Assembly (NCBI RefSeq): GCF_964204645.1
Contig: NC_134033.1
Coordinates: forward strand, 2,229,631-2,293,630
From: Tubulanus polymorphus
Taxonomy: Eukaryota; Nemertea; Palaeonemertea; Tubulaniformes; Tubulanidae
Reading direction: 5' to 3'
DNA: 64,000 bases
Part shown: in pieces, positions 1-64,000 of the stretch
Position numbering within the stretch: the stretch's first letter is position 1
Layout: each line of letters opens with the position of its first letter
Position numbers and translations under genes: made by a program
Notes under the pieces: generated by a model
The model's input: the letters and a program-made list of their open reading frames with translations, nothing else
Databases searched by the model: none
What the model was told of the DNA's origin: nothing

Positions 1-38
1 TTGTAAAATGGATATTCTGATTTCTACATTTTTCGTAG

Positions 39-3000
39 GAACGAGATTGGAAGATTGGGAACGAAAGGAACTGGCTGCGATGGCCTGCGTAATCTACACG
101 CAATGGGACCGACGTTCAAATCTGTTCTTAACCGATGACAGGTTCGTATTCTGGGCAGACGTCAAGTGAAAATTCTATCAATCAGCGAAACCCACGGTTG
201 ATGATTTGAAAATTTGAACTTAATTTGAAATCAATATGAGTTTATCAGTTGTGGAAAATTATCATTTGCAAAAATAAGTTTACGGGTAGATAGTTGACAT
301 AGTGACAGTTAAAAGTTAAAAAGTTCATTGTTACTATGGTATTTATCCACCGGTTAACTTAAACCAGCTTTTGAGCTACTGTTTCTCAAAAGTTGGTTAG
401 AGCTTACCACTGGATAGTTGACATAGTGACGGTTAAAAGCTAAAAAGTTCATTGTTACTATGGTGTTTACTTTAACCAACACTTCTGAGTGACTGGATCC
501 TGGGGCCGGTTGCTCAATAGTTGGTTAGAGTTTACCAGTGGAAAGTTGAGAGGTGCAGTAGCCGACTGGGTTAAGCCGCCGGTCACTGGTCCCCTCAATC
601 CAGGGTTTAAGGGTTCAAACCCTGGTGGCAACAGAGTTTCTTAGTCGAAGGTTCTTCTCTGGTCTCTTCCCCATTGAAACATCGAACCCACTTATAATGC
701 CCTGCGTGGCGCTTAGCGGGTTGAGGGTTAAGAAAAAAAAAATGTTGAAATGTTGGGATAATTGTAAGTTCATTGTTTCTGCGGTATTCATTTATCCACC
801 GGTTATTTTTAACCAACTTTTGAGCGATTGGTCGCTGGTTGTTTGAATAAAACGCTTTATCATCTCGTATTTATTCGCAGGCATCACGAACTGGGAGACA
901 GACGCAACAAGTGGGAACTGTCGCTGAAACTGGATCATAATATCCACACGGCGGAGGTCGAGATGGACAAACACGGAAAATTCGAAGTAAGTCATTCTCG
1001 AACGACGCGTGCTACCTTAGATATAAACAGAGGGTTGAACATCGAGTTACTTAGATCCAGTATAGTGTCTATGAAACATGAGTTGAACTAATGCCATCGT
1101 AGCTTTTTACTAATTTCGAAAAAAGGGTCGGAATTTGAGCGGGGTTAGCTCCAAGGGAATGGTCTATGAGTGCCCCTACCCCCTTACATGTTAAGTTGCT
1201 CTGAAATCTGACGGGAAAATGAAATGTATTAAACTGATACTTAAAAAGGGTTGAACATCGAGTTACTTAGATCCAGAATAGTGTCTATGAAACATGAGTT
1301 GAACTAATGCCATCGTAGCTTTTTACTAATTTGGTAAAAAGGTTGGAATTTGAGCGAGGTTGGCTCCAAGGGGACGGTCTAAGGAGTGCCCCCTACCCCC
1401 CTACACGTTAAGTTGCCCTGAGGGAAAATGAAATGTATTAAACTGATACTTAAAAAGTCTAAATTCATGAACTGTTCTCTGTATTTCCAAATACAAGTTA
1501 ATGTTTTATGATGAGTTTTTTTTTCGGGTGCCCATTGAATTTCATGATATGCCCTATTTTGGGCTGACAACTGACCCCGGGGCGTCAAACCCGCAATGAA
1601 ACCAATCGAAAGATCTTAGATTGCAAAGATTATCGTTGAGTCTTATTAATAAGGATTTCTCGCCGGGAATTAAGATGTTTCAATTATTGTAGCGTTTCGT
1701 CAATGGTCACGAATACGTGTATTCGAATATAGAGAATATATCTGCGTCTCTCAAATCCTCAGCTTCTCTACGTATGAAAAATAATAATAATAATAATAAT
1801 TATTATTATTATTATGCAAAATGCTTCTGTATTTGCATGCTGTTTTTCTGAGTAGAGTAGAAATCTTTTTCTTGTTTATTTCTGTTTGTTTGATTTACGG
1901 AAATTTCACCTTGAAAAGATGCAATATTTGGTCGTTTGCCTCGACACAATTTTGCGATAGAATTTTAAAAAATCCGGTTCTACAGTTGTGTGTTAACTCA
2001 AAATTTCAGATTATTTCGTTTTTCTGAAAAGTCAAACTTATCGCGCATTGAACCGGATCCAATTCGAAAATCATTTTATCCATTTTTCTCATACTTTTGA
2101 TCATGTATCGAGACAGACACTGCCAGACACTGATGGCCCCCTTTGACATTAGACCCTGCTCGGTTTCGACCAAGCTTCCACTAAGCTTCCACTGATACCG
2201 AACAGCAGACGTGATAGTGGCAGCTTGGTGGAAAACAGGGGTCGATGTTAAAAAATGCGTGAAAATTCCTGAAAATGTCTGTCAAAGTATTTATATCCAT
2301 TTTCCATGCCATATCTTATGGAGCTTAGATTTTATGCGCAAGTTATGTTAAGAAATTTTATTCAGATCTGTCCAGATAATGAATGATCAGTAACCACTTA
2401 TCTTGTTTACCTTACGGTGAAAAAATGTGAAAAATGTGGACAAATATGTGTAAAAAACTGTTGAAAAAACCCTTGGGCCAGTTCCATAGTCGAGACTTAA
2501 GACCGGTCTTAAGTTGTTTATTGGTTATAGAACCGAAATGAGCTTAAACTGGTCTTAAGTTGTTAAGATGAGCTGAGCCTCAGCTTAAGAAGAGCTAAAA
2601 TGAGCTCAGCCCTGACATTTTTTATGAAATTAAATCTCAATCTGACCCCCTGAATTTATTTCCGGATCAATTAATTACTAATAACTCGTTAGTGTTAATT
2701 GCTTCACTTTGCGTCTGCCGTTCCTCGCATGGCTTCACACTATGTAATTGCTCTATAATCGTTCTATATCGTTTCAGAAGGTAAAATATAGGTGGCAGTA
2801 GTAGCTGACACGGGGAGGCGACCGCGACCTCTCCGCGCCGCGGCATGATTTAGACAATTTAAAATAAAAAGCCTAACGCGGGGTTGTTCACAGACACTTT
2901 AAAACTTGAGCAGGTTTGGACGAATATTCACATATAAATGTTGTGTTAAAAAATAAAATTTTCGGGTATGTTAGACTCAAAACGTTTTCAGAGAAAAAAT

Positions 3001-6000
3001 CAGAATATTTATTTCGATATTTTGGGAATGGGTAAAATCCTAACACGCAAACTCGAAAAACATTTGAATTTATTCTTTACTTCGATAAGGAGGAATGCTC
3101 CAAATAATAGAAGTTTGTCTGCTACTGTTTGGCAGCAGACGACAGACTTACATCTAACTCAAATCTTCGAACTATTGCGGTAGTATATCAGTTAATTTCT
3201 GTATCAAATTATAACCTAATTGATTCAAGTTCGAAGCAGTCTACCGTAGGTTTTTAGATCATGCTTAACCCTATCAGTGCATCTATGCCGCAGTGCGGTG
3301 TATAAATAGGTGATGGACTTTGCTAGTACATAGCATCGCAGGTTATTGATGTAATTAGTTTTTATTCCAATTGAAAGATGGTAGCACATGTCGAACATAG
3401 TGAAATATCGGTTACTTACGACGATACATCGCGCCGCGGTGTAGACGCACTGTAGCCCATTATACAACACACTGGATTTGAAAAATTCTGAAATTATCTC
3501 CAGCACGTTGGGACATTAATTAGTCAGCACCGAATGCTTACTTGTTTCATCGCGAGATCGATACGAAACAAGAAATTAAGTGCAAAGAATATTCTTATTG
3601 TATCGATATTCTTTTTGAAAAAAAAAACTTAGGTGGGAAAAAAGGAATAGTTCGATTGCAGTGTTTTTGTGTGAGAATGTCGCGTTTTTGGTGTCGGGTC
3701 GAAAGTTTCGAGGTTTTCGCCGTTACTGAAATATTTCCAATTTCCCTATATTTTTACGCAGGTCAAAATCGACGGCAAAAAGACGAAAATTCGCGGCGAT
3801 TTCAAACTGATCGACAACGTGCTTGAGCCGAACATCAACGGAAAAGATCTTACGATGCAAGTAAGTGACGACAAGAGATTGAAGCCTGGCTGTAGTGAAC
3901 TGATATTAATCTCAGTGTAGAGAGTTAACAGATAAAAACCCACAGTAGATACGTGGAGCGGTTGTGGCCGAGCGGTTAGAGCGTTCGGCTCTGGGAAGCC
4001 AGGTCGTGGGTTCGAACCCCGTACATTGCCGTAGTGTCCTCGGGCAAGACACTTATCCTCATTGCCTCTCTCCACCCAGGAGTAAATGGGTACCTGGTCT
4101 GATAGATGACTCCTGAGCGCTTGTTAGCAGCTCGGTGTTACTTCTCCCCAGGGAGAGATGACTGATACATGTTAGAGTATAAAATTGGCCGGGGTAATAA
4201 TACCGAAAAATGTAAAGCGCTCTGAGCAGCCTGGCTGGATTCAGCGCTATATAAGACACATATTATTATATACATAGAGAAGTTTATTTTCCAACAGTTT
4301 TGGGGGTGACTTCTAGACTCCATCATCAGAGAAACTGTTTTAAACTTTTAAAGACTATTCATATACCAGATGGATTGAAGAACTAGTTAAGAATTTTATG
4401 TTTTTATTTTCAGCTGATCTCGCGAAAAAGAGACGGAGACATCACGATACAGTATCTCGGTACTAAGGTCAGTTTGTGTGAAACGTTGGTGGATAAATAT
4501 CTAAGTAACAATGAATTTTAATGGTCACTATGTCAATTATCTACTGGTCAACTCTAACCAATATTTAAGCAACTGCAGCCCCTGGTTGATACACCATCAG
4601 TTTAACCCTTTCAGTGCGTCTACACCGCAAATCGGTGATGGATTTTGCTAGTACATCGCACTGCGGTGTATTGATGTAATTAGTAATTAGTAATTATCTC
4701 TTGGCAGCACCTGTCAAACATAGTGAAATATTAGTACCTAATGATACACCGCGCCGCGGTGTAGACACACTATAGTGCTATTCCCGTTATTCAACACATT
4801 AGGGTGGAATTTTCCCAAATTTTCACATTTTCTCAAGCATTATAGGGTATTAATGAGTCAGCACGGAAAGGGTTAATGCTCCCTTCATATTGGCTCAGGA
4901 ATCAGAATTAACTTTGTTTTTTTTTCTGGTTTCAGTTCACCGTAAACGTTCTCGACAAGAAAATTGTTTCGATGTTGCAATACATGCCGGAGACGGTGGA
5001 CACCGTACAGGATAGTATGATCATCGCTCCGATGCCGGGACTCGTGAAGTCTATCGCGGTCGAAGTCGGTCAACAGGTCAGTGAATCGGTGGTCGGTCAG
5101 TCAATCGGTGGTCGATCAGTCAATCGGTGGTCAATCAGTCAATCGGTGTTCAAACAGTCAACCGGTGGTCGATCAGTCAATCGGTGGTCGATCAATATAT
5201 ACCAATTCAGGGCCTGTTGATGGTGGTACAGGGTGGCCGCCACTGACCTGGAAAATTCAGGGGATTTGATAAGTTTTGCAAAAAATCGGGAAAATCTGGA
5301 CGAATCTAGATGAAAAAGTCAGGGAAAACTCGGGGAATTTAACAAAAATTTGCTTAAGAAACCTGGAGATTTTGATAATGCTATTGACCGCGTGTTTCTT
5401 TATCAATACGTGATTCAATGAGAAATGAATAAATTGTGACATCTAATAACGCAAAGAAATTTCTCTGATTCACTCTCGCGCAAATCCCCTAGAAATCTGG
5501 AAATTCATGGTGGAATTTCAGAGTTCAGTGTCACGAAATATTGAGATAATCGAGAAAAATGTCATAGAATTTGGTAGATTATTAAGTGCAGAACCCATAA
5601 CAATTAGATTCAGAATTCATGAAGTGGATAAAATGCTTTGAAATCTATTTGAATTACGGACTATGAATATAAATTACAAATCTGTTGAAAAATGTTGTTT
5701 ATTTTGTTTTAAAGGTTATTGAAGGAATGGAAATGTGTGTTCTGGAAGCGATGAAAATGCAAAACAGTCTCGTCGCCGCTAAAGCCGGAAAGGTCAGTCA
5801 CAGCTCTCCACCTATCAACCCTCATCCCTACCTGACCCTAGCTTCCACCAGGATTTAACTGGCATTTCTTAACCCTGTAACCTTATCCCTAGCCTTACTG
5901 GGGTTTGAACCTGGGAATCCAGGTTGCAAGCCGTGTGTTCTACCACTAGACCACAGATCTCTGGTGATAGAATGAGTTTGTAAGTTTGTCTGATCAGTAT

Positions 6001-6881
6001 GGGTGACCAGTCAGCTATGAGGTGACCAGTCAGGTGTGGGGTGACCAGTCAGCTATGAGGTGACCAGTCAGCTATGAGGTGACCAGTCAGGTGTGGGGAT
6101 TACCAGTCAGCTATGAGGTGACCAGTCAGCTATGAGGTGACCAGTCAGGTGTGAGGTGACCAGTCAGGTGTGAGGTGACCAGTTAGGTGTGTGGTGACCA
6201 GTCAGCTATGAGGTGACCAGTCAGCTATGAGGTGACCAGTCAGGTGTGAGGTGACCAGTCAGGTGTGAGGTGACCAGTCAGGTGTGAGGTGACCAGTCAG
6301 GTGTGAGGTGACCAGTCAGGTGTGAGGTGACCAGTCAGCTATGAGGTGACCAGTCAGGTGTGAGGTGACCAGTCAGCTGTGTGGTGATTCTATTCACTCA
6401 CAATACCAGCTATCATTCTCTGATTGCCTTGTCAAACTGATTGCTAGGAATTTTCAATCCCTAGTAGTGCAGAACTGCCAATTGTTCCTGATTTTCAGTA
6501 TTCGTTACTATTAAGTATTTTATAATGAGAAATACTGATTTAATTTGTTTGATGCATACAGAAATGTGAAAGATGTAACTGAGGGTCTTACCCCTTGATT
6601 ACTGATGAATTTTTAGGCCTACAGAAATATGAAAGATGTTACTGAAGGTCTTACTGTTGATTACAGACTAATTTGAACAGAAATATGAAAGATGTTACTG
6701 AGGGCCTTACTGTTGATTACTGATTAATTTGGACAGAAATATGAAAGATGTTACTGACGGTCTTACTGTTGATTACTGATTAATTTCGATCTATTTTTGT
6801 CGATAATTTCAGGTCGCTAAGATCAATTTCGCAGCCGGGCAGACGGTGGATGAAGAAGACGTTATCGTCGAATTAGAATAG
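39..6881 (+). CDS. PCCA: Propionyl-CoA carboxylase alpha chain, 3' part (7 exons; 5' part outside window)
   Basis: Biotin-carrying subunit of mitochondrial propionyl-CoA carboxylase, which turns propionyl-CoA into methylmalonyl-CoA. Coding exons read: 39-141, 881-986, 3762-3860, 4414-4467, 4936-5076, 5715-5792 and 6813-6881 (TAG at 6879-6881). All join in frame across GT-AG introns. The protein has the KWELSLKL and QYLGTKFTVNVLD stretches of the BT linker domain, then the biotinyl domain: IIAPMPGLVKSIAVEVG, EAMKMQNSLVAAKAGK, and the C-terminal VDEEDVIVELE. The biotin-accepting Lys of AMKM is codon 5754-5756. The end of the protein matches the PCCA pattern rather than that of pyruvate carboxylase or MCCC1 as I know them. 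The first exon (39-141) begins in phase and is the least conserved, so it is a little less certain. A polyadenylation signal AATAAA lies at 7018-7023. Introns hold SINEs, piggyBac-like MITEs and minisatellites. Confidence 0.93.
284..840. mobile_element. Three adjacent copies of a MITE family (GGGCCGGTTGCTC type)
   Basis: Repeated stretches share 'gttgacatagtgac', 'ttcattgttactatgg' and ends that read 'ggttgctcaaaagttggtta' on one side and its complement 'taaccaacttttgagc' on the other. They lie in PCCA intron 1. The third copy (about 496-840) is split by a SINE. Other copies: about 4480-4580, 7990-8050, 11690-11770 and 29180-29533. This is a non-autonomous DNA transposon by structure; the superfamily is not assigned. 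Confidence 0.65.
549..742 (+). mobile_element. tRNA-derived SINE nested in a MITE
   Basis: A tRNA-like head has an A box 'tagccgactggg' near 558 and a B box 'gggttcaaaccctgg' near 611. An unrelated body follows, then an A-rich tail at about 731-742. It sits inside a MITE whose two halves can be seen on either side (496-548 and 755-840). No good tRNA cloverleaf forms, so it is read as a SINE and not a tRNA gene. Confidence 0.65.
1032..1458. repeat. Tandem duplication, about 214-bp unit, two copies
   Basis: Both halves begin 'gggttgaacatcgagttac' and run through 'gaactaatgccatcgtagc' to 'attaaactgatacttaaaa'. They differ by a few substitutions and a small deletion in the second copy. PCCA intron 2. 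Confidence 0.8.
1776..1815. repeat. AAT/ATT microsatellite
   Basis: A run of AAT triplets passes into a run of ATT triplets, giving a small palindromic microsatellite in PCCA intron 2. Confidence 0.9.
3265..3539 (+). mobile_element. piggyBac-like MITE, copy 1 (3' end degraded)
   Basis: Starts TTAACCCTATCAGTGC and carries the internal near-palindromes of the family (CACCGC...GCGGTG type). The right end 'tagtcagcaccgaatgctta' has lost the AAAGGGTTAA terminus. PCCA intron 2. Confidence 0.7.
3957..4270 (+). mobile_element. tRNA-derived SINE with conserved central domain
   Basis: The head 'gttgtggccgagcggttaga' and B box 'gtgggttcgaaccccg' resemble a Ser/Leu-type tRNA. They are followed by 'cctcgggcaagacacttat' and 'ctccacccaggagtaaatgg', a central stretch found in many metazoan SINEs. 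The tail 'cagcgctatataagacacat' runs into ATTATTATA. PCCA intron 3. The extra body and tail show that it is not a tRNA gene. Confidence 0.8.
4602..4876 (+). mobile_element. piggyBac-like MITE, copy 2
   Basis: Begins TTAACCCTTTCAGTGC and ends GCACGGAAAGGGTTAA, with the internal palindromes near 4655 and 4750. PCCA intron 4. Confidence 0.82.
5077..5195. repeat. Minisatellite, 19-bp unit, about six copies, starting at a 5' splice site
   Basis: Units of the type 'tcagtcaatcggtggtcga' begin immediately at the PCCA exon 5 donor (exon ends 5076) and run into the intron. Each unit contains GTCAGT, the same hexamer as the donor. Confidence 0.85.
5890..5955 (-). repeat. tRNA-like sequence, probably a SINE head or tRNA pseudogene
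   Basis: On the minus strand there is an A-box-like 'gtggtctagtggtagaa' and a B-box-like 'aggttcaaacccc'. The T stem and anticodon stem have mismatches, so a working tRNA is unlikely. PCCA intron 6. Confidence 0.5.
5997..6388. repeat. Minisatellite, 19-bp unit, about 20 copies
   Basis: Two alternating unit types, 'gtgaccagtcagctatgag' and 'gtgaccagtcaggtgtgag', repeat through PCCA intron 6. The mixed order of the two types is typical of unequal exchange within an array. Confidence 0.93.
6555..6790. repeat. Tandem repeat, about 60-bp unit, four copies
   Basis: Each unit holds 'cagaaatatgaaagatgtta', then a 'ggtcttac' stretch, then 'gttgattactgattaattt'. Last PCCA intron. Confidence 0.85.
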
Positions 6882-7250
6882 ACAGACGGGTTTTAGCTAC
6901 GTCTGCTCGCTAGATGGCGCATTAGTGCTTATTACGGTTCAACAGACGACAATGTACTCTAAAAAAAACAAAAAAACGAGACAATGAAAAATCATAAGTT
7001 CTACGACAGCGAATAGAAATAAACACTTGATTTTATCTGTGATACGAAAAAAAAGAAGATCCACACGCGAATCTGCCTTGATGGAATTGAAAGCGAAACT
7101 GAGCGGCACAGTTTTATAGATCAGAGAGTCCAGTTTCATTGAAACGGTTTGAGCTTAAAAAGTTTGAATTGTAATTTATAGTCCTCATGTAGTTGCGAAT
7201 CGGAATAACCAGTAAACCGAAAATTTGACTTCAACTTTTTTCTGTTTCTC
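6882..7250 (+). other. PCCA 3' UTR and polyadenylation signal
   Basis: AATAAA at 7018-7023 lies 137 bp after the stop codon and is the likely main signal. A later AATAAA at 7973-7978 is a possible distal site. Confidence 0.5.
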
Positions 7251-8690
7251 GACCCTGGGCCCAGTTTCACAAAAAATTTTAACTCAAATTTTTGGTGTAA
7301 TTGCCATTGGTTACTTCATGTTTTCAAATGAGGACAACAATTCAAACTTAACCGTTTTATGCTTAAATTTTTCCTGAAACTGACCCCAGGTCTGTAAAAA
7401 ATATTAGAATATGGTCAGTTACGGTCTTTAACTAGGGCAGTTAAGTGCTCACAAGGGCTACGCCTTATCTTGTTAAGTGCCTTCTGTAGTCTGAGCAGAG
7501 AAATTTACCAGTGTCTAGTTTTATAAAAGAAATTTAACTTAAAATCTTTCAGTTTTGTTGCTAGTATAGGCGACTTCATGTTTTTGAAGTGGACATAAAT
7601 TCAAACTTAAACCATTTTAAGCTTAAACTTATTCATGAAACTGGATGCACCCTGCGGTTTATAGAAATGACCAAAATGCAGATTTTGCAAGATGTGACGC
7701 GGTATTTGGGATATTTTTCTACTACCAGTTTTTGTACTAATTACGAAATGCAAACGACGTTTTAATTACGATGTGTTTTCTACGGTAGTCGGTCGTCGTG
7801 TCGTGGTAGAAATATCCAGCAGGCACGGGCCACCGGTCTTTTCACTGGTCTCTCGTCAACCCGCCGTTCATGGATGTTTACTTGAATGCTGGTTGTGCGT
7901 AGCCTACTACATCGAAGCTGCCGCTTTTCAGGAGATGTCATTCGCTTGAAAGTTGTTCGAAGTTAATTGTCAAATAAACGCCACAATAACAATGCAATTT
8001 TGATTTTCACTACGTCAACTAATCGCTGGTTAACTCTAACCAACTTACCTCGAATTTACTAATAATGCAAAAACACTCAGTTCTTTCTTCTGTTATTAGT
8101 TCAGGTTTCGATTTTGGGATTAATCGATTTTGTGAATTTAGGTTACGTGCGAAACTTGTGGTTTCGAGATGTTTTTAGACGAAGGTCGTCTGCTAATAAG
8201 ACTACTAGACTAACTACTAGCTATGGGTGAACTGAATTGAACTGTCAGCAGGGTACAAACTAACTAAGCTAACTAAACTAACTTCTTTTTTGTATTTTTC
8301 GGATAAATGTATGATTCGTGTGATGCTGTGTTACTTTGAGACATTGTTGATGTTGATGTTTTAGAGAAAAGATTCTAGGGTAATATTTTCTATAGTGTAT
8401 TTTATTGTATTGTTTGTTTACTTGCTTGAAGTATAAGTCTTAATGTATTCAAATAGACATTAGCCTTTGGTCTGTTAAATCGTAGGCATCTTAATCCGAA
8501 TAATTTATCTACCTGTACGATTAATCTACCTAGTTCGTCGAATCAAACCTACACAACTGTGGAAGTGGATCTGGAGTCCAATTAAACCGACGCAAGTGTG
8601 GAACTGGAGCGAAAATAAACCCACACAACTGTGTAGCTGGGTCCAGCATCAAATAAAGCCAGAGTAGTATATTGCTTGTTGCCGGATTTG
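7250..8690. repeat. Dispersed repeat stretch, no gene seen
   Basis: About 7254-7389 is a MITE-like element with ends 'gggcccagtttcacaaaa' and 'tcctgaaactgaccccagg'. A related copy lies near 7500-7650 and another near 29587-29680. About 8560-8670 holds degenerate units of the 'aactgtgtagctgggtcca' type, related to the 41-bp minisatellites of the kinase introns. All reading frames are short and uncharacteristic. Confidence 0.5.
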
Positions 8691-10002
8691 CTATTTAAGA
8701 GGCCTGTGGCTTATTTAGGCAAATACTTGTATGGCCAGTTAGTAAAAGGCATTTAGATGCTTGAGATATTTCCAGTATTTTAATGACATTTAGAGTGTTT
8801 GAATATCCTTGTAGATATTCCTCCTCAGATTTGTATGATTTCCAATGTTTTATCGACTGAATAAGCTTTAAGAAGTGTCCATTGTTTTCAATCACTTGTT
8901 CATCATTATTTCATCTAAACCTATATACAGTAGACATGTTTATGTGCTAGAATTCTTTTAAATCATGATACAGCTGCATTCATAGTTTGTTCTTCGAGGA
9001 CATCAGGACAATACCATTCCCATCAGGTCGTTTTGGGAATATCGATGAAGTAACCAAAATATTTTTTGTTGCATTGTGAGAAAATATTTTTTTTTCAATG
9101 AAAACCTACGTACGCATTCAATTTGAATCTGATTCTGATTGAATCAAAAACATAATATGAACTCTTCGAGTAATGATTGATCGAAATTTATGAAATGAGT
9201 TCATGAATTAATGAGGTATTAATATTAAAAGCATGTTTGTAGTCATCCATGACCGGACTGCATTTTTCAAAACAACTTCACTTCACGAACAAGTTTTACT
9301 CATTACTCAAACTACAATAGACTCAGGTCGTACAGTGGAGAACTATTACTATTAATTGAGGTGAAATCGTTCTTTTGAAAACTGCAGTCTAACTATATTT
9401 CTAGGCTTGTATTTATCATCCAGTTCTCTTCCAAACCGCGGTGTAAAGCTCGACTATGTATTGACTGTAGAAGCTTGACATGAAATGAGCATGAAATAAA
9501 TATATAAATTGATATTTAAAATTTTGTTTTAAGTTTAGCGTCTGTTTTATGGCAGCAGCTGTGATGCCCAATCCCCTGACTGGAAATACCGGAAAGCTTT
9601 TCAATGATTGGTTATCAATAGCGACTAATTCGATATTTTGAGTTAAGCTACTTTGCGAAACTAGGTCCACGGAGGATTTTCAATCGGATTTGTCTAGCAT
9701 TGAGTCGAAAAGGAATTGCATAATTTTGTTTTGTACGTTCCTAGAAGTGGGCTGTCAATTTCCTGTTCGGTAGAGTTTACAGTTGGGTTGAGACTTCAGA
9801 ATATTTCGTCACCCCAAAGAGGATGACATAGATTTAGTGACACAATTTCCCTAGGTTCATGATGTCCATTTTTGTTGGTTTTTCAAAAGGGAAGTAAATT
9901 ATTGAAGCTTCTGTACCAGTAACAGTATGCTTACTATTCACTATATGGAGGGAGGCACTTATGTTTATATTTTAGGAACATGTTTGGACTGGGTAAATAA
10001 TA

Positions 10003-10152
10003 AGGGATCATTCATTTATTACGTATGCATAATATTTTACTTTTTCAGCTCCCCCCTGTTTGCAAAATCAGCCATTTTTTCATATACATTAAGCATTACA
10101 GTACGCAACCCCTCCCCTCCCCTAATGCGTACGTAATAAATGAATGATCCCT
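10003..10152. mobile_element. MITE with AGGGATCATTCATTTATTAC termini, copy 1
   Basis: The left end 'agggatcattcatttattac' is matched by its complement at the right end, with terminal inverted repeats of about 26 bp around a body of about 100 bp. A second copy in opposite orientation lies at 19539-19703. Confidence 0.85.
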
Positions 10153-10726
10153 ATTCACTATGGAGGTGTTCACTACAGAGAGTTTTTCACTGAAGAAAGT
10201 TGTATTAAAAAAATCCTGATAGAAGCTTTTTCTGATTCTAATCCTTGTCTTAAGGTAAATTCGTTTATTTAGTTCGTACATCTCGCTGTTTTCAGTGTCT
10301 TCAAACCGAAAAAATATTGAATATTTCTGATAAGAAAATCCCAAAAATAACTGCAGACCGACATACAGTATAACTATTGATTTTATTGGCAAATCAAATA
10401 ACAAAGTTATCGCGTAGTAATGTCATAATTAAAATCGATAAAATTCAATATGAGACCGGGAATTCATGATATTTTTCAGTACCAGTATAACCTTAGATTA
10501 GACATTGTAGGGAGACATAACATTGAGATAGAAATAAATTAATCATTATATTCTACATAAGATGTGCTTAGTTCGGTTAACGTAAGAATAATATAATTTA
10601 AAAAAAATGTATCTAACAGCTGTGTAGTTTGTCTGAAATGAAAATGCTTTTCACTTTTTATGCAGTCTGCAGTCTGGAACATACACCCCTTAGGAAATTC
10701 ACAATTTCAGTGCCTAAATCTATTTT

Positions 10727-10930
10727 GCTTCAAACATAGTCTCAGGTGAAGTCCTGAACACATGAAGCGTGGACGATCAGTTTTTGAAGGTGTGATGATA
10801 AAATATCTAATGTCTGGTGTTTGTAGTTCATTTTCAATTAAAAATGTCTCAGGTGAAGCCCTGAACACATTTGAAGTGTGGAATATCAGTTTTTGAAAGT
10901 GCGCTGATAAAATGTCCGCAGTGAAAAATT
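10727..10930 (-). repeat. 109-bp repeat family, two tandem units (inverted relative to 33170-33790)
   Basis: Read on the minus strand this matches the 109-bp units in the last kinase intron, including 'gaactacaaacaccagac', 'ttttatca' and 'cacctgagac'. Confidence 0.8.
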
Positions 10931-11229
10931 GAAAGATTACTGGTATTTGAAATATATGACTTCAGATGGCACAGGGGTGAACTGACTGCAGACTCATACC
11001 CACATTAGGCTACATAATACGAAATACATTTTCGAATAAAATCTCAAGAGAGTTGACCCACATAAGTTAAAGTATGTGCCGACATTTAACAAAGCTTGGT
11101 AATTATCTAGCCTAGTTCTGTAAACGATTATAAGAAAATGATTCCTACCCCTTTGCATCCTACCTAGTATCACAGTAATATAAATACTTGACTCACATCA
11201 CAACACGTTCACATGAACAATAGAAATTA

Positions 11230-11325
11230 TCATTATTCTCTAAAATAGCCATTATTGTTATTCTCTAAAATGGCCATTATTGTTATTCTCTAAAATGGCC
11301 ATTATTGTTATTCTCTAAAAAAATC
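11230..11325. repeat. 30-bp tandem repeat, about three copies
   Basis: Unit 'ttattctctaaaatggccat' followed by 'tattg'; nearly identical copies. Confidence 0.9.
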
Positions 11326-12409
11326 TATTGCTTAGTTTAAAAGAAGTTTTTGGGCAGCACCGAAGCAGAGTCTAATGCGAATTAGGATACATCAGTAGTA
11401 AAACGTATGATTAAAAAGAGTGGAACAACATGGCAGATTCTTTGAAAGTAACATTCACAGAGAGACCCCTCTAAATTAAACGAAGATCTTCTCGAATGAG
11501 TTTGCAAAAGCGCTTTAAAGAAAACGGCCTGATTTCGCGAAAAAGTTCATGCTCAAAATGGTTCGAGTTTAGATTTTGCGGTTATTGAAAACAGACCGAC
11601 TAATTTAAAATAAAGCCAACTAAACGAGAAATTCGATAGGTTGCTAAAAATTCTTCTTTACTAAGTTTTATCTGAGAAATGATCAGTGGTCAAGGGCTGC
11701 AGTTGCTCTAAAAGTATGTTCTACAATCTACTGGTTTACTCCGGCAACAATCTTTTGAGCAACCGGTCCCAGCCGTTTTATCGAATAGATAAATCTTAAC
11801 CGTATGTTTCTATGGCTACCAACTGAAATGATTTTTCAAATCGTTACGGTTCGTAGGCATGGATCAGGGAGCATACTGTAAGACATTCGAAAAATGAAGT
11901 CCATTTTCTCTGATTCGAAGAAAACTTTTCAGCAATCCTTCGACACGTTTTAAAACATAAATAAAAAAGATGGCAAACATTTTATACATAGAGAATCCAC
12001 CAATAATCATCATTAATAACCTAAGTCGGAAAAATATTTCCTTTTTAGTAGTTTATTCGACGTTTCGACTATATCCTAATCGTCATCTTCAGGAATACAG
12101 CATTCCCGCTAGTGTTGAATATAATACTAGCTCAAGGAAACATTTTTCGGACTAGATATTATTTTTTTCTCATTATTATGGTGGGATTCTCTAGAAAGTA
12201 TCCTCACAACACGGATATAGTATTGCATCAGTGGTAAAGATTTCATATTCACTTATAGCTGTTGAACCGGACTGTGGTCCTTCGATTGTCATCCAAAAAT
12301 GAGCGAAACCAACCATTTTCGGTTAACCTTTTTCGTATGAAATCAGGCCTGTACCGAAGCTAACTGACTTGTAACACATCGAGCTGTTGTTTGTCGAACT
12401 AGAGATAAT

Positions 12410-14853
12410 CTAACTATCGTAGGGAGGAAGCCCGAACAGCTCCGGTTTAAAATCGGCCATCGAGTCGAGCGTCAGCGACGCGACGTTATCGTATTCGCTG
12501 CGGTCCGATTGGCTTTGAGGTCCGGGAATCCAAACGACCGACATTCCCGCGTTCGTGGCGGCCATCACTCCGTTGTCTGCATCCTCGAAAACTAACACCT
12601 GAAATCAAGATATCGTAATTATTCATATGACTTTAAAATCCAAAATGTTCCATTTTTTTTCTTATACAACTCAACAAAATATCTTCAATTTAATCTATGC
12701 ATTTTCCAAAACCAGTTTTATGAAATAAAAAAACCAACTCGAGTCCACTAATCCGTAGTTTTAAACTTTATTTTTTGACACAATTTCTACAAGATCTATT
12801 ATCAATACTATTTTATTTATAGTGCCTGTATCCACGTGATGTCAAAGTGTGTATACCAGATTCTAAACAATCAGATATATTTCTAGACGTCGTCTGAAAA
12901 TCGCTAAACTGTCTCACTCCTTATACCGGTGATAGACCAAAGTTTACGACTTGTAGCCAATGAAAATGATAGTTTCTAATCTTTAAGATTTTGATGAAAT
13001 CATAGAAAATAGAAAATAATATAATATGTGTAATTTAAATATAATATTCTATTTTCAATGAATTATTGATAATAGTTGGGAAGATATCAAGAGTTTAAAG
13101 GTACGTTCTAATCGTCCTAACGAAAATAACGAAATACGAATAATAACGTGATTTTCAGGCAGGGCAGACGGACAAACTCTCATAATTACCTGTTCGGGTT
13201 TCGGTTTGTCCTTGAATCGACTCGCGCACACCAGAAATCCGTCGGGCGCCGGTTTACCCTTCGCGACCTCCGGATCGCTGCTTAGCAACACGACGTGATC
13301 GAACAACGCGAACAGTTTTTTGTGATGCATCGTTTCGAGTTCGAAATTTTCAGTCGACGCCCCGGTCGCGACGGCCATCGGTACGTTGTGCTTGTGCAGA
13401 TGAGTTACGAGCTTTTTGACGCCTATAAAAAAAGGTGAAATCGATACAACATAAAACCAGCCTAATCCTGAACCAATTGATTTAACCCTTTCAGTGCGTC
13501 TACACCACAGTGCAGTGTATAAATCAGTGATAGATTTTGCTAGTACACCACACTGCGGTGTATTGATGTAATAAGTAATTAAGTTCTATCTCTATTGAAA
13601 GGTGGCAGAATCTGTCAAACATAGTGAAATACTAGTAACTAACGATACACCGCGTTGCGGTGTAGACATACTATAGTGGTATTCCCGTTATTCAACACAC
13701 TAGGGTGGAATTTTTTAGAATTTTCAAATTATATTATTAACTATAGGGTATTAATTAGTCAGCACTGAAAGGGTTAAGAAAACAAAATTTGGATTGGATG
13801 AAAGTATGACTGAATCCAACTTGAGCGCAGTCTACAGTCTACTGTCTAGTACATACACATACCTGGCATAAGTTCAGCTGTCGGGAATATGATTTTATAT
13901 TGTTCTAAACCTTTTTCCATGTATTGCTCTGGTGTCAGAGGTAGATCATAAGCATCTGAATAGAATAAACAAAAATAAACCATGTAGGCCTGTAGGTTTA
14001 TTCGTTTTATTCAACTATTAGCTCAAAATTAGGAAGTTTATTTTCCTTGATCTCCTGAAAGAATGAACGACTTTTATTTCTTTTGGTCCCACCCTATAAT
14101 CAGTAAAATTCGAAGCGCGCATTTCAACAGTACAGAAATTTGGAGAGACCCTGTCTGATGGGAAGGCCTCAGAAGGAGCCTTCAAGAATCTCCTGAAAAA
14201 AAATGTTCTGATCTCACTAGGGTTTATTTCTGAAATTTCTGAATATTCTATTTTTCAACATTTTGAATGATACGGTTAAGATAAGACTAGGCCTAAGACA
14301 GGATATAAATAAAATAAGTTATTTTATGTATGTCATAGACACTGGATTAACAGATTATGGTTTTAGCAGTTTCAACTCATGATCCTGGTCTGGGTCGGGT
14401 GTAGTCTAGTACCTAGCCGACGTTCCACAAACAACGACAGTAGGGAACTGGTAACAACGACTAGTATTCAGTCTAGGGGTGGGGCCTGTTACCTATCATG
14501 ATTTGCGCTGCTTCATCCAACTTGTGACCCATACATTTACTCTTAACCTCCCACGTGTAGGTTTTACCGCCGTATTCATCGAGAACTCGCTGTGTGGCTT
14601 TAGTATACAGAGTTTCAGTGTCTGAAAGTTAGAGTAGAGAAGAATAACAACACACAATCCGAAAAGAAATTCTAAAATTGGAACAAGGCGTTATGTTGCT
14701 GTAAAAGGCTGTCAGTGCTGAGTGACAAGCGAATAATCAATATTTACCCAATAGAAGACCGTCCATATCGAAGATTACGTGAGAAATCTTCGGAAAATCC
14801 GCCGATCCGTTCATTTCGCTGGTCGTAGTCGTCGATGCCATGGGCGCCGCCAT
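12410..14853 (-). CDS. PUDP: Pseudouridine-5'-phosphatase (HAD-like hydrolase), complete, 5 exons
   Basis: Removes phosphate from pseudouridine 5'-monophosphate; cytosolic HAD-superfamily enzyme (also called HDHD1). Exons on the minus strand: 14853-14748, 14621-14493, 13955-13863, 13422-13190 and 12598-12410, total 750 nt, 249 aa. Phases are consistent throughout. HAD motif I is HVIFDMDGLLLDTE, with nucleophile and acid/base Asp split over exons 1 and 2. Motif II is VATGAS. Motif III Lys lies in KGKPAPDGFLV. Motif IV is VFEDADNGVMAA. The C-terminus DFKPELFGLPPYDS is close to that of the animal family. The human protein is 228 aa; the extra length is mostly an N-terminal MAAPMASTTTTSEMNGSAD stretch. 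A second in-frame ATG at 14841-14839 is possible, but the first sits in a strong YY1/TISU-like context. The gene is divergent from, and close to, the kinase gene. Confidence 0.94.
13482..13777 (+). mobile_element. piggyBac-like MITE, copy 3 (full length)
   Basis: TTAACCCTTTCAGTGC at the left, GCACTGAAAGGGTTAA at the right, with the internal near-palindromes at about 13550 and 13645. PUDP intron 3. Confidence 0.88.
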
Positions 14854-15073
14854 TTTGTTCTAGTCACATGACCACGTAACGCCATTTTCTGATTATCATA
14901 ATTTTTCCGATCTGTCGAGAAAATGTTATCGGAATTTTCGTTATTTCTGTCTCCTAATTTTCTGATATCGATTGCGCAATTCTCGCTTCAAAAGATTATA
15001 TTTCTTTGATGATGAATAAATTCGAATTTGAATTAGACGGCGACGCCATTTTGTTTTAGTCACATGATCGCGT
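14842..15073. promoter_or_regulatory. Shared divergent promoter region with two 35-bp motif copies
   Basis: PUDP (start 14853, minus) and the kinase gene (start 15175, plus) are 321 bp apart head to head. Two copies of a 35-bp block lie at 14842-14876 and 15039-15073, identical at 31 of 35 positions. Each contains 'gccattttgtt' (on the minus strand AACAAAATGGC, a YY1-like core) and 'tagtcacatga'. The first copy overlaps the PUDP start codon as CAAAATGGCGGC, one base from the TISU element SAASATGGCGGC. Confidence 0.6.
14996..15049 (-). other. Possible 17-codon upstream ORF in the second promoter motif
   Basis: The second 35-bp block also contains ATGGCG on the minus strand, opening a 17-aa frame that ends at TAA before the PUDP start. 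It matters only if transcription starts upstream of 15049. Confidence 0.25.
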
Positions 15074-15174
15074 GCTGTGAATTACGAATCGAAAGGGAGA
15101 AGCGCGTGTTTTTGACAATCGGATTTGAATCCGGAATCATCGGCGATATTTTTTTCGCGTCGACGGCACGAACG

Positions 15175-18100
15175 ATGAGAATCTCGGCCATCGCGTCCGT
15201 TGCGTTGATCGTGTTTAATTTGATCAGTTGCATAAGGTGCGAAGGAAAGCGAGGCTTGAAAATAAGAAAAGGGTGCCAACTCGGCAGGACGGGCGGCGGC
15301 TGCCTGTTTAAAGGCAGGAAAGGTCAGTCGTTGGTTGCCAGTTTCTTTAGGAAAATGTTGATTTTGCGCTTGCGTTATTACAAAAATTAAGGATGAACTA
15401 AAAAGACCCCAAAAAGTTATTGAAGAAAATCTCAAAAACCAACCCCAGCAGAACAACAGAATCTTCCATCAATCCAGGTCAGGAAAAGAATCCCAGGCCT
15501 AGATTGAAATAATCCTCCAGTTGAAAAAAGAACCACCCATTTCAATAAAACCCCCAAAGTACAGACACCACAAGCCATGAGTGAAAAATAGGCCTCGCGG
15601 TTATTGCATGTCAGAAAAAATGAATCAATTCATTTGTATGTTACAGAAGGGTCAATATTTTCTACCCACATATTCATTGGATACTGGTTGGCTGAAATCT
15701 GGAGCACTGGAACCCTTAGGGTTCCCGCTGCCTGGATTCCCCAGGATGATAGAACCCCCCCCTTCCTAAGGCAATAGATTCCCCAAAACGATAGATCCCC
15801 TGCCTAAATAATATATTCCTCAGGATAATAGAACTCTTGCCTAAAAATAGATAACCCAGGACAAGAGAGCTTTTCCCCAGGACAATAGAACCATCTGGAC
15901 AAAAGAACCCTCTGTCTGGACAAAAGAACCCTCTGCCTGAACAATAGATTCCCCAGGACAAAAGAACCCTCTGCCTGAACAATATATTCGCCAGGACAAT
16001 AGAACCATTAGGACAAAAGAACTCTGCCTGAACAATAGATTCCCCAGGACAAAAGAACCCTCTGCCCAAACAATAGATTTCCCGGGACAATAGAACCCCT
16101 TGCCTGAGCAACAGATTCCCCAGGACAAGAGAACCACCAGGACAAAAGAACCCTCTGCCTGAACAATATAGTCCCTAGAAGAGAACCCCTTGCCTTTGTT
16201 AAATTCTTATCATCAGAACATGTCTATGCCATTTTCCTTGGCAGTTTATAGTGTAGGTGTACATGTTCATGTAGCCCTTATGACGTCACACACATTTAGC
16301 AAATAGTCATTGCACGTTCAGAAGATTTGAGCACTTCTTATTTTTCAAACCAATTTATAGTCATTCAAGTACAGCGTTTATTGCTGGTGTATGGGTCGGT
16401 TATCTGTTGAATGAGATTATAATAAGCAGTGTTGCCGGAGTTCCGGTAATTTCCCGAATTGAAAAATTGATGTGCGAAGAATTCTGGTTTTTTTCTTTTT
16501 TTTTTCTTGTATTAACAAATCTGCAAAAAGTGAAAAATATCAGAATCTTGCGTCTGATCCGTGCACTGAGAATTTTCGGAATTCTTTTTGTTCTTTATCC
16601 TTTTTTTCTCTTTTATTTAATTGTGTCTGTCCGTATCTTAGTAAACAATCTTTGTTATGAATAGAAATATCAATATTAACCCTTTCAGTGTTGCCTAATT
16701 AATATCCTATAGTGCTGGAGATAATTTGAAAATTTTTGAAATTCCACCCGGGTGTGTTGAATAACGGGAATATCACTATATTGCGTCTACACAGCGGCGC
16801 GGTGTATCGTTAGTTACTAGTATTTCACTACGTTTGACAGGTGCTGCCATTTTTCAAGAGAGATAATTACTAATTATATTAATAGACCACATTGCGGTGT
16901 ACTAGCAAAATCCATCACCGATTTATACACCGCATTGCGGTGTAGACACTGAAAGGGTTAAGGAAAAAAACTTTGAAATCTTTTGAGATAAAACTCATCA
17001 CTAATTACATCAATACACTGCAGTGCGGTGCACTAGCAAAATCTATCACTGATTTGTACACCGCACTGCAGTGTAAAGGGTTAGCCGATAAATTGGTTGT
17101 GTTATTTTCAGAGTTTGAACGGTCGAACGAGCAAGGTTACAACGCGATTTTAGCGTTCGAATGGCGATCGAGGATTATCGTCGGTAACGCCGACGACGTC
17201 TCGATGACGTGCCGCACGTGCGACTGGTTGGACTATTGTCACAAACCGTGGTCGTGGTTTATCAACGACACCTACTCGGTCGAGTCGATGCTGCGTAATC
17301 CGAAACACCGGCGCCATCTAGTGTAAGTATGCGAAAAAAATTTCTAACAAACTTCTGATTCGTTCGCTAAAGCTTTTAACTAATGATGTAAATTGTTTTT
17401 TTTCTATCTTTATGTTTAAATTGTGTTTTTATATTGTAAAGCCAATGAGCATATTTTATATGGATTTTAGGCCAAAATCACTCGATGGTCAGTTCCCTCA
17501 AATCATCTCAGTCATCATCTCTGGTTGGTTCCTTCACTCATCTTGGCCGATTTGTTTATCGAGTTCAGCAAACACATATAGTTAAGGCTAAACAAAAATG
17601 ATACCTTGTTTCTCCGCAGCGGCCGGGTCATTTTTGTAAAATATGATAGAATTTATAAACAGTTCATTTCTATACCGGCCGTATCTGTTATGGTAAAATT
17701 GATCACGATTTAAAAAAAAGTAATGTATAGGGTAGATAGGCGGCCGGCCGGGTCAACATTTAAGCTCAGCAGAGCGGAGAAACAAGGTATCAATTTTTTT
17801 TAGGCTTAGTGTCGGAAAAAAATAAAATCAGGGGGAAATCGGAAAATAATTATTCAGAAATGCCGGTTACGCGACAGGTTACTGTTTAAATTGTGAAATT
17901 CATATCTATTATCGATTCCGATTCATGATATCAATATTTATTATTTATGGCAGAACGTCGTATCGAGAACCGATACCGGACACGATCTATCCGAATGATC
18001 CGAACGATTGGAGGTCGCAAGTGACGAATATTCGCATTCCACCCGTGTCGCGGTGAGTAACTACATTACGTATTTCACCGCTCGATCGATTTAACCCTTT

Positions 18101-21100
18101 CAGTGCGTCTACACTGCAGTGTGGTGTATAAATCGGTGATGGATTTTGTTAGTACACCGCACTGTGGTGTATTGATGTCATTAGCAATTAGCTTTTAACT
18201 GTATTGAAAGATGGCAGCATCTGTCAAACATAGTGAAATATTAGTAACTAACGATACACTGCATTATGGTGTAGACGCACTATAGTGGTATTAATTAGTC
18301 AGTACTGAAACGGTTAAACTTATTCTGACAGTGGTGCTGCTGAACCTGGAAAACTCACGGTATGTCAGAGTGGGCAAAATCTAGGAAAGTAATCATGGGG
18401 AAAAAAGAGAATTTGTTGTCAAATACTGAGTAAGAGTTTGAGAAATACAGTAGACTCTGTCTCTTACCGCGGTAAAGTTGAGACCGGTAAAATTCTATTT
18501 ACCCCGAGTTGGTGTCAAATACCGAGTAAGAGTTGATGAAATACAGTAGACTCTGTCTCTTACTGCGGTAAAGTTGAGACCGGTAAAATTCTATTTACCC
18601 CGAGTTGGTGTCAAATACCGAGTAAGAGTTTGTGAAAAACAGTAGACTCTGTCTCTTACTGCGGTAAAGTTGAGACCGGTAAAATTCTACCGCTGGTGTC
18701 AAATACCGAGTAAGAGTTTGTGAAATACAGTAGACTCTGTCTCTTACTGCGATAAAATTGAGACCGCTTAAATTCTACCCCGAGTTGGTGTCAAATACCG
18801 AGTAAGAGTTTGTGAAATACAGTAGACTCTGTCACTTACTGCGGTAAAGTTGAGACTGGTAAAATTCTACCCCGAGTTGGTGTCAAATACCGAGTAAGAG
18901 TTTGTGAAATACAGTAGACTCTCTCTCTTACTGCGGTAAAGTTGAGACTGGTAAAATTCTACCCCTAGTGTCAAATATTAGAATATTCGCGATGAATTTG
19001 TTATTTTTCTTTTCAGACCAGTCGAAAAGTTCAGTTGTGAAAATATGATCTATCGTTACTACTATGATGATGATTATGGAGCAGCTCATCCTTTTTACAT
19101 AAGAGGTTCTTTGAAAATCATACGCCAAAATGGTAAATGATGATTTCATGAAATATCGTCTTATTTAGATTACAAAATTTTATCCCAGCCAGATTTACGA
19201 TTGATCCATTTGCGCAGTTGAGTGGGTTTAATTTGACTCTGAACCCAGTTCTATAGTTGTAGGGGATTAATTTGACTCGGCACCCAATCCAACCGTTGTG
19301 TGGGTTTAATTTGACTCTGATCTCAGTTCAACAGTTGTGTCTGGGATTAATTTGACTTTAAATCAAGTTCCACAGTTGTGTGGGTTTAATTTGACTCTGA
19401 TCTCAGTTCCACGGGTGTGTCTGGGATTAATTTGATTCTAAATCAAGTTCCACAGTTGTGTGGGTTTGATTTGACTCTGACCCCAGTTCAACAGTTGAGT
19501 GGGTTTAATTTGACTGAATCCAGTTCAACAGTTATGTAAGGGATCATTCATTTATTACGTACACATTAGGGGAGGGGGGAGGGGTCAGTGCAATTGCGTA
19601 CTGTAATGCTTAATGTATATGAAAAATTGTGCGATTCTGCATAAAGGGGGGGAGGGGGTTGAAAATTCAAATTTTATGCGTACGTAATAAATTAATGATC
19701 CCTAAGTCAAATTTGACTTCTTAAAGTTAAATTTGACTTAGGATCCAGTTCCACAGTTGTGTGTGTTTAATTTGACTCTGGATCCAGATTAACAGTTGTG
19801 TACATTAGAATATTGACTCTGGACCCAGTTCCACAGTTGTCTAGGTTTAATTTGAGTTGAGACCTCGTTGGTTTAAATTGATCTCCGTTTCTTGATTTTG
19901 CATCTTTCAGTCACTATAAAACTGCCATGTTCCGGCTACGTGGCCGAACGATCTTTCAACTTGTCTAAATTGGTCGAGATACATTTAATTCGCGGGAAAG
20001 ACATGCATCGAAAATGGGACGGACCGTTTACCCTGAACAGCTCGGATTATGACTTGATCGGTAGGTTTGATCGTGGAACGGCCCCGTACGCTCTCAGACG
20101 TAGAAAATAGATATAATGAAGTAAAAACCCTCTTAATCAGAGCTGTCCCTGATTGTCAGCGACAGTCATTGAAAATGCCTCGCATGTCGGTGGTTTTTTG
20201 ATGCTTAGAAAATATATTGCTTTCGCCTGAAACTATTTTCCACTGTCTCTTTGAAGATCGTTCTAATTCTTCAAATTTTCCTTACCGCGTCGACAGGGGC
20301 TCGTATCAGAGTTGTAGGTCATGTAAAAACGATAATCTGTTAATCCAATGTATATAGTATTTGTAAAATAACAAGGGGGCTAACGACGCTCAGGCGATTT
20401 CGGCCGTAATTTCGCGTTCAAAGACATATAATTCACGAACTATTCATTGGAAGTTAACGGGATTAGTTTCGTTAGAAGCAGAAAGCTATTAGCTTTGATA
20501 TCATGCCTGGATTGTCAAAATCGGATGAGAAATGACGAAATAGTAAGCGACTGAAGTTGAGTAGTTTGTGAGCGTCGTTAGCCCCCTTGTTATTTTATAT
20601 ATACTATATACATTGGATTAACAGATTATCGTTTTTATATTACCTACAACTCTGATACGAGCCGCTGTGGACGCGTCACACGTTTTTGTTGCTGATGTGA
20701 TGATTGATAGGTTGGCAGGCCTGCACTATATACAGATTAAAAATATACGTAATTGGTTCATCAACAATTAAGATCATCGGACGTATCATTCTGACAAAAT
20801 GCTCCCCCTCTCCCTCTCTCTCCCTCCCCCTCCCTCTCCTCTCTCTCTCCTCTTCAGAGACCATTGTCAGAAGTCAACACCAGTCTAGGCAACTTAAGGC
20901 CTGTCTAATCCCATTTTGGTTCTATAGCGAATCTAACAACTTAAGACCAATCAAAACTCATTTTGGTTCTATAACGAATCTAACAACTTAAGACCAGTCT
21001 AAACTCATTTGGGTTCTATAACCAATCTAACAACTTAAGACCAGTCTAAGCTCATTTTGGTTCTATAACCAATCTAACAACTTAAGACCAGTCTAAGCTC

Positions 21101-24100
21101 ATTTTGGTTCTATAACCAATCTAACAACTTAAGACCAGTCTAAGCTCATTTTGGTTCTATAACCAATCTAACAACTTAAGACCAGTCTAAGCTCATTTTG
21201 GTTCTATAACCAATCTAACAACTTAAGACCAGTCTAAGCTCATTTTGGTTCTATAGCCAATCTAACAACTTAAGACCAGTCTGAACTCATATTTGTTCCA
21301 TTACCAATCTAACAACTTAAGACCAGTCTAAACTCATTTTGGTTCTATAACCAATCTAACAACTTACGACCAGTCTGAGCTCATTTTAGTTCAATAACCA
21401 ATCTAACAACTTAAGACCAGTCTAAACTCATTTTGGTTCTATAACAATCTAACAACTTAAAACCCATCTAATAGAATGAACTTAGACGCTGAGAAAAGAC
21501 AATAATAAGATAAGAACCCGCTGTATATATAGGCTTGAAGGATTTAGAATTAAATTCATTCAGCAAAAATAGAAATCGTAAGACGGCGCGTTTCAGACTC
21601 CCCCGCAATTCTTTCTCATCTCGTCCGGAAAAAAACGAATAAGATTTATTGAAAAAAAAAAATGATTATTTTCAAAGTCTTTTCTTTTCATTTTGCGAAT
21701 GAATATTTTGCCTGATGATTTTATTGGTTTTTGTCGATTTGCAGACGGCGTCAAGATAAACTCCGTTCATATGGAGAAACCGTTTAGACGAGAAGTAAAA
21801 GACGGCACCCCTTTGTATCGTAAATACGTCCAGGTCAGTGTCGCACATAACGCAAAATCAGGTTACCTTGAATATCATACGGCTACATCAGAGAATTCCC
21901 CATATGACATCATCATAGCTTTCTTCAAGGATCGCTCGGAAATTTGATCACGGGGATTGAAGCCATCATTCCTAGAAGGGTCTATTCATTGATGTCATAG
22001 GGGGATTGAAGGAGGAAGCCATCTGTTCTAGAAGGGTCTATTCAATGATGTCATAGGGGGATTGGAGGAAGCCATCTGTTCTAGAAGGGTCTATTCAATG
22101 ATGTCATAGGGAGATTGAAGGAGGAAGCCATCTAGAAGGGTCTATTCGATGATGTCATAGGGGGATTAAAGGAGGAAGCCATCTAGAAGGGTCTATTCAA
22201 TGATGTCATAGGGGGATTAAAGGAGGAAGCCATCTAGAAGGGTCTATTCAATGATGTCATAGGGGGATTAAAGGAGGAAGCCATCTAGAAGGGTCTATTC
22301 GATGATGTCATAGGGGGATTAAAGGAGGAAGCCATCTAGAAGGGTCTATTCAATGATGTCATAGGGGGATTAAAGGAGGAAGCCATCTAGAAGGGTCGAT
22401 GATGTCATAGGGGGATTAAAGGAGGAAGCCATCTAGAAGGGTCTATTCAATGATGTCATAGGGGGATTAAAGGAGGAAGCCATCTAGAAGGGTCTATTCA
22501 ATGATGTCATAGGGGGATTGAAGGAGGAAGCCGTCTGTTCAATGATGTCATAGGGGGATTGAAGGAGGAAGCCGTCTGTTCTAGAAGGGTCTATTCAATG
22601 ATGTCATAGGGGGAGTTTATTTAGGAAGTCATCTGACCTAGAAGGGTCTATTCAATGATGTCATAGGGGGAGTTTATTTAGGAAGTCATCTGACCTAGAA
22701 GGGTCTATTCAATGATGTCATAAGGGGAGTTTATGTAGGAAGTCATCTAACCTAGAATGGTCTATTCAATGATGTCATGTGTTATTGATTATTTACAGGT
22801 CGGTAGTGGTAAGTTACGTTTAGGTTGTATTACGCCTAATGATCCAGTTTTTACGGTGCGCTGGTTTGAGAAATGGTCAAACCGTTCGGTTCCCGTCGCG
22901 CAGGTTTGTGTCACACACTCGGAGCAGGGGCGGATCCTGGTAGGGGGGAGTTCCGAGGGTTCTGGAATACCGTCGAGCTTCGTCCGTGCCCCTCGGAGAC
23001 GCCATTAATCCATGGATTTGACGTTAAAAGCGCCCTCTTTTGGCTCGATTTGGCGTAAAGCAAGTGCCCCTGAAAATCACAAGTTTGATGTTAAGTGCCC
23101 TTTTTTCGCCGTGATTTGATATAGAAAGTGCCCTCCCCCATAATAATTAGTGCCTTTATACAATTTGGAACCCCCTCGAGATCCATGGGGTGGTTTTGAG
23201 GGTTCTGGAATACCGTTGAGCTTCGTCTGTGCCCCTAAATTCATGGATTTGTCATAAAAGCGCCCTCATTTTGCATGGTTTTGTAAGCGTAAGTAAGCGC
23301 CCCTGAAAATCACAAGTTTGATGTTAATGTCCCTACGAGACAGGGCCCTGGATCCGGCCCTGCAGAGATATCGTTCTCAAGTCGGAAGATCCGATTTGAG
23401 CGCAGTCATGTGTATTATTAATGCAGCTGTGTTTTCTATTGTTTCTAGTCATTTCTGTCGTTGAATTCGACGTGCCAGTGGTTCGTCGATGTGACGATTC
23501 CCGATTCGACCGGTGAACTGAACGTGAAGTGTCGAGCGTCCGACGTTTACGACCGAACGAAGTCCGTGCGATTTCGGATTATCGTTCAATGTAAGTACCA
23601 TTCAACCCCCTCCCCCTACACCCCTACCCCCTCCCCCCACCCACCTTCAGATTCACTCTTAACCCTTTCAGTGCGTCTACACCACAGTGCGGTGTATAAA
23701 TCGGTGATGGATTTTGCTAGTACACACATTGAATAGACCCTTCTGTACAAAGTTATTTCATATATCCTAACCCTTTCAGTGCGTCTACACCGCAGTGCGG
23801 TGTATGAATCGGTGATGGATTTTGCTAGTACACCACTGCGGTGTATTGATGTAAACAGTAATTAGTTTTTATCTCTATTGAAAGATGGCAGCACCTGTCA
23901 AACGTAGTGAAATACTAGTAACTAACGATACACCGCGCCGCGGTGTAGACACAATATAGTGGTATTCCCGTTATTCAACACACTTGGGTGGAATTTTTCA
24001 AATATTTCAAATTATCTCCAGCACTATAGGGTATTGATTAGTCAGCACTGAAAGGGTTAACCGGAAATCAGGCACAAGTCGGGAAGATTTTCTTTTCTCT

Positions 24101-25292
24101 AAAAAAGTAAGGGAATTTTGTATTAAAAAAAAAAAAACAGACAAACCAGTTATCAGGAAGAAGTCAAGGATTAGTCGGAAAAATTTTCTTTTCTATAAAG
24201 AAGTAAGGGAATTTTTTTAAAAGAAAAAAAAAGACAAAAACCAGATATCGAGAAAAAAGTCTGGGAAATTTGTTGAGATGGTCAGATCGCGTGTAAAATC
24301 AGTTTGCGTCTATGTCATACGTATTTGAATGTATCATTTGATCGGATTCTTCGCAGATCAGGGAAAACAACACGCCTGTCGGGGAATGCGATCAGATTGC
24401 TAGTAAATCACTCATAAAATCAAACAGTTTCTGTCTATATGTTAATGTCTATTTCAACCTGACTTGAGAGCATTCCGGGTGGCCTAGCTCAGTTAATTTT
24501 GGTGGTACATACCTGATAAAAGTCTTATTAAGGCCAGAATGCATTGGCAGTCGACCTAAAATATTGTTTTTTAATCCACTTTAAACTGTATCGAAGGATA
24601 TCCAAAAAGTCCTCATTGAAAGGGGTTCCTGAGAGAAAAGAGACTCCATGATTTGAAAGTTTAACAATATGTCTCCATGCCTACCAACTGAAGTTTGGTA
24701 CGTAGGCATGGAAACATATTGTTAAACTTTCAAATCATGGAGTCATTTCTCTTCATTTAACCCCTCTCAATGCAGGCTTTTTGGATATCCTTCGATACAG
24801 TTTAAAGTGGATTAAAAAACGATATTTTAGGTCGGCTGCCAATGCATTCTGGCCTTAATAAGACTTTTATCAGTTATGTACTACCAAAACGGACTGAGCT
24901 AGGCCACCCGGAATGCTCTCAAGTCAGATTGAAATAGACATTGTATATGGCTGTGTTAATTTAATGATAGGATTCTAAGCAGACTTTCGTTGAAATCAGT
25001 TTCCGCTTACGTATTTTCAGCCGAAGCTCCGTCTGCCGGTCCGTCGTTCGTCGACGACACGTTACAAATCGAGACGGATACCTACGAGAGCGACGACGAC
25101 GCCGTCGTGCTCGACTGTCGGCTGAAAACCGGTCGACGCGACTCGACCGTCCGCTGGTACGAGATGATACCCTACGACGGCCCGATCAAGACGATACATT
25201 CGCCGCTACGTGCGCCGTTCATCGAGTCCCATCACAGCTACTACAGCCACGAGTGGGCGAAGAAACCTGTAATTATATTTCATTATTATTAG

Positions 25293-25328
<36 letters not shown>

Positions 25329-28300
25329 CGATTAATGCTTAAAGGTTTGTGTTGTGCCTTATTCGGGATGGCTGACCACTTACCTCAAAATCAGGGAAGA
25401 ATAGTCGATTTGTTGATATTGCTGATTCCAGTCATGTTTTACGATTTGACTGTGTTAATTGAAATGGATTCTTTTTTGATCTTAAAATAGGGATTGTCTC
25501 TGTTATTTATTTGATTGGTAGATTTCGTTTGATTTTTCGATTGAGTGTCCCTTACAGACCCACCACTTAAGTCCGAAAGTGGTCGTAAATCTTAAGACTG
25601 GTCTCAAGTTGTTAGATCGGCTATAGAACTAAGTTGGTCTTAGACTGGTCTTAAGTCTCAGTCATGACTACGCAACCGACCCCCTGGATGATTTTAAGGG
25701 AATTTGAGGGAATTTGTAAATAATGGGTGGAAGGAGCAGACGTATGGCTGCTAGCTTAATTCGGATTATTCAAACGGATTTTACATTTAAATTCCGGTGA
25801 TATTTTCAGTCCATTTATCATCACAGGCAATTCATGCACTATTAAGATTTAACTTAATTCGCAGAAACCCCGGTCGTTCGAATTAAGTATCATCGATTTC
25901 TTTATAAAACGATACACACGTACTAATTCAGAGCGCTGTGATCCCGGAGAATACGACGCAGTTCAACACGAGCGCGGAAGTGTGGCTCGATTTGGGCGTA
26001 GACAGTAAGACGTTTCGCTGGGGTTGCGACGCCTTCAACCGTTACGGAGAAACACCGCTGAAAATCTTCATCATCAATCTCAAGAAAGGTACTTAAATCA
26101 ACCGTTATTGATTGAGTTTGATATGATTTAGATTCAAGATACGCGTACTCGCTGGCTCCAGTTCCATGGTTGTGTTGGGTTTAATTTGACTCTGGCTCCA
26201 GTTCTACTGTTGTGTGGGTTTAATTTGACTCTGGATCCAGTTCCACAGTTGTGTGAGTTTAATTCGATTCTGAAACCCAGTTCCACAGTTGTGTGGGTTT
26301 AAGTTGACTTTGGCTCCAGCTCTACTGCTATGAGGGTTTAATTTGACTCTGAACCCAGTTCCACAGTTGTGTGGGTTTGACTCGACTCTGAACCCAGTTC
26401 CACAGTTGTGAGGGTTTAATTTGACTCTGAACCCAGTTCCACAGTTGTGTGGGTTTGACTCGACTCTGAACCCAGTTCCACAATTGTGTGGGTTTAATTT
26501 GACTCTGAACCAGTTCCACAGTTGTAGGAGTTTAATTCGACTCTGAACCCAGTGTGAATCTAATTTGACTCTGAACCCAGTTCCACAATTAATGGGTTTA
26601 AGTTGACTTTGGCTCCAGTTCCACAGTTGTGAGGGTTCAATTTGACTCTGAACCCAGTTCCACAGTTATGTGGGTTTAAGTCGACTCTGGATCCAGTTCC
26701 ACCGCAAACCCAGGGAAATTGAAAAAAAAAACTTAATAAGATAAATTGATAAGAATTGTTCTGTTGTTTGTTAGGTGATCGACCAGCAACTCGGAAAGCT
26801 CCGACAACTCGGGATTCTGGCCGCGTGAATACGACTGAAGGGAATGAGATGTGGAACAAGAGCGTGGTCGCGTACTCCGTCGGAGGAGTGATGGCTGCGA
26901 CGTTTATTATATTCGTCGTCGTCGTTATTTCGCGACTATTCTGTCGTCTGCCGCCGAACAAATCGGCGTCTGCTGACATTCAGCAGACGTTGTATCGAAA
27001 TCGGCGCAGAGTCATCGTCAGACAGGTGAGGGGGCGGAGCTAGATCTGTATGGGGGCAGAGCTAAGAGATCTGTATGGGGGCGGAGCTAGATCAGTATGG
27101 GGTCGAGCTAAGATATCTGTATGGGGGCGGAGCTAGATCTGTATGGGGGGTGGGTGGTGTGTAGGTAGGGGTCGATCGGTGGGGACGGGAATCTGCCTAT
27201 GATTCCCCCTATGACATCATCCATTGAACAACTGACTCCGAGTAAGATTCACTGATATCCCTCCATCAATCCCCTATGACTCTATCAAATGGCTATTCCA
27301 TCTAAAGACCCTATTAGTAAAGATGGCTGCCTCCAGAAATCCCCCTATGACTTCGAAAGCTTCAAGGTTCAAATCCAATTCCGAATGTTCAAATTTTCGA
27401 AAAATTTTGAACGGTAGATTCAATAATAAATTGAATATTTCGTTTGTTTTCTTCTTCCAAATCAGGTCTCGTACGAGTCGGTGGATTACGAAGACGACGA
27501 CAGTATCGGCGGCGGCGGCGGAATGAATCGGTCGGAATCGATGATTCCCGTCACCGTGCCCGACGTGTTCTTCGACGACGACGAGCCGGCCGACGAGCGC
27601 AGACGCGTGTTCGAAAACGAGTACGTGCTTCCCGATTCGCCGTACGAGATCGACCGCGCCGAAATCTCGATCGTCAAGCGAATCGGCGCGGGGGCGTTCG
27701 GCGTCGTTAGCAAGGCGTTCTCGTTGACTCACGGAGTCGTCGCCGTCAAACAACTTAAAGGTACGCCTGGCGCGCGAATTTCGAAAAGAAATCGAGAAAT
27801 TCGAACTCGGATTGAAAATTTCCGAGATCCGTTTTATCTGAATTGTTTTGTTTTTGTTTTTTTGTTGTTTGTTTCGTAGATAATGCGAATGAAAGGGATC
27901 TTGTCGAGTTCATCAAAGAGATCGAAATCATGAAACACGTCGGCAGTCACGATCACGTCGTTCAAATGAAAGGATGTGTTACACGCAACGGTAATCGATC
28001 AAACTCCCCTCCTCTCCCTCTCTCCTCCCTGTTAACCTCTTTACCTATCTCTTCTCCCTGTTAACCTCTTTCCCTCTCCCTTTTAACCTCTTTCCCTATC
28101 TTCTCTCCCTGTTAACCTCTTTACCTCTCTCCATCTTTCCCTCTCTCTGCTCCCTGTTAACCTCTTTACCTCTCTCCCTGTTAACCTCTTTCCCTCTCCC
28201 TGTTAACCTCTTTCCCTCTCTCCGCTCCCTGTTAACCTCCCAACCTCTCTCCCTGTTAACCTCTTTCCCTCTCTCCGCTCCCTGTTAACCTCCCAACCTC

Positions 28301-31300
28301 TCTCCCTGTTAACCTCTTTACCTCTCTCCCTGTTTACCTCCTAACCTCTCCCTGTTAATCTCTTTACCTCTCTGATCCCTGTTATCCTCTTTACCTCTCT
28401 CCCTTTTAACCTCTTAACCTCTCTCCTCTCCCTGTTAACCTTTTTACCTCCCTCCCCGTTAACCCCTACCTCTTTTCCTGTTAACCTCTTTTCCTCTCTC
28501 CCTGTTTACCTCCTAACCTCTCCCTGTTAATCTCTTTACCTCCTAACCTCTCCCTGTTAATCTCTTTACCTCTCTGATCCCTGTTAACCTCTTTACCTCT
28601 CTGATCCCTGTTAACCTCTTTACCTCTCTGATCCCTGTTAACCTCTTTACCTCTCTGATCCCTGTTAACCTCTTTACCTCTCCTCTCCCTGTTAACCTCT
28701 ACCTCTCCTCTCCCTGTTAACCTCTTAACCTCTCTCCTCTCCCTGTTAACCTTTTTACCTCTCTCCCCGTTAACCCCTGCCTCTTTTCCTGTTAACCTCT
28801 TTACCTCTCTCCCTGTTAACCTCTTTACCCTTTGAGTGCCGTCGAGTTCGTGAGAAATATATTTGTTGTTTACTCATGATAATTACTTGCCGTGTATGAA
28901 ATGAATTGATTTCAAATATTTAGTCACAGCGCCATCTGGTGTTTTATATATTTAGCGTTGTTGACCTCGTTTTATATTTCAGGTCCGATATTGATCGTCG
29001 TTGAATACGCCTGCCACGGCAATCTCCAAGACTTCCTGATGAAACGTCTATTGAACCAGATGTCGGCTCCGTCGTCGCCCGCGTCCGACGACGTTTTCAT
29101 TTTCCCCGAACGCGAACAAGTAAGAAAAATCGATTAAAAGCGGGATTTCTTATTCACACATGTATGAAATACATAGAACAGGGGCCGGTTGCTCAAAAGT
29201 TGGTTAGAGTTAACCAGTGGATAGTTGATATGGTGACAATTGAAAGTTCATTGTTAGGCTAAAAAAAATTGATACCTTGTTTCTCCGCTCTGCTCAGCTT
29301 AAATGTTGACCCGGCCGGCCGCCTATCTACCCTATACATTACTTTTTTTAAAATCGTGATCAATTTTACCATAACAGACCCGGCCGCTATAGAAATGAAC
29401 TGTTTATAAATTTTATCATATTTTACAAAAATGACCCGGCCGCTGCGGAGAAACGAGGTATCATTTTTGTTTAGCCTTACTATGGTATTAAACGGCCAGT
29501 TATCTTTAACCAACTTTTCAGCAACTGGCCCCAGACTGATAACTTCAGAAATGTGAAAGATGTTACTCTACTTAAAATCGAATACAGGGCCCGGTTTCGC
29601 GGAAAAGTTAAACTCAAATTTTTGGTGTAATCGCCATTGGTTACTTCACATTTTCGATGAGGACTCGAACTTCACCATTTTCAGATCTGACTATAAATAC
29701 CGTATGAGTGTAATTTCTTTCAAATCTAAGCCGCCACAGCGGACATAGTACTCTAGGTGCATGGATTTCGCCTATTCGAAATCAGCTTTTTCCCTCGGTT
29801 AATATGGCTGCCATGGCGGACATCTTGGAATTTTTTTTGTCAGCTTTCTCGCTCTTCTAAGGAAAAACTTGGATTTTAACATATTGTGGTGACATATATG
29901 TGGCGTTGACACTGCTTTCTATTATGAAGAGCTCAATTACTGCCCGAAGAATACTCTCAAAATCTGGATTTTGAATGAATGAAACTATTTTGATATCAAA
30001 TTACTATTTTGATATCAAATTACTTATTAATAATTATCAAGAGTTAACTCCAAGTTGAAATCAGTTCATTTTCAATGAGTAAACTCCGATTCAAAAATCT
30101 GAACTCACAACTGTGGAACTGGGTCCAGTTAGTCGGGTTTGTGAATTATTTTTCTACAATGATTGTAGGTTCGATACGAGCCGGTGTTGGCAGACGGCGA
30201 AACATCAGCAGCAGACGACGACGTTCATATGACGACCTTGGTGACCGACGGAGGCAGATGTGAACGCGTCGTATCAGACGGACAGGTTCCGACGACGTCG
30301 TCGACGGCCGCGGCCACGAGCTCCGCGACGCTGTCGTCGTTTCACTATATACCGATGAACGAAAGCAGCGCCAGCGGTACGGGTTTCGTCCCCACCGAGG
30401 TCGATCAACAGTTCAGTCGTTTTCCGCCCGCGCAACTCACCGACTTCGCGTTGCAGATCGCCGACGGTATGGCGTATTTGCATTCACGACAAGTAAGTTT
30501 TCGCCATCGGAACAAGGTTTGCGCCACTGATCGGTAAAACTTGGCATAGTCTTGAGAAATCTTAGAGAGATTGGGGAAATTTTGGATTTGTTCGAGTCAG
30601 GAAAAAATCTTGAAAAATATTCGAGAAATTTTGGATTTGTTTTTGACCACGCGTTTCTTTATCAGTAATTGATTCAATGAAAAAATTAATGAATTTTGAA
30701 ATTTTAAACCTAGAAATTTCTCTGATTAACTGGGGGGGGGGGGGGGGAATTTGGTGTGTCATCGCATGGAAAAGTTAGTCAGGGAATGTGTAAATTGGGT
30801 GCGCAGCCTTATATCGTAGAGGTCAGAATTCATACAAAAGCCGTGTTAAAGTTTAAGAAATCGTTTTTGAATCGGTCCCGAGGAGCGATCGGTAACCGCT
30901 TACATTATTATTGTACCTTGACGTGCAAAAATGCAATGGTAAAAAATCTAGAAAGATGTCAAAAATCCTGGTATATTTATGGTAAAATATTAACCCTTTC
31001 GATGCTGACTAATTAAAACCCTCTAGTGCGCGAGATGGTTTGAAAATTCCAGCCCAGTGCATCAAAAAACAGGCATCTGCTATAATGCGTCTACACCGTG
31101 GTGCGGTGTATCGTTAGTTACTTATAGCTGTGTTTGACAGGTGCTGCCATCTTTCATTAGTGGTGAAAACATTAACGAATAACATCAATACACCGCAGTG
31201 CGGTGTACTAGCAAAGTCCATCACCGATTCATACACCGCACTGCAGTGTAGACGCACTGAAAGGGTTAAGCGGAAGGCCAATCGTTGGATGTGAAAAAGT

Positions 31301-34035
31301 GTAAAAATTCTATGAAGTTCATCGGTCCTGCAAAGCACTTCAATAGAACACAAGAATGAATTTCTATTTTGTTTGCGTGATTTTATGTTGACAGATTCTA
31401 CACAGAGATTTGGCGGCGAGGAACGTGCTCGTGATGAAAGGTTACCAGTTGAAAATTGCGGATTTCGGCCGATCGAGAGAACTTCGTTATTACGAAACTG
31501 AGACGCAGGTACTTAACTATATAGAACGTAGTCTGAGTCGGATGGTACAGTAGACTCCACTCAAGTCGGATCTTTTGACTTGCGAGTGATATCTGAGTTG
31601 GATGGTACAGTAGACTCCGCTCAAGTCTGATCTTTTGACTTGAGAGTGATATCTGAGTTGGATGGTACAGTAGACTCCACTCAAGACGGATCTTTTGAAT
31701 TGTGAGTGATATCTGAGTTGGATGATACAGTAGACTCCGCTCAAGTCTGATCTTTTGACTTGAGAGCGATATCTGAGTTGGGTGGTACAGTAGACTCCGC
31801 TCAAGTCGGATCTTATGACTAGAGAGTGATATCTGAGTTGGATGATACAGTAGACTCCGCTCAAGTCGGATCTTTTGACTTGAGAGTGATATCTGAGTTG
31901 GATGATACAGTAGACTCCGCTCAAGTCGGATCTTTTGACTTGAGAGTGATATCTGAGTTGGATGATACCGTAGACTCCGCTCATTGCGAGTGATCTATCT
32001 GGGAACTCCTTATTAAAATTAGTTGATTCATTACTCTATCAGGGGTAGATCCAGAGCAGTATCTCGAGGGATTGTATAAGGGCACCCACTATTATGGGGG
32101 AGGGCACTTTCTATATCAAATCACGGCAAAAAGGGGCACTTAATATCAAACTCGTGGTTTTCGGGGGCACTTGCACTTACCAAATCATACCAAACGAGGG
32201 CGCTTTTACGTCAAATCCATGAATTTAGGGGCACAGACGAAACTCGGCGGTATTCCAGAGCCCTCAAAACCACCCCCATGGATCCCCCCACCCCCTGAGG
32301 ATCCCCCTGACAATTCCACGATCGAATCCAGTCATGGATACATTGTTTTTTTTTTACGATGGAGTTTTGCGTTGAATGTTGTAGGAAGTAGTTCCGGTTC
32401 GATGGATGGCGCCTGAAGTACTTACCACGGGAATGCGTTTCTACTCGAGAAAATCTGATATGTAAGTATTGTATTATGGGGCCGCGAGTTGCACAGTCGT
32501 GACTAACACCCAAAAGTAGTCTCGGGACGGATCTTAGGTTGTTAGATTGGCTTAGCCCTTTCAGTGCTGACTAATTAATACCCTATAGTGTTGGAGATAA
32601 TTTGAAAATTCTAAAAAAATTCCACCCTAGTGCGTTGAACAACGGGAATAGCACTATAGTGCGTCTACACTGTTTACTAGACCAGTGTTTATTGTGTAGG
32701 TTTAATTTAGTCTCTTCACCCGCATGGTTCCCACAGTTCAGGGAAATTGGGAAAACTTGGGAATTTAAAAAAGTAATAATTCCCAGTTTGGAAATATTTG
32801 GGAATTTGAGAAATTTTCCTCAAATCAGGGAAATAATTGGGAAATTCATTTACATTGCGTGCAGAGCATTTGCCAAGGGCAATATTATTTTGCGATTTCC
32901 CTTGAAAATCAAATCACCAGTCAAATCAACCAGTCACCAAGTGTTGACTGAAGTATGATGACCGTGTTCATTTTGTTCACAGTTGTGTGAGATTATCTTT
33001 TAGTTTTTTCCATGAATTATTTTCAGTTGGTCGTTCGGAATAGTTCTCTGGGAAATCTTCAGCCACGGTGCTCTGCCATATGCGACTATGGAGAACCCGA
33101 CGGATTTGATAAATATGTTAGATGCAGGGTATCGGTTGTCAGCTCCCGACCAGTGCCCTCTAGAAATGTAAGTATTCAAGAAATGAACTACAAACACCGA
33201 ATATTGGAAATTTTATCAGTGTACTTTATTTATCGGTGTAAATGAATGCCCATAATTCACATTGGTTCAGTACTTCACCTGAGACATTTATGATTGAAAA
33301 TGAACTACAAACATCAGATATTAGACATTTTATCAGCACACTTTCAGAAACTGATCGCCCACACTTCACATGTGTTCAGTGCTTCACCTGAGACATTTTT
33401 AATTGAAAATGAACTACAAACACAAGATATTAGACATTTTATCAGCACACTTTCAGAAACTGATCGTCCACACTTCACATGTGTTCAGTACTTCACCTGA
33501 GACATTTATGATTGAAAATGAACTACAAACATCAGATATTAGACATTTTATCAGCGCACTTTCAGAAACTGATCGCCCACACTTCACATGTGTTCAGTGC
33601 TTCACCTGAGACATTTTTAATTGAAAATGAACTACAAACACCAGATATTAGACATTTTATCAGCTCACTTTCAAAAACTGATCGTCCACACTTCACATGT
33701 GTTCAGAACTTAACACCTCTCAGAATACCTGAGACATTTTTAATTGAATTGAAAATGAACAACCAGACATTACAGTAGACATTTTATCAGAACACTTTCA
33801 AAGACTGATATCTGAAGTTGGTGGGTTCTATAGGCCGCATGCAACGAAAGAAGGCGTTGTTGATGATATTCATACATGAATTTCTATATTCTACAGATCT
33901 GGTTTAATGGCGGAATGTTGGCGTAAGGAGACGCGCAGTCGTCCGCCGATGAAAGACTTGCGCGAACGATTGGAGCAGATAATGAAACGCGTCGAAGCAG
34001 CAGAACGTGTGCCGTTGCACGAAACTCAAGTTTGA
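15175..34035 (+). CDS. Ig-type receptor tyrosine kinase with long kinase insert, complete, 19 exons
   Basis: Single-pass receptor kinase of the FGFR/PDGFR/VEGFR group. Exons: 15175-15322, 17112-17322, 17954-18052, 19017-19132, 19911-20060, 21745-21833, 22799-22903, 23449-23590, 25021-25268, 25932-26088, 26775-27025, 27466-27760, 27880-27990, 28983-29119, 30169-30492, 31395-31508, 32385-32461, 33027-33167, 33897-34035. The sum is 3054 nt, 1017 aa plus TGA, with all phases matching. Signal peptide about 1-22. Cys-rich, Ig-like ectodomain (VRWF and VRWYE strand motifs). Transmembrane segment about 518-541. Kinase: G-loop IGAGAFG (645-651), VAVK Lys about 667, HRDLAARN with Asp about 866, DFG about 884, PVRWMAPE, SDIWSFGIVLWE. 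The insert of about 110 residues (about 730-842) includes YIPM at about 813. The hinge VEYACHGNLQDF and KHVGSHDHVVQMKGC stretches look FGFR-like, but I cannot fix the subfamily. An in-frame ATG at 15064 would add 37 residues; 15175 is preferred because the signal peptide follows directly. Confidence 0.93.
15745..16195. repeat. Minisatellite, about 25-50 bp units, kinase intron 1
   Basis: Degenerate units of 'caggacaaaagaaccctctg' plus 'cctgaacaatagattcccc'. Long open frames on the minus strand here only reflect the repeat. Confidence 0.85.
16676..16961 (-). mobile_element. piggyBac-like MITE, copy 4 (inverted)
   Basis: TTAA-bounded, reads in the opposite direction to copies 1-3, and ends GACACTGAAAGGGTTAA. 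A partial second copy with two palindromes follows at about 16982-17088, just before kinase exon 2. Confidence 0.85.
17586..17805 (+). mobile_element. PIF/Harbinger-like MITE (GGCTAAAC termini), copy 1
   Basis: 220 bp with inverted ends ('ggctaaacaaaaatgatacc' versus 'ggtatcaatttttttt') and flanked by TAA / TTA. The body has 'cggccgggtcatttttg' and 'gcggccggccgggtcaac'. The inverse copy at 29257-29476 shows a clean TTA duplication. Kinase intron 2. Confidence 0.8.
18091..18317 (+). mobile_element. piggyBac-like MITE, copy 5 (internally deleted)
   Basis: TTAACCCTTTCAGTGC to AGTACTGAAACGGTTAA; it lacks about 60 bp near the right end relative to copy 3. Kinase intron 3. Confidence 0.82.
18415..18975. 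repeat. Minisatellite, about 89-bp unit, six copies, kinase intron 3
   Basis: Unit contains 'acagtagactctgtctctta', 'gcggtaaagttgagaccggt' and 'gttggtgtcaaataccgag'. Confidence 0.92.
19195..19865. repeat. Minisatellite, about 41-bp unit, kinase intron 4, split by a MITE
   Basis: Units of 'gtttaatttgactctga' plus 'cccagttccacagttgtgtg'. A MITE at 19539-19703 sits inside the array. The same unit family forms the array at 26150-26705. Confidence 0.9.
19539..19703. mobile_element. MITE with AGGGATCATTCATTTATTAC termini, copy 2
   Basis: Inverted relative to copy 1 at 10003-10152; has G-rich tracts internally and matching ends. It interrupts the 41-bp minisatellite, so it inserted after the array formed. 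Confidence 0.85.
20287..20676. mobile_element. Foldback MITE with about 107-bp inverted arms
   Basis: The left arm 20287-20393 is complementary, with few mismatches, to the right arm 20570-20676. Arms include 'ggctcgtatcagagttgtag', 'aatctgttaatccaatgtat' and 'caagggggctaacgacgctc'. The interior of about 175 bp is unrelated. Solo end-like pieces occur near 14345 and 58545. Kinase intron 5. Confidence 0.9.
20800..20852. repeat. CT-rich microsatellite
   Basis: Run of CTCCCTCTC-type low-complexity sequence in kinase intron 5. Confidence 0.85.
20885..21470. repeat. Minisatellite, about 47-bp unit, about 12 copies, kinase intron 5
   Basis: Unit: 'aatctaacaacttaagacc', 'agtctaagctcattttgg', 'ttctataacc'. 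Similar single units at about 2480-2570 and 25570-25670 suggest that the array grew from a dispersed element. Confidence 0.93.
21950..22785. repeat. Minisatellite, about 52-60 bp unit, about 15 copies, kinase intron 6
   Basis: Unit: 'gggtctattcaatgatgtca', 'tagggggattaaaggagga', 'agccatctagaa'. The array fills the intron up to the acceptor of exon 7. Confidence 0.93.
22925..23362. mobile_element. hAT-like MITE with CAGGGGCGGATCC ends
   Basis: Left end CAGGGGCGGATCCTGG, right end CCTGGATCCGGCCCTG, and a body with two tandem half-copies ('aatcacaagtttgatgttaa'). A shorter inverted copy lies at 32040-32309. No clean 8-bp target duplication was seen, so the hAT label is tentative. Kinase intron 7. 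Confidence 0.65.
23659..23727 (+). mobile_element. piggyBac-like MITE fragment, copy 6
   Basis: Left terminus and first palindrome only, truncated after 'gctagtacac'. Confidence 0.75.
23767..24060 (+). mobile_element. piggyBac-like MITE, copy 7 (full length)
   Basis: CTAACCCTTTCAGTGC at the left (one base off TTAA) and GCACTGAAAGGGTTAA at the right, with all three internal palindromes. Kinase intron 8. Confidence 0.86.
24435..24949. mobile_element. Giant foldback element, arms about 250 bp, loop of a few bases
   Basis: Left arm from 24435 and right arm to 24949 are nearly perfect complements down to a centre near 24692 ('ctaccaactgaagtttggta'). Arms carry 'cattccgggtggcctagctc', 'ttttaatccactttaaactg' and 'tatccaaaaagtcc'. 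Kinase intron 8. If transcribed, it would fold into one long hairpin. Confidence 0.92.
25275..25328. repeat. ATT microsatellite
   Basis: Long ATT run a few bases after the donor of kinase exon 9. Confidence 0.92.
26150..26705. repeat. Minisatellite, about 41-bp unit, about 13 copies, kinase intron 10
   Basis: Units with 'gtttaatttgactctgaacc' and 'cagttccacagttgtgtggg'; same family as 19195-19865. Minus-strand frames through it are repeat artefacts. Confidence 0.92.
27030..27155. repeat. Minisatellite, about 30-bp unit, kinase intron 11
   Basis: Unit 'gggggcggagctagatctg' plus 'tat', about four degenerate copies starting right after the exon 11 donor. Confidence 0.85.
28000..28835. repeat. 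CT-rich minisatellite, about 22-28 bp unit, kinase intron 13
   Basis: Units of 'ccctgttaacctctttacct' with 'ctctct' extensions, more than 25 copies, starting about 10 bp after the exon 13 donor. Confidence 0.92.
29180..29533. mobile_element. MITE (GGGCCGGTTGCTC type) interrupted by a second MITE
   Basis: Left end 'ggggccggttgctcaaaagt', right end 'cttttcagcaactggcccc'. Its interior is cut by the 220-bp element at 29257-29476. Kinase intron 14. Confidence 0.85.
29257..29476 (-). mobile_element. PIF/Harbinger-like MITE, copy 2, nested
   Basis: Reverse complement of the element at 17586-17805, flanked by TTA (29254-29256 and 29477-29479). Uninterrupted host copies read 'cattgttactatgg', confirming a 3-bp TTA target duplication. 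Confidence 0.88.
30043..30128. repeat. Half of a foldback repeat ending 'ctgtggaactgggtccag'
   Basis: Resembles the right part of the element at 46002-46114. Lies in kinase intron 14 just upstream of exon 15. Confidence 0.5.
30730..30748. repeat. Poly-G run
   Basis: Uninterrupted G tract of about 17 bases in kinase intron 15; length may be unreliable in assembly. Confidence 0.9.
30990..31269 (-). mobile_element. piggyBac-like MITE, copy 8 (inverted)
   Basis: TTAACCCTTTCGATGC at the left and GCACTGAAAGGGTTAA at the right, with palindromes in reversed order. Kinase intron 15. Confidence 0.85.
31540..31990. repeat. Minisatellite, 60-bp unit, seven to eight copies, kinase intron 16
   Basis: Unit: 'gatatctgagttggatggta', 'cagtagactccgctcaagtc', 'ggatcttttgacttgagagt'. 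Because the unit is exactly 60 bp, it keeps a frame open on the minus strand that is not a gene. Confidence 0.94.
32040..32309. mobile_element. hAT-like MITE, shorter inverted copy
   Basis: Starts CAGGGGTAGATCC and ends GGATCCCCCTG; body matches 22925-23362 in reverse. Kinase intron 16. Confidence 0.65.
32552..32670 (-). mobile_element. piggyBac-like MITE fragment, copy 9
   Basis: Right-end half only, beginning 'cttagccctttcagtgctga' and running to 'agtgcgtctacactg'. Kinase intron 17. Confidence 0.75.
33170..33790 (+). repeat. 109-bp tandem repeat, five to six copies, kinase intron 18
   Basis: Unit: 'aaaatgaactacaaacacc', 'agatattagacattttatca', 'cacttcacatgtgttcag', 'tgcttcacctgagaca'. Same family as 10727-10930. 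Confidence 0.93.
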
Positions 34036-35379
34036 GACGAATTTTTATCGATGGCTTGAACCGTGGACACGGAGGAGCAGACGGATAATCTGATTTTGCG
34101 TTTCGGGGAGAAGTTGGCTGATGACAATAAGTCGAGCAGAGTAAATTTTGTAATTGTTTTCCGATTTGAAAATTGCGTCCGTTGTTCGAGGTTTTTTGTT
34201 TTGAAGGTTTAAGAGAAATTACGTTGTATGATTACGTTTTGGAACGGCGTCCAAAGAAGTTCGTTTTCGAACCCGTGTTTAACCGATGTTGAAATCGGGA
34301 AACAGGATGACGGATGTTTCGGTTTTTTTTCTCGTTTCTGCGACATTTGGTGATGTTAATCAACTGTTTGTTAATTTCGTAATAGTTTCTCATCGAATCG
34401 CGTCTCTTTTTTTTTTCTTAACGTGAAACGGTTTTTCGACGGTTTTTAAGAAATTACGTTTTTGTGTCATCCTTTCTGGAACGATGACGTCGAAAGTTCG
34501 TTTTTAATCCGATGTTTAAAAACAGGATTACGTCCATTACGGACGGACGCTTCGTTTTCAGAGACGTAAACTGTTCGTATATTTTGTGTTGGTTTTCAAG
34601 CGCGTCCGTTTTTCATATGAAGAAAAGGTTTTTGAAAATCGTTGAATTATGTTGCATAATAATGATGTTATGTTGCATAATAATAATTATGTCGAAAAAA
34701 GCGAACATAATTGTATATTTCGTAACTGTTATTATCGAAGCGTCTGTTTTTTTTGTTTTGTTTTTTTTTTTATGAAAAAGGTTTTTTGAAAATTTTTGAA
34801 TGATGTTGCGTAATTATGTCGAAAAAAGCGAACATAATTGTATATTTCGTAATTGTTATTATTGAAGCGTGTCTGTTTTTTTTAATGTATGAAAAGGCTT
34901 TTTGAAAATTTTAACAAAATTATGTTGTATAATTATAGTTGTATAAGTACGTTTGTGCTATGTCAAAGAAGTGCCGAAGTGAAGTGTATAAGTGTAAATT
35001 TCGTAAACGTTTGCCCGTAAGATAAGTAGGCGCTCGGACTGATTTTTTTTCGAATTGAAAACGGGTTTTTCTCGGGGCGACTTTCGTTGAAAAAAAGTCT
35101 TACGCTTAAAACGGTTGCGTTTGATGAAGGTTTCATCGAAAACGCGATAAAGGTAATTACGAATTATTCGACCGAAACCGAAAATTTGAGTTAAACTTTT
35201 TCGGTAAACTGCGCGCGACGGTGGACCGGGTTATCAGTTCGTTGCGACCGATAGTTCTTTAACTTTTAAGGCGCAGGCGAAATACTTCAGAGACGCGTTT
35301 CCAAAAGATCGCCAGATAATCTCAAATCGACGGCGTTCGGGAGAACGCATTTTACGCTACGCGGTAAAGCAATAATAAA
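34036..35379 (+). other. Probable 3' UTR of the receptor kinase
   Basis: No coding frame of note; a candidate polyadenylation signal AATAAA lies at 35374-35379. Inside, two similar stretches ('gtcgaaaaaagcgaacataa') at about 34689 and 34816 show a local tandem duplication. Confidence 0.45.
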
Positions 35380-35454
35380 GATTTGTTAATTTTATTTTTT
35401 CATTTTCTCTATTTTCCGACTTAACAAACCAAGATGACGATCAAACCAGCTCTG

Positions 35455-35578
35455 ATAATGCGCGAGAGGTAATACCGCGAGGGGTAATAACCCGAGAGGT
35501 AATACCGCGAGAGGTAATACCCTGAGAGGTAATACATCCCGAGAGGTAATACCGCGAGAGGTAATACCGCGAGGGCGT
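35455..35578. repeat. Minisatellite, about 16-bp unit, about seven copies
   Basis: Unit 'gcgagaggtaatacc'; the frames seen across it on the minus strand are repeat artefacts. Confidence 0.9.
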
Positions 35579-35579
35579 G

Positions 35580-36592
35580 CGCGTCGAACTGACCAGATCG
35601 GTTGTACCGTGCACACACCGCATTGTACTATGGTACAAGCATTTGAGAAGGATTTGATATTTCCTCATAATATACCAGATTTCCGATGAAACTATTCGTT
35701 TTCTCGAATTTGGAATTAGATTCCATTTCGATTTGTTTAAAACTGGATAGACCCTTAGAAAAAATTATCGAAAAAAAATTATTTGATCACACCTTGAAGA
35801 TGCATTCTGAACAAAAGCGCGTACATAATTTTTTTTTTTTCAATGATTTTTTAGACTGTTAATTATTATTTTTGTTTATCAAATAGATTTTCGATGCACA
35901 TTCCAATCTCGATGTTAAAAAAATGTGTAGCTATTTGTTGGGGAAAAAGTAATTTTTGCTATTCGATTTTATGAATATTATTAACACGCTGGTTTGCGTG
36001 AATTTTATACTTGTTTTTACGTTTACAAAAATAAATATATATCTTTTAATGATGAAAGATTTATGTTGTGTATTTTGTGGATGCGATACGGAGAATAAAA
36101 CTGATAAATGCTAAAAAGCACAGTGGATACGAGGCAGTAAGGTACAGAGAGAAAATACGCTCAGAAATCCTGTAAATCCAGTATTTGAAAAAATCAGTCT
36201 CCCGGATTATGGTCGTACGACGCATCATGTATGGTCAATAGTCTGGGCAGTTCAGGAATCCCAGACGTATAGGTATAAACAGACAAAAATGACCACAAAA
36301 TCCAACTAATGAAATAAACAACATCAAATATTTGGAGATCAACTTTTTGCTGATATTGCAAGACTTTTTTTAGGAAACAATACGACGATTAATCGCTCTA
36401 GACTGAGCAGTACAGTGCACCAGTTACGTGTCATCTGAAATACATAGAAAAACGGCAAAGAAATTGAAATAAAGATCAACCCGAAAAACCAGTCATCTAC
36501 GCGAAATAAAACTTACATTATAATTCCTCAAGCACGTAATCTGACATTTTCTATAATTGTTGTATGAAAATAAATATGATTCACGTTAAAAC
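35580..36592. other. Spacer, nothing recognised
   Basis: AT-rich, no gene-like frame. Several AATAAA motifs (for example near 36030 and 36093) could serve as distal signals for the kinase gene. Confidence 0.5.
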
Positions 36593-36885
36593 CTTTCGAT
36601 CGTTTCATGAAGTTTTTAGCAACAATCAAAGGTTGATTCGAATGAAGCCCTTTGGGCTTGGCCCTGCTTTGTCTATTTCATCGTTGTTTCTACCATGAGT
36701 TTTCTTAATAATATTGAATAATTATATTTATATTAATATCGAATATTGACTTTTATCACTTGTGGTGACTCTTTCTCATATTCGAGAAGTTTGAATCGGT
36801 CAGTGTGGACGATTTATGAATTTACACGCGCCAATCCGCTGGACTTGGAAAAATCCGACAGGATTGCCAAAATTAGGATTCGAGC

Positions 36886-37074
36886 ATGCAAGCACTGGAC
36901 TCTAACCCTTTGGTCCCTCTAGACCCATTACTGTTAACTGTAAACCCTGCGATTAAAAAAGCCGCCATTTCGTTCACAGAAACGACACTATACCTCGGTG
37001 GCAGCACCGTACGGTCAAAATCAATGCAAATGTACTATATTGAAAAAGGAGAATTGAAGCAAGCGGGTTCGTAA
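36886..37074 (+). other. 62-codon frame conserved in both duplication copies, doubtful gene
   Basis: Starts MQALDSNPLVPLDP and ends KGELKQAGS. The copy B counterpart (47542-47730) stays open but has four amino-acid changes and few silent ones, so conservation may only reflect recent duplication. No family recognised. Confidence 0.15.
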
Positions 37075-38247
37075 TGGGAGATATTTTTCCGAGATTTTGA
37101 GCTGGTAAGTGATTTAGATATTCATTCATTACAATAAAAATTATAACAAATTTCGCTAGATGTTATTAAACATCGAAGTTCCTAATTTACATAAATTTCA
37201 TAGAATCTACTGAAAACGCTCTTAAAGATTTTTGTTCGAATTAACATGGATGATAATTCGGGTTATAGACAATGAAAATTCGATTTATGAAAGTATTGCA
37301 CGATTTATGAAAGTATTGCAAACTAGTGTTTCATCTAATTCATGTAATTTTCAAAAGGATTTGAGGTGTTGCATAAATATATCATTTCAACGCGATCTAC
37401 TTCGTACATTAGTGAAATATATTCGTTAACATATTGAAGTTAAGATGTACAGGGTCAGCCTGGTATTATATCTAGCCAATGGTGGTCGTCGTGTCCATTG
37501 AACCATGACGTAATCTGTTTATATCGTGTCCTGTTATTATTGTCCTCGGTCTTTGAAATCACGAAATTGAATTGAATTGTAAAACGTGCGATTCGAAGTG
37601 AATCAGTTCGAGGATCCTACTTAACATTGGTCAAATCCAGCTTACAAATAGTTATGTGTAGCCCATGCGAGCACTTTGACCACAATCTAAAGCTTAGCGG
37701 ATACTGACGTATTCAGCATTTCTACATGAAATTGAACGTCCTTGAGATCACTCGCTGGTCTAACACATTTTGAATCATCCAGTAGAATTTAAAGTATTTG
37801 TTTTTTTTTTAATGTTGGCCTTTCGCAATTGCTCTGATTGCTACCGTGCCGATTGAACCAACCCAAATCGACCGGAAGACTCAAACTCTTCCGGAATAAA
37901 CTAAGGAGCTCCACGAGTCACATGAATCATGGCGAGTAGACATTTTGTGGAGTCAAAATGTCTTATCACCATGATATAATTTCAGTAAACTGCAGAGCTG
38001 TAGGATAGTCAATCCAAACTTATGATTCAAAAATGAGCCCAAATTATCGCAACAATGGGGACCTCGAGGGACCGCCACAAAATGGCGCCTGGAAACTGGA
38101 AACTTATTTATTATGAATCATTGTATACGTTCGTCAAATGCGGTAACGTGACTCCAAACGAACTCGAACCAAGTTCTAGGATTTCAACTTTTAAACCCGA
38201 TTTATAGATAGGCAAACATTATAAGGGGACTCGTGTCAAACTGTAGT

Positions 38248-41200
38248 TTATTTACTGGATGTCGTCAATCCTAGTCGTCGTTTATTGCGTTCATGAATAG
38301 ATTTCATATCGATTGTAAGTATTGTATAAAGAAGCGGATTCAGAGACGAGTTGATCGGTAAAAATAGAACGGCCAGCCAAGCGGCCACCTGGTTCGGTAT
38401 CTCGACCGAAAATACGGCGCAAAACTGAACGATTATTATCGGTAGCCAGCAGAATAGATTACAAAGATTGATTACTAAACTCCTTCGAGCTAAAACCAGT
38501 TCGGTAGGATCGGCTCTACCCGAGCCCGACCTACTTCCAGATACGAGTCTATACATCTGAGCGTACGTCGTCATTATCGTAGCCAATATGGCCGCATTAA
38601 ACAAGGCAAAAATAGCGAATGAATAGTGCCAGCCATTGACGTCGATCGTCAGTAAATTCATAGGCAAACAAACTCCGGTTGTACCGTAAAAATTGTCTCC
38701 GAAGTAAGACGACGATGACAGCGGTAGAATAGAAACTGTGCTCATAACGAGCCAACAAATGCAGCAAATCCCGATAACGTATTTAGGAGTTATAATCGGA
38801 CTTCTAGAAAACGGGTTGACGATATTTGAATATCTCTGACGCGTTAGAATTAAGAGAAAAGTCAGGGAACCTTCGCACGAAACGGTGACAATAACCCCGG
38901 AGAGACGGCATAATGAGCTATCCGTCCAGGTTTCAGAATTCAGATAATAAACGCCTTTGAACGCGTGGTCAGCTCCCGCGATCAAAAACAAATAGACCGA
39001 CATCAGAAAATCACAACCGGCAATATTTATGATGAAGATATCTGAAGATGTGTTACGTGTTCCGGTGGATTCCATCCGCAAAGCTTGAACGCGAAATAAG
39101 ATAACGATACTGTTAGCGAGAAAACTGAAAGATGCGATCATCCAGATGATGGCTCTCAGTACAGCGTTACCCATCAGGTCAGAACAGGTGGAAAATTGAT
39201 CAGCTTCGGGAAGACATCGGTCAACATTCGGTGCCATGCAGCAAAATTTGTAAGCATCCGAAGCGAGGTATCTCAATGATGTAAGATCGCCAAGAACGTT
39301 TCCTTTTACAAATATCACTTCGGCATTTTTGACAAGGTCTAGAATTTCTAGTCCAACCAATCCAGAAAAAGCATAACTGGAAATATAATGTATTCTGTTA
39401 CTGCTGATATTTAACGACTGTAATGCGGATAAACCTTTAAATACATTTTCACCGAGAACCAATATAGAAAGTCCGTGAAGATCGAGAACAGTAAGTGACG
39501 TCAGACCTCGAAAACTACCGTCTTCTAAATGTTGCAGCGGATTTCCGATAAGAAATAGTTGTTTTAAACCGATCAAACCTGCGAATGTATTAGCAGATAA
39601 TGATGTTATGCGGTTGTGTGTAAGGTCTAATGTGTATAGATTGTTTAGATTAGAAAACGCATTTGGAACGATGTGAGACAAATTATTGCCCGAAATATCG
39701 AGAAAACGAAGATAAATGAAAGAGTTGAACGTCGACTCGTTAAATACGACTCGGTTATTCGACAAAATCAAAACCCGAGTTGATTCTATAAAACGACCAG
39801 TAATATCTGATAAAAGAGCATTTTCACAATCGATGAAATGACCCCGGCAATTACAACGTTCAGGACACGTGACCTTACAGAATGACTCGTCATCCGAGTT
39901 ATATTTACAATTAACGACACCGTCGCAAACTTCCGATTGCGGAATACATCGATTTTCCTGGCCACATTTAAACATTCCCGGACACGACCAAGTCTCGCAG
40001 TTCTGTTCATCTTCTGAATTAGGACAATCGGATCGACCGTCACAAACGTGTCTGATCGGTATACAGTAAGATGCCGGACATTTTACAGTACCAGCCGCGC
40101 ATTCGAAGTCATTACACGCGAGTATATGTTCAAGATTTCTACATACCGGGAAACCAATCGGCATCCTTTCTAAAATACACCTTTCGTGTCGGGAATAACA
40201 GCGAGGAGAATTGAACGAACATCTTTGTTCATCCGATTCCTTGCACAGATCTGAGAAACGAGTCGAACAGTGATTGTCATTATTACAGTAAACCTCGGGA
40301 TTCACTGTCATATTAGTGACCAATTCGTCTTCTTCGAGACTTCCGCTACAATCCACGACACCATCCCGATACAACTGAGAACTAATACATTCACCGTCCG
40401 CGCACGAGAACCCCTGACAACGTCCGGCAGTGCATCCGATCTCATCGGAGCCGTCTTTACAGTCGGTTAGTCCGTCACATCGTTTATAACTATCGATACA
40501 TTGGTGATTGGAACAGCGATATTGCGTAGATAAACACGGTGGATGATAGCACGAGTTCTCATCCGAGCCATCGACGCAATCTCTCATAAAGTCGCAGAAA
40601 CCGCTGATCGATATAACCTGTCCATCGTTACAGCGGAACTGACTGTGTAAATTGATATCCGTACAATCGAGTTCATCTTCACCGTGTTGACAGTCGTTTC
40701 TGGTATCACATACGCGATGGTCGCTGATACATCTTTGATCGTTACATTCAAACTGCCACGATTTACAACCGCTTATAGAAGCTAACTCTTCACCAGTTAC
40801 ATTATAGGTACACATCACGGAATGCACTTTATCTTTTGTATTATCGAAAGCTTTCAATAACCATTTCACTGATTGAATAAGAGTAATTTCATTTCTGGTC
40901 ACCAGTGGTTTGATAACTTTAAATCCGTCGCGGTCCATTGTCAGTATAGCGCCATATTGATGTCGATATTGAAATTTGCTGACCAAATTGTTCATATCGC
41001 TTTCTGTATTTGAGGTGATTCTTACTATTTCGGCGCGGATGCTGTGACACATTTCTCTAGCAATCCGAATATTCAAACCTCGATTGTTTTTCCAGTCGGT
41101 TAGTATTTGAAAACATTGTCCGGAAATAGTTACCCAACCTCTTAGACTGGTTGAATTAATTAAAGTAACACCGGGAATCATTTGATCAATGGTTTTATTT

Positions 41201-44200
41201 AAGTCTGTATTTGTTGAATTGTTCGCATCGTTTATCGTTGAATTGTGTTTGTTTTTGATGTCGATTCTCTCAGATTCACAAATGAATGTCGTGTGCGTCT
41301 CCTCGATTTGACACGGGAATCGAACCCAGTTCGCTGATCCTCGGGGATTATTCAGTATCATCGCCGTACACGGCATATTGACGTCATTTATCGGTTGTTT
41401 TCTTAGCGGAGATATCAATCCTCGAATAACTTCTGGTATCGTTTCATTAATAATAGGTTTATACCACTCTGTGTAGCTCAATGGTTTGCCGTCAGTCCAC
41501 GTGTAATAACCATCATTCTGTTTCGTGAAGAAAAGAAAATATATCACTTCTTTAAAAACCATCTTATTCTAATTCATATTTGTATACATTAGTCTTACCT
41601 TCCATTTTAATCCAATCATCATTATGAGCGCTTTTAATGTGTACGCCATTTGGAGAAGTTCTGTAGCGAATGATCTTTTGATGGAAATCATTTCCTGTTC
41701 TGAGTTGATACTGAGTAGATGTCCCGCGTACTTCTGTCTACAGTATATTTCAGCGTTCCCCCAATTCAGACGTTCATCTCTGATGAATTTGATGCAGGAA
41801 ATTCCCGAATCCAGAAATCCTTGTTTACAGTAGACATCATCGAAATGTTTAATCGGTAACGACTCGTGTAAAGTGTATTGTATTTGAAAGATGGGAATGA
41901 AATTCTTAACTTCAAAACGCAGAGTATTATCTCTTATACTATATGATATAAGTCCACGAACCGCGTTATTTTCACATATTTTAGTTTCATGTTGCCTCCT
42001 AATAATTTTGAAAAGTTTTCCATTTTGGAAGAGGGAGTACTGTATCAGTTGTATCAAGATGATTGGATCATTCTCACCCACGTTGTTTGTTTCGCATGAA
42101 ACTGATCCAATAAATTTGATAATAAATCTGTAATATTGAAATATATTTTGTTGTATCGGGTTTTCAAATTTATAGGAAATAGATTTTGATGTACTTCCTG
42201 CTGAACCCGGGTAGTTCGGTGACTGCACCAGTCCACATTTATCTTTAGTAGTAACTGAATGACCGGAACCGAGATGTCCAGAGCTTACTGTTTTTTTCAC
42301 TCCTAAACATTTACGACGTAGTTTAACTATTAGTGGTCGCTGCCAGAACCAAAACTCATTACCTGTGAAATCTACAATGTTTAATACGAGACTGTTATTA
42401 AGAAACTGATTACTCAAACTCAGAAACTGATCACATGACAATGACATCTTGAGAAAACATCGGTCAATTTGATATTCGTGTTCTGATAATATGTGAATAT
42501 TTTTCAAGCGAAGGCGTCGATTTTCAGGTGTAATCACGAGACAGTGTGACGTCATATTGATCTGACTTTCGTCTTCCTGTAGAACATAACCGTCACAATC
42601 AGTAGGAGCAAATCTAAGATATGACCAGACAGAACGATCAACTGTTAACTGATTGTTATAGTAATAAGCGTATGCTACTACAGTAACCGGTCCACCTGAT
42701 GTAATCAGGCTGACGGCAGATCGACCGTAGAATGAACCAGGACAATACGGACCATAGCGTCTAGCTGTGAAATTACTACCATCAAATATATAAAAACCAG
42801 CTCGATCACAGTTTTCTGATAGCACTGTTAGTTTCAAATGTTCTTCATAGATGTTCACTTTCCAGTTTAGTTGTAATGTAGTTACACGATACAATGTATT
42901 CTTTGATCTCGGGAACAATCGATTAGCTGATATTGAGTTTGTGATTGAATGCTGAAATATAAGAGAATTGATAACAGCATTGAACGTTTACAATCAATTT
43001 TTACGTTTACAATCCTCCCCCATAATAAACTATTATCCCTATACATTTCCTCTCTGGTCAATATCACCTAGTTTTTATGTGCAATATTGTGTGTCGTTGT
43101 TAATTGATATATATACTGTGTAATGCCATACTTTTAGTCACTCTTGAAAATGGTTTTTAGCATAAAACCGAAAATTCGAGGTTTTTAATAAATTTTGATA
43201 GTTTTGATGTTTTAAAATCTTTTTCGATCCTGTGATTGTGGGACTTATATTTCATTCGTCTCTCGCGATTTATTGCGTAGTTTTATCACGTTGAACAATA
43301 CAACAATTTCAAATTCCCTATTACAATGATTCTATTACACGAACCCAATTTACAAATCACTGTAATAAACTTACCCGTATCCTTCGCTTATTGACGTAGA
43401 CGTCTGATATTGTTATTGATTTCACTTCAAATTCTACTTTCAAATTCGATCTTACAAAATCCGATGTCGTCAAAACGCACAGAATCACGAGAAATCCGTC
43501 TGATTTTATACTCAGAGATTTAAGATGGTTAAAACTGAGTAAAATATCAGTTCTCACAATACGTAACCCTTCCTGTTTATATACACCAACGACACCTGGT
43601 GACGTGACGAGATCACGTGTCCAGTTGAAGACGACGTACTGCAGAATATCGACTGTGATAGACCAGCAGTATAAGTGTTTAGACTGAGTTACTATATGTG
43701 GTATTCCATCAATTGTAGTGAGCAGTCCTGATTTATTATAGACTTGAATTAACGGGTTAGAGATGTTCCAATCTGATATTTTGTAAACTTGCACAAGTAA
43801 CTGCGACTTAAACCTAGATCTACTTGAAATGAATTCAATACGTGCTTTATTAGTTTTAGTATAAAACAATGAAGGCGGATGTCCGGTTTGTTCTCGTATA
43901 AGAGCTATAGGTTCACTGGTTCTGTTCCATCCGTCGTAAATTTGAGGACGAGTTTTCATTGGATCCTCACCTGGTCTTAATCTGAAATCTATCTGTATAA
44001 ACGTTAAATTCATTGCAAACCCGTCTGGCATCCCGATCCATTCTAACAACAATTTACATCGCCGGGTATCAATCCTGAATTCATAACCTGTTTGAGTTGG
44101 TATTTCGTTTACTGCATGTTTGTGACATGTATGTAAGATTTTCAAGCGACTTTGTTTTTCAAAACGATATATGATATAAACCCGACTACCTCGCGCTCCA

Positions 44201-44601
44201 TCGACGTTACTCCTAAACAACAACGCAATCAAATCGTTGCTGCGGATATCTAATTGTTTTCTTCCGGTAGCGCAGAGTTTGTTGCCGATCTCACCGACGA
44301 GAAGGTAGTTTTCGTTACAGAATATCGACGGCTCGATGTCGTAGTAAACTTGAACGAGAAAACTTCCCGGTAAAGAGCTGTTGACGAACCAACGACATTC
44401 GACACCGCGAACTAACGACGGATAGTTCGGTGAAACGATGTAACCAGACGTAGAATCGACGGAGTATTGAGTGTTGTTACAAGATGAACTGACTGTAACA
44501 GACGCGGCTTCCTCGACAGAGTTTGCGCGATCAGCCCGCGTAAATATACAGTCTCCGCAAGCGATCAGTAAAACTACGAACAACGCTTTCATTCGCTGCA
44601 T
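38248..44601 (-). CDS. CUB/C-type lectin/LDLa/LRR 7TM receptor (GRL101/RXFP-like), copy A, intact
   Basis: Exons: 44601-43375 (409 codons), 42951-41599 (451) and 41517-38248 (1089 plus TAA); 1949 aa, all introns phase 0. Signal peptide about 1-20 (MQRMKALFVVLLIACGDC). CUB about 41-147 (SPNYPS motif), weaker CUB-like modules to about 560, and CUB about 647-770. C-type lectin-like domains about 784-940 (GYYTWTDGKPLSYTEW) and 987-1097. LDLa-type modules about 1110-1145, 1150-1183, 1187-1222, 1227-1255 (degenerate), 1328-1367 and 1371-1407 (CDGxxDCxxxxDE type). LRR block with Cys caps about 1410-1640 (LDLTHNRITSL), then the KFCCMAP hinge. 7TM about 1645-1930 with NPLLY in TM7; TM3 has RQRY where E/DRY is usual. 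Known LDLa+LRR 7TM receptors (snail GRL101, RXFP) lack CUB and lectin parts as far as I know. Ligand unknown. The start is the first ATG; a second follows at 44592. The third exon is one 3.27-kb block; intron 2 is only 81 bp. Confidence 0.9.
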
Positions 44602-45240
44602 ATTGAACACAATTCACGCTTCAAAACAAACACATTTCTAACTATTTCCAAGTTTGCACGACATTTCTCATAAGAGTCGCTGCAAAGTAATGACGAGTTG
44701 TCAAGTTGTCAGAAGTTGACGAATTGATCGAGTCCAATTATTTTGTAAAAAGATCTCCCATCAAACTGACGCCAGTCTTGTATATCTGTTACTTTCATCT
44801 GTTCTCGGTTTCGCAGTAATTACCGCGGTTTCTAAATTTAGACGTGTTTCAATATATCTTGTTTATAATCGTGTGCAATTATTTCTCTAAAATCATTTTC
44901 TGTCGCGCCCGAACTGCGTTCAGTTTGTGATAATATTCGATGACATTTTCTATCTTTACCTCAAAATATTCTGCGTCTCTGTAAAACACTTCGTCAACAT
45001 CTGTTTCGACAATTCACACTCTACAGTCAATATAATAACTGAGTTAAAGCTAAGTGAAGCGCATGGATATCTGATTGTGGCGGGTGAGGACTTGTTCGGT
45101 GTTGACTCGGAAAACCAACACTAACCAAGTAAGACGACGATGACAGCGGTAGAATCGAAACAGAGAAATGTTCGGAATCTTTAGTTAGGAAACGGTTACA
45201 ATAACCCCGGCGAGAATCTGACTCGCGCACTATGATTCGG
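44602..45240 (-). other. 5' flank of receptor A with a relic of its own 7TM sequence
   Basis: Upstream DNA is shared with copy B up to about 45150. At 45123-45160 the strand reads 'gtaagacgacgatgacagcg', as in the TM4 region (38704-38738). At about 45189-45216 'acaataaccccgg' matches the TM3 region (38887-38905). On the minus strand this gives VSILPLSSSSY and, in another frame, GVIVTVS followed by a stop. A broken fragment of a further receptor copy is the simplest reading. Confidence 0.65.
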
Positions 45241-47280
45241 TCCGTTCTAAATTTGTCCCGTTCCGGACACGGACCCGTTTAGAACGGTCAAACTGGTTCG
45301 TAGTTTGAACGCGACGAAAGTCCACCCAATAATAAATGAGGTGAATTGATAATTCCGAACATTATGATCATCATTTAAAAACGTTTGATTTGACTCAATC
45401 TATGTACATCCGCATTATAGTCCGTTCAGCATTTTTACTTGGGACACGGATCAGCAAAATTCATCGTACTGAATTGTTTTTATTCCTCCTTCCTCTTTTC
45501 GGCACAATTTTTCGACAAAAGAAAATTCTGTTATTCCTGTCCTGGTTTCAATCCAGTAACTTATAAAAGTTATGTTCATCTTAATTTTCAATCTCATGAT
45601 TTGCGAAAACTAGTTCTTTTTTCATTTTTTTCCATTATTTGAATCAACTTAATCACAATTTCCAATCATTTTTGTTTTTTTGCGGTCCTTTGATGTTTTT
45701 TGTGTTGAATACTCTAATAATAAAAAAAATTCATTTTTTCCCATTTGTCTCCCTCTGTTTTGGAGCGCCTACACGTATGATGGCAAAAAATGATGATCTT
45801 ATATGTTCGGTCACCGATAGTTGGGGAAATGTTTGTGTGTCTTAGTAATGATTATTGAGAATAAGTTGGCGCCAGCGGTAGATTCAACTTTTAAGTATCT
45901 GATATGATTTGTTCTTCTGGTACGAAATTATCATCTTTTGATAATAGGTTTAACTCAGATATATTAAAGAACTTTAGAAAATATTGTATTATTTAAACAC
46001 AGGACCCAGTTCAGCAGTTGTGAGTTAGAGTTAACTCCGAGTTAAAGTTAGTTCATTTTCAATGTTTTAAACCAGGGTCAAATCTTAACTCAGAACTGTG
46101 GAACTGGACCCTGGTGTATAATCGGTCCGTGAAAATGAACATATTTCAATATTCCCCAAACAACTGTGTTTATGCATTATGATGTTATATTTATGGTATG
46201 AGGTGCTTCGTGTCTCGTGGTAGAAACAGTTATATTGATAAATCTAAACAAAAGCGACCTCGAGGGAGACATGAATTCTAAATCCGTATCATTTTCATCG
46301 AGTGATTAAATCATTGTTAAACTCAATTCTTCTTTCGGAACTAAATGACAAATATTCATAGATTATTCAAATCTTTGAGGGTTGAATCGTAGATTACTAT
46401 TTAGAAATATAACTCCTCCGAATTAGGGGAATTTTGTATCCATGAAACTTTAAATCCTAGTTTCAAACGGATGATTCCCTCTCGCTCCATCAAACCCGCT
46501 TATATTTACGCAAGAATCTTGGGGATATAGATGTTAAAGTATTAGATATTAAGTGTAAGCTTAATCCTTCTCAGTTAGAAATAATTTTAAAGGTTTTTAC
46601 GAGTTAGTAATTCGGAAAACACGACTCCGGTAAAATTACTACCAATTCCAGAAAGTTGTGAGTTAGATATAACAAAAACCAAAATTTACGGTAGTTATGA
46701 TAATCGGGGCTGACTATCCATAGAATTGTCACCACAATACACTTATAAACTAGTTCATTCGTCCACGATTGAATGCAGTTTCGACGATTCAATTCATACG
46801 ACAAACTATTTTCGCATTTCATCATTTCTCTTGTGCTGTGTCTGAAAACAGCGTCAGGCATCGTGTCGACGTAACCTTAGATAGATTTTCGTGTAGTTTG
46901 CATTTTTCATTAACTTGAAAAACTTTAGTTTAGTTTAGTTTAGTTTATAGCAACTTTTACAATGTTGTGGTTTTCAGTGGTTCATAAAATACCGATCTGA
47001 TTAAGGCCCTGTCTAATATAGAAGACCAGATCCTTGTTAAATGAGGAATATATGAACAGCGTTAATTAGTAAATGTCCTAGTATACGTCCCATGGTTGGC
47101 CTGTTTTTGTTACAAGAACTTATAATTCTTTGAGCACTCACCTGGCATTTTGTATTAATTGTTTTAGAGGTACTCTGGAGAATAAAATCTGATTGATACA
47201 ATTTACACGAATGTAAAACAGTTAAAATGAAATCAAAGATCGATTTGTTAATCTTAAGCTTTTTAGAGTGAATTCGTAAC
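45240..47280. other. Spacer between duplication copies, no gene seen
   Basis: Short frames only. It holds a foldback repeat at 46002-46114 and a short TTTAG microsatellite near 46925. Confidence 0.6.
46002..46114. mobile_element. Small foldback MITE ('ggacccagttc' ends)
   Basis: Left end 'aggacccagttcagcagttg' and right end 'aactgtggaactggaccctg' are inverted copies. The end sequence is the core of the 41-bp minisatellites of the kinase introns. Confidence 0.75.
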
Positions 47281-48891
47281 CTTCAATCGTTTCATGAAGT
47301 TTTTAGCAACAATCAAAGGTTGATTCAAATGAAGCCCTTTGGGCTTGGCCCTGCTTTGTTTATTTCATCGTTGTTTCTTCGAATGAATAATATTGACTTT
47401 TATCACTTGTGTTGTGGTGACTCTTTCTCATATTCGAGAAGTTTGAATTGGTCAGTGTGGACAATTTATGAATTTACACGCGCCAATCCGCTGGACTTGG
47501 AATAATCCGACATGATTGCAAAAATTAATTAGGATTCGAGCATGCAAGCACTGGACTCTAACCCTTTGGTCCCTCTAGACCCATTACTGTTAACTGTAAA
47601 CCCTGCGATTAAAAAAGCCGCCATTTGGTTCACAGAAACGACACTATACCTCGGTGGCAGCACCAGAAGGTCTAATTCAATGCAAATGTACTATATTGAT
47701 AAAGGCGAATTGAAGCAAGCGGGTTCGTAATGGGAGATACTTTTCCGAGTTTTTTTTAGCTGGTAAGTGATTTAGATATTCATTCATTACAATTAAAATT
47801 ATAATAAATTTCGCTAGATGTTACTAAACATCGAAGTTCCTAATTTACATAAACTTCATAGAATCTACTGAAAACGCTCTTAAAGATTTTTGTTCGAATT
47901 AACATGGATGATAATTCGGGTTATAGACAATGAAAATTCGATTTATGAAAGTATTGCAAACTAGTGTTTCATCTAATTCATGTTATTTTCAAAGGATTTG
48001 AGGCGTTGCATAAATATATCATTTCAACGCGATCTACTTCGTACATTAGTGAAATATATTCGCTAAGATATTGAAGTTAAGATGTACAGGGTCAGTCTGG
48101 TATTATATCTAGCCAGTGGTGGTCGTCGTGTCCATTGAACCATGACGTAATCTGTTTATATCGTGTCCTGTTATTATTGTCCTCGGTCTTTGAAATCACG
48201 AAATTGAATTGAATTGTAAAACGTTCGATTCGAAGTGAATCAGTTCGAGGATCAATCCTACTAAACATTGGTCAAATCCAGCTTACAAATAGTTAGGTGT
48301 AGCCCATGCGAGCACTTTGACCACAATCTAAAGCTTAGCGGATACTGACGTATTCAGCATTTCTACATGAAATTGAACGTCCTTGAGATCACTCGCTGGT
48401 CTAACACGCTTTGAATCGTCCAGTAGAATTTAAAGTATTTGTTTTTTTTTTAATGTTGGCCTTTCGCAATTGCTCTGATTGCTACCGTGCCGATTAAACC
48501 AACCCAAATCGCGACCGGAAGACTCAAACTCTTCCGGAATAAACTAAGGAGCTCCACGAGTCACATGAATCATGGCGAGTAGACATTTTTTGGAGTCAAA
48601 ATGTCTTATCACCATGATATAATCTCAGTAAACTGCAGAGCTGTAGGATAGTCAATCCAAACTTATGTTTCAAAAATGAGCGCAAATTATCGCAACAATG
48701 GGGATCTCGAGGGACCGCCACAAAATGGCGCCTAGAAACTGGAAAATTATCTATTGTGAATCATTGTATTCGTTCATCTAATGCGGTCACGTGAGTCCAA
48801 ACGATGTCGAACCCAAGTTTTAGGATTTCAAAGTTCAAAACCGATTTATAGATAGGCAAACATTATAAGGGGACTCGTGTCAAACTGTAGT

Positions 48892-51800
48892 TTATTTACT
48901 GGATGTCGTCAATCCTAGTCGTCGTTTATTGCGTTCACGAATAGATTTCATATCGATTGTAAGTATTGTATAAAGAAGCGGATTCAGAGACGAGTTGATC
49001 GGTAAAAATAGAACGGCCAGCCAAGCGGCCACCTGGTTCGGTATCTCGACCGAAAATACGGCGCAAAACTGAACGATTATTATCGGTAGCCAGCAAAATA
49101 GATTACAAAGATTGATTACTAAACTCCTTCGAGCTAAAACCAGTTCGGTAGGATCGGCTCTTCCCGAGCCCGACCTACTTCCAGATACGAGTTTATACAT
49201 CTGAGCGTACGTCGTCATTATCGTAGCCAATATGGCCGCATTAAACAAGGCAAAAATAGCAAATGAATAGTGCCAGCCATTGACGTCGATCGTCAGTAAA
49301 TTCATAGGCAAACAAACTCCGGTTGTACCGTAAAAATTGTGTCCGAAGTAAGACGACGATGACAGCGGTAGAATAGAAACTGTGCTCATAACGAGCCAAC
49401 AAATGCAGCAAATCCCGATAACGTATTTAGGAGTTATGATCGGACTTCTAGAAAAAGGGTTGACGATATTTGAATATCTCTGACGCGTTAGAATTAAGAG
49501 AAAAGTCAGGGAACCTTCGCACGAAACGGTGACAATAACCCCTGAGAGACGGCATAATGAGCTATCCGTCCAGGTTTCAGAATTCAGATAATAAACGCCT
49601 TCGAACACGTAGTCAGCTCCTGCGATCAAAAACAAATAGACCGACATCAGAAAATCACAACCGGCAATATTTATGATGAGGATATCTGAAGATGTGTTAC
49701 GTGTTCCGGTGGATTCCATCCGCAAAGCTTGAACGCGAAATAAGATAACGATACTGTTAGCGAGAAAACTGAAAGATGCGATCATCCAGATGATGGCTCT
49801 CAGTACAGCGTTACCCATCAGGTCAGAACAGGTGGAAAATTGATCAGCTTCGGGAAGACATCGGTCAACATTCGGTGCCATGCAGCAAAATTTGTAAGCA
49901 TCCGAAGCGAGGTATTTCAATGATGTAAGATCGCCAAGAACGTTTCCTTTTACAAATATCACTTCGGCATTTTTGACAAGGTCTAGAATTTCTAGTTTAG
50001 CCAGTCCAGAAAAAGCATAACTGGAAATATAATGTATTCTATTACTGCTGATATTTAACGACTGTAATGCGGATAAACCTTTAAATACATTTTCACCGAG
50101 AACCGATATAGAAAGTCCGTGAAGATCGAGAGTAGTAAGTGACATCAGACCTCGAAAACTACCGTCTTCTAAATGTTGCAGCGGATTTCCGATAAGAAAT
50201 AGTTGTTTTAAACCGATCAAACCTGCGAATGTATTAGCAGATAATGATGTTATGCGGTTGTGTGTAAGGTCTAATGTGTATAGATTGTTGAGATTAGAAA
50301 ACGCGTTTGGAACGATGTAAGACAAATTATTGCCCGAAATATCGAGAAAACGAAGATAAATGAAAGAGTTGAACGTCGACTCGTTAAATACGGCTCGGTT
50401 ATTCGACAAAATTAAAACCCGAGTTGATTCTATAAAACGACCAGTAATATCTGATAAAAGAGCATTTTCACAATCGATGAAATGACCCCGGCAATTACAA
50501 CGTTCAGGACACGTGACCTTACAGTATGACTCGTCATCCGAGTTATGTTTACAATTTACGACACCGTCGCAAACTTCAGATTGCGGAATACATCGTTTTT
50601 CCTGGCCGCATTTAAACATTCCCGGACACGACCAAGTCTCGCAGTTTCGTTCATCTTCTGAATTAGGACAATCGGATCGACCGTCACAAACGTGTCTGAT
50701 CGGTATACAGTAAGATGCCGGACATTTTATAGTACCAGCCGCGCATTCGAAGTCATTACACGCGAGTATATGTTCAAGATTTCTACATACCGGGAAACCA
50801 ATCGGTAACCTTTCTAAAATACACCTTTCGTGTCGGGAATAACAGCGAGGAGAATTAAACGAACATCTTTGTTCATCCGATTCCTTACACAGATCTGTGA
50901 AACGAGTCGAACATTGATTGTCATCATTACAGTAAACCTCGGGATTCACTGTCATATTAGTAACCAATTCGTCTTCTTCGAGACTTCCGCTACAATCCAC
51001 GACACCATCCCGATACAACTGAAAACTAATACATTCACCGTCCGCGCACGAGAACCCCTGACAAAGTTCGGGAGTGCATCCAACCTCATCGGAACCGTCT
51101 TTACAGTTGGCTAGTCCGTCACATCGTTTATAACTATCGATGCATTGGTGATTGGAACAGCGATATTGCGTAGATAAACACGGTGGATGATAGCACGAGT
51201 TCTCATCCGAGCCATCGACGCAATCTCTCATAAAGTCGCAGAAACCGCTAATCGATATAACCTGTCCATCGTTACAGCGGAACTGACTGTGTAAATTGAT
51301 ATCCCTACAATCGAGTTCATCTTCACCGCGTTGACAGTCGTGTCTGGTATCGCATACGCGATGGTCGCTGATACATCTTTGATCGTTACATTCAAACTGC
51401 CACGATTTACAGCCGCTTATAGAAGCTAACTCTTCACCAGTTACATTAAAGGTACACAACACGGAATGTACTTTATGTTTTGTATCATCGAAAGGTTTCA
51501 ATAACCATTTCACTGATTGAATATAAGTAATTTCATTTCTGGTCACCAATGGTTTGATAACTTTAAATCCGTCGCGGTCCATTGTCAGTATAGCGCCATA
51601 TTGATGACGATATTGAAATTCACTGACCAAATTATTCATATCGCTTTCTGTATTTGAAGTCATTCTTACTATTTCGGCGCGGATGCTGTGACACATTTCT
51701 CTAGCACTCCGAATATTCAAACCTCGATTGTTTTTCCAGTCGGTTAGTATTTGATAACATCGTCCGGAAATAGTTACCCAACCTCTTGGACAGATTGAAT

Positions 51801-54800
51801 TAATCAAAGTAACATCGGGAATCATTTGATCTATTGTTTTATTTAAGTCTGTATTTGTTGAATTGTTCGCATCGTTTATCGTTGAATTGTGTTTGTTTTT
51901 GATGTTGATTCTCTCGGATTCACAAATGAATGTCGTGTGCGTCTCCTCGATTTGACACGGGAATCGAACCCAGTTCGCCGATCCTCGTGGATTATTCAGT
52001 ATCATCACCGTACACGGCATATTGACGTCATTTATCGGTTGTTTTCTTAGCGGAGATATCAATCCTCGAATAACTTCTGGTATCGTTTCATTAATAACAG
52101 GTTTATACCACTCTGTGTAGCTCAATGGTTTACCGTCAGTCCACGTGTAATAACCATCATTCTGTTTCGTGAATAAAATGAAATATATCACTTCTTTAAA
52201 AATCTTTCGATTTTAATTCATATTAGAATGCATTAGTCTTACCTTCCATTTTAATCCAATCATCATTATGAGCGCTTTTAATGTATAAGCCATTCGGAGA
52301 AGTTCTGTAGCGAATAATCTTTTGATCGAAATCATTTCCTGTTCTGAGTTGATACTGAGTAGATGTCCCGCGTACTTCTGTCTACAGTATATTTCAGCGT
52401 TCTCCCAATTCAGACGTTCATCTCTGATGAATCTGATGCAGGAAATTCCGGAATCCAGAAATCCTTGTTTACAGTAAAAATCATCGAAATGTTTAATCGG
52501 TAACGACTCGTGTAAAGTGTATTGTATTTGAAATGTCGGAATGAAATTGTTTACTTCAAAACGCAAAGTATTATCTGTTAAACTATAAAATATAAGTCCA
52601 CGAACCGCGTTGTTATCACATATTTTAGTATCATATTGAGAGTCAATAGTTTTGAAATATTCACCATTATGAAAAGGTTTATAATTCATTAGTTGTATTA
52701 GAATAATCGGATCATTCGCTTTATTGTTGTATTTTTCACATGAAACTGGTCCAATAAATTTGACAATAAATCTGTAATATTGAAATATATTTTGTTGTAT
52801 CGGGTTTTCAAATCTATATGAAATAGATTTTGATGTACGTCCTGCCCGACCTGGATAGTTCGGTGACTGCACGAGTCCACATTTATCTTTAGTAGTAACT
52901 GGGAGACGGGAACCGGCAAGTCCCAAACTATCCGCTTTTTTAACTCCTAGACATTTACGACGTAGTTTAACTATTAGTGGTCGCCGCCAGAATCCAAACC
53001 CATTATCTGTGAAATCTACAGTGTTTAATACGAGACTGTTATTAAGAAACTGATTACTCAAACTCAAAAACTGATCACATGGCAATGACATCTTGAGAAA
53101 ACATCGGTCAATTTGATATTCGTGTTCTGATAATGTGTGAATTTTTTTCAAGCGAAAGCGTCGATTTTCAGGTGTAATCACGAGACAGTGTGACGTCATA
53201 TTGATCTGACGTTGTTCTTCCTGTAGAACATACCTGTCACAATCAGTAGGAACAAATTGAAGAGATGATCTGAACGGATCACCAACTGATAACTGATTGT
53301 TATAGTAATAAGCGTATGCTACTACAGTAACCGGTCCACCTGATGTAATCAGGCTGACGACAGATCGACCGTAGTATGAACCAGGACAATACGGACCATA
53401 GCGTCTAGCTGTGAAATTACTACCATCAAATATATAAAAACCAGCTCGATCACAGGTTTCTGATAGCACTGTTAGTTTCAACTGTTCTTCATAGATGTTC
53501 ACTTTCCAGTTTAGTTGTAATGTAGTTACACGATACAATGTATTCTTTGATCTCGGGAACAATCGATAAGCTGATATTGAGTTTCTGTATGAATGCTGAA
53601 ATATAAGAGAATTGATTACAGCATTGAACGTTTACAATACGACAATTTCAAACCACTCACAACCTGAAAATATCGATAATAGTTCTCCTTGTAATCCAAA
53701 CTAATCTAAATTCTTCCACTAATCATCATAATTACTTTGCGTAAACAACATGTGCTTTGGGTTACACATACCCGCTGTTATTCCAAGTTTCTCGGTAAAG
53801 GTTCACTGGTCAAAATCGCCATCAAAATCATAGATTATTACAATGATTCCATTACACGAACCTAATTTACAAATCATTGTAATAAACTTACCGATATCTG
53901 CGGCTTGTTGACGTAGACGTCTGATATTGTTATTGATTTCACTTCAAATTCTATTTTCAAATTCGATCTTACAAAATCCGATGTCGTTAAAACGCACAGA
54001 ATCACGAGAAATCCGTCTGATTTTACACTCAGAGATTTAAGATGGTTAAAACTGAGTAAAATATCAGTTCTCACAATACGTAACCCTTCCTGTTTATATA
54101 CACCAACGACACCTGGTGACGAGACGAGATCACGTGTCCAGTTGAAGACGACGTACTGCAGAACATCGACTGTCATAGACCAGCAGTATAAGTGTTTAGA
54201 CTGAGTTACTATATGTGGTATTCCATCAATTGTAGTGAGCAATCCTGATTTATTATAGAATTGAATTAACGGGTTAGAGATGTTCCAATCTGATATTTTG
54301 TAATCTTGCACGAGTAGCCGCGACTTAAACGACACAGTTGGAATGACACTTTTAAATTCTACACACGCTTTATTAGTTTTAGTATAAAACGATGAAGGCG
54401 GATGTCCGGTTTGTTCTCGTATAAGAGCTATAGGTTCACTGGTGCTGTTCCATCCGTCGTAAATTTCAGGACGAGTTTTTATTGGATCCTCACCTGGTTT
54501 CAACCTGAAATCTATCTGTAAAAACGTTAAATTCATTCGTCTGGCATCCCGATCCATTCTAACAACAATTTACATCGCCAGGCAGAAATCATGAATCCAT
54601 AACCTGTTTGAGTTGGTAATTCTTTTACTGCATGTTTGTAACATGTATGTACGATTTTCAAGCGACTCTGTTCCTCAAAACGATATATGATGTAAACCCG
54701 ACTACCTCGCGCTCCATCGACGTTACTCCTAAACAACAACGAAATCAAACCGTTACTGCGGATATCTAATTGTTTTCTTCCGGTAGCGCAGAGTTTGTTG

Positions 54801-55117
54801 TCGGACTCGCCGACGAGAAGGTAGTTTTCGTTACAGAATATCGACGGCTCGATGTCGTAGTAAACTTGAACGAGAAAACTTCCCGGTAAAGAGCTGTTGA
54901 CGAACCAACGACATTCAACACCGCGCACTAACGACGGATAGTTCGGTGAAACGATGTAACCAGACGTAGAATCGACGGAGTATTGAGTGTTGTTACAAGA
55001 TGAACTGACTGTAACAGACGCGGCTTCCTCGACAGAGTTTGCGCGATCAGCCCGCGTAAATATACAGTCTCCGCAAGCGATCAGTAAAACTACGAACAAC
55101 GCTTTCATTCGCTGCAT
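48892..55117 (-). pseudogene. CUB/C-type lectin/LDLa/LRR 7TM receptor, copy B, frameshifted in exon 1
   Basis: Same three-exon structure: 55117-53892, 53595-52243 and 52161-48892. Exons 2 and 3 have exactly the same lengths as in copy A and are fully open, with the same CUB, lectin, LDLa, LRR and 7TM parts. Exon 1 lacks 7 bp present in copy A ('gcaaacc' missing between 54537 and 54538), so the frame stops right after GMPDE and resumes as MNLTFLQIDF in another frame. It also has a 2-codon insertion near 54340 (KSVIPTVSFKSR). If the deletion is real, only a product starting downstream could be made; an assembly error or polymorphism is possible because everything else is intact. TM3 RQRY and TM7 NPLLY are kept. 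Confidence 0.8.
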
Positions 55118-55647
55118 ATTGAACACAATTCACGCTTCAAAACAAACACATTTCTAACTAGTTCCAGGTTTGCGCGACATTTCTCATAAGAGTCGCTGTT
55201 AAGTAATGACAAGTTGTCAGAATGTCAGAAGTTGACGAATTGATCGAGTCCAATTATTTTGTAAAAAGATCTCCCATCAAACTGGCGCCAGTCTCGTATT
55301 TCTGTTACTTTCACCTGCGCTCGGTTTCGCAGTAATTACCGCGGTTTCTAAATTTAGACGTGTTTCAATATATCTTGTTTATAATCATGTGCAATTATTT
55401 CTCTAAAAATATTTACTGTCGTTCCCGAACTGCGTTCAGTTTGTGATAATATTCTATGACATTTTCTATCTTTACCTCAAAATATTCTGCGTCTCTGTAA
55501 AACACTTCGTCAATATCTGTTCTGATAATTCACACTCTACAGTCAATATAATAACTGAGTTGAAGCTAAGCGAAGCGCGTGGATATCTGATTGTGGTGAG
55601 TAAGGTCTTGTTCGGTACAGATTGTTTTGAAGAAACAACAGCAACCA

Positions 55648-55673
55648 AGTAAGACGGGCATGACAGCGGTAGA
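55648..55673 (-). other. Short relic of receptor 7TM sequence at the copy B border
   Basis: 'agtaagacgggcatgacagc' followed by 'ggtaga' matches the TM4-coding stretch and the relic next to copy A, then breaks off into an unrelated repeat. Confidence 0.5.
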
Positions 55674-56182
55674 TCCGGAATCTACACCTCGGAATACATC
55701 TTCCTACCAAGTTTAGAAGGAATCAGAGAAAAAAAATTTTTCGCCGAAAAAAAACTCCTGGACTTACACCTTAGATTTTTGCCGTTTTTGGCCAAAAAAT
55801 CGAATTTCTTCGATTTGCTTAAAATTTTAGTCCTAAGTATTTTCGGGGGTGCTGATTCCAAATCTGCAATCCCAAAAACCCTGGGGTCTAGGGCCTTTTT
55901 AAAATTTAAGGGGTACCCCTAAGAATTCGAATTTCTCATTTTTGAGGCCTCGGATCCTAAGAATTCTTTCAGATTTGTGATCAGCACCCCAGAATACATG
56001 TCTATACTAAATTTCTCCGAAATTGGAGACAAAAAATATTTGACCCCTAACCCTCATTTTGGGGGGTACCTTAGATTGCCATTTCTATGATACACCAGTT
56101 ACTAGACTTAACTCTAACATAACTCAAATTTATTAAGTTTCATGTATATTTTTAGGATGTTTGTCATCAATATGGCGGAACT
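55674..56182. repeat. AT-rich dispersed repeat, copy 1
   Basis: Starts 'tccggaatctacacc' and ends 'gtcatcaatatggcggaact'. About 500 bp, duplicated at 59611-60150. Internally built from diverged modules around 'gatcagcaccccagaatac' / 'atgt'. Confidence 0.88.
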
Positions 56183-57340
56183 ATTGACGGTTGTTATGGT
56201 GGTGACGATTCCCCCTTTACCTACAATCAGTAGAGAATTGATTTGAACATTATACAGACATTGATGCAGTGGAGCAGATGGACCAAGATGAACCAGGACG
56301 AACCCCAATAAACCAGGATGAACCAGGACGAACCCAGATAAACCAAGATGAACCAAGTAGAGTTGTGACTTGGAAGAAATGTTAGAAATTGATGTCTCAT
56401 TTTAATAGTTATCAATAGGTACGTAGGCAATCGAGGCTGGAGACATGCTAGACATTTTAGACATTTCCGAGTTAGATTGCTAGGTTTTAATTCTCGACCA
56501 CAGAACTTGAATCATCAGTCAATGGGATATCACTGGTATCACATTGATTCAAGTTAGGAACAGACTCTACTGTACTGTAATAACATAGCGCACCAGAAAC
56601 AACATGTGTGATACTGATGCATCATAAATCTGATATCTGATATTGTAAATATGATTTCAGGTTTCGATTCCTGGGTTAGTTCAGTCAGTTCATTGCGGAG
56701 TTGATCACATGTTCGCTTTATGCAAGACTTTTATTTGATATTTAACTCTGATGCACATTTTTCGCTGAAATAAATAAATTTCACAATAAATTGATTATTC
56801 ACTAATTTTGTGGTGGTTGTAACTGATTTTCTGTTCTAGTTTAAGTGGAATCTCGTTGATATGAATCTTGTGGGATGCAATTGTTGAATCAAACTGGTTT
56901 CGTCTTTACACAGATTTGTCGTATTAACGATGTTCAACTGAAGTTTTTCCAGTTGTTTGCACCAATTTGTGGTTGGGAGAGTTTGATTTTAACCCTGACC
57001 AAGAAGGGTCGACCTTAATAGGAGGTTTAATGGTTCACGTGCTGCAACTTTGATGATAGCGTTGGATGAATGCACTTTTTTGGAGAATAAAATTTAATTT
57101 GCTTTAGATTCTGTCTGTGGCATGTGAGTCTACCTCTTTACCGCTTTATGCAATTAGATTCCGTTGACAGAAGAGTTCTATCAAAAATGGCTTGAAAATC
57201 GTTTTAAAAAGAAGATCCCCTTTCCAAAAGCTTAAAAATTAATTGAATTATTCATAGAAAACGGAATCGTGGTGAATAATGAACGAAATTCGGCTAAAAA
57301 ATATCTGTATTACTTGCATGCCACAGTAAGATTGCGAGGC
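56183..57340. other. Spacer, no gene seen
   Basis: A short tandem repeat of 'gatgaaccaggacgaaccc' type lies at about 56280-56355. The rest is AT-rich without a convincing frame. Confidence 0.6.
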
Positions 57341-57344
57341 TGGG

Positions 57345-57985
57345 TTAGATATCAACCGTACAGTGCTGCCCCTATGAATAACGACAGCGGAATTTCTGTG
57401 AACTAAAATAGCGCCGCCGGAATATGAATTTCCCAAATTACGTACAATACGGACCAGTGTGGCGCCTAATTCTGATTAAATATGATACTATGAATACTTT
57501 ATAACTTTTTAATGAAATTTTCTTATTTTTTAGGGAACGATATTCAATTTTGATAGCTAAAATTCACTTTCTTATCAATTAATTAGTATTTATATTCAGA
57601 ATAAGTTATTCAGTTATATTTTTGAATGATAATTTATCATCTGAATTGACAAAATTTCCATATTTTTTCTTCGATATATTTTAATTGCGCGCAAATAATC
57701 AGGGAACATTCAAACACCTGTCGCTCTCTGCCAGACGATACTAAAAATATCCCGATTCAAATTTACTCTTTTAAGGTTAATTCTCTTATAGAATAATTGT
57801 TTGGTTCAAACGTTTTAGAGCAGTTGTAAGATTTGGAGAATTCCCTCGGAATCCGGCCCGCAAATCGGTAATTAGTTCGTCCACTACGGCCGTCCGAAGA
57901 CTCTGGCAAGCGAGTATTAAGTTAGTTCACGTTTTCCCCGCTATCGTTATATGTAGGGGCAGCACTAGACGGTCGATATGGAAAT
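57345..57985. mobile_element. Possible MITE with about 60-bp inverted ends
   Basis: 'tagtgctgcccctacatata' on the minus strand at the right end (about 57920-57983) matches 'cagtgctgcccctatgaata' at the left end (about 57347-57406), continuing to 'gtgaactaa'. The interior is AT-rich. Confidence 0.6.
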
Positions 57986-58048
57986 CGTGCACTGTGGAGC
58001 GCGCTCAATTCAATCTCTAATTCTTTATTTACAATGAAACTAAGTCTC

Positions 58049-58516
58049 TCAATTGATAAAGACTTTAAAGCCACAATGATTCCCAACGTACGAACTTTGA
58101 TATTGGTTTAAAAGATAAGAATTCATGAGATATCGTGCCCTCACAGACACAGGGACTTTACAGACACGTCCATCCACCACACAGGGACCTGGAGTCAAGT
58201 GTTTAACGCCAACGGTAACCTTGCTGTGGCCGTGGTCACTTTCACTTGGCCGCTTAAAGTAAGACATACGTAAGAATAAGAATTCACAAGATTTCATGTC
58301 CTCAGGGACACACAGGGGGACCTCACAAACACAGGGACCTCGGCACTCAGTGTCAATAACCACTTTCACTAGCCAGGCGGCGCCGCATGCACGACATGGT
58401 GCAGGTGATAGTTTCACAAATCTTGATGAGCTGTTGTTACTATTCCTGTTAATTCCTCCTCTTTTCCACATGTTCAGCAGGTTACCATCACCAGCTGAAT
58501 CGACCAGTTTCACCAT
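58049..58516 (-). other. Unidentified 155-codon frame built on a direct repeat
   Basis: Two related stretches (58111-58260 and 58270-58380) sharing 'aagaattca', 'cacagggacct' and 'cactttcact' make most of it. Both are read in the same frame (GPCV, VPV/VPL). No family recognised; more likely a repeat than a gene. Confidence 0.2.
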
Positions 58517-58774
58517 CTTACTCCCACAGTGGCCGAGTATATCAGTTATGTAAAAACAATCTGTTAATCCAGTAAAGTTGTGAAAACTTTTGCATAAGCC
58601 TTTACTAGTATGTCTGAGAGTTTGAGTTTGAGTTTGTTAATGTGTTTCTCTAGACACTGTTTCAATTTCATATTTCAGGTTTTCCTCTCTGGACTGTCGT
58701 TGCTAAACTTCATCACAAATACTGGATGTGGACTTCGTCTGAAATTCTTCAGTTTTACTTCTTCAGTCAACTTC

Positions 58775-59008
58775 TTCCGGACTAGTGAACTTACCGGACT
58801 ACTAGTGAACTAACCGGACTATATGTGAACTTACCGGACTACATGTGAACTATATGTGCACTAACCGGACTACTAGTGAACTAACTGGACTACATGTGAA
58901 CTTACCGAACTACATGTGAACTATATGTGCACTAACCGGACTACTAGTGAACTAACTGGACTACATGTGAACTTACCGAACTACATGTGAACTAACTGGA
59001 CTAAAAGT
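58775..59008. repeat. Minisatellite, about 20-bp unit in a higher-order repeat of about 70-75 bp
   Basis: Units 'ggactactagtgaactaac', 'tggactacatgtgaactta' and 'actatatgtgcactaacc' recur in order. Confidence 0.9.
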
Positions 59009-59339
59009 GGATTGATACTCGTAAAAAATAATCAGTGGTTGACTCCTGAAGGTGTGGAACTCTGTATGTGGAATTGTGGAACTCAGTGGACTATTATTAC
59101 TGCTAGACAAGGGAGGAGAGACTTGTGTGAGTAGAATTTCTTTTATGTTTCAAAAACAATTATGAGAGAGCAGTTTATCTGTAAACATAGTGTTTACTGA
59201 GTGTCATAAGAATTGTCAATGGAGTTATTTATTTATAGCAGCCTGTAATTGTGTGACAGGAATTATAATTCAGGGTTTTAGTAAGAGTATCAATTTCTGC
59301 CTTAAAAATTAATTGAATACTTGGCTCAATAGATAAAAT

Positions 59340-60150
59340 TGTATTTTTGGACCAAATTTCATCAAAATTTGTGACGAAAATAAGGGTCAAAACACAAAAT
59401 CCTGAATATCTCATTTTAGAGGCCTCAGATCCAAAAACTAACTTCATATTCGTGATCAGCACCCCAAAAAACATGTATGTACCAAATTTTATTAAAATTG
59501 GGCCAAAAAAAAATTTTGACTTTGTACCCCATTTTTGGGGTGCATATTTTGGGCATTAAAACCCTTATTTGCCAATGAAGATGAATTCCGATTCAAAATC
59601 TGATTGCATATCCGGAATCTACACCACAGAATACATCTTCCTACCAAGTTTCGAAGGAATCAGAGAAAAAAAATTTTTCGCCGAAAAAAAACTCCTGGAC
59701 TTACACCTTAGATTTTTGCCGTTTTTGGCCAAAAAATCGAATCTCTTCGATTTGCTTAAAATTTTAGTCCTTACTATTTTCAGGGGCGCTGATTCCAAAT
59801 CTGCAATCAGATTTTGAATATCTCGAAAATTCTGGGGTCCAAGGCCTTTTGAAAATTTAGGGGTCCTCCAAAAAATTCGAATTTCTCATTTTTGGGGCCT
59901 CGGATCCGAAATATTCTTTCAGATTGGTGATCAGCACGCCAGAATACATGTATGTACTGAATTCTATCGAAATCGGAGACAAAAAATATTTGACCCCTGA
60001 CCCTTATTTTGGGGGTACCTTAGATTGCCATTTCTCTGATACACCGGTAACTAGACTTAACTCTAACTCTGTATGTTTGATTGATGGCCTTAAATCTATT
60101 AAGTTTCATGTATATTTTTAGGATGTTTGTCATCAATATGGTGGAACTAT
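59340..60150. repeat. AT-rich dispersed repeat, copy 2 plus an extra diverged unit
   Basis: 59611-60150 matches 55674-56182 with two small insertions. 59340-59570 is a further diverged module of the same kind ('gtgatcagcaccccaaaaaa'). Confidence 0.85.
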
Positions 60151-60374
60151 GATCAGGACTACATCAGATGGTGTGGGCAGTGTTCGAACTCAGCGACAGG
60201 ATAAACAAACAAACGAACTCATATTGGGAGAACTTGACTTCAGTTATAGTGAACTTTATGTCCACGAGGACAAAATAATAACATTACTGCTGATGGGATT
60301 ATCTGTTTGAACTAGAAACTGTAAACGGCATTCTAGATAGAAAACAAGAGGAACATAAGTTCAGGTGATATGCC

Positions 60375-60710
60375 ATCCTATCCTCTCTATCTCTTTCTAT
60401 CCTCTCTCATTCTCACTCTCTCCTCACTCTGTTTCACTCTCATCTCTCCTCACTCTGTTTCACTCTCATCTCTCCTCACTCTGTCTCATTCTCACTCTCT
60501 CCTCACTCTGTCTCACTCTCTCCTCACTCTGTCTCACTCTCTCCTCACTCTGTTTCACTCTCATCTCTCCTCACTCTGTCTCATTCTCATCTCTCCTCAC
60601 TCTGTCTCATTCTCACTCTCTCCTCACTCTGTTTCACTCTCATCTCTCCTCACTCTGTCTCTTCTCACTCTCTCCTCCTCTCTCTCTGCCCACTCTTGTC
60701 TCATTCTCTA
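60375..60710. repeat. CT-rich minisatellite
   Basis: Units of 'ctctcctcactctgtctcat' with variants. Long open frames on the plus strand come from lack of stop codons in this composition. Confidence 0.92.
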
Positions 60711-60831
60711 TTACCATCTACCGGGTTGAAATGGGAACTAGTTCCTGTCTCGCCCGGTAGATGGCATTATTTTTTTGATAAAATTTGCTTAAGCAATGGA
60801 TAAATATGAGTTCCTCTGTGTGCTGCCAGCA

Positions 60832-60905
60832 CGTCCCTATAGCGTAGTGGTAGGGTGCTGGACTTTTAGTCGAATGGTTGGTGGTTCAAATCCCATTTTA
60901 GTTGA
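60832..60905 (+). repeat. tRNA-like sequence, probably a SINE or pseudogene
   Basis: A-box-like 'tagcgtagtggtagggtgct', loop CTTTTAG (Lys-UUU like) and B-box-like 'ggtggttcaaatccc'. The anticodon stem has mismatches. Confidence 0.5.
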
Positions 60906-61199
60906 TATTAAATATTGATGTTTCAATAAAATGTTGAATTTTACTTTTGCAAACAAGCTGTAAGAAATTCCTACTTTGAATTTGGAATAAATTCTTTGAT
61001 TTGTACTTTGCGTTTGTCCTTTCCGTGATTGTGTGAGAAGTTGTAAGCGGAAGAGTTCTTTCCGGAGCAGTGTCGAGTATGAAGTTGTGAGGGGAAGAGT
61101 CCTTTCCGGAGCCCGAGACAGAGATTTTTAGTAAGACGAGCATTTTATGTATATGGACGTTTATTTATTTACGTTACTTTATAACATGCGGCAAAACGA

Positions 61200-61612
61200 A
61201 ATAATGACGGAGTAGAGTCTGCGTCTCGAGGTTTGGAGATGGTGCCTTGGTCTGAGTAGAGTCTGCGTCTCGAGGTTTGGAGATGGTTCTGTAGTCGGAG
61301 TAGAGTCTGCGTCTCGAGGTTTGGAGATGGTGCTTTAGTCCCGAGGTTTGGAGATGGTGCTTTAGTCGGAGTAGAGTCTGCGTCTCGAGGTTTGGAGATG
61401 GTGCTTTAGTCGTAGAGTCTGCGTCTCGAGGTTTGGAGATGGTGCTTTAGTCGGAGTAGAGTCTGCGTCTCGAGGTTTGGAGATGGTGCCTTAGTCGGAG
61501 TAGAGTCTGCGTCTCGAGGTTTGGAGATGGAGTGGAGTCTGCATCTCGAGGTTTGGAGATTGTGCTTTAGTCGGAGTTGAGTCTGCGTCTCGAGGTTTGA
61601 AGATGTTGCTGT
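61200..61612. repeat. Minisatellite, about 45-bp unit, about nine copies
   Basis: Unit 'gagtagagtctgcgtctcga' plus 'ggtttggagatggtgctta' type. Confidence 0.92.
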
Positions 61613-63100
61613 AACTCAAATATAGCCGGCTGAAAAACAAATCGGATAATCGTCAAGCTATTGAAGAAGATTGAATATGCAAAATGTAAGGATGGGTGTA
61701 GTTTAATATAATTACCTTATCTTAAAATGTAAAGATACCGAAACAGCAAATGTGGGTTGATACGGTTCCCAATGCAGCAGCAGCAGCAGACTAGTTAGGA
61801 CGTTGCGACAAACGAGTTGTGTACATGTAGTTGTCAGTAGTAGCGAACTGGTTTCGGTTTAACCCTAAAAAGACACAATATTCATAATGTATGAATGTGC
61901 GCGAAATAGAACATCGGAAATCACCGACAACAGCAACTTGTCTTCATCAGCAAATTAGCCGTCATCTGTTTGTAGTTGAAATCAGACATCAACAGCAGCA
62001 GCAGCAGCAGCAGCAGCAGTATCGGGATCTCCTCCGCAATCATCAGCATCAACAGCCGCCAGTCTCATCTTGCGTTCTCAATCGCTAGGCGTCACAAATT
62101 CCTTCACGTTCCAGTCTCTCCTAACATCATCAGCCGCTTATTAGTAGGTTGTTTGCTTGAAGCCACACGTTCTTCACGCCTTGTTGCAGAGCTCTTCATC
62201 ACTGGACATCGGTTCTCGGACTGGCACCGGGCGGCTCGAACCGCGCTTCTTATACCTACGTCAACCAATCAACGACGGTGCATCATCGATGCGACCGGAA
62301 TGGATCAATCAGAAAGCTCGATCGCGCATTCCTGTGACAGACCCGAGTCCGTGACGCTAATCCGAAAGAACTATTCAATTCGTGCCAAACATTTTCAATG
62401 GGGCCTACAGGTCATCGAGTTTAATTCGACTATTCATAGAGGCACATATTGTTTAAGATAGAAATATCGAATGCTACGATTTTTGCCTAAAATTGTAAGC
62501 TGAAATTTTATCTAAACTATCCAACAAACTTTAGTGTAGATTTCCCTTCTATTTACGTCTGGTTTTGAACTATAATACCGGCTCAATTTTACTATTTTCG
62601 AGTTTTGCTTTAGGATATCGAAGTTTGCTTAAGGGTTTGTGCAGTGACGCGGCACTATTGTGTAGTAGAGCGTATGGCAGGTCTCCAGTGAGTGATTCTC
62701 TATTGGATAGAGTCGTTTTGAATCCGAATTTATACACAAGTTCACCAGACATCGCCGCGTACACATCTTCTTTAACCGAAATCTGGTGAAGTTAAAAAAA
62801 TTATCAAAGTTTTATCATCAGTTGAGAAAGAACTGTGATTGATCACCGCGCGCTGCTTGCACCGAATAGTCGCTTGGATTTCTTCAGTTCGAGGAATTGA
62901 ATAAATATAAAAAAATTTCCCAAACCCTCACCACTAAACTTAAAATAACAAACTAATATTGTAAAAAAGTCGAAGGTCCCTGGGGGAATTACTCCGCAAC
63001 CTGGACCGGTATTGTGGGATAAATAAATAATTCAGCCAGAAACGACTGAATTAAACATAATTTACCCCACACCAGTTATTTTGTAGGACTCACGCATTAG
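61613..63100. other. Spacer with CAG microsatellites, no gene seen
   Basis: CAG runs at about 61773-61788 and 61992-62019. The 161-codon plus-strand frame 61976-62461 begins in the CAG run (read as Ser) and has no recognisable domain. Confidence 0.5.
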
Positions 63101-63109
63101 CAACCTCAT

Positions 63110-63250
63110 TCCAGGGAGGACAGTACTCTCGACTCGCCCGCTTACCGGAGATCATTTGCCACATCCTGACCCGCCTCCTCCGAGACTCGAACCCGGGCCA
63201 CAGCGGTGACACGCTAGTCGCCGACCGACTAAGCCATCCGGTCCGCCCGA
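63110..63250 (-). mobile_element. tRNA-derived SINE head
   Basis: On the minus strand: 'ggatggcttagtcggtcgg' (A box) and 'cccgggttcgagtctcgg' (B box), followed by 'gtggcaaatgatctccgg'. No matching acceptor stem. Confidence 0.6.
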
Positions 63251-64000
63251 TTGTGATAGGAAAACATTCTAACATGTAACTACGTGTAACCATGTTACAT
63301 GTACATGTACCATGTACATGTAACCATCGATTTCAAATTTGATTCATGCAACTGATTTCATGATGCTGTATTTTGTCGAGATACATTTGGTTGACGAAAA
63401 GTGGCTTAATTACATCAGCAAACTGCAGAATTTCTTTTCTATTGCGTCTGGCAAATCCGGTAAAATCCACCGAATTACTCATTAATTCGTTTAATTTGTA
63501 TTTATCTCGGATTTAGCTTTAACTCACAACTGTGCCACCGGGTCCGGCATGTTTATCCCCGTATCAACGCGGTGAACCCTTCGTTTCGGGATTCGAACCC
63601 AACGGCAGAGTAGAAATTTTGAATTATTTCTGTATAGGAAATTAAGGTTAGGTTAGGTTTAAGCTTAGTCGAACAGATGACGGACCCTAGTTATAGCAAA
63701 CTGAAAAACAATAGACTCAATCGTAACTCGAATCGATTGTGATCTCAGTGATTTGTGTTTGAATTCCAATTAAACAACGGCAATCTGATTGCCAGCATCG
63801 AATGTAAGTATTCCAATATTTGTTTTCGGAGTTTCAATGCTTATTCGACTTGAAGAGATTCGAGTTACGAGTAATCTAACGATTTATCAGATATAAACAA
63901 TCGGAAACATTTGCTTCATTGCATATTGGGTCATACAATCCACATCGTATATGTTGTAACCCGCTTTAATCGTCTGAGACTAAAACCATTCTAGATTCTA
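63250..64000. other. Spacer, nothing recognised
   Basis: Palindromic 'catgtacatgtac' runs at about 63290-63325; otherwise AT-rich with no gene-like frame. Confidence 0.5.

Follow-up and report, generated by a model that had tools for sequence, protein, structure and literature searches.

A large family of GRL101-like 7TM receptors with CUB-like and C-type lectin-like modules in Tubulanus polymorphus

Relatives of the LGR-type hormone receptors usually occur in one or few copies, and RXFP1, a type C1 LGR, has a single N-terminal LDLa module and is not known to carry a CUB or C-type lectin-like domain (CTLD). Adhesion GPCRs are characterized by a GAIN/GPS domain and an adhesion-type 7TM domain. 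The GRL101/type C2 LGR of Lymnaea stagnalis is described with many LDLa modules and LRRs on a relaxin-receptor-like 7TM domain and with an ectodomain of LRRs and LDLa modules only (PMC8286064, PMC4079206). In Biomphalaria sudanica, a C-type lectin (CTL) domain has been described at the N-terminus of a GRL101 body, at the schistosome-resistance locus SudRes2 (PMC12297450). The main text of that paper describes one CTL domain, makes no mention of CUB, and counts 12 such genes (two of them without a domain) and six annotated elsewhere; the cluster itself shows presence/absence and length differences between haplotypes (PMC12297450). The LDLRR-GPCRs of Ciona intestinalis are likewise lineage-expanded relaxin-receptor-like 7TM receptors, reported as 14 members with single or tandem LDLa modules and without LRRs, and CUB is not mentioned in that paper (PMC2396169). 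The same module types (Lectin C-type, CUB, and LDLa) have also been reported on the 7TM domains of amphioxus adhesion GPCRs (PMC2246102).

We analyzed a three-exon receptor gene, designated as R1, in a 64,000-nucleotide stretch of the Tubulanus polymorphus genome (the window; NC_134033.1, positions 2,229,631 to 2,293,630), and all positions below are those of the window. The closest known system is the SudRes2 GRL101-like receptors, which, like R1, form a tandem cluster and combine LDLa, LRR, and 7TM with a C-type lectin-like domain ahead of them in a single chain (PMC12297450). R1 differs from the published SudRes2 description in having two CTLDs behind CUB-like domains and in the size of its family, at least 202 loci. 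It has the several LDLa modules and LRRs of the GRL101-like/type C2 LGRs and adds CUB and CTLDs to them. Six LDLa stretches behind CUB and CTLDs set R1 apart from the RXFP/type C1 LGRs, and its LRRs set it apart from the Ciona receptors. The amphioxus receptors belong to the adhesion family, whereas the 7TM domain of R1 matches 7tm_1 and Pfam detected no GPS in R1. In the literature searched, which covered few subscription papers, we found neither a CUB array with a second CTLD on a GRL101 body nor the whole domain combination of R1 or a comparable copy number.

Gene structure and domain modules of R1

R1 occupies 44601-38248 on the minus strand, and its joined reading is exactly 1949 aa, in line with the earlier estimate of about 1949 aa from three in-phase exons. 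Exon 1 (44601-43375, minus strand) starts with ATG, ends in CGG before a GTAAGT donor, and covers the signal peptide, CUB domain 1, and CUB-like domain 2. Exon 2 (42951-41599, minus strand) covers a divergent beta-rich region, CUB-like domain 3, and the first half of CTLD1, while exon 3 (41517-38248, minus strand, stop codon included) holds the second half of CTLD1, CTLD2, the LDLa repeats, the LRRs, and the 7TM domain. Both introns on this strand are of phase 0 with GT-AG borders: intron 1 (42952..43374) has 423 nt, and intron 2 (41518..41598), which splits CTLD1, has 81 nt. The length of intron 1 is free to differ between copies, whereas exon length is divisible by 3 in 21/28 copies for exon 1 and in 22/28 for exon 2. 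All ten genes checked (R1 and nine divergent ones) have an in-phase GT at the corresponding donor position of intron 2.

The Lectin_C match of CTLD1 (E 2.1e-8) spans the exon 2/3 junction and is absent from either frame alone. As Pfam detects this domain only in the joined sequence of exons 2 and 3, we read the three exons as one gene that is predicted to encode one chain. An assignment of exons 1-2 and exon 3 to separate genes was ruled out, as CTLD1 is whole only across the junction and the exons duplicate jointly, with tags from exon 2 and TM7 copied together (see below). The joining of the exons and the predicted order of modules in one chain, CUB and two CTLDs ahead of an LDLa-LRR-7TM body of the GRL101/RXFP type, thus agree with what had been proposed earlier.

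The putative signal peptide (exon 1, minus strand, about aa 1-18) lies in a segment of hydrophobic residues, aa 3-24; the next strong hydrophobic segments start at aa 1646. CUB domain 1 (44152..44481, minus strand, about aa 41-150; Pfam PF00431) scored 21.7 bits on exons 1-2 against a Pfam cut-off of 21.4, and fell just under the cut-off on exon 1 alone. Across the family, Pfam CUB was found at E 0.1 or better in exon 1 of 27/30 copies (best 2.2e-11), and a profile of exon 1 from 30 copies matched cubilin (E 3e-8) as well as the CUB domains of MASP. The structure models of exons 1 and 2 are weak (mean pLDDT 45.1 and 44.6, respectively), with short segments alone being usable. CUB-like domain 2 (43771..44151, minus strand, about aa 151-277) is the sole well-modelled part of the exon 1 model, with block pLDDT values of 64-85. 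The top Foldseek match of this model was the CUB_C domain of TSG-6 (E 6.3e-4, the sole match at 0.001 or better), followed by a CUB domain of C1r (1.0e-3), with EphA7 and others close behind; the Foldseek outputs for both exon models give no aligned range. CUB-like domain 3 (41863..42243, minus strand, about aa 646-772) is a marginal assignment with weak support and lies inside the stretch of highest pN. Its model segment has block pLDDT values of 59-85, and the top Foldseek match of the exon 2 model was spermadhesin (E 2.5e-3), with other jelly-roll folds close behind and none at 0.001 or better. SUN was also among the folds that came shortly after the CUB matches of the two models.

CTLD1 (41260..41829, minus strand, aa 784-946) was assigned by Pfam Lectin_C on the joined sequence. 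Lectin_C was also found at E 0.1 or better in 29/31 exon 2 segments, R1's own segment not being among them. CTLD1 is the best lectin match and yet is little varied in the family. CTLD2 (40768..41142, minus strand, aa 986-1110) was assigned by a profile match to CTLDs; it has no Pfam match in R1, and weak matches were obtained in 4/31 copies (best E 0.046). A profile of 31 CTLD2 sequences matched in the PDB the CTLDs of the IgY receptor (E 3.9e-5) and NKG2D (E 6.2e-4), the matches covering only the first half of the profile. The first cysteine of CTLD2 is absent in R1 and kept in all 30 other segments that cover the site (two more segments begin past it).

C-type lectins that bind Ca2+ and sugar carry EPN or QPD and WND motifs. 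These motifs were found in 0/35 second-half segments of CTLD1 and in 0/33 CTLD2 segments, and the CTLDs examined therefore do not qualify as Ca2+-dependent sugar-binding lectin domains. The suggestion that lectin and CUB modules recognize glycans or particles is accordingly weakened in its glycan part, which is not supported because no CTLD examined has the canonical sugar motifs.

The remaining body consists of the LDLa region (39868..40767, minus strand, aa 1111-1410; PF00057, E 6e-35, six Pfam-supported stretches), the LRR region (39169..39867, minus strand, aa 1411-1643; PF13855 (LRR_8), E 7.3e-30), and the 7TM domain with a short tail (38251..39168, minus strand, aa 1644-1949; PF00001 (7tm_1), E 6.8e-24). 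The 7TM domain belongs to class A and to the LGR/relaxin-receptor group. Its closest solved structure is RXFP1 (7tmw, E 1.7e-50), followed by the glycoprotein hormone receptors LHCGR, TSHR, and FSHR. Human RXFP1 (PDB 7tmw) aligns with R1 in its LRR and 7TM parts (E 1.4e-75; aa 639-1091 of the exon 3 frame), and the CWxP and NPxxY regions align as well. CWxP (x = L or M) and NPLLY are kept in 33/33 copies examined, as is the arginine at the DRY position. The acidic residue of DRY is replaced, by Q in 25 copies and by H, F, or Y in eight; the corresponding motif is E-K-Y in RXFP1 versus Q/H/F/Y-R-Y/F/C in the family of R1. From the retained motifs we infer that the family would couple to G proteins, as had been suggested for the 7TM domain before.

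A second copy in the window and the size of the family

A second tandem copy, R2, lies at 48892..55129 on the minus strand, with exon 3 at about 48892-52161, exon 2 at about 52243-53595, and exon 1 at about 53892-55117. Its exon 1 frame is broken, and its exon 3 protein is 95% identical to that of R1. Self-comparison of the window delimited the duplicated block to 36590..45153 and its partner to 47278-55673, with pieces of 93-96% identity and part of intron 1 unaligned.

A search of the genome (267.8 Mb, 77 contigs) found at least 202 non-redundant 7TM loci on eight contigs, many of them in tandem arrays; this number was obtained by merging several search lists with repeat entries left out, and includes short fragments and broken loci. 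Contigs C9, C6, and C12 hold 91, 60, and 31 of these loci, respectively. Neighbour distances between family loci were below 20 kb in 107/194 cases, with a run on C12 having a period of about 7.65 kb and runs on C6 a spacing of about 10 kb. A 109-aa 7TM query matched at all 150 places that were scored out of 409 candidates, on C6, C9, C12, C8, C10, C22, and C32, and an open last-exon frame of at least 1050 aa was present at 124 of these 150 loci. With a second 7TM query, for which 150 of 404 candidates were scored, 31 loci were added (two on C4), 25 of them with frames of at least 1050 aa.

Short tags were used to follow the two ends of the chimera. A 48-base TM7 tag occurred 73 times at up to 3 mismatches (66 on C9, 4 on C22, and 3 on C8). 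For an exon 2 tag there were 89 occurrences in the genome, and for control tags read backward there were 0. For 63 of the 73 TM7 tags, an exon 2 tag was located upstream on the same strand. The distance was 4352-4447 nt in 57 cases, which indicates that the CUB-CTLD-7TM chimera duplicates as a unit. Six divergent members (two on C9 and one each on C10, C12, C8, and C32) have, by homology, the same three exon frames and modules. Identity is highest in the second half of CTLD1 (85-90%), compared with 50-72% for exons 1 and 2, CTLD2, and exon 3. R1 is thus one member of a large receptor family, a point that the earlier note had missed. That it is a lone chimera or an assembly accident was ruled out by the number of loci and by the 90-95% identity of other scored copies, which are hence not repeats of one sequence. 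We also rejected the idea that loci with the exon 2 tag only represent truncated or secreted forms. Four of the 30 such loci were inspected: two (L035 and L038) are diverged but complete members of the family, relatives of all three exons occur in broken frames at L037, and L036 is without a long exon 3 frame.

The copy number bears on whether these are multiplied GRL101-type receptors for insulin/IGF/relaxin-like peptides, with the outer modules being accessory. The position of RXFP1 as the closest solved 7TM structure speaks for such hormone receptors, but for hormone receptors it would be unusual to have two hundred related loci and shuffled ectodomains, and we consider this explanation very improbable. 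A single report provides a point on each side, as it proposes IGF as a GRL101 ligand and gives one GRL101 ortholog per ambulacrarian species (PMC8286064).

Constraint, variability, and exchange between copies

Variation was examined in 28 full-length copies, a non-random set picked from the best matches and from tag-bearing loci spread over contigs. An unbroken reading on the exon borders of R1 was obtained for 14/28 copies, and all three exon segments are open by a looser measure in 19/28. Among the 14 copies failing the strict reading, five (L010, L011, L012, L025, and L028) are open in all three segments on their own borders. The pN/pS, linkage, and selection counts below refer to the 14 strictly intact copies, the 14 failing ones being dropped, although a failing copy need not be a broken one.

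The pN/pS values are 0.25-0.26 in the 7TM, LRR, LDLa, and CTLD1 parts, and 0.42 at aa 19-165, 0.49 in CTLD2, 0.57 at aa 166-409, and 0.64 at aa 410-783. The peak is at aa 691-750, around CUB-like domain 3, where pN reaches 0.18 and pS 0.33. Amino-acid change was below the neutral level in 11 of the 12 stretches tested, and purifying selection was significant in all of these, the exception being aa 410-530; all three exons are therefore taken as coding. A ratio above 1.3, with six or more changes, was seen in seven twenty-codon windows, but none reached significance (smallest p 0.21), and positive selection is thus not supported.

The absence of a significant window, the rise of pS along with pN in the variable segments, and the failure of half of the full copies in the strict reading would all fit an unstable array of tandem copies subject to birth, death, and conversion, with few working copies and with variation that has no recognition role. 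We regard such a by-product as a distinctly unlikely account of the family, since the long last exon is open at most scored and added loci, amino-acid change is held below neutral nearly throughout the intact copies, and the variable modules themselves have many framework residues in common between subfamilies.

The proportion of variable positions is 70% in CTLD2, 72% in the linker before CTLD2, and 59% in CUB-like domain 3, and 21-24% in the LDLa, LRR, CTLD1, CUB domain 1, and 7TM parts (7TM, 23%). Only 1/306 positions of the 7TM domain has four or more residues. In class A chemoreceptors the 7TM domain is usually the part that varies, whereas the variation here sits in large outer modules, with a pN/pS of 0.26 in the 7TM part. 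This distribution makes it unlikely that the family is a chemosensory repertoire, that is, related 7TM receptors in sensory cells with an ectodomain catching dissolved or surface-bound cues, although the copy number and tandem layout recall chemoreceptor families. A GRL101-like gene of the starfish Acanthaster, reported to have higher expression in sensory tentacles than in tube feet, is a further point in favor of a chemosensory role (PMC6267866).

The copies are mosaic. Linkage among 368 informative sites of the 14 intact copies, with distances taken along the joined coding sequence and introns excluded, decays from a mean r2 of 0.249 at up to 30 nt to 0.100 at 100-300 nt and 0.089 at 300-600 nt. 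Past 600 nt the mean is 0.078-0.081, and the expectation for unlinked sites is 1/13 = 0.077. An equally negative correlation of r2 with distance was seen in 0/200 position shuffles. Four-gamete pairs already amount to 24% at up to 30 nt, and part of the apparent shuffling may thus come from recurrent mutation or from very short exchanges. Two loci illustrate an exchange of a whole module. The exon 3 segments of L024 and L022 are of the R1 type outside CTLD2 (0.91-0.98 identity) and carry the CTLD2 of the L035 subfamily, to which this module is 0.88-0.89 identical, versus 0.48-0.52 to the R1 group. L024 belongs to the strictly intact set, but L022 has an incomplete exon 1 and does not. Judged by these identities, a CTLD2 cassette has evidently been swapped between subfamilies, probably by gene conversion or unequal crossing-over.

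A possible recognition repertoire

For a family with this architecture, copy number, constraint, and mosaicism, the explanation toward which we lean, by somewhat better than even chances, is that a lineage-expanded set of GRL101-like LGR-type 7TM receptors provides G-protein-coupled recognition with a diversified repertoire. Gene conversion or unequal recombination would shuffle the outer CUB and CTLD2 modules, which differ by copy, so as to place many binding surfaces on one nearly constant LDLa-LRR-7TM signalling body. Ligands would be bound directly by the variable outer modules, and the LDLa/LRR hinge would pass this signal to the 7TM domain and on to a G protein, as in RXFP receptors. The recognition may be immune, allorecognition, or another kind of surface recognition. 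The published GRL101-plus-lectin cluster lies in a pathogen-resistance locus, which favors a repertoire (PMC12297450). Against it, no window with an excess of amino-acid change is significant, pS climbs with pN in the variable segments, and relaxed constraint combined with conversion involving divergent copies could mimic the pattern; CTLD1 is little varied, the sugar motifs are missing, and 14/28 copies fail the strict reading.

In a bolder form of the repertoire explanation, the family would constitute an undescribed animal system, in which a GPCR family with 200 or more loci forms a repertoire shuffled in the germline. Through conversion, CTLD2 and CUB cassettes would be swapped on a constant 7TM body, and each animal would gain many specificities for pathogens, symbionts, or non-self. 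We put this forward tentatively, as a possibility that falls short of even chances. If a repertoire of this kind exists, at least 202 loci with exchangeable outer modules would tie innate or other surface recognition directly to G-protein signalling. The family would also offer a comparative frame for the GRL101 cluster linked to schistosome resistance in snails.

A precursor of the FMRFamide type, with repeats of YIRFamide, YMRFamide, and NDFLRFamide, is also encoded in the genome and is compatible with a protostome.

CTLD2 in the receptor copies

The second C-type-lectin-like domain (CTLD2; window 40762-41160, minus strand) of the intact receptor copy in the window lacks its first cysteine, which is present in all 30 of the other segments spanning that place. 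The CTLD2 of the intact copy may therefore be altered. The second tandem receptor copy (window 48892-55129, minus strand) is approximately 95% identical to the first copy and its first exon is frameshifted. At two loci on contig C9 of the same genome, L022 (4.46 Mb) and L024 (4.79 Mb), exon 3 resembles that of the window's own copy and the CTLD2 is from a different subfamily.

Other features of the window

A haloacid-dehalogenase-like hydrolase exon is located at 13055-13585 on the minus strand (Pfam E 6.2e-9), and a possible protein kinase exon at 27430-27879 on the plus strand (Pfam E 0.008, under the cut-off). The window is rich in tandem-repeat arrays, with ten stretches at 6002-6387, 18413-18969, 20890-21471, 21972-22778, 26152-26702, 28020-28831, 31532-31983, 33248-33711, 60385-60708, and 61206-61613. 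Strong GC skew (-0.386) was observed at 28-30 kb.

A predicted neuropeptide precursor on contig C11

Locus L043, outside the window (C11:5595377-5596540), contains an open frame of 500 aa with recurring YIRFamide, YMRFamide, and NDFLRFamide units, and its predicted product is an FMRFamide-type neuropeptide precursor.
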